This document shows, piece by piece, positions 1 to 31,741 of a DNA stretch of 31,741 bases. Made by a program: the position numbers and the translations under genes. Source of the stretch: a virus; IMG/VR virus record IMGVR_UViG_3300007511_001211, positions 1 to 31,741 of that record; one strand, written 5' to 3'. Every line of letters begins with the position of its first letter. The first letter of the stretch is position 1. Below the pieces are notes generated by a model. It had not been told where the DNA came from. It was given only the letters and a program-made list of their open reading frames with translations, and did no database searches.

Positions 1-6
1 AATTCT

Positions 7-423
7 ATGTACGAGCCTGAGATTATTGATGTCTCCCCACCCGCCAAGAAAGTAAAAACCAACTACCTTTCAGCAGTCGTTTGGACTTCGGTTGTCGCAA
101 CTGTGGTCTGTACGATTTTCATGGGTCTCCTTTTATATGTTGTAAATGAGAGCCGAATTGAGGAGCGACTCGAAACGGCTGCGAGCCACGCTCTTTACAA
201 TTTGGAAAGCGTCATCAAACGGCAGAATATAGAGATACAGCAATTGAAGGCAGAAAATAAAAAGATATACAATCACATAAAATTCTGGGCTCCCATAGAA
301 CACAGGCTACCACCAGGCGTGATAGAAAAATGGGACATCAAAGGATATGGTGTTCCCAAATATGAACTCCACTCCCAGAATGTGTGTGAAGAGGATATGT
401 TATGCTTACCTTTCTTGGAATAA
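7..423 (+). CDS. Membrane-anchored coiled-coil protein, unknown function
   Basis: I do not recognise this 138-residue protein. It has a short polar N-terminus, one strongly hydrophobic segment at about residues 21-46, and then a charged helical stretch (about 48-90) with the heptad-like pattern of a coiled coil. This suggests an inner-membrane protein with a soluble coiled-coil domain. The start at position 7 is close to the window edge, so its ribosome-binding site cannot be judged and an upstream start is possible. Its 3' end overlaps the next gene, a site-2 protease, by 22 nt, which suggests translational coupling. It could be a partner or substrate of that protease, or an inner-membrane spanin-like protein. 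Both readings are speculative. Confidence 0.6.
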   Translation: MYEPEIIDVSPPAKKVKTNYLSAVVWTSVVATVVCTIFMGLLLYVVNESRIEERLETAASHALYNLESVIKRQNIEIQQLKAENKKIYNHIKFWAPIEHRLPPGVIEKWDIKGYGVPKYELHSQNVCEEDMLCLPFLE

Positions 424-1205
424 TCGTTTTAGTAATTTTTGTCCATGAACTTGGACACTATGTCGCTGCCCGTGCTGTTGGCGTCGCCGTTGATAGTTTT
501 TCAATAGGCTTCGGCAAAGTCCTCCTCAAGAAGAAAATATGGGGAACTGAATGGCGACTTTCTTTATTACCGCTGGGCGGATATATCAAACCACGAGGCG
601 AACAAGATTATCATAATGTTGAGAACGACCCCGAGTCCTTTTGGGCGGTGTCGGCATGGAAGCGAGCCTTTATAGCGGTGATGGGTCCGGTATTTAATTT
701 GTTGTTGCCGTGGCCATTATATTTTATGCTGCTTGTTGGGCAGCCATATCCTGATGTTTATATACCAGAAGGGGCGACTCCCCACCGCATAGGTGTGATG
801 GAAGCGGCTGGTTATTCACATCAGGTTTCCCTAAAAATGTATAAGAGTATATGGGAGGCAGTAACGGTGCCTCGACAAGAGCCTATGTCTGTCAAAGAAA
901 TTGGTGGACCTGTTGCAGTTTACGAGTTCACAGAGCAAGCCAGAAAGCGGAGCGCAGAAACAGGAGACTGGGGATTTCTAATCGACTGGATAGCCTTTTT
1001 CTCCATCAATCTCGGCGTCATTAATCTACTACCAATTCCAGTATTAGATGGTGGACATATCGGTATCTCTGTGGTGGAAGGTATAAGACGTAAAAAATTG
1101 GCAGTAAAGACACGAAACGTACTAAATATTATTGGTGCGGTTCTAGTGCTCGGAATTTTTGTTTTGGCAATAACTTCTGATGTGCTACGACTTACTGGAA
1201 TCTAG
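402..1205 (+). CDS. Minimal site-2 protease (M50 family, RseP-like) without a PDZ domain
   Basis: Predicted intramembrane zinc metalloprotease of 267 residues. The HELGH zinc motif is at residues 15-19 in the first membrane segment. The third zinc ligand lies in the LDGGH motif at 215-219 (Asp216), preceded by NLLPIP, as in RseP/SpoIVFB-type site-2 proteases. Further membrane segments are likely near 86-112 and 240-260. E. coli RseP is about 450 residues with two periplasmic PDZ domains. Here only about 60 residues separate the second hydrophobic segment from the conserved IGGP region, so the PDZ domains are absent. The family cleaves transmembrane segments, for example of anti-sigma factors. 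A role in host envelope signalling or lysis timing is inference. The ATG lies about 8 nt after a GAGG and overlaps the preceding gene. Confidence 0.88.
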   Translation: MLTFLGIIVLVIFVHELGHYVAARAVGVAVDSFSIGFGKVLLKKKIWGTEWRLSLLPLGGYIKPRGEQDYHNVENDPESFWAVSAWKRAFIAVMGPVFNLLLPWPLYFMLLVGQPYPDVYIPEGATPHRIGVMEAAGYSHQVSLKMYKSIWEAVTVPRQEPMSVKEIGGPVAVYEFTEQARKRSAETGDWGFLIDWIAFFSINLGVINLLPIPVLDGGHIGISVVEGIRRKKLAVKTRNVLNIIGAVLVLGIFVLAITSDVLRLTGI

Positions 1206-1207
1206 GA

Positions 1208-1217
1208 ACTATTTATA
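1208..1217 (+). promoter_or_regulatory. Putative phage promoter motif ACTATTTATA
   Basis: Copy of the ACTATTTAT motif that recurs upstream of gene blocks in this window. It lies 3 nt after the protease stop and about 22 nt before the ATG of the Cys-rich peptide gene. Promoter function is inferred from recurrence and placement only. Confidence 0.5.
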
Positions 1218-1238
1218 ACAACCCTCGGGGGGAACAAA

Positions 1239-1343
1239 ATGAAACTCGTACTTCACAAGTTGGTTAATCTTTTTAATGATAAGCACTGTTGCTGTTGCTG
1301 CGGATGCTGCTCCTGCTCGGGGTGCAAAGGAGAATGCAAGTGA
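1239..1343 (+). CDS. Tiny cysteine-rich, metallothionein-like peptide
   Basis: A 34-residue open frame with 10 cysteines packed into its last 18 residues: five in a row, then a Gly, then CC, CxC and CxxC-type spacings ending CKGECK. The N-terminal 16 residues are an ordinary helix-like stretch (MKLVLHKLVNLFNDKH). It is the first frame after a putative promoter. Its stop overlaps the next start as GTGA, and the AAGGAG for the next gene lies inside its 3' end, which is the arrangement of translationally coupled phage genes. Clustered Cys with CxC and CxxC spacing is typical of metallothioneins, so binding of Zn, Cu or Cd is possible. A disulfide-rich peptide or a mere leader peptide cannot be excluded. 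The upstream GGGGGG is a weak ribosome-binding site. Confidence 0.5.
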   Translation: MKLVLHKLVNLFNDKHCCCCCGCCSCSGCKGECK

Positions 1344-1804
1344 AAATTAAAGAATCTAAGCTAAGAGAAATTATAAAACAAACGATCTATACAGAGGTTG
1401 GTAGGCGGGCTATTAACGAAGGCCGCATTGATGAACTTTTTGGTTTATTTGGTGGCGGCAAGAAAGGGAAGAAGGGTAATGTTGTTACTTTAGATAATCC
1501 CGATAAACACACCGGACAGCTTCAGAAAGCTTTTAATGAAATTGGTGGAGCAATGTCAGGCATGGGTGCAAAAGCTATTCCACAATTATTTTCAAATTTG
1601 GCAAAGGCTTTTGCTAAAGGTGGGACAGCCCCTCACGACGAAAACCTTCTTGCTAAAGCTATGATTGAATTTAAAGACCTGAAAGCAAAAGGTTCGATGC
1701 GTGGCTTTGATGGCGTTGAAGAGATGTTGCTTAGTCTAAAGAACAAGCAAATAGGTGACCAGTCCGTTGATAAATTTATGAATGCAATGCTGAAGCTAAC
1801 CTAA
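1340..1804 (+). CDS. MKI-tag small protein with shifted cleavage site (candidate internal head protein)
   Basis: A 154-residue protein. I place the start at GTG 1340 because AAGGAG (1327-1332) sits 7 nt upstream and because this start gives the N-terminus shared with its relatives (M/V-KIKESKLREIIKQ). The upstream in-frame ATGs lie inside the Cys-rich peptide gene and lack a ribosome-binding site. Residues 1-33 align without gaps to the gene at 8738. Both continue to an (I/L)-x-E followed by G at residue 27, then D-E-L/F and a Gly-rich linker (LFGGG). The rest is a helical domain I do not recognise. It heads the tag-protein array, 12 nt before the next member. A packaged internal head protein is my inference. 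Confidence 0.7.
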   Translation: MKIKESKLREIIKQTIYTEVGRRAINEGRIDELFGLFGGGKKGKKGNVVTLDNPDKHTGQLQKAFNEIGGAMSGMGAKAIPQLFSNLAKAFAKGGTAPHDENLLAKAMIEFKDLKAKGSMRGFDGVEEMLLSLKNKQIGDQSVDKFMNAMLKLT

Positions 1805-1816
1805 TTGGGATAAAAA

Positions 1817-3004
1817 ATGAATCTCAAAGATCACTTAATAGAACTTATTAACGAAGTCACTCAAGGTGAGATGGAGTTTGCTGAATTAGAAGCAGCCCGT
1901 CAAAACTACAAAGAAAATTTTAGAGACGACGAGGCACGCCACCAGTTTGGAATGATGGTAGAAAAACTCGTAGAACCTATTATGAGTGAGATGGGACTTT
2001 TTTTGGAGGCTGAAGCATTTTATAATCGTGGCGAGATTGTGTTTACCAACTATAAGAACATAGATGTAACGATTGACCCGCTTGGGATGATGGGAAGATA
2101 TGATGTTCAGGTGACACCACTCGCTGGCTCGGAAGGCGAAATCAACCCAATGGAGATAAGCCTTGATAGCATGAAAGGCGTCGCCCAATTTATCAAAGAT
2201 GAATACCGGGATCAACTATCCCGAGGCGGAACATATGAACAACCACCAAGAGGAATGGTCGGCGAACCAGAAGGACAAATGGAATTGCCCTTACCCAGGG
2301 AGAGTAAAATGAGAATTACAAAATCACAACTACAACAAATTATTCGGGAAGAAACCAAAAACCTCAAAGAAGCCGCTTCTCGGGAACAGATTGAAAACTA
2401 TCTCAGAGACATAGCCGACGGCATGGCTGCCGATGGGCTGAACCCCATGGCAATCAAAATGGGTCTCAACGATGAGTTCATGGATAACTTTGCCGGAATG
2501 GGCGTTCCCTATGGTGCGTTTGAGGAATTTATAGAAGAACTAGCAATGGACGCCGGAGGTGGCATTCGTGTGGAGAACAAAACGAAAATCACGAAGACTC
2601 AACTACAGCAAATCATCAAAGAAGAGATGGAAGCTGAACTTAGCGAAGATAAGTACGCCACCGAGGATGACCGCCCTCTGGGAACAGGTCGCTCTTTGAT
2701 GAGTGCCGAAGACGCAAAAAAAGCATCCAGAATGGCTGACAGGTTATATAGCATTCTCGGACCAGACAGTAGCGTTGACTCAGCAGCCAGAATTTTGGTT
2801 CGGCGACTCTCTTACCTCCTGAAGAGGGGTATCGCTGGTGGGCGTCCCGAACCCGAAGGACTGGGAGGACCCTCTTCTGCGGCAGAAATGGAAGATTACG
2901 AAAGCGATTATCGTGACCCGCCAAGCAAGCCACTCAAAACGGGCAAAGGTCGCCGAGGACCAAGCAAGGCTCAACTTGATATGATGAAGGACTACGACAT
3001 ATGA
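1817..3004 (+). CDS. Three-module fused tag protein (polyprotein-like)
   Basis: A 395-residue protein built from three consecutive modules. Residues 1-164 start MNLKDHLIELINE. Residues 165-255 start with a full tag (MRITKSQLQQIIREE) whose Met is an in-frame ATG at 2309 with a GGGAG a few bases upstream, so internal initiation is possible. Residues 256-395 start with a tag whose first codon is ACG instead of ATG (2582-2584), giving TKITKTQLQQIIKEE. Each tag is followed by an unrelated, mostly helical acidic domain. The layout looks like separate neighbouring genes that became fused by loss of stops. If the tag is a cleavage signal for the phage protease, the product would be processed into separate peptides. 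The stop overlaps the next start as ATGA. Domain functions are unknown. Confidence 0.72.
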   Translation: MNLKDHLIELINEVTQGEMEFAELEAARQNYKENFRDDEARHQFGMMVEKLVEPIMSEMGLFLEAEAFYNRGEIVFTNYKNIDVTIDPLGMMGRYDVQVTPLAGSEGEINPMEISLDSMKGVAQFIKDEYRDQLSRGGTYEQPPRGMVGEPEGQMELPLPRESKMRITKSQLQQIIREETKNLKEAASREQIENYLRDIADGMAADGLNPMAIKMGLNDEFMDNFAGMGVPYGAFEEFIEELAMDAGGGIRVENKTKITKTQLQQIIKEEMEAELSEDKYATEDDRPLGTGRSLMSAEDAKKASRMADRLYSILGPDSSVDSAARILVRRLSYLLKRGIAGGRPEPEGLGGPSSAAEMEDYESDYRDPPSKPLKTGKGRRGPSKAQLDMMKDYDI

Positions 3005-3330
3005 AAATCACAAAATCACAACTACGAAAGATTATCAAAGAGGAACTCAAAGAAGCCGGACTCCCACACAGTATGCGGTCAGGAAGATCTATGGGCGACT
3101 TAGACAGGGAAGCAAAAATGAGAGAAACAGATTTCCTCGCTAAGAAGTCAACAGAACTTGACCTCGCCAGAGACGCCGCCCGACCTGCTGACCCGATTGG
3201 ACCAGATGATGCCTATGCAATTGCCGAGGTACTTACGGACTTGGGCTTTACTCTTACACGAGGCGGAATGAACAAGTTTGCTGATTTCCTTATTGACCTA
3301 GAAGCCTCCGAAGATTTACGGAGAACATAA
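3001..3330 (+). CDS. MKITK-tag small protein (candidate internal head protein)
   Basis: A 109-residue protein with the exemplary tag MKITKSQLRKIIKEEL at its N-terminus, then a polar linker rich in charged residues (about 17-60) and a helical C-terminal domain (about 61-109). The domain is unlike those of its neighbours and I do not recognise it. The start overlaps the previous stop (ATGA) and the stop overlaps the next start (TAATG), so translation is probably coupled along the array. The tag contains I-K-E at residues 12-14, matching the (L/I)-x-E consensus of T4-type prohead protease. Confidence 0.72.
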   Translation: MKITKSQLRKIIKEELKEAGLPHSMRSGRSMGDLDREAKMRETDFLAKKSTELDLARDAARPADPIGPDDAYAIAEVLTDLGFTLTRGGMNKFADFLIDLEASEDLRRT

Positions 3331-3593
3331 TGAAAATCACCAAGTCTCAACTACGAAAGATCATTAAAGAAGAACTCCAAGCGGAAGCAGCCGAAGACCC
3401 TCGTGCCCCATCGCCCAAGTCTTATGAATATCCCGATGCTGGCAGCAGCTTCCGAAGAGCGGTAATGAACATGGTCCTTCAAAATGTTGACCTATCGGTG
3501 CCCCCCGGAAAAAGAGAACAACTCATCAACGACATTCAGTTGGCGTTTGATGCCGCCGGCATCGGCGGACCTATTAGCAGGATGGAACAATAA
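3330..3593 (+). CDS. MKITK-tag small protein (candidate internal head protein)
   Basis: An 87-residue protein. Its first 16 residues are identical to those of the gene at 3001, yet six of those 16 codons differ synonymously, so the peptide rather than the DNA is conserved. A Pro/Ser-containing linker leads into a helical domain (about 35-80) that differs from the neighbours. It overlaps both flanking genes by one base (TAATG at each end). Function unknown. Packaging into the head is inferred from the shared tag. Confidence 0.72.
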   Translation: MKITKSQLRKIIKEELQAEAAEDPRAPSPKSYEYPDAGSSFRRAVMNMVLQNVDLSVPPGKREQLINDIQLAFDAAGIGGPISRMEQ

Positions 3594-3883
3594 TGAAAAT
3601 CACAAAGACCCAACTACGAAAGATTATCAAAGAAGCCATCGGCGAAGAGAACGCTTTGATGAAGACTATTAATCGCTGGTCCGAAGAAGGAAAAGATGTT
3701 CCTGTCGGAAAAACGGTAGGAAGAGCAGAGCGCAGCGACCAACTAGACGCAATTCTACAACACATGAGCACGGACCTCGGAAAAGCCATGGATGTTGTTT
3801 CTTACTTGGTAATGAACACTGACCAAGCCGTCCTTGATAAGTGGTTTGAAGGACGAGGCTTGCTCGGAGACCCAGGAGCATAA
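3593..3883 (+). CDS. MKITK-tag small protein (candidate internal head protein)
   Basis: A 96-residue protein starting MKITKTQLRKIIKEA. The I-K-E followed by Ala at residue 15 is the closest match in the array to the T4 targeting-sequence junction (IAE followed by Ala in T4 IPIII). The remaining roughly 80 residues look like a compact helical domain with a GRGLLG tail that I do not recognise. The start overlaps the previous stop (TAATG), and the next tag gene begins 1 nt after its stop. Confidence 0.72.
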   Translation: MKITKTQLRKIIKEAIGEENALMKTINRWSEEGKDVPVGKTVGRAERSDQLDAILQHMSTDLGKAMDVVSYLVMNTDQAVLDKWFEGRGLLGDPGA

Positions 3884-3884
3884 A

Positions 3885-4142
3885 ATGAAAATAACAAAAC
3901 AACAACTACAAAAAGTTATTAGAGAAGAAGTCACAAAGGCTCTGCGTGAAGACGCCAGCGACGACACCTTTGAAATGGTGGATGTAATCGTCCAGGCACT
4001 AGGACCACAACAAGCCCTTGAAGAACTAGTCCAAGCTATGGAACGCTCCAACGCCCAAGACCTTCTTGGTTATGTTATGCAAATGCACGACATGCGTATG
4101 CCGGGCGACGAAGTTGAAGACTACAAGCCCAGCGATTTTTAG
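3885..4142 (+). CDS. MKITK-tag small protein (candidate internal head protein)
   Basis: An 85-residue acidic protein starting MKITKQQLQKVIREE. An in-frame ATG 51 nt upstream lies inside the preceding gene. I chose 3885 because it restores the tag and has a nearby AGGAG (3874-3878). After the tag there is a predicted mostly helical domain with many Asp/Glu/Gln and Met residues. I-R-E at residues 12-14 fits the protease consensus. Function unknown. Confidence 0.72.
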   Translation: MKITKQQLQKVIREEVTKALREDASDDTFEMVDVIVQALGPQQALEELVQAMERSNAQDLLGYVMQMHDMRMPGDEVEDYKPSDF

Positions 4143-4151
4143 GCAAACAAA

Positions 4152-4361
4152 ATGAAAATCACAAAATCTTTACTTCAACAGATTATCAAAGAAGAACTCC
4201 TCAAAGAGCGAGTTTCTTCTGGGGTTGAAGAGATTGACGAGAAGATACAAGAAGTAGAGGATTTCATCAGAGAAAGAATAGATTCTCTAGACATGATTGA
4301 TTTTGCCGCACTACTTGGCGCTTTGAAGGTAAGAATAAAAAATAAGCTCGGACAAGAATAG
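4152..4361 (+). CDS. MKITK-tag small protein, last of the first array
   Basis: A 69-residue protein starting MKITKSLLQQIIKEEL, followed by a predicted helical hairpin (about 25-69) rich in Glu, Ile and Lys. It is the shortest member of the array and closes it. Downstream there is a 64-nt gap before the Mre11/Rad50 gene. I-K-E at 12-14 fits the prohead-protease consensus. The body domain is not recognised. Confidence 0.7.
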   Translation: MKITKSLLQQIIKEELLKERVSSGVEEIDEKIQEVEDFIRERIDSLDMIDFAALLGALKVRIKNKLGQE

Positions 4362-4425
4362 CCCAGCCTAAACACCCCAAACATCATCTGATACAATAAG
4401 ACACACTGACAGAAGGAGTGCGCCT

Positions 4426-7400
4426 ATGGTGCGGATAGCACATTTTGGGGATACCCATATCAAAAACCTGAAATATCATTATGAATATCGTAAGGCATTT
4501 GAGCATATCTACGAGACCCTGCGGAGGGAGAACGTAGATTACATTGTTCATTGTGGCGACTTGGCTCACACAAAAACACAACTCTCACCAGAGTATTTTG
4601 AGCTAGCCACAGATTTCCTAAAGAACTTGGCTGACATCGCCGAGACCCATATCATCCTCGGCAATCACGACGGCAACCTACGGAACAGCAGCCGCCAAGA
4701 TGCTATCACTCCAATTGTGGAAGCACTTAACCACCCAAGTCTAATTCTACACAAGTATTCCGGGGAAATGTTTCTGGAGGATAATCTCTCCTTAAATATA
4801 ATGTCCATTTTTGACGAAACCAATTGGCTCGACCCCGCCGACCCAGACGCAATCAACATCGCTCTTTATCACGGAGCAATTAATAATAGCCAAACAGACC
4901 TCGGCTGGGTGATGGACCACGGCGACCACGACATTTCGGTGTTTGACAAGTTTGACTATGCCATGTTGGGCGACATCCACAAGACCAATCAGGTTCTCAA
5001 CGAGAGCGGGACTATCCGCTATTGTGGCTCTACTATCCAGCAAAATCACGGCGAGACAAACGACAAGGGCTTTTTGATTTGGGACATCAAAAGCAAAACC
5101 CACTATGATGTGAAGCATCACCTCGTCAAAAATGTCAAACCCTTTATGACGATTGAACTCACAGAGAAGGGCAACATCCCACGCAAGTTGGATATCCCAG
5201 AAGGTGCCCGACTGCGTGTGGTGACGCACCACAAAGTCTCACTAGACAAAATCCGCCGTGTGATGGATATTGTCAAAACCCGTTTCAAGCCTGAGAGCCT
5301 CTCTTTTGTAAATAAAGCGGGACTAAAACGAGACAGCGTAAATGTTGACGACCTTGGCAATACGGAGAACCTACGAGACCCCGCAGTCCAAGAGCGATTA
5401 ATTCGGGAATACCTAAAAGAATATGAACCCGATACCAAGACATTAGAAAAGGTTTTCCAACTAAATTCCAAGTACGACAGCTATGTCAACGGCGATGAGG
5501 CTGGGCTACGAAATGTAGAGTGGTCGCTGAAAAAGATGGAGTGGGACAACCTATTCAATTACGGAGAAGGCAACACCGTCAATTTTGAGAAACTCAACGG
5601 CGTTGTCGGCATCTTCGGTAAAAACTATTCAGGCAAGAGTTCTGTTGTTGACAGTATGCTTTACACGGTGTATAATTCAATTAGCAAGAACAACCGCAAG
5701 AACCTAAACATCATTAACCAGAATAAGCCCTCTGGCTGCGGACGAGTCGAGATTGATGTATCAGGCAAGACCTACATCATTGAGCGGAAGTCCGAGAAGT
5801 ACACTCGCAAACTTCACGGAGAAGAAACCGAAGAAGCCAAGACCGATGTAGAGTTCACGGTGATTGACCCAGCCACCAACGAGGAAACTAGCCTCAACTC
5901 GCTGGATCGCAACGGCACAGACAAAGCAATTCGGCGAATCTTTGGAACAATTGACGACTTTTTGCTAACAAGTATGTCCAGCCAGATGGGTGCGATGACC
6001 TTCATCAACGAGGGTTCAACCAAGCGCAAGGAAATCCTCGCCAAATTTTTAGACCTTGACCAGTTTGAGAAGAAGTTTAGGCGCTCTAAGGAGGACAGCA
6101 TAGAAACCCGAGCCCTGCTCAGAAAATTGGAAGATAATACTTTTGATGAAGATATTACGCAACTCCTCGGAGAACTGACCGATAATGAAAAAGCAAGGGA
6201 AAAGCAGGAAAGGAAATGCGAGAAACTAACCACCGAGTTAGAGACCATTTCCGAGCGAGTCAAAGAGATTGATGGACTTTTCGCATCTGCCCCTGTTGAA
6301 CTTATCAACATCGGAAAAGAGACAGCAAGACTTGCGACAGCAGGACAAGAGCGGTCTGATTACAATCTCAAAATTGCCCAGACTAAAAACCAAAAGAAAG
6401 ATGTTTTGGAACAAGCGAAAGTCCTCAAAGGACTGCTAGACAAAACAGATGTGTCAGCACTCAAAGAAAAGATTACAGAGTGCGAAGGCATCCAAAAAGA
6501 ACTCACCAGCTTAGAAGCAGAGATAAATCTGCGGGAAACCCAAAAAGAAAACTACGAGAAGAAGGTTAGTATTCTCGGCGAAGTGCCCTGCGGACCCGAG
6601 TTCTCCCATTGTAAATTTATCAAGGACGCCTATGAGTCCAAGTCTCTGCTGGGTGACTGCCGCAAAAGTCTGATGGCTCTCCGCCGCCGCCACAACCAGT
6701 TGACAACCAAACTGGAAGGTATGGATGTAGAGACACTAGAATCAGAGCGGAACCTCTACAACGACAGGGACAAGGAATATGCTGACCTCTGCACCGAGGC
6801 AACCAACCTTGACCTATCTTTGGCGCAGATAAAAAATAAACTCCACCTCCTCACCAACGAGATGGCAAGCATCAAAACAAAAATTGAGGTTTATGAATTA
6901 AACAAGGAAGCAATTGAGAACCGAGAGGAACTCATCAAAGAGCAAGATGACCTCAAAGAAAAGTCCATCAAAATGGAAAGCGACATTGTTATCTGCGAAA
7001 CCAAGGTGCTTGACCTTGTAAAACAGCACGGCGGCATTGAAACCCAGATTGAAAACATCAAAGACAAACAACAAGAACTGGAAGACCTGCGGACTGACTA
7101 CGCTGCCTACGATTTGTTCATGCGCTGCACTCATCCTAATGGCATCAGTTATGATGTGGTGAAGCGGATGCTACCTCTTATCAACGAGGAGATCAGCACG
7201 GTGCTTGCCAACGTCACCGACTTCGACATCTTTTTCGAGGCAGAAAAGAATAAATTAGACATCTTCATCAAACATCCAAAGTACGAAGCACGACCTTTAG
7301 AGATGGCTTCTGGAGCAGAAAAAACGCTCGCAGCCATCGCCATCCGCATCGCCCTAACCAATGTGTCAACCCTACCAAAATCTGACATTATGATTATGGA

Positions 7401-7578
7401 TGAACCGGGCACAGCCTTGGACGCCGAAAACCTTGAAGGCTTTATGCGAGTGATGGAAATGATCAAGGGCTACTACAAAACTGTGCTTTTGATTACTCAC
7501 TTGGATAGTCTCAAAGATATTGCGGATATGACTATTGACATTGAGCGTCAAGATGGGTATGCTTTCGTATCTCAATAA
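4426..7578 (+). CDS. gp47-gp46: Fused Mre11-Rad50 recombination nuclease (T4 gp47 + gp46 in one chain)
   Basis: A 1050-residue single polypeptide. Residues 1 to about 345 are an Mre11/SbcD/gp47 metallophosphatase: GDTH (Asp9, His11), GD at 44-45, GNHD at 79-82, a conserved His149 and GDIH at 182-185. Residues from about 364 are a Rad50/SbcC/gp46 ATPase: Walker A GKNYSGKS (398-405), a Q-loop near 520, a long coiled coil (about 545-890), signature SGAEKTLA (962-969), Walker B with Asp992/Glu993, and the H-loop His1025. The hook region has Cys722 and Cys729 (CGPEFSHC) instead of the usual CxxC. In T4 the two proteins are separate, and the complex resects DNA ends for recombination-dependent replication and host DNA degradation. 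No stop or frameshift separates the halves. AAGGAG precedes the start. Confidence 0.95.
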   Translation: MVRIAHFGDTHIKNLKYHYEYRKAFEHIYETLRRENVDYIVHCGDLAHTKTQLSPEYFELATDFLKNLADIAETHIILGNHDGNLRNSSRQDAITPIVEALNHPSLILHKYSGEMFLEDNLSLNIMSIFDETNWLDPADPDAINIALYHGAINNSQTDLGWVMDHGDHDISVFDKFDYAMLGDIHKTNQVLNESGTIRYCGSTIQQNHGETNDKGFLIWDIKSKTHYDVKHHLVKNVKPFMTIELTEKGNIPRKLDIPEGARLRVVTHHKVSLDKIRRVMDIVKTRFKPESLSFVNKAGLKRDSVNVDDLGNTENLRDPAVQERLIREYLKEYEPDTKTLEKVFQLNSKYDSYVNGDEAGLRNVEWSLKKMEWDNLFNYGEGNTVNFEKLNGVVGIFGKNYSGKSSVVDSMLYTVYNSISKNNRKNLNIINQNKPSGCGRVEIDVSGKTYIIERKSEKYTRKLHGEETEEAKTDVEFTVIDPATNEETSLNSLDRNGTDKAIRRIFGTIDDFLLTSMSSQMGAMTFINEGSTKRKEILAKFLDLDQFEKKFRRSKEDSIETRALLRKLEDNTFDEDITQLLGELTDNEKAREKQERKCEKLTTELETISERVKEIDGLFASAPVELINIGKETARLATAGQERSDYNLKIAQTKNQKKDVLEQAKVLKGLLDKTDVSALKEKITECEGIQKELTSLEAEINLRETQKENYEKKVSILGEVPCGPEFSHCKFIKDAYESKSLLGDCRKSLMALRRRHNQLTTKLEGMDVETLESERNLYNDRDKEYADLCTEATNLDLSLAQIKNKLHLLTNEMASIKTKIEVYELNKEAIENREELIKEQDDLKEKSIKMESDIVICETKVLDLVKQHGGIETQIENIKDKQQELEDLRTDYAAYDLFMRCTHPNGISYDVVKRMLPLINEEISTVLANVTDFDIFFEAEKNKLDIFIKHPKYEARPLEMASGAEKTLAAIAIRIALTNVSTLPKSDIMIMDEPGTALDAENLEGFMRVMEMIKGYYKTVLLITHLDSLKDIADMTIDIERQDGYAFVSQ

Positions 7579-7783
7579 AATAAAATACCACTGGGAGTGT
7601 GGACGACATTCCAATATACCTCGGTGTTGTATCCTGTGGTTTATTGGTCCGTGGAGAATAGCATTGAGAGTTCCCAGACTTTGGGCTATGTTTTATGAAA
7701 ATGATTCACACTATATTCGGTGCCCCTTGTGCAGGGTTAGAAATCGCCGGAACAAAATAAAAGAGTGCGACTGTGAGATATGA
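7559..7783 (+). CDS. Small protein with possible zinc-binding C-terminus
   Basis: A 74-residue frame that begins inside the last 20 nt of the Mre11/Rad50 gene. An in-frame ATG at 7553 is an alternative start. It is rich in Trp, Arg and Cys and ends with CPLC about 16 residues before CDC, which could form a zinc-binding unit. The ribosome-binding site is weak. Support comes from its stop overlapping the next start (ATGA, 7780-7783) and from filling an otherwise empty 200-nt gap. Function unknown. Confidence 0.45.
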   Translation: MLSYLNKIKYHWECGRHSNIPRCCILWFIGPWRIALRVPRLWAMFYENDSHYIRCPLCRVRNRRNKIKECDCEI

Positions 7784-7959
7784 GAGCAGGTGATCTTGTT
7801 AGATTTAAATACTCGGGTGGAGATGCCGAGGGGTGGAAAGTTGGGCTACTCAAAGAATACCACACTTGGGAGAAAGTAGCAACCATTATTTATGAGGGAA
7901 AAGACATCCGAGTAATGGCGGGTCTTGTTCAAATACATAAAAGAGCAAAACGTCTATAG
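7780..7959 (+). CDS. Tiny SH3-like barrel protein, unknown function
   Basis: A 59-residue frame. It begins MRAGDLVRFKY and has alternating hydrophobic strands (VGLLKEY, KVATIIYEG, IRVMAGLVQI), the pattern of a small SH3/KOW-like beta barrel. The start overlaps the preceding stop as ATGA, and a putative promoter for the next gene follows 4 nt after the stop. The strand pattern and phage-like packing support it as real. The fold is my inference. Confidence 0.55.
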   Translation: MRAGDLVRFKYSGGDAEGWKVGLLKEYHTWEKVATIIYEGKDIRVMAGLVQIHKRAKRL

Positions 7960-7963
7960 AGAG

Positions 7964-7973
7964 ACTATTTATT
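7964..7973 (+). promoter_or_regulatory. Putative phage promoter motif ACTATTTATT
   Basis: Exact copy of the recurring ACTATTTAT motif in a 41-nt intergenic gap, 27 nt before the ATG at 8001. The gap also holds a GAGGAG-type ribosome-binding site. Confidence 0.5.
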
Positions 7974-8000
7974 TTATATTATATCAGAGGAGCGGCTCAA

Positions 8001-8666
8001 ATGAAAAACATGAAGCTTATTATGGAGTCATGGAGAACCTATGTTACAGAACAAGGTATGCTCGACGACCCAGGTTTAGCACCTTCCGGTGGAAAAGTCA
8101 CAGGAAATCCCCAAATAGACCAAAAAATGTTTGATTATTTTAAGGAGTTTTTGCCTGGTGGTTCTCGCCACGGAGAAGATCCTGAACTTTGCGAACTGGA
8201 TATTGAGGGCACGAAACTTATGTGTCAAGATAACAAGGGTCTTGCAAGAAGCGTAATGCCTCAACTTAAAACAGCAGACGATCAAGATTTGGCAGAAGCG
8301 TTTGCCGACTATCTTGAGAGCCAAGGACACTCAGTATCAGAGACAACAGAACTTGCTTCGAACCTGAAAGCCACACAAAACCAATTAAAAGGAGCAAAGG
8401 TCAACGGCATGAACTCAGCCCTTGTGTCCACCGATGGAAAACATGATAAAATTCGAGCCCCAATTATTGTTAGCAGTGATAACTATGTTCTCGACGGACA
8501 CCACCGTTGGGCGTCTCAGGTAGTTTACGACTTTATGAATGGCACGCCAGGCGTTGAAGTTGCCGTCAGAAAGGTAAGTCTTCCCATCGATGAACTGCTG
8601 GAGCTATCTAAGTATGATGGAGAGTTTTGCCAGACTAATGGGTGTGTTCCCCCCCAAGGGAGATAA
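8001..8666 (+). CDS. ParB/Srx-like domain protein with MKLIMESW-type N-terminus
   Basis: A 221-residue protein. Residues 156-190 contain a strand followed by LDGHHRW (164-170) and a helix, the signature of the ParB N-terminal/sulfiredoxin-like fold. In ParB-type proteins this motif helps bind nucleotide or phosphate. The middle (about 30-140) is helical and not recognised. The N-terminus (MKNMKLIMESWRTYVTEQG) is not the MKITK tag but is similar in size and in ending with x-T-E, recalling T4 targeting peptides (MKTYQEFIAE). An alternative start is the ATG at 8010. A putative promoter lies just upstream, and two tag proteins follow. The domain is probable. The biochemical role (nuclease, NTPase or DNA binding) is not known. 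Confidence 0.72.
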   Translation: MKNMKLIMESWRTYVTEQGMLDDPGLAPSGGKVTGNPQIDQKMFDYFKEFLPGGSRHGEDPELCELDIEGTKLMCQDNKGLARSVMPQLKTADDQDLAEAFADYLESQGHSVSETTELASNLKATQNQLKGAKVNGMNSALVSTDGKHDKIRAPIIVSSDNYVLDGHHRWASQVVYDFMNGTPGVEVAVRKVSLPIDELLELSKYDGEFCQTNGCVPPQGR

Positions 8667-8699
8667 ATGTAACAAACGGGGGAGAAAGCAAGAAAGTAA

Positions 8700-8709
8700 A
8701 CTATTTATT
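8700..8709 (+). promoter_or_regulatory. Putative phage promoter motif ACTATTTATT
   Basis: Exact copy of the recurring motif, 28 nt before the ATG at 8738. It is followed by the ribosome-binding site TAGGAGGGG. The roughly 33 nt before it hold no gene. Confidence 0.5.
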
Positions 8710-8737
8710 ATTAGTTCTCCTAGGAGGGGCTCACAAA

Positions 8738-9190
8738 ATGAAAATTAAAAAGTCTAATTTAGAAAAACTAGTTCGAGAAGCCATTTACGCAGAGGTGGGT
8801 CGAAAGGTCCTCGCTGAAGGTCGTGTTGATGAATTTCTTGGCGGACTTTTCGGCGGCGGCGACATCGACCTTGGAGAAAAGAGTGCCGCAGCGCAGGAGC
8901 TAATGTATTACAAACCAGAAAGCGGCGGCGTTGGAAAAAAGATCCAAGATGCGATTGATGCGGGGTTGGATGATTACGTGACAATTCAACAAGTTTGGAA
9001 CAAATTGGGCGAAGCCGTAGTCAATGGTCATTTTTTGGACGGCAAGGACCCAATGGTCAAAAAGATTAAGAAAAGCTGGGCTAATAAACAAGAGGAGCCC
9101 CGCCGATCCATGTATGAGATGATCTTCGAAAAAGGCTCGTCACTCGACGTACAGAAAGCCATTGAAGCGCAAATTGGAAGGGCAAAATAA
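8738..9190 (+). CDS. MKI-tag small protein with shifted cleavage site (candidate internal head protein)
   Basis: A 150-residue protein starting MKIKKSNLEKLVREAIYAEV. Its first 33 residues align gaplessly with those of the gene at 1340, including E27-G28, D31-E32 and a following Gly-rich segment. The body domain (about 45-150) is different, helical and not recognised. The start at 8738 has a strong AGGAGG 12 nt upstream; an in-frame upstream start at 8642 lies in the preceding gene. The usual I-K-E is replaced by V-R-E here, but L-A-E occurs at residues 25-27. It is followed 1 nt later by another tag gene. Confidence 0.72.
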   Translation: MKIKKSNLEKLVREAIYAEVGRKVLAEGRVDEFLGGLFGGGDIDLGEKSAAAQELMYYKPESGGVGKKIQDAIDAGLDDYVTIQQVWNKLGEAVVNGHFLDGKDPMVKKIKKSWANKQEEPRRSMYEMIFEKGSSLDVQKAIEAQIGRAK

Positions 9191-9191
9191 A

Positions 9192-9515
9192 ATGAAAATA
9201 ACAAAAACATACCTGAGAAAAGTTATTAAAGAAGAACTAAGCAATCTTAAAGAAGCGGAAGACCCTAAAGAATTGGTGGGACTTATGGTGAGTAAGTTGG
9301 CCCCTCTAAAGGGAAAAATTGAAGCTGCCTCAAAAACAGTAGACCTCAAACTAGCCCTCGTAAAGGCTTTGTTATCTCACCCAGAAACATTTGCAATGGA
9401 CGAAGGCGAACTAGACAAAGCATTTGCAATGCTCAAGAGATCTGTCCAAAAAGGACAAGAAACTGCCAAACAGCAAGCAAAAGCCCCCGCCCCCGCAACA
9501 GGCCGGCCTGAATAA
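9192..9515 (+). CDS. MKITK-tag small protein (candidate internal head protein)
   Basis: A 107-residue protein starting MKITKTYLRKVIKEEL. A helical domain at about 25-85 is followed by an Ala/Pro/Lys/Gln-rich flexible tail. The start at 9192 restores the tag; an upstream in-frame ATG (9162) lies inside the preceding gene. I-K-E at 12-14 fits the prohead-protease consensus. The body is not recognised. Confidence 0.7.
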   Translation: MKITKTYLRKVIKEELSNLKEAEDPKELVGLMVSKLAPLKGKIEAASKTVDLKLALVKALLSHPETFAMDEGELDKAFAMLKRSVQKGQETAKQQAKAPAPATGRPE

Positions 9516-9525
9516 TCATTAACTG

Positions 9526-9535
9526 ACTATTTATA
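9526..9535 (+). promoter_or_regulatory. Putative phage promoter motif ACTATTTATA
   Basis: Exact copy of the recurring motif, 10 nt after the preceding stop and 23 nt before the ATG at 9559. It overlaps the 5' arm of the hairpin at 9533-9560, so transcription starting just downstream could exclude part of that arm. Confidence 0.45.
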
Positions 9536-9560
9536 TCTACAGAGGAGGTGCTGTAGATAT
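9533..9560 (+). promoter_or_regulatory. Perfect 10-bp hairpin presenting the ribosome-binding site in its loop
   Basis: ATATCTACAG (9533-9542) is the exact reverse complement of CTGTAGATAT (9551-9560). The 8-nt loop AGGAGGTG carries a near-perfect Shine-Dalgarno sequence, and the first two bases of the start codon (9559-9561) form the base of the 3' arm. In mRNA this could expose the ribosome-binding site while hiding the start codon, or act as an mRNA-stabilising or protein-binding element. As DNA it could be an operator. Confidence 0.7.
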
Positions 9561-9741
9561 GCACGAAAAACTAGACAAATGGCTCGGTAAGTGGGCTTCA
9601 CGAAAATTAATAGTATGGGGAACTTCCACCGCTTTCTTGGCGGCTGGTCATCTTACGAGCAGCGACTGGGTTGCTGTATCTCTCGCATACATTGGACTAC
9701 AAGGAGCAGCCGACATTGCTGCTAAGTGGAAGCACGGCTGA
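9559..9741 (+). CDS. Small two-helix membrane protein, holin-like
   Basis: A 60-residue protein with a charged N-terminal helix (1-16) and two hydrophobic segments at about 18-33 and 37-53, ending in a short basic tail. Size and topology resemble small class II holins, which make the lysis pore in the inner membrane. It is coupled to the next gene through TGATG overlap, and that gene has spanin-like topology, which supports a lysis assignment. No endolysin is visible nearby, so the call rests on topology and context. Its start is embedded in the hairpin described separately. Confidence 0.5.
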   Translation: MHEKLDKWLGKWASRKLIVWGTSTAFLAAGHLTSSDWVAVSLAYIGLQGAADIAAKWKHG

Positions 9742-10055
9742 TGAAATGGTTATGGTACAAACTGAAGTCAGGCTGGTGGAAGCTTGTACTGGGGATCGTC
9801 GTCTTGGCGAGCCTGCTCATTTACTTTTATCGTCTGTTAAAACCCACAGACGACAAGATAGAGTATTTAGAAGCAATAAAAACAGAAGCAACATTCGCCT
9901 TAAAGGAATCAGAGTTGCGTGGTAGACTGGAAAAAGATAAGATTGGAGCAGTCAAGAGCGTCTTTGAAAATCGTCTGCGGGACACCGAAAAAATAGACGA
10001 CAGAGAAGAGCGATTGAAGGCTTTGATCAGATTACATAAAGAACTAGATATCTAA
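9741..10055 (+). CDS. Membrane-anchored coiled-coil protein, possible inner-membrane spanin
   Basis: A 104-residue protein with one N-terminal membrane segment (about 13-33, Leu/Val/Ile-rich after a WW pair) and then a highly charged helical region to the C-terminus. This is the topology of Rz-type inner-membrane spanins. I use ATG 9741, which overlaps the preceding stop; an upstream in-frame ATG at 9726 lies inside that gene. A partner lipoprotein (o-spanin) is not evident; the secreted protein at 11206 is not an obvious lipoprotein. A structural or tubulin-associated membrane role is an alternative. Confidence 0.5.
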   Translation: MKWLWYKLKSGWWKLVLGIVVLASLLIYFYRLLKPTDDKIEYLEAIKTEATFALKESELRGRLEKDKIGAVKSVFENRLRDTEKIDDREERLKALIRLHKELDI

Positions 10056-10067
10056 GGAGATAAAAAA

Positions 10068-11204
10068 ATGGTAGATATTCCTACACTTGACATCGAGGAT
10101 TACGATCCCGACCTAAACGAAGAAGAGGAGGCTGTTGAGGACAAGGCCGGCGGCGCTCTTACTTATGCTATTGTAGGCGCTGGCCAAGGCGGCGGACGTA
10201 TGGCTAAAGCGTTTTATGATATGGGTTATACCAAGACGGTTGCTGTAAATACAGCCCGTTCTGATTTAAATGGGCTTGATATACCTGACAATCAAAAATT
10301 CCTTGTTGACGAACACGGCGAGCAAGGTGCCGGCAAAGACCAAAAAAAGGCTCAAGCCGCAATCGAACGAAAGGAGCAAGAAGTATTCAATTTGTTCCGT
10401 GAAGTTTTCGGTAGCAACGTTGACCGTATCTTGATTTGCTTAGGTGTCTCCGGCGGCTCTGGCGGTGGAACAGTTAACACTCTTATTAAGGTTGCCAAGA
10501 AGTATTTCACTTATATTGGCGTAGAGGATGTTGATAAGCGTGTTGGTGTTGTGGCATCTCTGCCCACAGCAGGTGAGTCCGCATCCCCCACCGTTGCCAA
10601 GAATGCTCATGCTCGGATCACTGATCTTTGCGTGCAAGCAGAAAAAGGAAAGATTGCCCCTCTTATTATGGTGGATAACGAAAAGATTAAAAAGCTTTAC
10701 CCCAAACTTACAGTGAAGAAGTTTTGGAAGACCATCAACAACACAGTTGCAGGTTTGTTCCATGTATTTAACGTCCTTGCCAATAAGGATTCAGAGTACA
10801 CCACGTTTGATGCCACGGATTATGATAGCGTTATGCGCCAGTCTGGGTGTATGATTATGGGCGTGACAACTGTTAAAGATGTTGAGAATGAAACCGCTGT
10901 CTCAACTGCGCTTAAAAAGAATCTTGAGAAAACACTTCTCGCCGAAGGTTTTGACCTGACTACGGCAACGGGCGCTGCTTGTATTGTGGTGGGTGGAGAA
11001 GTCATTTTTGAGGAGACTGCTGGACTGATGGACAACATTGAGTTCGGGTTTGACACTTTGGCTGCTCTAACAGGTGGAGCCATTATTCATCGTGGCATCT
11101 ATGAAGATGATAAGCGTGATAAGCTGGTTGCCTATACTTTGGTTAGCGGTCTCCTGCGTCCTGCCAAACGTATCGAGGGGCTCAAAAAGTTCCTGAAGAA
11201 ATAA
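10068..11204 (+). CDS. Tubulin/FtsZ-family GTPase (phage tubulin-like)
   Basis: A 378-residue protein. After an acidic N-terminal tail (1-27) come the nucleotide-binding elements of the tubulin/FtsZ superfamily in order: IVGAGQGGGR (35-44), a VAVNTARSDLNGL segment (58-70), the GAGKDQKKA loop (87-95) and a glycine-rich tubulin-signature-like loop GVSGGSGGGT (126-135) followed by a helix. The signature is G-S-x-GGG rather than the usual GGGTGTG, so GTP binding is likely but diverged. Phage tubulins such as PhuZ form filaments that position DNA or capsids, and TubZ segregates plasmids. Here the gene lies between membrane/lysis-type genes and the packaging genes, 11 nt after the previous stop with AAGGAG upstream. 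I do not know of a T4 counterpart. Confidence 0.82.
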   Translation: MVDIPTLDIEDYDPDLNEEEEAVEDKAGGALTYAIVGAGQGGGRMAKAFYDMGYTKTVAVNTARSDLNGLDIPDNQKFLVDEHGEQGAGKDQKKAQAAIERKEQEVFNLFREVFGSNVDRILICLGVSGGSGGGTVNTLIKVAKKYFTYIGVEDVDKRVGVVASLPTAGESASPTVAKNAHARITDLCVQAEKGKIAPLIMVDNEKIKKLYPKLTVKKFWKTINNTVAGLFHVFNVLANKDSEYTTFDATDYDSVMRQSGCMIMGVTTVKDVENETAVSTALKKNLEKTLLAEGFDLTTATGAACIVVGGEVIFEETAGLMDNIEFGFDTLAALTGGAIIHRGIYEDDKRDKLVAYTLVSGLLRPAKRIEGLKKFLKK

Positions 11205-11205
11205 A

Positions 11206-11586
11206 ATGAAAAAAGTAGTTGCACTCATACTGCTCTTTTCGCTTAACGCCGCTGCGGCAGAGGTTACGAAGTTCGAGCCTCGCCCAGCGGCTGTTGAGCA
11301 AGAGGGCAACACCTATGTTGGAATTCTGTTGAGCGAAGAAGACTTTCGCAAAATACTGGAAAAGAAAATTGACACCAACGCCAAACTGGCAGACTGCTCT
11401 GTGGATAAAAAGGTATGCACCCAAATGCAAGAGACGTACAAATTATCCATCACAAAACTAGAAGACCAACTCAAGAAAAACAACTCATGGTTTGACAGAA
11501 ATCGGGGAACCCTCGGTCTTCTCACGGGTTTGGTGATAGGAACTGGCGTTTCTATCGGCATTGTTCATGCTGTATATCAAAAGTGA
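11206..11586 (+). CDS. Secreted protein with C-terminal membrane anchor, unknown function
   Basis: A 126-residue protein with a typical signal peptide (MKKVVALILLFSLNAAAAEV, cleavage after the Ala run at about 18), a helical middle with two Cys (about residues 65 and 71), and a C-terminal hydrophobic segment (about 104-122) before a basic end. It is probably a periplasmic domain tethered to the inner membrane. It starts 1 nt after the tubulin-like gene, so the two may be co-translated. A spanin-like or envelope-anchoring role is possible but unproven. Confidence 0.6.
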   Translation: MKKVVALILLFSLNAAAAEVTKFEPRPAAVEQEGNTYVGILLSEEDFRKILEKKIDTNAKLADCSVDKKVCTQMQETYKLSITKLEDQLKKNNSWFDRNRGTLGLLTGLVIGTGVSIGIVHAVYQK

Positions 11587-12062
11587 AGAACGTGGATTAC
11601 GACTATATTGCAGCGGTCGAGAAAGCCGTCGCAGAAAAATACGGAAAAGAGACAGTACAAGACTTCAGGTCTCTGTGGCAGGTAGAAAAAGAAAAAGACT
11701 ACCTCCAGCAGTTAAAAAAGAGAAGAGTTCGCAACAGAAACAAAAGAAACTTAAAACAAAATTTAGAGATCGGTGACATTGTTATCAGAAAAAGCCGGAC
11801 CAATAAAGAAAAGTGCCGATCCTGCCCGGTATGCAAAACATATTCATTTTCAGCGGGTGACGACCTATATATGAATAGGTTTGACTGTTGTCAACAATGT
11901 TATATTGAGTATGTGGAGTTTCGTGAAGAAAGGTGGGTTGTCGATGGCTGGAGACCTTCTCACGGAGAATACAAACCACCCAGACTCAGAAGTTTCATTC
12001 GGGCAGTTAAACAATACGTTGGTAAATTTTTAAGGAGAATAAAAAAATGGCTACCATTCTAG
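11583..12062 (+). CDS. Zinc-ribbon-like protein upstream of packaging genes
   Basis: A 159-residue basic protein. A helical N-terminal part (1-60) full of Lys/Arg/Glu is followed by a Cys cluster at about 79-111: CxxCPVC, then DCCQQC about 25 residues later, consistent with a zinc-binding fold. A Trp-rich stretch and a basic tail end the protein. The start is GTG 11583, overlapping the preceding TGA (GTGA); no ATG precedes the zinc region. I recall similar proteins next to terminase genes in marine T4-like phages, but no function is known to me. RNA/DNA binding is a reasonable guess. Confidence 0.65.
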   Translation: MKNVDYDYIAAVEKAVAEKYGKETVQDFRSLWQVEKEKDYLQQLKKRRVRNRNKRNLKQNLEIGDIVIRKSRTNKEKCRSCPVCKTYSFSAGDDLYMNRFDCCQQCYIEYVEFREERWVVDGWRPSHGEYKPPRLRSFIRAVKQYVGKFLRRIKKWLPF

Positions 12063-12586
12063 ATGTAATTAAAGGGTTGAATCAGGCGGCAGCAAATGCT
12101 TACGACGGATACCAGATGGACGAAACAGTCGGTCTTCGGCGTGAAGAGGGTCATCCTATTGTTGACAGCAGGGTGATGGACGGTTTTTCTGTGAAGTTTG
12201 CCGCAGATAAATTAATCATCGGATACCAGAGTGAAGTGCTTATGAAAGAGGTTCACCCCCGAAATCAATTTGAAAACGAAATTGAGCGCCGCTTTAAGGA
12301 TATTGTTAAATACCTCAAGAAAGAATACAAAAATATAACAAACTCCAGCGTTAATCTCACAGAGGTTGACGCTGCTGATATTTTGGTCCAAAGCACTTCT
12401 AGGGTTAGAAATTGGGTGCAAGCAACCAAGCAATATAAGATTGGCGGCGCTGGGGAAACAGAATCTCTCAAGCAACCATCCAGCGACAAGATGGAAGACG
12501 GTATTAAAAAGTTCATGGAACTTTCGACCACCAAGCGCCCCAAGAATGATAAGGCTCCGAAGAACCCAGATACACCGAAGGCATAA
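12047..12586 (+). CDS. Conserved pre-terminase protein, unknown function
   Basis: A 179-residue protein starting 16 nt inside the previous gene with an AAGGAG, and ending immediately before the terminase ATG. Residues 1-110 mix strands and helices (a VMDGFSVKFAADKLIIGYQSE stretch reads as beta strands; about 75-95 is a basic helix). The C-terminal 50 residues are a Lys/Pro/Ser-rich flexible tail. Position suggests a packaging role such as the small terminase (T4 gp16, 164 residues), but I see no helix-turn-helix or clear coiled-coil ring motif. I leave it unassigned. Confidence 0.7.
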   Translation: MATILDVIKGLNQAAANAYDGYQMDETVGLRREEGHPIVDSRVMDGFSVKFAADKLIIGYQSEVLMKEVHPRNQFENEIERRFKDIVKYLKKEYKNITNSSVNLTEVDAADILVQSTSRVRNWVQATKQYKIGGAGETESLKQPSSDKMEDGIKKFMELSTTKRPKNDKAPKNPDTPKA

Positions 12587-14167
12587 ATGAGCCTCAACAA
12601 AAAGGAAATGATGACAGAGATCGTGCGCTCCGGCAAGGATCCTGTCTATTTCTCTAATAAGTACGCAAAAATATCTCACCCGATGCATGGGCTTATTCCC
12701 TTTGATATGTACAGGTTCCAAGAGGACGCCCTGAGAGATTTCAAGAAGCATCGGTTTAATATAATCCTAAAAGCAAGACAGTTGGGTATTTCTACCACTG
12801 TTGCTGCTTATGTTTGTTGGCTTATGCTTTTCCACCGTGACAAAAATATATTGGTTGTTGCGACAAAATTAGGAACCGCAGCCAATTTGGTTAAAAAGGC
12901 AAAGGCGATATATAAAAATCTTCCTGCTTGGCTAAGAATTGCAACAATTGAAATTGATAATAGAAACTCTTTTGAGTTGTCTAATGGCTCTCAAGTAAAA
13001 GCCTCCTCTACCTCGGGCGATGCAGGTCGTTCGGAAGCTTTATCCCTTCTTGTCGTCGATGAGGCTGCGATTGTGGAAGGTCTTGATGAAATGTGGGCAG
13101 GGCTTTACCCCACTCTGTCAACGGGTGGGACCTGCATTGCTCTGAGTACGCCCTATGGCGTTGGCAACTGGTTTCACAAAAACTACATTGAGGCAGAAGA
13201 GGGTAAAAACGACTTTAATCCAATTAAGCTACCGTGGAACGTACATCCAGAACGAGACCAAACTTGGTTCGCTAAAGAAACCCGCAACATGTCGAAGAGA
13301 GAAATTGCCCAAGAGCTTGAGTGTAACTTTAACGCTTCAGGGGAGACAGTTGTTCATGGTGACGATCTGAGGAGAATATTAGACAGCGTATCTGAGCCAA
13401 AATATAAAACAGGGTTTGACAGAAATTATTGGATTTGGGAACCCCCAGAGCCAGGAAGAGAGTATCTGGCTATTGCCGATGTGGCTCGTGGCGACGGGTC
13501 AGACTATAGCGTTTGTCAGGTTATTGATTTGCAGACGATGAACCAAGTTGCAGAATATCAAGGAAAAATAACTCCTGATATGTTTGCTCCTCTTTTGTCA
13601 AGTATGGCTACTGAATACAACGGTGCGTTATTGGTTATCGAAAACAACTCTTTGGGGATAGGCGTCCTCAGTCGCTTAGAAGAAATTGGTTATGAAAACC
13701 TTTATTACAGTATCCGATCAACGCACGAATATGTGGATCAAGCTACCGCTGAAGCAATTGGTGGTGTTGCGGGCTTTACCATGTCTATGAAGACCCGCCC
13801 CTTGGTTATCTCTAAGTTTGAGGAATTCGTAAGAAACAAACTAATTACTATTAACTCAATGCGGTTAGCCAATGAGATAAAAACATTTATCTGGCACAAT
13901 GGACGACCACAGGCAATGAGGGGTTATAATGATGATCTTGTTATAGCGACATGTATTGGGTGCTGGGTAAGAGATACGGCTTTAACAGTGAACAAAAGGG
14001 AAATAGAGTACAAAAAGGCAATGATCGGCGGAATATCAGTGAGCAGTAAGACTTTTAACACTAAAATAGAAGGAATGCAGGGGTATAAAAAACCTGTAAA
14101 ATCAAAAAATACATTTCAAGGCAACGATGGCAAAAATTATGATTTGTCTTGGATAATTAAGGGATAA
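12587..14167 (+). CDS. gp17: Large terminase subunit (T4 gp17-like packaging ATPase/nuclease)
   Basis: A 526-residue DNA-packaging motor. The ATPase domain shows the Walker-A-like KARQLGIST (62-70), Walker B LLVVDE with Asp157/Glu158 and the coupling motif ALSTP (184-188). The RNase-H-fold nuclease domain follows, with Asp297 in AIADVARGDGSD (294-305), Glu351 in VIENN and an Asp pair in GYNDD (445-449), the three acidic positions of gp17-type nucleases. T4 gp17 is 610 residues. Terminase docks on the portal encoded 2 nt downstream, cuts concatemeric DNA and drives it into the prohead. The start directly abuts the previous stop. Confidence 0.95.
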   Translation: MSLNKKEMMTEIVRSGKDPVYFSNKYAKISHPMHGLIPFDMYRFQEDALRDFKKHRFNIILKARQLGISTTVAAYVCWLMLFHRDKNILVVATKLGTAANLVKKAKAIYKNLPAWLRIATIEIDNRNSFELSNGSQVKASSTSGDAGRSEALSLLVVDEAAIVEGLDEMWAGLYPTLSTGGTCIALSTPYGVGNWFHKNYIEAEEGKNDFNPIKLPWNVHPERDQTWFAKETRNMSKREIAQELECNFNASGETVVHGDDLRRILDSVSEPKYKTGFDRNYWIWEPPEPGREYLAIADVARGDGSDYSVCQVIDLQTMNQVAEYQGKITPDMFAPLLSSMATEYNGALLVIENNSLGIGVLSRLEEIGYENLYYSIRSTHEYVDQATAEAIGGVAGFTMSMKTRPLVISKFEEFVRNKLITINSMRLANEIKTFIWHNGRPQAMRGYNDDLVIATCIGCWVRDTALTVNKREIEYKKAMIGGISVSSKTFNTKIEGMQGYKKPVKSKNTFQGNDGKNYDLSWIIKG

Positions 14168-14169
14168 AA

Positions 14170-16071
14170 ATGGCTGACCAAAGCAATCAACAAAACGAAA
14201 ACAACCCACGCAACCAAGAATCTTCTTTGTTTAAGAGGCTGACACGGCTGTTTAGTGGTCCCATCGTAAATTACAATCAACCGTCTGTAACTCGGACTAC
14301 TGCTCGAACAGCAAAAAAATATACTTTTAAAACAAGTACGGGCAAAGAGTTCAAAAAGAAAGAATATTACAACCCCTTCTCCGGACTCCAAAGTAAAGTA
14401 TTGTTGAATCGTGATAAACAGATGCGATACACTGATTTTGATCAGATGGAATATACTCCGGAAATCGCCTCAGCTATGGACGTATATGCTGATGAAATTA
14501 CCACGTCTTCTGAGCTAACTAATTTGGTTCATATTGATTGTCATAACCGAGAAATAAAAGACATTGTTCATACCTTGTTATATACTGTTTTGAATGTGGA
14601 GTCAAATCTTTTTGGCTGGGCACGAAGTATGTGCAAATATGGTGACTATTATCTCTATCTGGATATCGACGATGAACTCGGGGTTACCAACGTTGTTCCT
14701 CTTCCCGTTAGAGAAGTTGAGAGAATAGAGGGCAAAGATCCAACAAATCCAAACTATATTCAATATTACTGGTCTGGCGATTCGCAGCCTGGAGTTACTT
14801 TTGAAAATTGGCAATTAGCCCACTTCCGTGTTCTGGGAGACGACAAGTATGTTCCATATGGTACGTCTGTTCTTGAGTCTGCTCGTCGTATATGGAGACA
14901 ACTAACTCTCCTAGAAGATGCCATGATGGCTTATCGTATTGTCCGCTCCCCTGAACGACGGGTATTTTACATTGACGTTGGGAATATCGCCGTAGAAGAT
15001 GTGGAACAATATATCGAACAAGTAAAAACTCAGATGAAGCGCAACCAAGTGGTGGATGCAGACACTGGACGGGTAGACCTTCGTTACAATCCCATGAGTA
15101 TTGACGAAGATTATTATATTCCTGTCCGTGCGGGGCAATCGTCGAGAATAGAGACCCTAGCCGGCGGAGCATTCACAGGAGATATTGACGATGTTAACTA
15201 TCTGAGGGACAAACTCTTTTCAGCACTGAAGATTCCGAAGGCTTATTTGGCGCAAGCGGATACAGTGGAGGACAAGACGACTCTAGCCCAAAAGGATATC
15301 CGCTTTGCTAGAACCATTCAAAGACTCCAAAGGGTTGTCCTTGCGGAGTTGGAGAAAATATGCATTATCCACTTATTCACCCTGGGGTATCGTGATAATG
15401 ATTTGACCAATTTTAGATTGAGCCTAAACAACCCGTCTAAGATTGCAGAACTACAAGAATTAGAGCACTTGAGAACCAAATTTGATATTGCGGGCACTGC
15501 TACGGAAGGTTACTTCTCTAGGCGCTGGGTCTATAAGAACATCTTTAAGCTTGACGATGATGAAATTGAGCGCATGATGTTCGAGCAATATACCGACTCC
15601 AAACATGCAGCAATGGTTGAGTCTGCTGGCGGCGCAGTTGGCGAGGCAGCAGGTGCAGCTATGACCGCTGGTCTCGGCGGAGGCGAAGAAGACCTAGGAG
15701 GCGAAGAAGACCTAGGAGGGGAAGACCTAGGAGGAGAGGACCTAGAAGGAGAAGGTGGCGATGAGGCCGGAGAAGAGGGACCACTCTTAGCAGAGCCAGG
15801 GCAAAGAGATGATTGGTATGTTCCAGTGGCTTCGGACCAGCGCCGCTCAGGAGCTAGAAAAAGAAGCTATCTGGCTAGTGCGGGAGAAAAGGCTGCCTAT
15901 CCCGGTCGTGAGAGACTATTTAAGGGTGTAGCCGATGGTTTGGGTCCATTGTCTCGGGGCATAACTGGCGAATCGATGGAAAGAGAAGAGAATCTAATTA
16001 CAGAAACTAATTTTGAGATTAAAAAACTAATATCAGATCTGGAAAAGAAATATGAAGGCGAAACACAATAA
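14170..16071 (+). CDS. gp20: Portal protein (T4 gp20-like)
   Basis: A 633-residue portal, longer than T4 gp20 (524). Recognisable gp20-type segments include MEYTPEIASAMDVYADEITT (about 97-116), a clip/wing region with RIVRSPERRVFYIDVG (about 257-272), and the AGQSSRIETLAGG and PKAYLAQAD segments (about 322-358) of the crown/stem. Portals form the dodecameric vertex ring that nucleates the prohead, docks terminase and joins the neck. The C-terminal extension from about 490 contains an acidic Gly/Glu/Asp/Leu repeat (about 503-530) that T4 lacks. The gene directly follows terminase and overlaps the next gene by 20 nt. Confidence 0.93.
   Translation: MADQSNQQNENNPRNQESSLFKRLTRLFSGPIVNYNQPSVTRTTARTAKKYTFKTSTGKEFKKKEYYNPFSGLQSKVLLNRDKQMRYTDFDQMEYTPEIASAMDVYADEITTSSELTNLVHIDCHNREIKDIVHTLLYTVLNVESNLFGWARSMCKYGDYYLYLDIDDELGVTNVVPLPVREVERIEGKDPTNPNYIQYYWSGDSQPGVTFENWQLAHFRVLGDDKYVPYGTSVLESARRIWRQLTLLEDAMMAYRIVRSPERRVFYIDVGNIAVEDVEQYIEQVKTQMKRNQVVDADTGRVDLRYNPMSIDEDYYIPVRAGQSSRIETLAGGAFTGDIDDVNYLRDKLFSALKIPKAYLAQADTVEDKTTLAQKDIRFARTIQRLQRVVLAELEKICIIHLFTLGYRDNDLTNFRLSLNNPSKIAELQELEHLRTKFDIAGTATEGYFSRRWVYKNIFKLDDDEIERMMFEQYTDSKHAAMVESAGGAVGEAAGAAMTAGLGGGEEDLGGEEDLGGEDLGGEDLEGEGGDEAGEEGPLLAEPGQRDDWYVPVASDQRRSGARKRSYLASAGEKAAYPGRERLFKGVADGLGPLSRGITGESMEREENLITETNFEIKKLISDLEKKYEGETQ
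15679..15744 (+). repeat. In-frame tandem repeat in the portal C-terminus
   Basis: Two identical 18-nt units (15679-15696 and 15697-15714, encoding GGEEDL) are followed by two 15-nt derivatives (15715-15729 and 15730-15744, encoding GGEDL). All units keep the frame. This looks like recent replication-slippage expansion adding a flexible acidic linker to the portal. Confidence 0.85.
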
Positions 16072-16885
16072 AAAAAGAAACACAGCTTTTGTCTACGAAG
16101 CTCTCATAAGGGAGATGTCAAAAGCGGTTTTAGTGGGAGATAGATCTCGCCAAAATAAAGTGCTAGAAATCTTAAAAAAGCATTTTAACGAAACGAGCCT
16201 GCTAGGAAAAGAACTGAGTTGTTATAAAGCCTTGACAGAATCAAAAGATCTTGATAAGTACACTGCTGAAAAAATGGTATATCGTGCCCGGCGTGAATAT
16301 GAAGACTTAGACAGCGTACAAATTTTTAAAGAACAGTCTCAAGTAATTAAAGCAATCAACAAAGAGGTTTCTTCTGAGGTATTTTCCAACTTTGTTCCGA
16401 ACTATAGATCTTATGCAACGATAGCTCAAATATTTAACAACAAAACGCCTGTTAAGAAAAAAGTTATTTTAGAACAAGAAGTAATAAAAAACATTACATC
16501 CAAAAAAGGAACCGAGGATCACACCCTAAAGCCCATTGATTCTCTGGTAGTGAAAACTTTCACCAAAAATTTCAATGATAAATATAAAGAACTTCTACCT
16601 GAGCAGAAAAAGCTTTTAGGAAAGTATATTTTCTCTTTTGGGCAGAACGAGGCAGACTTCAGGTTATTTATGGCTGAAGAATTGACCAGAATAAAAGAAG
16701 AGATACAGAATTCTCTAACTCTAGAAGAAGTTAGGTCTGATGACGAAATGGTGAAAAATACCAACCGAGTTCTTAAAGATATAGAACAATATAATGTTTC
16801 TATGATTAGAGAAGCGGATATTAAAAAAGTCCTTAAACTACAAAAACTTGTAAGCGAGTATTCGTCCGATGCCCCTGAAGATTAA
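16052..16885 (+). CDS. Conserved virion-cluster protein, unknown function
   Basis: A 277-residue, highly charged, almost entirely helical protein beginning MKAKHNKKRNTAFVYEALIREM. It overlaps the portal gene by 20 nt and the next gene by 17 nt, so it belongs to the head/packaging transcription unit. In T4 the space between portal and protease genes holds small prohead-core proteins (gp67, gp68). This protein is much larger and not visibly related. A scaffold-associated or internal core role is possible from its composition and position. I recall similar N-termini in marine myoviruses without a function. Confidence 0.7.
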   Translation: MKAKHNKKRNTAFVYEALIREMSKAVLVGDRSRQNKVLEILKKHFNETSLLGKELSCYKALTESKDLDKYTAEKMVYRARREYEDLDSVQIFKEQSQVIKAINKEVSSEVFSNFVPNYRSYATIAQIFNNKTPVKKKVILEQEVIKNITSKKGTEDHTLKPIDSLVVKTFTKNFNDKYKELLPEQKKLLGKYIFSFGQNEADFRLFMAEELTRIKEEIQNSLTLEEVRSDDEMVKNTNRVLKDIEQYNVSMIREADIKKVLKLQKLVSEYSSDAPED

Positions 16886-17408
16886 ACTCGGACAAGCTGC
16901 CATACCACCCCAGGCAACAGTAGAGCTTCAGGTCAGTAAAACCATGGGGGGGAATTTATTGATTAGTGACCACGAAAAGATGGATATAATCATCGTCCCT
17001 GCTCAGAATAAAATATCGACCTTACCAAAACTTTATGCTGGCGATAATATTTATGAGTACCAAAGGGATTTAATTGATTCTTTATATCGTGGAGGGGTAA
17101 TTGACCCAGAAGGTATCCAAGGGGGCGTAAGGTTTGGAGTTTTGGAGGCGTTTATGGCTGCGCCGGTTGATGATATCGATCCTGTCCAAGTCGCCCTTCT
17201 TGAAATTGAAAAATATATTAAGAAAACTATGGGCGAAGAAGTTAAAGCCCGAGAATACGATAAAAACATTGAGGACCGATTCACTGATCCTAACGCAGAA
17301 GAAAGCACAGAATACGGTGAAATAAAACCAGAAGAAGAAGAGGCTTATCGCCAATCGCAAGTCCAAGATCCAGCCTACACCTTTGTGGGGCAAGGTTATC
17401 TTTACTAG
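16869..17408 (+). CDS. Structural-cluster protein, unknown function
   Basis: A 179-residue protein with a basic N-terminus (MPLKIKLGQAAIPPQ), a mixed alpha/beta middle, a helix ending KKTMGEE, and an acidic tail rich in Glu and Tyr (about 135-179). I do not recognise a domain. The overlaps and spacing (17 nt into the previous gene, 8 nt before the next) tie it to the portal-protease block. Confidence 0.65.
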   Translation: MPLKIKLGQAAIPPQATVELQVSKTMGGNLLISDHEKMDIIIVPAQNKISTLPKLYAGDNIYEYQRDLIDSLYRGGVIDPEGIQGGVRFGVLEAFMAAPVDDIDPVQVALLEIEKYIKKTMGEEVKAREYDKNIEDRFTDPNAEESTEYGEIKPEEEEAYRQSQVQDPAYTFVGQGYLY

Positions 17409-17416
17409 GAAAAGCA

Positions 17417-17758
17417 GTGCTGGTCTATTTTATACTTTGTACCTATGGTTTAACTCAAATTTTAGTTTTTTCAACTCTGTTTGACAAAATCCGCCCAAGT
17501 CATCATTTTTTTCATTGCCCCATGTGCGTCGGCTTCTGGTCAGGTGTATTTCTTCTGCTCCTAAACCCGTTTACAGAACTATTTACATTTGATGTTTCGT
17601 TGATAAATGCTTTTTTGTTAGGGTGCTTGTCTTCTGGAACATCGTATGCGTTATGTATGCTCATATCGGACGGAGGATTTCAACATGAATACCGAACTAA
17701 AGGGAATGTGGACGCAAAAGTGGAGACTAAGACCAGTCGCCAGGTGTTGCAGGGGTAG
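17417..17758 (+). CDS. DUF1360-like small membrane protein
   Basis: A 113-residue protein with GTG start behind AGGA. Hydrophobic segments lie at about 2-18, 40-52 and 62-82. The short CPMCVGFWSG motif (about 34-43) closely resembles the CPWCxGFW signature of DUF1360 membrane proteins of bacteria and phages, whose function is unknown. The C-terminal 25 residues are polar. Its 3' end is overlapped by the 34-residue frame at 17685. A membrane protein in the head cluster could relate to prohead assembly on the membrane, as happens in T4, but that is inference. Confidence 0.65.
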   Translation: MLVYFILCTYGLTQILVFSTLFDKIRPSHHFFHCPMCVGFWSGVFLLLLNPFTELFTFDVSLINAFLLGCLSSGTSYALCMLISDGGFQHEYRTKGNVDAKVETKTSRQVLQG

Positions 17759-17789
17759 TAGTATCGTGCGGGTAGCGCCCGCACTCTAA
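17685..17789 (+). CDS. Possible 34-residue basic peptide ahead of the protease gene
   Basis: A 34-codon frame with ATG 8 nt after a strong GGAGG (17672-17676). It starts inside the end of the DUF1360-like gene and stops just where the ribosome-binding site of the protease gene begins. The product is basic and Trp/Arg/Cys-rich (MNTELKGMWTQKWRLRPVAR then a CC pair). T4 has small core genes in the same place (67 and 68), but there is no visible similarity. It could equally be a coupling leader for the protease gene. Confidence 0.4.
   Translation: MNTELKGMWTQKWRLRPVARCCRGSSIVRVAPAL
17766..17784 (+). promoter_or_regulatory. GC-rich 7-bp hairpin just before the protease ribosome-binding site
   Basis: GTGCGGG (17766-17772) pairs perfectly with CCCGCAC (17778-17784) around a 5-nt loop, 3 nt before the AAGGAG of the protease gene. 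No T-run follows, so it is not a classic terminator. A role in RNA processing or in controlling protease translation is plausible. Confidence 0.55.
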
Positions 17790-17799
17790 GGAGAAAACA

Positions 17800-18393
17800 A
17801 TGACTAAGAAATATGTCTTACAAGAGTTTATGAATCTGGATTATAGCGATGAACTTCTTACGGAAGAAGAGCGTGAAGGCAACAAGAGTGGTATCCACCT
17901 CGTTTTGGCAGGCAAAATTCAAGCCGCTGGTAAAAAGAACGGAAATGGACGTATTTACCCCCGACCCATTTTGGAACGGGAAATGAAAAACTATGAAAAG
18001 CTTGTCAAAGAAGGTCGAGCCATCGGCGAACTCGACCACCCTGACAGTTCCGTAGTAGAATTAAAAAATGCTAGCCACCTTGTCACAGAAGTGTGGTGGA
18101 AGGGCGACGATGTGATGGGAAAAATGAAAATTCTTAACACGCCCGCCGGTAAAATAGCCAAAGATCTCGTAAAGGGCGGCGTCCAGCTTGGTATTTCCAG
18201 TCGTGGACTGGGGTCTACCCGCCAAGAGGGCAGCACCACTATGGTTGAGGACGATTTTCAGCTTCTTTGCTTTGACTTGGTTTCGGAACCAAGCACTAGC
18301 GGGGCTTATTTGGTTGCCGAAGGCAAAGTGAACACCCACCTCACCAAGGCAGACCGTATCAACCGTGCCCTGAACGACGTTTTAGGGGATTAA
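17800..18393 (+). CDS. gp21: Prohead core protease (T4 gp21-like serine protease)
   Basis: A 197-residue protein, close to T4 gp21 (212). It shows the herpesvirus-type prohead-protease features: a conserved GNGRIYPR segment (48-55), His80 in GELDHP, and the serine motif GISSRG (131-136, Ser133/134), followed by a core strand LLCFDLVSEPS. The enzyme sits in the prohead core and cleaves scaffold, capsid and internal proteins at (L/I)-x-E sites before DNA packaging. This matters for the tagged small proteins elsewhere in the window. AAGGAG precedes the ATG, with a GC-rich hairpin just upstream. Confidence 0.93.
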   Translation: MTKKYVLQEFMNLDYSDELLTEEEREGNKSGIHLVLAGKIQAAGKKNGNGRIYPRPILEREMKNYEKLVKEGRAIGELDHPDSSVVELKNASHLVTEVWWKGDDVMGKMKILNTPAGKIAKDLVKGGVQLGISSRGLGSTRQEGSTTMVEDDFQLLCFDLVSEPSTSGAYLVAEGKVNTHLTKADRINRALNDVLGD

Positions 18394-18395
18394 TA

Positions 18396-19517
18396 ATGTC
18401 AGCCGGTTTTGGTGCCAGTGGTAGTGGCGGGCAAGGATTTGCCATTAAACTTGAGGCTGACGGTGATACAAAGCTAGGAAATAGCGATGGTGACTTGCAT
18501 CAAGTTACGGGCACCCTCCACTTAAACGACAATGTATTTTTCTTGGCGAACGGAAGGCTCGGCATCGGCACTGACTCCCCCGACTATACTTTGGATGTAG
18601 CTGGAAATATAGGGGTTGACGAAAGGATTTACCACAACGGAGATGCCGACACCTACATGATATTCACTGATAACAGGGTTCAATTTGAAGTAGGCAATCT
18701 CAAGATGCTTGGGATGCATAAGAAAGCGTCGGCCCCTCATCAAGTAACTGTCAATAGTAATAACAACAACGTTGACTTTGTTGTTAACAGCAACAATAGT
18801 AGTACATCTCCAATACTGAGGGCTGACGCATCTACCGCCAGAGTGGGAATCGGAACATCTTCCCCAGACGGACTCCTGCATCTCGACAACGGAACTTCCA
18901 ACACAGAGTTGATTATTGAAAAAGATGCTGGAACATCTGGGAGTATTGTGTTTCATAATGCGGGCACCCGAGAAGCAGAAATAGCTTATTCTACTGGCGA
19001 GGAAATTGAGGTACGCCATCATGTTGCGGATAAAGACATTACACTTAATGTTGTTTCCGGAAGTTCAGGTATGACGCTAGCCACAGCAGATGCGAGCACT
19101 AACGCATTTGTGGTAAATGGACAATTTGCACGAGGCACAGCAACAGCCAACCTTGGGTCAGGGACAACCTCTACGCTTGAGCCATTTGATGCCGAGGCTG
19201 GGGTCATTCTTTTAACGGTGTCCAGTGTCACGGTAAATCCAGCCGTAGGAGGGCATGTTTGTACCATCGCCGACGGCAAGGTCGCAGGACAGATATTAAC
19301 AGTTGTTTTGGTCACAACTGCTCTTGATGGGTCTGGGGGAGAGACTGATATGGGAGTAATTATCTTTCAGCCCGCCAACCAGTTAAACTCATCGGAAACA
19401 TCCACAGTCATGGGTGCGGCCCTCGGAGGGGAACCGCTGGGGGCTTCTTTTCAGTATATTTGGACAGGCAGCGCCTGGTGCCGTCTATCCACCAACCGAG
19501 CCGGCGGGAACGTATAA
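18396..19517 (+). CDS. Fibre-like beta-rich protein with GIGTxSP repeats
   Basis: A 373-residue protein rich in Gly, Ser, Thr, Asn. Two copies of the motif R-x-GIGT-D/S-SPD followed by L-x-L/V-D lie at about 54-68 and 149-164. This motif is common in phage tail-fibre and tail-spike shafts. The C-terminal third (about 245-373) looks like a separate beta-rich domain with a WTGSAWCRL segment near the end, perhaps for binding. I see no S74 autoprotease. It starts 2 nt after the prohead-protease gene, inside the head cluster, so a head fibre or capsid decoration is as likely as a tail fibre. Confidence 0.65.
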   Translation: MSAGFGASGSGGQGFAIKLEADGDTKLGNSDGDLHQVTGTLHLNDNVFFLANGRLGIGTDSPDYTLDVAGNIGVDERIYHNGDADTYMIFTDNRVQFEVGNLKMLGMHKKASAPHQVTVNSNNNNVDFVVNSNNSSTSPILRADASTARVGIGTSSPDGLLHLDNGTSNTELIIEKDAGTSGSIVFHNAGTREAEIAYSTGEEIEVRHHVADKDITLNVVSGSSGMTLATADASTNAFVVNGQFARGTATANLGSGTTSTLEPFDAEAGVILLTVSSVTVNPAVGGHVCTIADGKVAGQILTVVLVTTALDGSGGETDMGVIIFQPANQLNSSETSTVMGAALGGEPLGASFQYIWTGSAWCRLSTNRAGGNV

Positions 19518-19528
19518 CACGGGAGTGT

Positions 19529-19538
19529 ACTATATACT
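19529..19538 (+). promoter_or_regulatory. Variant of the putative promoter motif (ACTATATACT)
   Basis: It resembles the recurring ACTATTTAT motif with one or two changes. It sits 11 nt after the fibre-like gene's stop and 31 nt before the tag protein ATG at 19569. Weaker than the exact copies. Confidence 0.3.
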
Positions 19539-19568
19539 AAGTGCGTGGAAAACGCAAGAAAGAAATCT

Positions 19569-19955
19569 ATGAAAAAATCGGAACTTAAAAATATTATTAA
19601 AGAATGCGTCAAAGAAGTGATCTTTGAGGAAGGCGTCCTCTCGGGCATCATCTCGGAAGTAGCCCAGGGATTACAGGGTGCATCCTTGGTCCAAGAATCC
19701 ACACCACCGCCCAAGCCACAACGGCAAAATGTGTCGGAAGCCAAAAAGCAAGTTTTGTCAGCCATTGGGAACAATGGATATGACCATGTAAAACAGAAGT
19801 TTTCTAACCCTGAGCTTTTTGAAGGAACGACCCCGATACCTGGCGATAGCAAGGGTCCTTTAGCGGGAGTTGCCGGAGGTGACCCTGGAGTAGATATTAG
19901 TAACCTGCCTGGAATGGGCAAATGGGGAGCAGTTGCTTCCGGAATAAGAAAGTGA
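19569..19955 (+). CDS. MKKSEL-type tag protein in the head cluster
   Basis: A 128-residue protein starting MKKSELKNIIKECVKEVIFE, a shortened variant of the MKITK tag with the same K-S-x-L-x-x-I-I-K-E core. I-K-E is at residues 10-12 and a second candidate site (I-F-E) at 18-20. The rest is Gly/Pro/Ser-rich with little secondary structure (PPPKPQ near 48, several Gly-rich stretches), unlike the helical cargo of other tag proteins. An in-frame GTG at 19545 is an alternative start. Both have weak ribosome-binding sites. Its presence between protease and scaffold genes supports a head role for the tag family. Confidence 0.65.
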   Translation: MKKSELKNIIKECVKEVIFEEGVLSGIISEVAQGLQGASLVQESTPPPKPQRQNVSEAKKQVLSAIGNNGYDHVKQKFSNPELFEGTTPIPGDSKGPLAGVAGGDPGVDISNLPGMGKWGAVASGIRK

Positions 19956-19960
19956 AAGAA

Positions 19961-20266
19961 ATGAAAAGAAACAAATCATTCAAACGTAGTAGAAAACCAC
20001 GCATTAGAGGCTGTATTGTAGTTGAGGCTGATGAGTGCCGAGGTGACGCAGAAAAGATGGTGAGGAAATTTATAAAGAAGGTAAAGAGAGATGGAATTAT
20101 TGATGAGTTCAAAGACAGAACATATTATAAGAAGCCTTCTGTGCTTAAAGGAATCAGAAAAGCCACCAGACAAAGATTGATTGATAAGGTAAATAAGAAA
20201 AGACTAGAACTATTTACTCCGACTAATAAAAAAAGGTCGAACCCTAAAAGTGGGAGAAGAAAATAA
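19961..20266 (+). CDS. rpsU: Ribosomal protein bS21 homologue
   Basis: A 101-residue, very basic protein. Residues about 14-60 match bS21: a first strand (CIVVEA), a helix with FIKKVKRDGI, then DEFKDRTYYKKPS, corresponding to the F-K-x-x-x-x-x-G-V-x-x-E and R-x-x-Y-x-K-P core of bacterial S21, followed by a Lys/Arg-rich helix. It carries basic extensions at both ends (bacterial S21 is about 71 residues). S21 is a loosely held 30S subunit protein near the mRNA exit, and several environmental phages encode it, perhaps to bias translation to phage messages. I chose ATG 19961; an upstream in-frame ATG (19922) overlaps the previous gene. The stop overlaps the next start (TAATG). Confidence 0.75.
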   Translation: MKRNKSFKRSRKPRIRGCIVVEADECRGDAEKMVRKFIKKVKRDGIIDEFKDRTYYKKPSVLKGIRKATRQRLIDKVNKKRLELFTPTNKKRSNPKSGRRK

Positions 20267-20700
20267 TGGGAAGAAACTATTCATATGGCACTCCGGGTGT
20301 TTTAAATGTGGGTTCATATCAGGTGGCGGGACTACCCTACCTTTCTGGGTCAGAGGCGCTAGCGGCAAGTAACGAAGATAGACACACTTTTGACCCTCTT
20401 GCTAAGTCCGTTACAGTTGTTAATCATGGAGCGCACGCACTGAGAGTTCACTTTGTGCCAACTGGTGCAATGAACACTCCTGCAACAACTCATCACTATA
20501 TAACCGTATCAGGTGCAGCAGGGTTAGCCGCAGGTCATGCCTCCTCTGGAAGCAACTCAATTGTCCTAAATGGCAGAATGAAAGATTTATATATTTCACA
20601 ACCAGGCGGCGGGACAACTCAATACGACATTTATGCTGAGTTGACAAATATTTCATCGGGTGAAATGACAACCGTTACTGGCTCAGGAATATCTGATTAA
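20266..20700 (+). CDS. Beta-rich virion protein, possible capsid decoration protein
   Basis: A 144-residue protein rich in Gly, Ala, Ser, Thr and His with alternating strand patterns (SVTVVNHG, LRVHFVPTG, HHYITVSG, DLYISQPG, YDIYAELT), typical of a small beta-sandwich. There is no signal peptide or membrane segment. It lies directly before the scaffold and major capsid genes, where many phages place decoration or head-stabilising proteins. That function is inferred from fold and position. It overlaps the S21 gene by 1 nt. Confidence 0.55.
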   Translation: MGRNYSYGTPGVLNVGSYQVAGLPYLSGSEALAASNEDRHTFDPLAKSVTVVNHGAHALRVHFVPTGAMNTPATTHHYITVSGAAGLAAGHASSGSNSIVLNGRMKDLYISQPGGGTTQYDIYAELTNISSGEMTTVTGSGISD

Positions 20701-20740
20701 CTTTACTTGAGAAACACTTGGTCGATTGAACACACAAATA

Positions 20741-20750
20741 ACTATATATT
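20741..20750 (+). promoter_or_regulatory. Variant of the putative promoter motif (ACTATATATT)
   Basis: It differs by one base from ACTATTTATT. It is in an 84-nt gap, 35 nt before the scaffold gene ATG (20785), and is followed by the ribosome-binding site AAAGGGGG. This would allow separate transcription of the scaffold and capsid genes. Confidence 0.4.
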
Positions 20751-20784
20751 TTGATGTATTTTCATTTTTAAAGGGGGAACTTTA

Positions 20785-21789
20785 ATGTCAAATATGCTGG
20801 ATCAGGCAATCGTTGACGCCCAAGCACTTCGAGAAGCAGCTATCAAGAGTGCTGAAAAAGCGGTGGTTGAAAAATATGCCCCCGAAGTAAAACAAGCGAT
20901 TCAGCAGCTTTTGGAACAGGATCCAGGCGAAGAGGAAATGGGTCTAGACCCCCTGGCAGGAGAAGAGGAAGAGGAAAGTCCGATCATGGCTGACGTCCCT
21001 ATGTCCCACGACCCTGACCAAGCAGAAGAAGAAATAGTCGTTGTGGATCTTGATCAGATTATTGCTGCTGCCGAAGACGACGCTGACGCAGGCGAAGAAG
21101 AATTTGAGCTTGGGCGGGATGATCTAGCTGCCGAGGTGGGTATTGACTTAGAAGAGCCCATCGCCGCAGCAAATAGAGATGATGAAATCGAAATCAACGA
21201 AAATGAGTTGATGGATATGTTTAAAGAAATGCTTGTTGTTGACGTAGACGAGCAAGATATAAAAGTTGCCGAAGAGGCTGTTGAGGCTGAAAAGGAAGAA
21301 GAGGCTGAAGAAGAAGTTTTTGTAGCATCTGTCGCCGATGACGGAATGGATAAAAAAGACATAGAAGATGCAAGCAGAGAAACAGCCCGCCTTCAGATGA
21401 AGAATGAGCAACTGACGAAACAAAACAAAGAATTAAAGAGCCTTATCATTAAGGTTAAAGATAGATTAGAAGAAGTTAACCTATCAAATGCTAGGTTACT
21501 ATATGCGAATCGTGTTCTACAAGACACCTCCTTGAATGAGCAGCAAAAAACTAAAATTGCTGAGTTGGTCGGTGGCGCACGGTCGGTGGAAGAAGCGAAG
21601 ATGGTCTTTGAGACCCTTCAAAAGACAATGGCGGGTAATTCTGGAAAGAAATCCACACAATCGTTGTCTGAAGCAGTATCAAGAAGATCTTCAGTTATTC
21701 TTAGTGGACGCCGCACGGAAGAAAACACCGACGGTAATCCGGTAGTAAATCGCTGGGCTACGCTCGCAGGTATAAACAATAAAAAATAA
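20785..21789 (+). CDS. gp22: Prohead scaffolding core protein (T4 gp22-like)
   Basis: A 334-residue, strongly acidic, helical protein with long Glu/Asp-rich stretches (about 47-200) and a coiled coil at about 192-240, ending in a basic, Ser-rich tail. Composition, size class and position directly before the major capsid gene fit T4 gp22 (269 residues), the assembly core that the prohead protease degrades. L-R-E-A at residues 15-18 and L-L-E near 44 fit the protease's (L/I)-x-E consensus. Overall sequence similarity to T4 is not obvious by eye. Confidence 0.82.
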   Translation: MSNMLDQAIVDAQALREAAIKSAEKAVVEKYAPEVKQAIQQLLEQDPGEEEMGLDPLAGEEEEESPIMADVPMSHDPDQAEEEIVVVDLDQIIAAAEDDADAGEEEFELGRDDLAAEVGIDLEEPIAAANRDDEIEINENELMDMFKEMLVVDVDEQDIKVAEEAVEAEKEEEAEEEVFVASVADDGMDKKDIEDASRETARLQMKNEQLTKQNKELKSLIIKVKDRLEEVNLSNARLLYANRVLQDTSLNEQQKTKIAELVGGARSVEEAKMVFETLQKTMAGNSGKKSTQSLSEAVSRRSSVILSGRRTEENTDGNPVVNRWATLAGINNKK

Positions 21790-21806
21790 AAGGAGATTTT
21801 TTTATT

Positions 21807-23582
21807 ATGTCTATGATTGACACACTAACAGAAGGCATCAGACAACGCTCTCTTGCCAATGAAGGTGAAGCTCTACTCTCCAAGTGGGAGAAGACTGGTC
21901 TTCTTGAGGGACTTAGTGACCACAGCCGTGGTTACATGGCTCGCCTCTTGGAAAACCAGGCTGCTCAATTGCTCAAGGAGCAAACCACGATGCAAGCAGG
22001 AGATGTTGAAGGCTTTGCCTCAGTTGCTTTCCCAATCGTTCGCCGTGTTTTCGGTGGATTGTTGGCTCAGGACCTTGTTTCGGTCCAACCCATGAGTCTA
22101 CCCAGTGGACTCATTTTCTTTATGGACTTCGTGTACAGTCCCGATAGCGCCACAGGCGACGCTGACCAAAGTGGTAGTGTCCACCGCCTCGGTGCTACTG
22201 GCGACGAATCCATTTACGGTCAAGGACGAGTCGGTCGTCAGATCATGAGCGGTGCCAATTTGGCTGACGCTGCTGGTCAGAAGAGCTTCTACGACCTTGG
22301 TAACGGATTTTCGAGCCCCACAGGTTCGATCACGGGTATTACCATCATTGCTTCGGGTACGTTCGGTGCGAACGAATCTTCGGCTGATGTTAAGACCCTT
22401 CGTCGTGACCCAGATCTGATCTCGGGTACTTCGACGTTCGTTATTGGTGAGTTCGACATTGCTAACAGCGATGGTGTGAACACTGACAACCTTGCTGCTC
22501 TCGTGGTTTCGGGTACCAATGGTGCTGGTAACCTTGGTGTCAAGGCTGTTGCAGATACTAACGGTGGCGGATACCACGCCCGCCGCTTGACCCAATTCTC
22601 GGGAACAAGAACCGACAGAATTCTTGTTGTGGGCGTTAGCCGCAACGCTTCGCTTTCATCGGTTCAGCTTTCTGAGTCCATGGGTGGATTTACTGCTGGC
22701 GGTGCCTCCGTCGGTGGTATTGTGTACTTCCCGAAGACTGACGAATTTGTCGCCGCAGGCGATCCTTTCGGCGCTCTTGCAGGTAGTAACAGCAACCAAA
22801 GCTGGGGACTTGAAGCTAATCAGCAGATCCCAGAGATCGACATCAAGGTGGACAGCACCGCTGTCACAGCGGTCACCAAGAAGCTCAAGGCTAAATGGAG
22901 CCCCGAGCTTGCTCAGGACTTGAACGCTTATCACAACCTCGACGCTGAAGTTGAGTTGACAAGCATTCTTTCCGAGCAGATCGCTCTTGAAATCGATCAA
23001 GAGATCCTTTCGGATCTGGTCGCTGGTGCATCCGCTGACACGCTTTACTGGAGCCGTCGCCCTGGTAAGTTCCTTAGCCGCAATGACGGTAGCGACCTTA
23101 CCAACAGCTTGGCTCCGACCTTCACAGGTACGGTGAGCGAGTGGTACGAGACTCTTCTTGAGACCATTAATGATCTCAGTGCTCGTATGCACCGCAAGAC
23201 GCTTCGTGGCGGCGCAAACTTCTTGGTTTGCTCTCCTGAAGTGGCTTCCCTCCTTGAGTTCACCAGTGGATTCAAGGCGAGCGTCAAGGCTGACGAAGAC
23301 AAGGGCTCTTGGGGCGCTGTCAACGTTGGTAGCTTGAGTCGCAAGATGGATATCTATGTTGATCCTTACTTCATCCGGAACGTGGTTCTGGTCGGACGTA
23401 AGGGAAGTAGCTTCCTTGAAAGCGGCTATGTGTACGCTCCGTATGTTCCGCTGCAAGTCACGCCGACCATTTTTGGTACAGAAGATTTCGTGCCCCGCAA
23501 GGGTGTCATGACTCGCTATGCCAAGAAGATGGTGCGTCCTGATATGTACGGGCTTGTTGTTGTCTATGATCTTAACGGTTAA
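21807..23582 (+). CDS. gp23: Major capsid protein (T4 gp23-like)
   Basis: A 591-residue protein, longer than T4 gp23 (521). The N-terminal 58 residues look like the cleaved delta domain, with a candidate protease site L-K-E-Q at 56-59. The region after it (FASVAFPIVRRVF, then DLVSVQPMSLPSG at about 89-101) matches gp23's conserved MVRR...VQPM segment. The C-terminal HK97-fold portion includes NFLVCSPEVASLLE, a DIYVDPYF strand and a VLVGRKG turn. It forms the hexamers of the head. A strong AGGAG precedes it, a terminator follows it, and codon choice is visibly more regular than in its neighbours, as expected for a highly expressed gene. Confidence 0.95.
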   Translation: MSMIDTLTEGIRQRSLANEGEALLSKWEKTGLLEGLSDHSRGYMARLLENQAAQLLKEQTTMQAGDVEGFASVAFPIVRRVFGGLLAQDLVSVQPMSLPSGLIFFMDFVYSPDSATGDADQSGSVHRLGATGDESIYGQGRVGRQIMSGANLADAAGQKSFYDLGNGFSSPTGSITGITIIASGTFGANESSADVKTLRRDPDLISGTSTFVIGEFDIANSDGVNTDNLAALVVSGTNGAGNLGVKAVADTNGGGYHARRLTQFSGTRTDRILVVGVSRNASLSSVQLSESMGGFTAGGASVGGIVYFPKTDEFVAAGDPFGALAGSNSNQSWGLEANQQIPEIDIKVDSTAVTAVTKKLKAKWSPELAQDLNAYHNLDAEVELTSILSEQIALEIDQEILSDLVAGASADTLYWSRRPGKFLSRNDGSDLTNSLAPTFTGTVSEWYETLLETINDLSARMHRKTLRGGANFLVCSPEVASLLEFTSGFKASVKADEDKGSWGAVNVGSLSRKMDIYVDPYFIRNVVLVGRKGSSFLESGYVYAPYVPLQVTPTIFGTEDFVPRKGVMTRYAKKMVRPDMYGLVVVYDLNG

Positions 23583-23617
23583 TGTAAATTAACTAAAGAC
23601 TGAATAACAGCGCAGTT

Positions 23618-23651
23618 AACCTCGTCCTTGTGGCGGGGTTTTCTGTTTTTA
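23618..23651 (+). terminator. Rho-independent terminator after the major capsid gene
   Basis: AACCTCG (23618-23624) pairs with CGGGGTT (23634-23640), with one G-T wobble and a 9-nt loop. A T-rich tail (TTCTGTTTTT) follows. It sits 36 nt after the capsid stop and ends the scaffold-capsid unit. Confidence 0.85.
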
Positions 23652-23673
23652 TATGCTAACTACATTGGACAAA

Positions 23674-23683
23674 ACTATTTATT
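23674..23683 (+). promoter_or_regulatory. Putative phage promoter motif ACTATTTATT
   Basis: Exact copy of the recurring motif, 23 nt after the terminator and 40 nt before the neck gene ATG. A small AAGAC/GTCTT inverted repeat follows at 23686-23700. The terminator-promoter pair marks the boundary between the capsid and neck/tail units. Confidence 0.55.
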
Positions 23684-23722
23684 AAGACCAAGTGTCTTCA
23701 TTTAAATTAAGAGGATTTTTTA

Positions 23723-24967
23723 ATGCCCGTTAATTTGTCGCCTAAGAGCCAAACGAGTGCCCTAATATTGACTTCGACAGGGAGTGCTACGCAGGTCGCA
23801 AGTGCTTTAGCTTACGGTATTTATAGTGGCAGCGCACACTTTGTTAGTGGTGCTGTAGATCAAGTTGCATATGTTTATAATAAACTAGGCGGTAACATCC
23901 TTGACTTAGAAATTACAACAGACAATGTTTACAACGCTTACGAAGAAGCCTGCCTAGAATATTCGTATCTTATAAACACACATCAGGCAAAAAATGTATT
24001 ATCAGACTTGATGGGTAACACCACAGGAACTTTCGACCAAGATGGTGAATTCACAGGGTCGTTTAGTACAAACGCCAACCTAAAATTCCCCAGGTTCCAG
24101 TTGGGGTATGCTACTCACATTGGCAGAGGGGCAAGTCTGCACGCAGGCGTGGGAGCAAGTCAAGCATTGTATTCAGCTTCCTTTTCTGCCTCAAGAGATG
24201 TTCAGGATTATGATTTGCAGGCTATTATTTATAGCGCATCTCTCACCTCAAGTCAACCCTTTTATAACAAAGTTGGTTCTGGGTCAGTAACGATTCACGA
24301 AGTTTATTATAAAACCCCGAGGGCAGCCTGGAGGTTTTTTGGTGGAACATCTGTTGGTACTGTCGGAAACCTGTCAACATATGGAATGTATGCTGATGAT
24401 GCAAACTTCCAAGTTGTCCCAGCATGGCAAAATGTTCTTCAAGCATATGCATATGAACAAGATATGAAAGTGAGAGCCTCTCATTATTCATTTGAGATTA
24501 ACAATAATAGGCTTAGGATATTCCCAACGCCTGACGGCTTAAATCCGAGCAGTTTTTGGGTTAAGTTTAGGGTTGCCGAGGACGCTTATGAAGAAGAGGC
24601 TGACAGGACTTATGGTGCCGATGGTGTGAATAATATGAACGCCTTGCCGTTTCCGAATATTCCTTATGAAAATATTAATAGCATTGGGAAACAGTGGATT
24701 AGAAGGTTTGCACTATCCCTATGTAAAGAAACTTTAGGACAAGTAAGGTCAAAACTTGCATCAATCCCCATACCGGGCAATGACATAACCTTGAACGGAG
24801 CAGCCCTTATTTCGGAGGCAAAAGAAGAACAAAACGCATTGCGTGATGAGCTTAAAACTGTATTAGATGAATTGGTGTATGGTAAGTTAGCCGAGGGAGA
24901 TGCGGCAATGCAAGATAGTATTAACAATGTATTTAAGAATATTCCTCACGGCATTTATGTGGGCTAG
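23723..24967 (+). CDS. gp13: Neck protein (T4 gp13-like)
   Basis: A 414-residue protein. The C-terminal third carries the gp13-type pattern: RFALSLCKETLGQVRSKL (about 328-345), IPIPGNDITLNG (about 347-358) and a helix KEEQNALRDELKTVLDEL. Gp13 joins the portal vertex to the tail connector after packaging. T4 gp13 is 309 residues; the extra length is in a Ser/Gly/Thr-rich N-terminal and middle region. It starts its own unit after the terminator and promoter, with an AGAGGA ribosome-binding site. The assignment rests on remembered family patterns plus its position before a gp14-like gene. Confidence 0.78.
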   Translation: MPVNLSPKSQTSALILTSTGSATQVASALAYGIYSGSAHFVSGAVDQVAYVYNKLGGNILDLEITTDNVYNAYEEACLEYSYLINTHQAKNVLSDLMGNTTGTFDQDGEFTGSFSTNANLKFPRFQLGYATHIGRGASLHAGVGASQALYSASFSASRDVQDYDLQAIIYSASLTSSQPFYNKVGSGSVTIHEVYYKTPRAAWRFFGGTSVGTVGNLSTYGMYADDANFQVVPAWQNVLQAYAYEQDMKVRASHYSFEINNNRLRIFPTPDGLNPSSFWVKFRVAEDAYEEEADRTYGADGVNNMNALPFPNIPYENINSIGKQWIRRFALSLCKETLGQVRSKLASIPIPGNDITLNGAALISEAKEEQNALRDELKTVLDELVYGKLAEGDAAMQDSINNVFKNIPHGIYVG

Positions 24968-24971
24968 TTAG

Positions 24972-25484
24972 ATGTCTGATCGATCAAACAGGTGGACACA
25001 GCCAAGCACCCCACCACCGCCGCTTTTTGTTGGGCAGGCGGAAAGAAACTTTGTCAAACAAATCAGTGATGAGGTCATTGAAAAGATTGTTGGACAACAG
25101 GTTTTGTACTATCCAATTGATATGGAAAGAACAAACTACCACCCCCTTTATGGAGAGGCAATTAATAAAACTTTCTTGCCCCCGGTTAGGGTATATGCAT
25201 TGGTAGAGTATGTGGGCTCAGAAAGAGTCCAGCAAAAGTTTGGGTTCGACAATTTGTATAATATAAATGTTCACATGCACAAGCGCCGATTAGCAGAAGA
25301 TCAAGATTTGTTTGTGCGCCTTGGGGATTTTATGCAGTACGATGAGATGTATTTTGAAATTGTTGACGTATTTGAGCCTCGTTATATATTTGGTCAAGAT
25401 AGTGCGTTTACTTCCACAGAGACTTCTGTTGAGGTAACTGCGGTTGGAAAGCAAGCAAGAAGGGGACTGTTTAATGCCAGTTAG
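24972..25484 (+). CDS. gp14: Neck protein (T4 gp14-like)
   Basis: A 170-residue protein, shorter than T4 gp14 (256). Features in common with gp14 are the N-terminal VLYYPIDMERTNYHPLYGEA region (about 45-64), the central helix/strand part with FGFDNLYNINVHMHK, and the MYFEIVDVFEPRYIFGQDSA segment (about 126-145), matching gp14's W-V-E-P-Y-D-P-F-Y-Q-L-G-Q. Gp13 and gp14 form the neck disc to which tails attach. It starts 4 nt after the gp13-like gene and overlaps the next gene by 11 nt. Confidence 0.78.
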   Translation: MSDRSNRWTQPSTPPPPLFVGQAERNFVKQISDEVIEKIVGQQVLYYPIDMERTNYHPLYGEAINKTFLPPVRVYALVEYVGSERVQQKFGFDNLYNINVHMHKRRLAEDQDLFVRLGDFMQYDEMYFEIVDVFEPRYIFGQDSAFTSTETSVEVTAVGKQARRGLFNAS

Positions 25485-26373
25485 AACTCAGCCACAGCAG
25501 GCGCAACTGTCTGCTTCGTACACCATAAAGTCTTCTACGATTGAGACAATTGATTATGCTTTGTATAATTTCATAAATGATGAATTGAATATTTACGTCA
25601 CAAGCAATAAAGGTTTCGAGAAGGTTCCGATTATATTTTCTATCCCCGAAAGAGCCCATCAAGTGAAAAACCTTAGAACAACAAACGACCAAGAATTGCG
25701 ACCAAACGGCAGAACATTAAACTACCCTATAATTTCAATTGCAAAGACCTCTGTGATGCAAAACCCAGCAAACAAGGCAAAATACGGAGTTCATATACCC
25801 CCTTATTTTGATTATTATAAGCGCAAAGCATCGATCCCGATTGCCAGACGCATAAAGCAGGATAAAACTGCAAATTTTGCTAATGCGAATGCTATCAGGA
25901 AGTCAGACGGAGGCATGAATGCAAACAGGCAGACTTTTCCTGGGGAAAATAAGAACATTGTTTACGAAACACTGATGATCCCGATGCCGACTTTCATAGA
26001 ATGCACCTACACTGTGAGTGTTATAACAGAATACCAGCAACAGATGAATGAAGTGCTTTCCACTTTTCATACTTTGACTGGGGATCCATCTGTTTTTAAA
26101 ATAAGCCACGAAAGAAATTCTTACGAAGCGTTTGTGGACCCCACCTACAATATAGATTTTAAGCCGGACGGAATTGACGTCAATGAAAGGACTTTTACCG
26201 CAGGAATTACGATTAAGGTATTGGGATACCTCATTGGTGCCCAAGACAACCAAGATACGCCTGTTATTGTCAAGCGTCAAAGTGCTGCAAAGATAAGGTT
26301 TTCGAGAGAAAGAACAATGCTCGGCGAGGAGCCAGACTTCCACGCCGACAGAAAAGATAAATTCAGGTCATAA
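25474..26373 (+). CDS. gp15: Tail sheath terminator/stabiliser (T4 gp15-like)
   Basis: A 299-residue protein (T4 gp15 is 272). I chose ATG 25474, behind AAGGGG; an in-frame ATG 30 nt upstream lies inside the gp14-like gene. Gp15-like elements are a strand segment VPIIFSIPERAHQ, an NYPIISIAKTSV segment, and a later TYTVSVITEYQQQMNEVLSTF helix, comparable to gp15's ELSIFTRYEDDMFQIVEQIL. Gp15 caps the tail tube and sheath and contacts the neck. Order (13-14-15, then sheath) supports it, as in T4 where 13-14-15 are also adjacent. Confidence 0.75.
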   Translation: MPVRTQPQQAQLSASYTIKSSTIETIDYALYNFINDELNIYVTSNKGFEKVPIIFSIPERAHQVKNLRTTNDQELRPNGRTLNYPIISIAKTSVMQNPANKAKYGVHIPPYFDYYKRKASIPIARRIKQDKTANFANANAIRKSDGGMNANRQTFPGENKNIVYETLMIPMPTFIECTYTVSVITEYQQQMNEVLSTFHTLTGDPSVFKISHERNSYEAFVDPTYNIDFKPDGIDVNERTFTAGITIKVLGYLIGAQDNQDTPVIVKRQSAAKIRFSRERTMLGEEPDFHADRKDKFRS

Positions 26374-26400
26374 ACTCAAAGGAGTTTGGCAGATTATCTT

Positions 26401-26410
26401 ACTATTTATT
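26401..26410 (+). promoter_or_regulatory. Putative phage promoter motif ACTATTTATT
   Basis: Exact copy of the recurring motif in the 100-nt gap before the sheath gene, 64 nt from its ATG. A short AAACTC/GAGTTT hairpin (26372-26387) immediately precedes it at the end of the gp15-like gene and may be a weak terminator. Confidence 0.5.
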
Positions 26411-26473
26411 ATTAGCAATCGCTCACGCACATTGCTTTAACCACGAGTTAATAACGAGGAGAACAAAGTTAAA

Positions 26474-29400
26474 ATGGCGGATAATCCCACAAGTAAGTTT
26501 AAGTTTATTTCCCCAGGCGTCTTTGTTGACGAAATAGACAATAGCCAACTTCCTGCCGAGCCAGGACAAGTTGGACCAATGGTTATAGGTAGAGCACGGA
26601 AGGGACCTGCAATGCAGCCCGTGACAGTTAGTTCCTTTTCTGAGTTCATTGACACTTTTGGCGAGCCTATTCCTGGCAACGACGGTGAAGATGTTTGGCG
26701 CTACGGCAATACACTTGGACCAACCTATGCCGCCTATGCCGCTCAGGCTTGGCTAAAGAGCGCAACGTCTTTGACCTATATGCGTACTGTCGGTGTGCAA
26801 GATCCTGACGCATCTTCCGCCGGCTATGCTGGATGGAAAGCAGGAACAATTAGCAGCACTCCTTCTGCCGGTGGTGCATGGGGACTTTTCCTCTGGCCCT
26901 CGGGAACCCTTCACACGGGTGCAGGGCAAGGTGCCGCCGTAACTGGTGCGTTGGCTGCAACGTTCTACTGCGAAGCAGGGCGAGTTCTTCTTTCGGGAAC
27001 AAGAGCCGATGCTCAACTTACCGCATCTGCTTGCGAATTGTATAAGACAAACACCGATGGTGATGTTGATCTTATGATTTCGAAAGACGGAACATTTGCA
27101 AACCTCCAAAAAGTAACAATTAGCTTGAACCCAGCTAAGAACAACTTCGTTAGAAACGTTCTCAACACCAACCCGACCCTTACGAACGAAAATATCACAC
27201 GTCGAAGCACAGCTTCTTCAAGTCAAGGTGGTAGATTCTGGCTTGGTGAAACCTATGAAAGAAGTTTGGTAGCAAAAAGCGCAACTTCCATCGGAGAGAT
27301 GGTTGGCTCTGGCTCGTCGGGTGAAAATGTCACAACGACAACCGCTTGGGCTGCGATTTTGCCGCTCAGAAACCAAGAGACCATTACAGAAGTAGGAAAT
27401 GACTTCCAGTTTGAGGCTCAGAAATCAACAACAGGTTGGTACTTCTGCCAAGATACGAATCAGGGAATCGCCTCAGCATCTTACGACGCCACCTTACAAC
27501 AAAAGTTGTTTAGGTTTGAGGCTTTGACTCCTGGCGACTGGGCACAGAGAGAAATAAAGATTTCAATTCAAGATATAAAGGCACCGCAAGGTAACTTTGA
27601 AAAGTATGGAACCTTTAGTGTTATTGTTCGCAAGTTGTCCGATAACGATAACCGCCAGGTCGTTTTGGAAAGATACGACCAACTCAATCTTAATCCCGCT
27701 TCTCCAAACTATATCGCCGCACAGATTGGTGATAGGTTTAAAGAATATGATTCGACAGAGAAGCGTAATAGAGAGTACGGACAATACGCCAACCGCTCGA
27801 AATACATTCGTGTCGTCATGGACGACGATGTTGAGGCCGGCGTTACAGATCCGCAGCTTCTGCCCTTCGGTGTTTTGGGTCCCTTGACCTACCGCTCCGT
27901 TTCGATCTTGAGTGCATCAAGCGGTCTTGTTAGCGTCTCAGGTACAGGTAACGGTGTTATTGGTACCGCCGCCCTCAGTGCCTCTCGTGGCGCAGTAGCC
28001 AGCCTGATCGATGGCGGTGACACAGACCGTTTCGGAGTCCAGGGGGGCTACCAGAAAGAATCCGGTGCCGATAGCGCAACTGCTGGACCCGGACTTCTTG
28101 CCGGTCTCGGCGGACAGGGCGGATTAACCGCTTCGGTCGTATTCCCCACTGTCCCTCTTCGTAAGAAAGACGACTGGGGATCTCCCAAGAACCTCAAGAA
28201 GACTTACTGGGGTGCTTGGACCGGGCGAACCAACTCGGACACTCAGTTTAATGATCAGCTTCATGACTGCTTGAGACCCCGCCTGAAAGGACTTCAGTCT
28301 TCTCCGGCCGGAACGTCTCATGATCTCAAGGATAGTCCAACTCAAAGCAGGGCATCGCAAGATCCGCTTGTGATTGCATGGCACTTTACTATTGACGATA
28401 TTTCTGGCTCGGTAGCAGAAGGATATCAGTTTGTTTCGGGATCACGCCAAGCTGCACCAGGCTCTTCCAACGGGCAGAGTGTTTCGGCGGCAAGCTCTTC
28501 TTTTTCGGGCGCTTTGGACGCAGGTTTGGATAGGTTCACTACACTGCTTCATGGCGGCTTTGAAGGGTTTGACGTCACAGAAAAAGACCCCTTCCGTCAG
28601 AGTAACTTCAGTACGGCAACAAACGAAAAGACCTCTTATCCGTTGCACACGCTCAAGAGAGCGATCAACATTGTTTCCGATTCGGAAGACTCTCAGTACA
28701 ACCTTATCACGCTGCCAGGGATTGTGCAAACAAATGTGACTGACCATCTTTTGGATGTTGCTGAAGAGCGTGGTGATGCACTTGCCATCATAGATATTGA
28801 TAAGATTTATGACGCAGAAACAGAAAACACCAAGAGCGTCTCTGGTAGAAACGCTTACACGATTAAGCAAGCAACTGACGCTCTAAGTGATAGAGAGATC
28901 AACAACAGCTACGGTGCAACGTATGCTCCGTGGGTACTGGTGAGGGATACGGTCAACAATAGAAGAATCTGGATGCCGCCTTCGGTTGCAGCCCTTGGGG
29001 TTCTTGCTAATACTGATAAAACTTCTTACCCCTGGTTTGCTCCAGCAGGATTCACTCGTGGTGGATTGAGCGAGGGTGCCGCCGGCTTGCCGATCTTGGA
29101 TGTGTCCAAGAAGCTGACGCAAGACGACAGAGACAGGTTGTATGAAAACAATATTAACCCAATTGCCAAGTTCCCTGCTGAAGGTATTGTAGTCTTCGGA
29201 CAAAAAACACTACAGCAGACCCGCTCGGCACTTGATAGGATTAATGTTCGTCGCTTGATGATCTTCCTCAAGCGTGAAATATCGTTTATCGCCTCTAGGC
29301 TCTTGTTCGATGTTAATGCTCAGGTGACTTGGGATAGGTTCACGTCTCAGGCAAACGTGGTCCTCAACAATGTGAAGTCTGGATTTGGTATTGATGAGTT

Positions 29401-29551
29401 TAGGCTTGTTTTGGATGAAACCACTACAACTCCCGATCTTATCGATCAGAACATAATCTATGCGAAGCTTCTTGTGAAGCCAACTCGCTCGGTGGAGTTC
29501 TTTGCAATCGACTTCGTGGTCACAAGAAGCGGAGCAAGTTTCGAAGACTAA
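26474..29551 (+). CDS. gp18: Tail sheath protein (T4 gp18-like), enlarged
   Basis: A 1025-residue contractile sheath subunit; T4 gp18 is 659. The N-terminus (PGVFVDEIDNSQ, about 13-24) is the typical sheath N-arm. The C-terminal roughly 300 residues hold the conserved sheath core: NLITLPGIVQTNVTDHLLD, YAPWVLVRD, WMPPSVAALGVLA, then ILDVSKKLTQDDRDRLYENN, FPAEGIVVFGQKTL, a RLMIFLKREI helix and a C-terminal strand KPTRSVEFFAIDFVV. The middle (about 120-690) is a long Gly/Ser/Thr-rich region with little obvious conservation, probably surface domains. Sheath contraction drives the tube through the envelope. Confidence 0.95.
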   Translation: MADNPTSKFKFISPGVFVDEIDNSQLPAEPGQVGPMVIGRARKGPAMQPVTVSSFSEFIDTFGEPIPGNDGEDVWRYGNTLGPTYAAYAAQAWLKSATSLTYMRTVGVQDPDASSAGYAGWKAGTISSTPSAGGAWGLFLWPSGTLHTGAGQGAAVTGALAATFYCEAGRVLLSGTRADAQLTASACELYKTNTDGDVDLMISKDGTFANLQKVTISLNPAKNNFVRNVLNTNPTLTNENITRRSTASSSQGGRFWLGETYERSLVAKSATSIGEMVGSGSSGENVTTTTAWAAILPLRNQETITEVGNDFQFEAQKSTTGWYFCQDTNQGIASASYDATLQQKLFRFEALTPGDWAQREIKISIQDIKAPQGNFEKYGTFSVIVRKLSDNDNRQVVLERYDQLNLNPASPNYIAAQIGDRFKEYDSTEKRNREYGQYANRSKYIRVVMDDDVEAGVTDPQLLPFGVLGPLTYRSVSILSASSGLVSVSGTGNGVIGTAALSASRGAVASLIDGGDTDRFGVQGGYQKESGADSATAGPGLLAGLGGQGGLTASVVFPTVPLRKKDDWGSPKNLKKTYWGAWTGRTNSDTQFNDQLHDCLRPRLKGLQSSPAGTSHDLKDSPTQSRASQDPLVIAWHFTIDDISGSVAEGYQFVSGSRQAAPGSSNGQSVSAASSSFSGALDAGLDRFTTLLHGGFEGFDVTEKDPFRQSNFSTATNEKTSYPLHTLKRAINIVSDSEDSQYNLITLPGIVQTNVTDHLLDVAEERGDALAIIDIDKIYDAETENTKSVSGRNAYTIKQATDALSDREINNSYGATYAPWVLVRDTVNNRRIWMPPSVAALGVLANTDKTSYPWFAPAGFTRGGLSEGAAGLPILDVSKKLTQDDRDRLYENNINPIAKFPAEGIVVFGQKTLQQTRSALDRINVRRLMIFLKREISFIASRLLFDVNAQVTWDRFTSQANVVLNNVKSGFGIDEFRLVLDETTTTPDLIDQNIIYAKLLVKPTRSVEFFAIDFVVTRSGASFED

Positions 29552-29566
29552 AAAAGTTATGTTCAG

Positions 29567-29576
29567 ACTATTTAAA
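29567..29576 (+). promoter_or_regulatory. Variant of the putative promoter motif (ACTATTTAAA)
   Basis: ACTATTTA is intact but the last T of ACTATTTAT is replaced. It is in the 43-nt gap before the tube gene, 18 nt from its ATG, and could give extra tube transcripts. Confidence 0.35.
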
Positions 29577-29594
29577 CTTAGGAGATAAATTAGA

Positions 29595-30191
29595 ATGTCA
29601 GAATTATTTTGGGATAGCGCAAATGTAGACCCTAAAAGACGATTTCGCTATGAACTGGTTGTCGGCGTTGACAGGGCAGGTGGACCCAAGGGGATAAAAT
29701 CTTATTACATTAAGACTGCTAATATGCCCAAGGCTAATGTTAGCACAATAGAGCACAGTTATCTGGATTATAATTTGAAGTTTCCTGGGCGTGTTACTTG
29801 GGACCCGATTAGTGTAACTTTGGTTGCTCCTGCTAGTGGTGATGACGACCCTACTGATATTCTGATGCAGATGCTGAAGGAAGCGGGGTACATTGAATTA
29901 AATGAGAACAATTCTACCGGACCTCGCAGAAGGCAAAGATCTATGAGCAAAGCCTCTTTTGCAAAATTCTTTGGAGCCGGTCCTAAAATACGCCTCCTTG
30001 ACCACATGGGAAATTCAATAGAAGAGTGGACCCTTCACAACGCTTTTGTGACCTCGGCCGACTTTGGTGGTTCTTTGGATTACACATCTGACGAAATGTT
30101 GGAACTCACCATTGAGCTTACTTTTGACTTCGCCACGCTTGCAAATATAGCCTCTCCCGCCGGACAGGCTTTGGGTGCCTTAACATCCTAA
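29595..30191 (+). CDS. gp19: Tail tube protein (T4 gp19-like)
   Basis: A 198-residue protein (T4 gp19 is 163). The tube-fold pattern is clear: FRYELVVGVD near the N-terminus, an IKTANMPK loop, a LDYNLKFPGRVTWDPISVTLVAP strand region (about 57-79), and a C-terminal EMLELTIELTFDFATL strand pair. It polymerises into the inner tube. An insertion of about 25 residues (about 100-125, basic, Ser/Arg-rich) accounts for the extra length. It directly follows the sheath gene, as in T4, with AGGAG upstream. Confidence 0.93.
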   Translation: MSELFWDSANVDPKRRFRYELVVGVDRAGGPKGIKSYYIKTANMPKANVSTIEHSYLDYNLKFPGRVTWDPISVTLVAPASGDDDPTDILMQMLKEAGYIELNENNSTGPRRRQRSMSKASFAKFFGAGPKIRLLDHMGNSIEEWTLHNAFVTSADFGGSLDYTSDEMLELTIELTFDFATLANIASPAGQALGALTS

Positions 30192-30247
30192 AACAATCGC
30201 AAAAAGTGTGATATAGTTTTATATCGTTCTAAAGAAAGGTTTTTACA

Positions 30248-31120
30248 ATGAGCAGAAATGAAGGACGCTTCCAGGCAGCCGAGGGTACCCCAACTCCAGA
30301 AGACGAGGGGACTTCGGCTGTTCCTGTATCTGAAGCGGTAACTAATACGCCATTTAGTTGGACAGTACCGACCGAGTTTGTTGAGCTTCCAAGTCAAGGT
30401 AGGTTCTATCCTCCCGGTCATCCCCTGCAAGGGCAAGAAACAATTGAAGTTAAATATATGACAGCCAAAGAAGAGGATATTCTTACTGATCGCTCTCTGT
30501 TGAAGAAGGGCGTGGCGATAGATAGGGCTCTCCAGAATTTGATTGTCGATAGTCGTGTAAAGGTCAACGATCTTTTGATGGGTGACAAGAATGCTCTTCT
30601 TGTTGCTGCAAGGGTCACCGGATATGGAGCAGAGTACGTTACAAACGTGACCTGCCCGAGTTGTCAGAATGTTGACGAGCATGAATTTGACTTACAGGAT
30701 TTGAGAACCGTAGACACTGAAGCAGCCATGGCTGAACATGATGTTCACTTAACAGAGCGTAACACGTTTGTGCTGACACTTCCCGTCTCTAAAGCGCAGA
30801 TTGAATGTAGGATGCTTACAGGTGAAGACGAGGCGGCTATTACGAAAATTGCAACCAGAAACTCCAAGGCAAGCAAAGGTTCTGGCTTGTTGACAACACA
30901 ACTTGCAAAAACAATTGTTGCGATCAACGGCAACCCTAGTCCTACCCAAATTGGAGTACTGGCAACTACGATGCCAGCCAAAGATTCAAGATATATAAGA
31001 AAGGTTCTTGCCGAGGTGGTGCCTAATATTGACATGAGTCAGGAGTTTAATTGCACCAACTGTGATTATTCAGCGGACATGGAGGTTCCGCTTACTGCTG
31101 ACTTTTTTTGGCCTAAGTGA
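30248..31120 (+). CDS. gp26: Baseplate hub protein (T4 gp26-like), zinc-ribbon containing
   Basis: A 290-residue protein resembling the phage T4 gp26-type baseplate family: FVELPSQGRFYPPGHPL (about 42-58), a YMTAKEEDILTDRSLLKKG helix (about 69-87) and a VARVTGYGAEYVTNVTCPSC segment. Two Cys pairs, CPSC (about 137-140) and CTNC near the end, look like a split zinc ribbon. In T4 gp26 is part of the baseplate hub. The position directly after the tube gene is also where other phages place tail assembly chaperones. The last codons run through seven Ts (31103-31109) and overlap another frame, described separately. AAAGAAAGG precedes the start. Confidence 0.8.
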   Translation: MSRNEGRFQAAEGTPTPEDEGTSAVPVSEAVTNTPFSWTVPTEFVELPSQGRFYPPGHPLQGQETIEVKYMTAKEEDILTDRSLLKKGVAIDRALQNLIVDSRVKVNDLLMGDKNALLVAARVTGYGAEYVTNVTCPSCQNVDEHEFDLQDLRTVDTEAAMAEHDVHLTERNTFVLTLPVSKAQIECRMLTGEDEAAITKIATRNSKASKGSGLLTTQLAKTIVAINGNPSPTQIGVLATTMPAKDSRYIRKVLAEVVPNIDMSQEFNCTNCDYSADMEVPLTADFFWPK

Positions 31121-31310
31121 AGAATATAAACTTAGTATCTACGAAGAATTCTTTAATCTAAAATATTACGGCGGCTGGAGTTTTTTCGAGGCGTATAATC
31201 TCCCTGTAACCATTAGGAAGTGGTTCTTGAGGAGACTCATTAAGCAAAAAGAGGGCGAACAAAAAGCTCAAGAAGATGCTATGAGAAAAGCAAAGCGTGG
31301 AAAACGCTAA
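31062..31310 (+). CDS. Small baseplate/tail assembly protein overlapping the gp26-like gene; start uncertain
   Basis: The conserved-looking part is FFGLSEEYKLSIYEEFFNL, then YYGGWSFFEAYNLPVTIRKW, and a basic tail. I recall similar small proteins after gp26-like genes in other T4-like phages. No good start exists. The furthest upstream is GTG 31062 without a ribosome-binding site. A CTG at 31095 lies 9 nt after GGAGG (31081-31085). Alternatively the frame is entered by ribosomal slippage (+1 or -2) at seven Ts (31103-31109) in the gp26-like gene, giving a fusion. The reading frame downstream of 31110 is secure; the N-terminus is not. Confidence 0.6.
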   Translation: MIIQRTWRFRLLLTFFGLSEEYKLSIYEEFFNLKYYGGWSFFEAYNLPVTIRKWFLRRLIKQKEGEQKAQEDAMRKAKRGKR

Positions 31311-31324
31311 ATACACTCAAAATG

Positions 31325-31367
31325 TCAACAACTAACTACTTATTAAGCAACCATGTATCGTTGTTGA
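31325..31367 (+). promoter_or_regulatory. 8-bp inverted repeat near the next ribosome-binding site
   Basis: TCAACAAC (31325-31332) is the exact reverse complement of GTTGTTGA (31360-31367), with 27 nt between. The right arm overlaps the GAGGA ribosome-binding site of the gene at 31377. It could mask that site in RNA or bind a regulator. Confidence 0.4.
31335..31344 (+). promoter_or_regulatory. Variant of the putative promoter motif (ACTACTTATT)
   Basis: One change from ACTATTTATT. It lies between the arms of the inverted repeat at 31325-31367, 32 nt before the ATG at 31377. Weaker than the exact copies. Confidence 0.35.
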
Positions 31368-31376
31368 GGATTTGAT

Positions 31377-31715
31377 ATGCTTACTGAGGACCAACTAGAA
31401 GAGATGGTATTTGATCTGGGTGTTGCTCGCAAGGGGCAACTGAATGAAAACATCCTCCATGTTTTTGCAGCATGGATTGAGTATCTGTTGGCTAAAATGT
31501 ACAAAGGACGCCGCATTCCCGTTAAGGTTAGGGGGAATCGAATAGAGGTTCAGCGGTTTACGGATGCTCTCGTGAACGAGAAAAGGTATATGGACTATAT
31601 TAAGAAATATGGGCTCGACGATCCAATGACATACAAGCAAAAAACAAAACTCAATATTGCAATTAGAAGATTTGAGAAAGAAGCGAAGATTAATTGGCCC
31701 ATTAAGAACCCATAA
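31377..31715 (+). CDS. Conserved small protein in the baseplate region, unknown function
   Basis: A 112-residue basic, mostly helical protein starting MLTEDQLEEMVFDLGVARKG. A central RRIPVKVRGNRIEVQRF segment looks like a beta hairpin, flanked by helices; the end is Lys/Arg-rich with a WPIKNP tail. I do not recognise a domain. GAGGA lies 6 nt before the ATG. The next gene follows after 10 nt. Tail or baseplate assembly is suggested only by neighbourhood. Confidence 0.65.
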   Translation: MLTEDQLEEMVFDLGVARKGQLNENILHVFAAWIEYLLAKMYKGRRIPVKVRGNRIEVQRFTDALVNEKRYMDYIKKYGLDDPMTYKQKTKLNIAIRRFEKEAKINWPIKNP

Positions 31716-31725
31716 GGTGAAATGA

Positions 31726-31741
31726 ATGGCTGATCCGAACT
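31726..31741 (+). CDS. Start of the next gene (partial)
   Basis: ATG at 31726, preceded by AAGGTG (31714-31719), opens a frame reading MADPN up to the window end. Nothing further can be said about the product. Confidence 0.5.

Follow-up and report, generated by a model that had tools for sequence, protein, structure and literature searches.

A shared N-terminal peptide on unrelated proteins of a gp21-encoding phage as a candidate head-targeting tag with a large cargo set

Here we present the analysis of a 31,741-nt stretch of viral DNA (IMG/VR record IMGVR_UViG_3300007511_001211, positions 1 to 31,741; the window), which carries eleven copies of a peptide resembling M-K-I-T-K-x-x-L-x-x-I-I-K-E and a decayed twelfth at 1817. 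The tag is shared by unrelated protein bodies, L-x-E motifs accompany it beyond chance, a gp21-type protease is encoded in the same phage, and a sequence motif is common to tag and tail genes. We consider it probable that these tags belong to a capsid-targeting system of the T4 type, in which the tag sequences are new and the cargo proteins, which would be packaged, cleaved and injected, are far more numerous. Late in infection, an amphipathic N-terminal tag helix would dock each protein onto the prohead core. The gp21-type protease would then cut at (L/I)-x-E inside or just past the tag, and the freed body would stay in the head and, together with the DNA, enter the next host cell, where it may counter defences or influence host functions. 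The features of the window are summarized in Table 1.

Table 1. Features of the window relevant to the tag system
Feature	Positions	Strand	Remarks
ACTATTTA, candidate late promoter of tag array	1208..1215	+	132 nt before GTG 1340
Tagged protein, GTG start, tag KIKESKLREIIKQ	1340..1804	+	No I-x-E in tag; INE kept downstream
Three tagged modules, single ORF	1817..3004	+	Decayed tag 1817; clear tags 2309, 2582
Tagged protein MKITKSQLRKIIKEEL	3001..3330	+	ORF start and profile search
Tagged protein MKITKSQLRKIIKEEL	3330..3593	+	ORF start and profile search
Tagged protein MKITKTQLRKIIKEAI	3593..3883	+	ORF start and profile search
Tagged protein MKITKQQLQKVIREEV	3885..4142	+	ORF start and profile search
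Tagged protein MKITKSLLQQIIKEEL	4152..4361	+	ORF start and profile search
ACTATTTA	7964..7971	+	37 nt before 8001
Second-tag protein, MKLIMESWRTYVTE from 8010	8001..8666	+	DGHHRW core
ACTATTTA	8700..8707	+	38 nt before 8738
Tagged protein MKIKKSNLEKLVREAI	8738..9190	+	Tag and profile search
Tagged protein MKITKTYLRKVIKEEL	9192..9515	+	Tag and profile search
gp21-type prohead protease	17800..18393	+	PHROG_207 1e-51; T4 gp21 structure 5jbl 3.7e-17
ACTATATA	19529..19536	+	40 nt before 19569
Tagged protein MKKSELKNIIKE	19569..19955	+	Between protease and capsid genes; profile search
ACTATATA	20741..20748	+	44 nt before ORF at 20785
Probable scaffold (gp22 position, acidic)	20785..21789	+	By position only
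Major capsid protein	21807..23582	+	PHROG_138 1.4e-71
ACTATTTA	26401..26408	+	73 nt before tail sheath gene
ACTATTTA	29567..29574	+	28 nt before tail tube gene

An earlier sequence-only reading of the window had proposed an N-terminal peptide common to unrelated proteins, and this is borne out by the eleven tags and the decayed one, with a single weakly related pair of bodies. The starts named at 3001, 3330, 3593, 3885, 4152 and 9192 are tag starts in ORFs, the variants at 1340, 8738 and 19569 were recovered, and the two tags placed inside 1817-3004 are present. The count of ten tags with I-(K/R)-E is reached if V-R-E is included, but is strictly 9 of 11 (the exceptions being 8738, with V-R-E, and 1340, with I-K-Q). 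Positions 1340-9515 hold the tag array, as proposed, but are not the only cargo locus: a further tag lies at 19569, and a 172-kb relative has tags at 67,975 and 95,253. The third module of 1817..3004 is a stand-alone gene in contig L008, and 1817 itself appears to open with a decayed tag: its L008 counterpart starts with a clear tag, and the pair aligns from residue 7 onward.

A 15-position tag profile, built without the window or the two copies nearly identical to it but with the related phage L008/L122, yielded 9 sites of at least 20 bits and 11 of at least 12 bits in the window, and none of at least 12 bits in 95 random viral loci (811,721 bp); the tag pattern was found in 0 of 50 random contigs. 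A chance origin of the tags is ruled out by the absence of profile matches in these 812 kb. A tblastn search with the bare tag as query returned nothing useful.

The gp21 homologue placed at 17800 by the earlier reading was confirmed, and its residues H80 and S133/S134, which we take to be the catalytic residues of a gp21-type protease, are invariant with T4 gp21. The capsid protein has a predicted cleavage site, LLKE, with E58 at 21978-21980; all 28 capsid genes compared, from 26 other contigs, have L-(K/R/N)-E at this site (K or R in 27), and its predicted L-(K/R)-E matches the form of the tag's I-(K/R)-E. The residue after the capsid site is A, S, Q, T, G or V and differs from the E that follows I-K-E in 87% of 374 tags, which counts against the capsid-targeting reading. 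The ORF at the gp22 position had no PHROG match.

Regarding the distribution of the protease, 26 tag contigs out of 39 have a PHROG_207 match and 13 lack one; among those of at least 100 kb, 11 of 12 have it. At a length of at least 30 kb, gp21 occurred in 22 of 31 tag contigs versus 6 of 24 random contigs. Gp21 was also present in four of five further first-tag contigs of at least 100 kb; of 12 second-tag contigs of that length, 5 lack it, and among five random contigs of at least 100 kb it was found in two and weakly in one more. Both the gp21-negative tag contigs and the frequency of gp21 in large random contigs count against the capsid-targeting reading. The tag was not seen to be common in phages without a gp21-type protease: among 24 tested of the 27 gp21-negative tag contigs (13 + 14), an HK97-type protease (PF04586) was found in none and a sheath gene in one, the second-tag contig G157 (130.7 kb), a pattern expected if most of these contigs are fragments without the head-tail block, which does not account for G157. 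(Note that the tag is not universal in gp21 phages; the DNA tag pattern, with up to 2 mismatches, had no match in T4, Mel-JY01 and five random gp21 contigs and was absent from 15 of 23 gp21-selected contigs, three of which have a profile match near gp21.)

The motif ACTATTTA occurs 10 times in the window, always on the + strand (0.86 expected on both strands), and is a candidate promoter-like motif common to the tag array and the tail genes. A scan of the 110 nt preceding each of 376 tag genes elsewhere gave 19 copies in sense orientation and 0 in antisense.

The bodies behind the tags are highly diverse. Among 66 pairs compared in the window, three exceeded z 4, two of which set one ORF against itself in overlapping or duplicate entries; the weak pair of 1340 and 8738 (z 4.2) remains. 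In addition, 30 bodies of a 306-kb contig with 31 tags gave 0 matches when tested against one another. Overall, 392 bodies formed 267 clusters, of which 214 are singletons. Their median pI is 5.07 (n=377; above 8.5 in 23%), and the mostly acidic character of the bodies counts against the capsid-targeting reading. Cargo domains above the Pfam cut-off are zeta toxin, GNAT, NT5C and L,D-transpeptidase, and a PHROG scan of the window's tag proteins yielded weak matches only (best E 0.0086). The predicted structure of L351, a HYT-type protein, matched no fold with an E value of 0.001 or lower; because of this and the model's pLDDT of 47, its resemblance to ADP-ribosyltransferases is an unproven likeness by eye only.

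These data bear on the possibility, which we consider unlikely, that the tag proteins are prohead core parts (like gp67, gp68 and gp22) that co-assemble via the tag, are cut up and exit before DNA packaging, without acting in the next host. Such a role would agree with a protease site identical in form to that of the capsid protein, with the candidate promoter in common with the tail genes, with the position of 19569 between the protease and capsid genes and with many bodies being small and acidic, like T4 gp67, whereas core parts should be conserved, and the bodies fall into many clusters and in some cases carry enzyme domains.

Candidate cleavage sites in the first tag were counted in 402 tags of at least 14 bits, the window and the immuto phage (see below) included. 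[LIMV]-x-E stands at offset 12 in 388 of these, a count that is partly circular because the tag searches partly required that site; 13 of the other 14 tags carry a later site. With L, I, M, V or F counted, at least one site of the gp21 form lies in the first 30 residues of 401 of 402 tags, the first site again being partly search-required. A later site within offsets 13-29, which no search required, was present in 300 of 402 tags versus 28% of 1057 control windows. Across 331 distinct tags of other viral contigs, conservation has dropped to background by about residue 21 (0.13 bit at offset 21). Of these tags, 152 carry the E of the first later [LIVMF]xE at offset 19 or 20, and 51 have no such site by offset 59. 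At offset 20 a hydrophobic residue and E covary (110 pairs versus 59 expected, p 3e-29, n=374, uncorrected for kinship). The earlier proposal of a cut directly after I-(K/R)-E fits gp21 in the form of the site, but the cut may instead fall at the second, later L-x-E.

The earlier reading had a single tag; the first stands, but a second, different one, M-K-L-(I/L)-M-E-N-W-R-K-F-(L/V/I)-x-E, starts gene 8001, the core of which appears ParB-like by eye and had no Pfam match. Elsewhere, it also starts proteins with zeta-toxin, acetyltransferase, nucleotidase and kinase-like domains. [LIVMF]-x-E ends at offset 12 in 42 of 56 distinct copies, without having been required by any search, and conservation of the second tag also ends at L-x-E. 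Both this loss of conservation and the excess of later L-x-E over control windows, together with the motif in common with the tail genes, argue against the quite improbable alternative that the tag stays uncleaved and, as an amphipathic helix, docks proteins onto another partner such as the host membrane or a phage structure, unconnected with the head. That alternative would be in keeping with a low-confidence single-sequence model of 8738, in which the tag is helical (residues 5-26, pLDDT 51), with the C-terminal position of the tag in some proteins (L018, L050, L073, L105) and with an L-x-E that could belong to the helix pattern. C-terminal tags, and an L-x-E that could stem from a continuing amphipathic helix, also count against the capsid-targeting reading.

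Pairwise codon comparison among the window tags scoring at least 30 bits (8 of 11) gave 159 identities, 111 synonymous and 94 non-synonymous differences; the residues persist under changing codons, and therefore selection acts on the peptide. Recent duplication of the tags is ruled out by the synonymous change inside them. That the 5' segment common to the tag genes serves mainly as a joint for recombination or a cassette for translation start, through which new genes are spliced into the array, the peptide having no targeting role, is very improbable: modules were swapped at tag borders between the window and L008, and about 20 of 376 tag genes are preceded by a conserved stretch, GAATGGATTAG, but residues are kept despite codon change and the tag is retained across many different contigs. 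The capsid-targeting reading, in the earlier wording packaged, cleaved and injected effectors, is partly supported: it gains from gp21 in most large first-tag contigs, the absence of an HK97-type protease from the 24 gp21-negative tag contigs tested, gp21-form sites, the promoter-like motif and enzyme-like cargo; helix docking, late timing and the three steps themselves are what we infer.

T4 IPI, IPII, IPIII and Alt resemble the window's proteins in having a short N-terminal peptide, unrelated bodies, an (L/I)-x-E end and a gp21 protease. The T4 tag sequence, MKTYQEFIAE, is different: the first tag has no clear likeness to it beyond (L/I)-x-E, which also counts against the capsid-targeting reading, and the second has MK....E and F-(I/L)-x-E in common with it, by eye only. 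Two tag classes occur here in one lineage, with up to 31 tags per contig versus three internal proteins and Alt in T4, and fused and C-terminal tags are found, unlike in T4. T4 internal proteins are described as basic, in contrast to most bodies here; basicity is a trait of the T4 proteins, not of the targeting mechanism. Polyvalent proteins enter the host by injection but are long single proteins, whereas here many short ones carry one tag; multi-domain conflict proteins of this kind are reported from phages and plasmids (PMC5512222). Packaging, cleavage and injection of T4 internal proteins are described in passages of PMC9026906 and PMC12373910, the former also recording use of the T4 tag to load foreign proteins into heads. 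For the phiKZ-like Salmonella phage SPN3US, PMC5694885 and PMC10052503 report a prohead protease that cuts head proteins, and the ejection of proteins along with the genome; the tag proteins are likened to these ejection proteins by description alone. A cultured relative, Flavobacterium phage immuto (MW353176), has a protease 48% identical to the window's, and MKKSxL-form tags (14.9, 16.4 and 38.7 bits, one above 20) open its genes 175, 176 and 190; these, all annotated as hypothetical proteins, are the only three tagged genes in 150 of its 160 kb. No publication that appears to describe these tags was found in a literature search that covered mainly open-access journal papers.

The second tag probably has the same role as the first for often larger, partly enzyme-like proteins. 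More tentatively, and leaning slightly against it, we entertain a lineage-wide packaging code, in which two independent head-address peptides and one protease would serve T4-like phages, some of them jumbo, with up to about 30 different injected effectors that are acquired and exchanged as modules of tag and body; the tags would then suffice to identify the injected proteins of many uncultured phages. If the capsid-targeting reading is true, a 14-residue string would pick out the injected proteins of mostly uncultured phages from sequence alone, the cargo (zeta-toxin, acetyltransferase, nucleotidase, kinase-like and many uncharacterised families) would provide first candidates for anti-defence and host-takeover functions, and new testable tags would be available for loading foreign proteins into phage heads.

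The window spans one complete IMG/VR virus record of 31,741 bases, which is probably a fragment because the near-identical contig G046 has 171,926 bases. T4-type terminase, portal, protease, capsid, sheath and tube genes are present. The shared N-terminal peptide (first tag) was found where the sequence-only reading had placed it, with small corrections only; I-(K/R)-E, said to be in ten copies, is in nine, the gene at 8738 having V-R-E and that at 1340 I-K-Q, followed by a later I-N-E. Of the three tagged modules within 1817-3004, the first has a counterpart in another contig (L008) that opens with a clearly recognisable tag; there, the tag of the second is joined to a different body, and the third stands alone as a gene starting at an ATG of its own. 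Tagged modules thus appear to be swapped and fused at tag borders.

The consensus of 331 distinct copies was M-K-I-T-K-s-Q-L-K-Q-I-I-K-E-E-l, followed by a less conserved part in which an L-x-E occurs at varying positions, and conservation fell to background by offset 21. A first [LIMV]-x-E site at offset 12 occurred in 388 of 402 tags, which is not independent evidence since the pattern and regular expression that found the tags partly demanded this E. The later L-x-E, no requirement of the search, was present in 300 of 402 tags versus 28% of 1057 control windows, and was kept in 13 of the 14 tags lacking the first site. Relative to controls, the residues that follow it were enriched in G, N, Q and S and depleted in K, L and V. 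The later L-x-E may be a real cut, or it may mark the end of a helix.

The 392 bodies from all loci fell into 267 clusters (214 single-member, one of 50). The 15-position tag profile had no match in 95 random loci, nor the tag DNA pattern in 50 whole random contigs. The degenerate DNA pattern matched at least 120 stretches in viral contigs, and a scan of 84,980 prokaryote genomes gave only four, located on two contigs (note that tag counts take in related contigs and are therefore not independent events). The first of these two (305,838 bases, binned in a Methylococcaceae assembly) carries the T4-type prohead protease gp21 along with 31 tags scoring at least 20 bits, all but one on the same strand; when its 30 bodies of at least 30 residues were compared by blastp, none matched another at E 0.001. 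The second (101,404 bases) belongs to a Halobacteriovorax assembly, whose gp21 lies on a different contig (108,871 bases). In the cultured Flavobacterium phage immuto, three genes begin with tag-like peptides, one of which scores above 20 bits. In L018, L050, L073 and L105 the tag stands at the C-terminus of longer proteins.

A search for co-occurrence of tag and gp21, proposed in the sequence-only reading, yielded a link that holds in the samples and is partly an effect of contig size. Of 39 tag contigs, 26 carried gp21, including 11 of the 12 with a length of at least 100 kb. A further set of 28 contigs contained 14 with gp21; among its members of at least 100 kb, these were 4 of the 5 with the first tag and 7 of the 12 with the second. 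Random contigs had it in 7 of 50, one of the seven weak, and, at 100 kb or more (n=5), in two plus one weak; at 30 kb or more the frequencies were 22 of 31 tag versus 6 of 24 random contigs. In the reverse direction, tags lay near gp21 in 12 of 80 gp21 loci (reversed-profile control, 0 of the 80). Among 23 larger contigs selected for gp21, 8 had the tag pattern, as did immuto; it was missing from T4, Mel-JY01 and five random gp21 contigs. G157 (the L376 contig, 130.7 kb) has both tags and a sheath gene, with no gp21 match.

The window protease, at 17800, is indeed a gp21 homologue, matching T4 gp21 (5jbl, 3.7e-17); its H80 and S133/S134 are the same in all four sequences compared. The capsid protein has the motif LLENQ[A/T]xx[L/V/M]L(K/R/N)E N-terminal to the mature domain in every one of 28 genes (26 contigs, two of them near-identical to the window), and is predicted to be cut at L(K/R/N)E. 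With I-(K/R)-E in the tag, this gives both sites a common form, (I/L)-(K/R)-E. T4 gp24 begins with MAKINELLRE, in which its cleavage site lies. The T4 gp23 propeptide is described as 65 residues long (PMC9026906), and in the gp23 sequence it terminates in LTE. G003 and G047 (242-kb and 293-kb contigs; L135, L150 and L134, L151) have two tandem major capsid genes each.

A second tag, MKL(I/L)MENWRKF(L/V/I)xE, opens the window gene at 8001, four G046 genes (8001 among them) and 56 distinct proteins overall; the search required the part up to KF in one copy per new contig, and did not require L-x-E. The first-tag pattern (at most one mismatch) was present in 15 of 32 contigs chosen by the second tag. 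Second-tag genes also form tandem arrays in L376 (five), L354, L365 and L366.

Pfam scans with the curated cut-off were run on hand-picked tagged proteins. Above it were 2 of the first ten second-tag proteins (L057 GNAT, L074 zeta toxin), 4 of ten others (L348 zeta toxin, L354 NT5C nucleotidase, L366 GNAT, L364 pentapeptide) and 4 of ten first-tag proteins (L080 L,D-transpeptidase, L118 GNAT, L084 leucine-rich repeats, immuto gene 190 DUF5661). Below it were L365 (protein kinase) and L116 (nucleotidyltransferase); L357 had a PHROG kinase match (6.4e-7). Scanned together, 147 first-tag proteins gave 42 Pfam families at E 0.01, in at most 44 proteins by the listed counts. By eye, DGHHRW proteins look ParB-like and L351 ADP-ribosyltransferase-like.

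Ten copies of the motif ACTATTTA are present in the window, every one on the + strand (0.86 expected), and eight of them sit 28 to 132 nt upstream of ORF starts. In G046 the copies number 17 on + and 3 on -; once the ten of the window are subtracted from the 17, this contig contributes only 7 to 3, and its additional copies include those of two second-tag genes. Within 110 nt upstream of the 376 tag genes of other loci, 19 sense and 0 antisense copies were found, one per locus, the remaining 357 genes lacking it as expected of array-internal genes. In gp21 loci not selected for tags, ACTATWTA occurred 151 times on the gp21 strand versus 35 on the opposite one; in random loci the ratio was 31 to 32. 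We interpret ACTATTTA as this clade's late promoter, its late timing being putative. For TATAAATA, the T4 counterpart, no strand bias was found (2 to 2). A conserved stretch with GAATGGATTAG lies upstream of about 20 of the 376 tag genes on other contigs (antisense 0 to 1 per 8-mer), in many loci with EWIS in frame with the tag.

Upstream motifs and other features of the window
Position	Strand	Feature
402-1205		M50 (site-2 type) peptidase gene immediately before the tag array (PF02163, 2.9e-57)
1340	+	ORF preceded by ACTATTTA
1817-3004		ORF of three tagged modules, single frame
4426-7578		Single 1050-aa frame encoding a phosphoesterase and an SMC-like ATPase, resembling a fusion of T4 gp47 and gp46
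8001	+	ORF preceded by ACTATTTA
8738	+	ORF preceded by ACTATTTA
9559	+	ORF preceded by ACTATTTA
10068-11204		Tubulin/FtsZ-like protein (PF00091, 1.8e-9) with TubZ-like C-terminal domain (PF22453, 1.6e-7)
15915	+	ACTATTTA without an ORF start 28 to 132 nt downstream
17578	+	ACTATTTA without an ORF start 28 to 132 nt downstream
19569		Gene preceded by ACTATATA
20266	+	ORF preceded by ACTATTTA
20785		Probable scaffold gene preceded by ACTATATA
23723	+	ORF preceded by ACTATTTA
26474	+	Sheath, preceded by ACTATTTA
29595	+	Tube, preceded by ACTATTTA

T4 propeptides of 10-19 residues are described as directing proteins to the core and being removed by gp21 after L/I-x-E (PMC9026906). For T4 Ip1-3, one account gives the N-terminal leader as the only shared part and has each protein block a distinct GmrSD type IV restriction enzyme (PMC12373910); IPIII is reported to be required for infecting one E. 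coli strain (PMC9391042). Tag sequence, body charge and number all diverge from the T4 internal-protein system, whereas the likeness lies in a shared tag, the site form and the protease. Reading past the sequence itself, we infer that the tagged bodies would be cargo targeted to the capsid in the T4 manner, packaged and injected.
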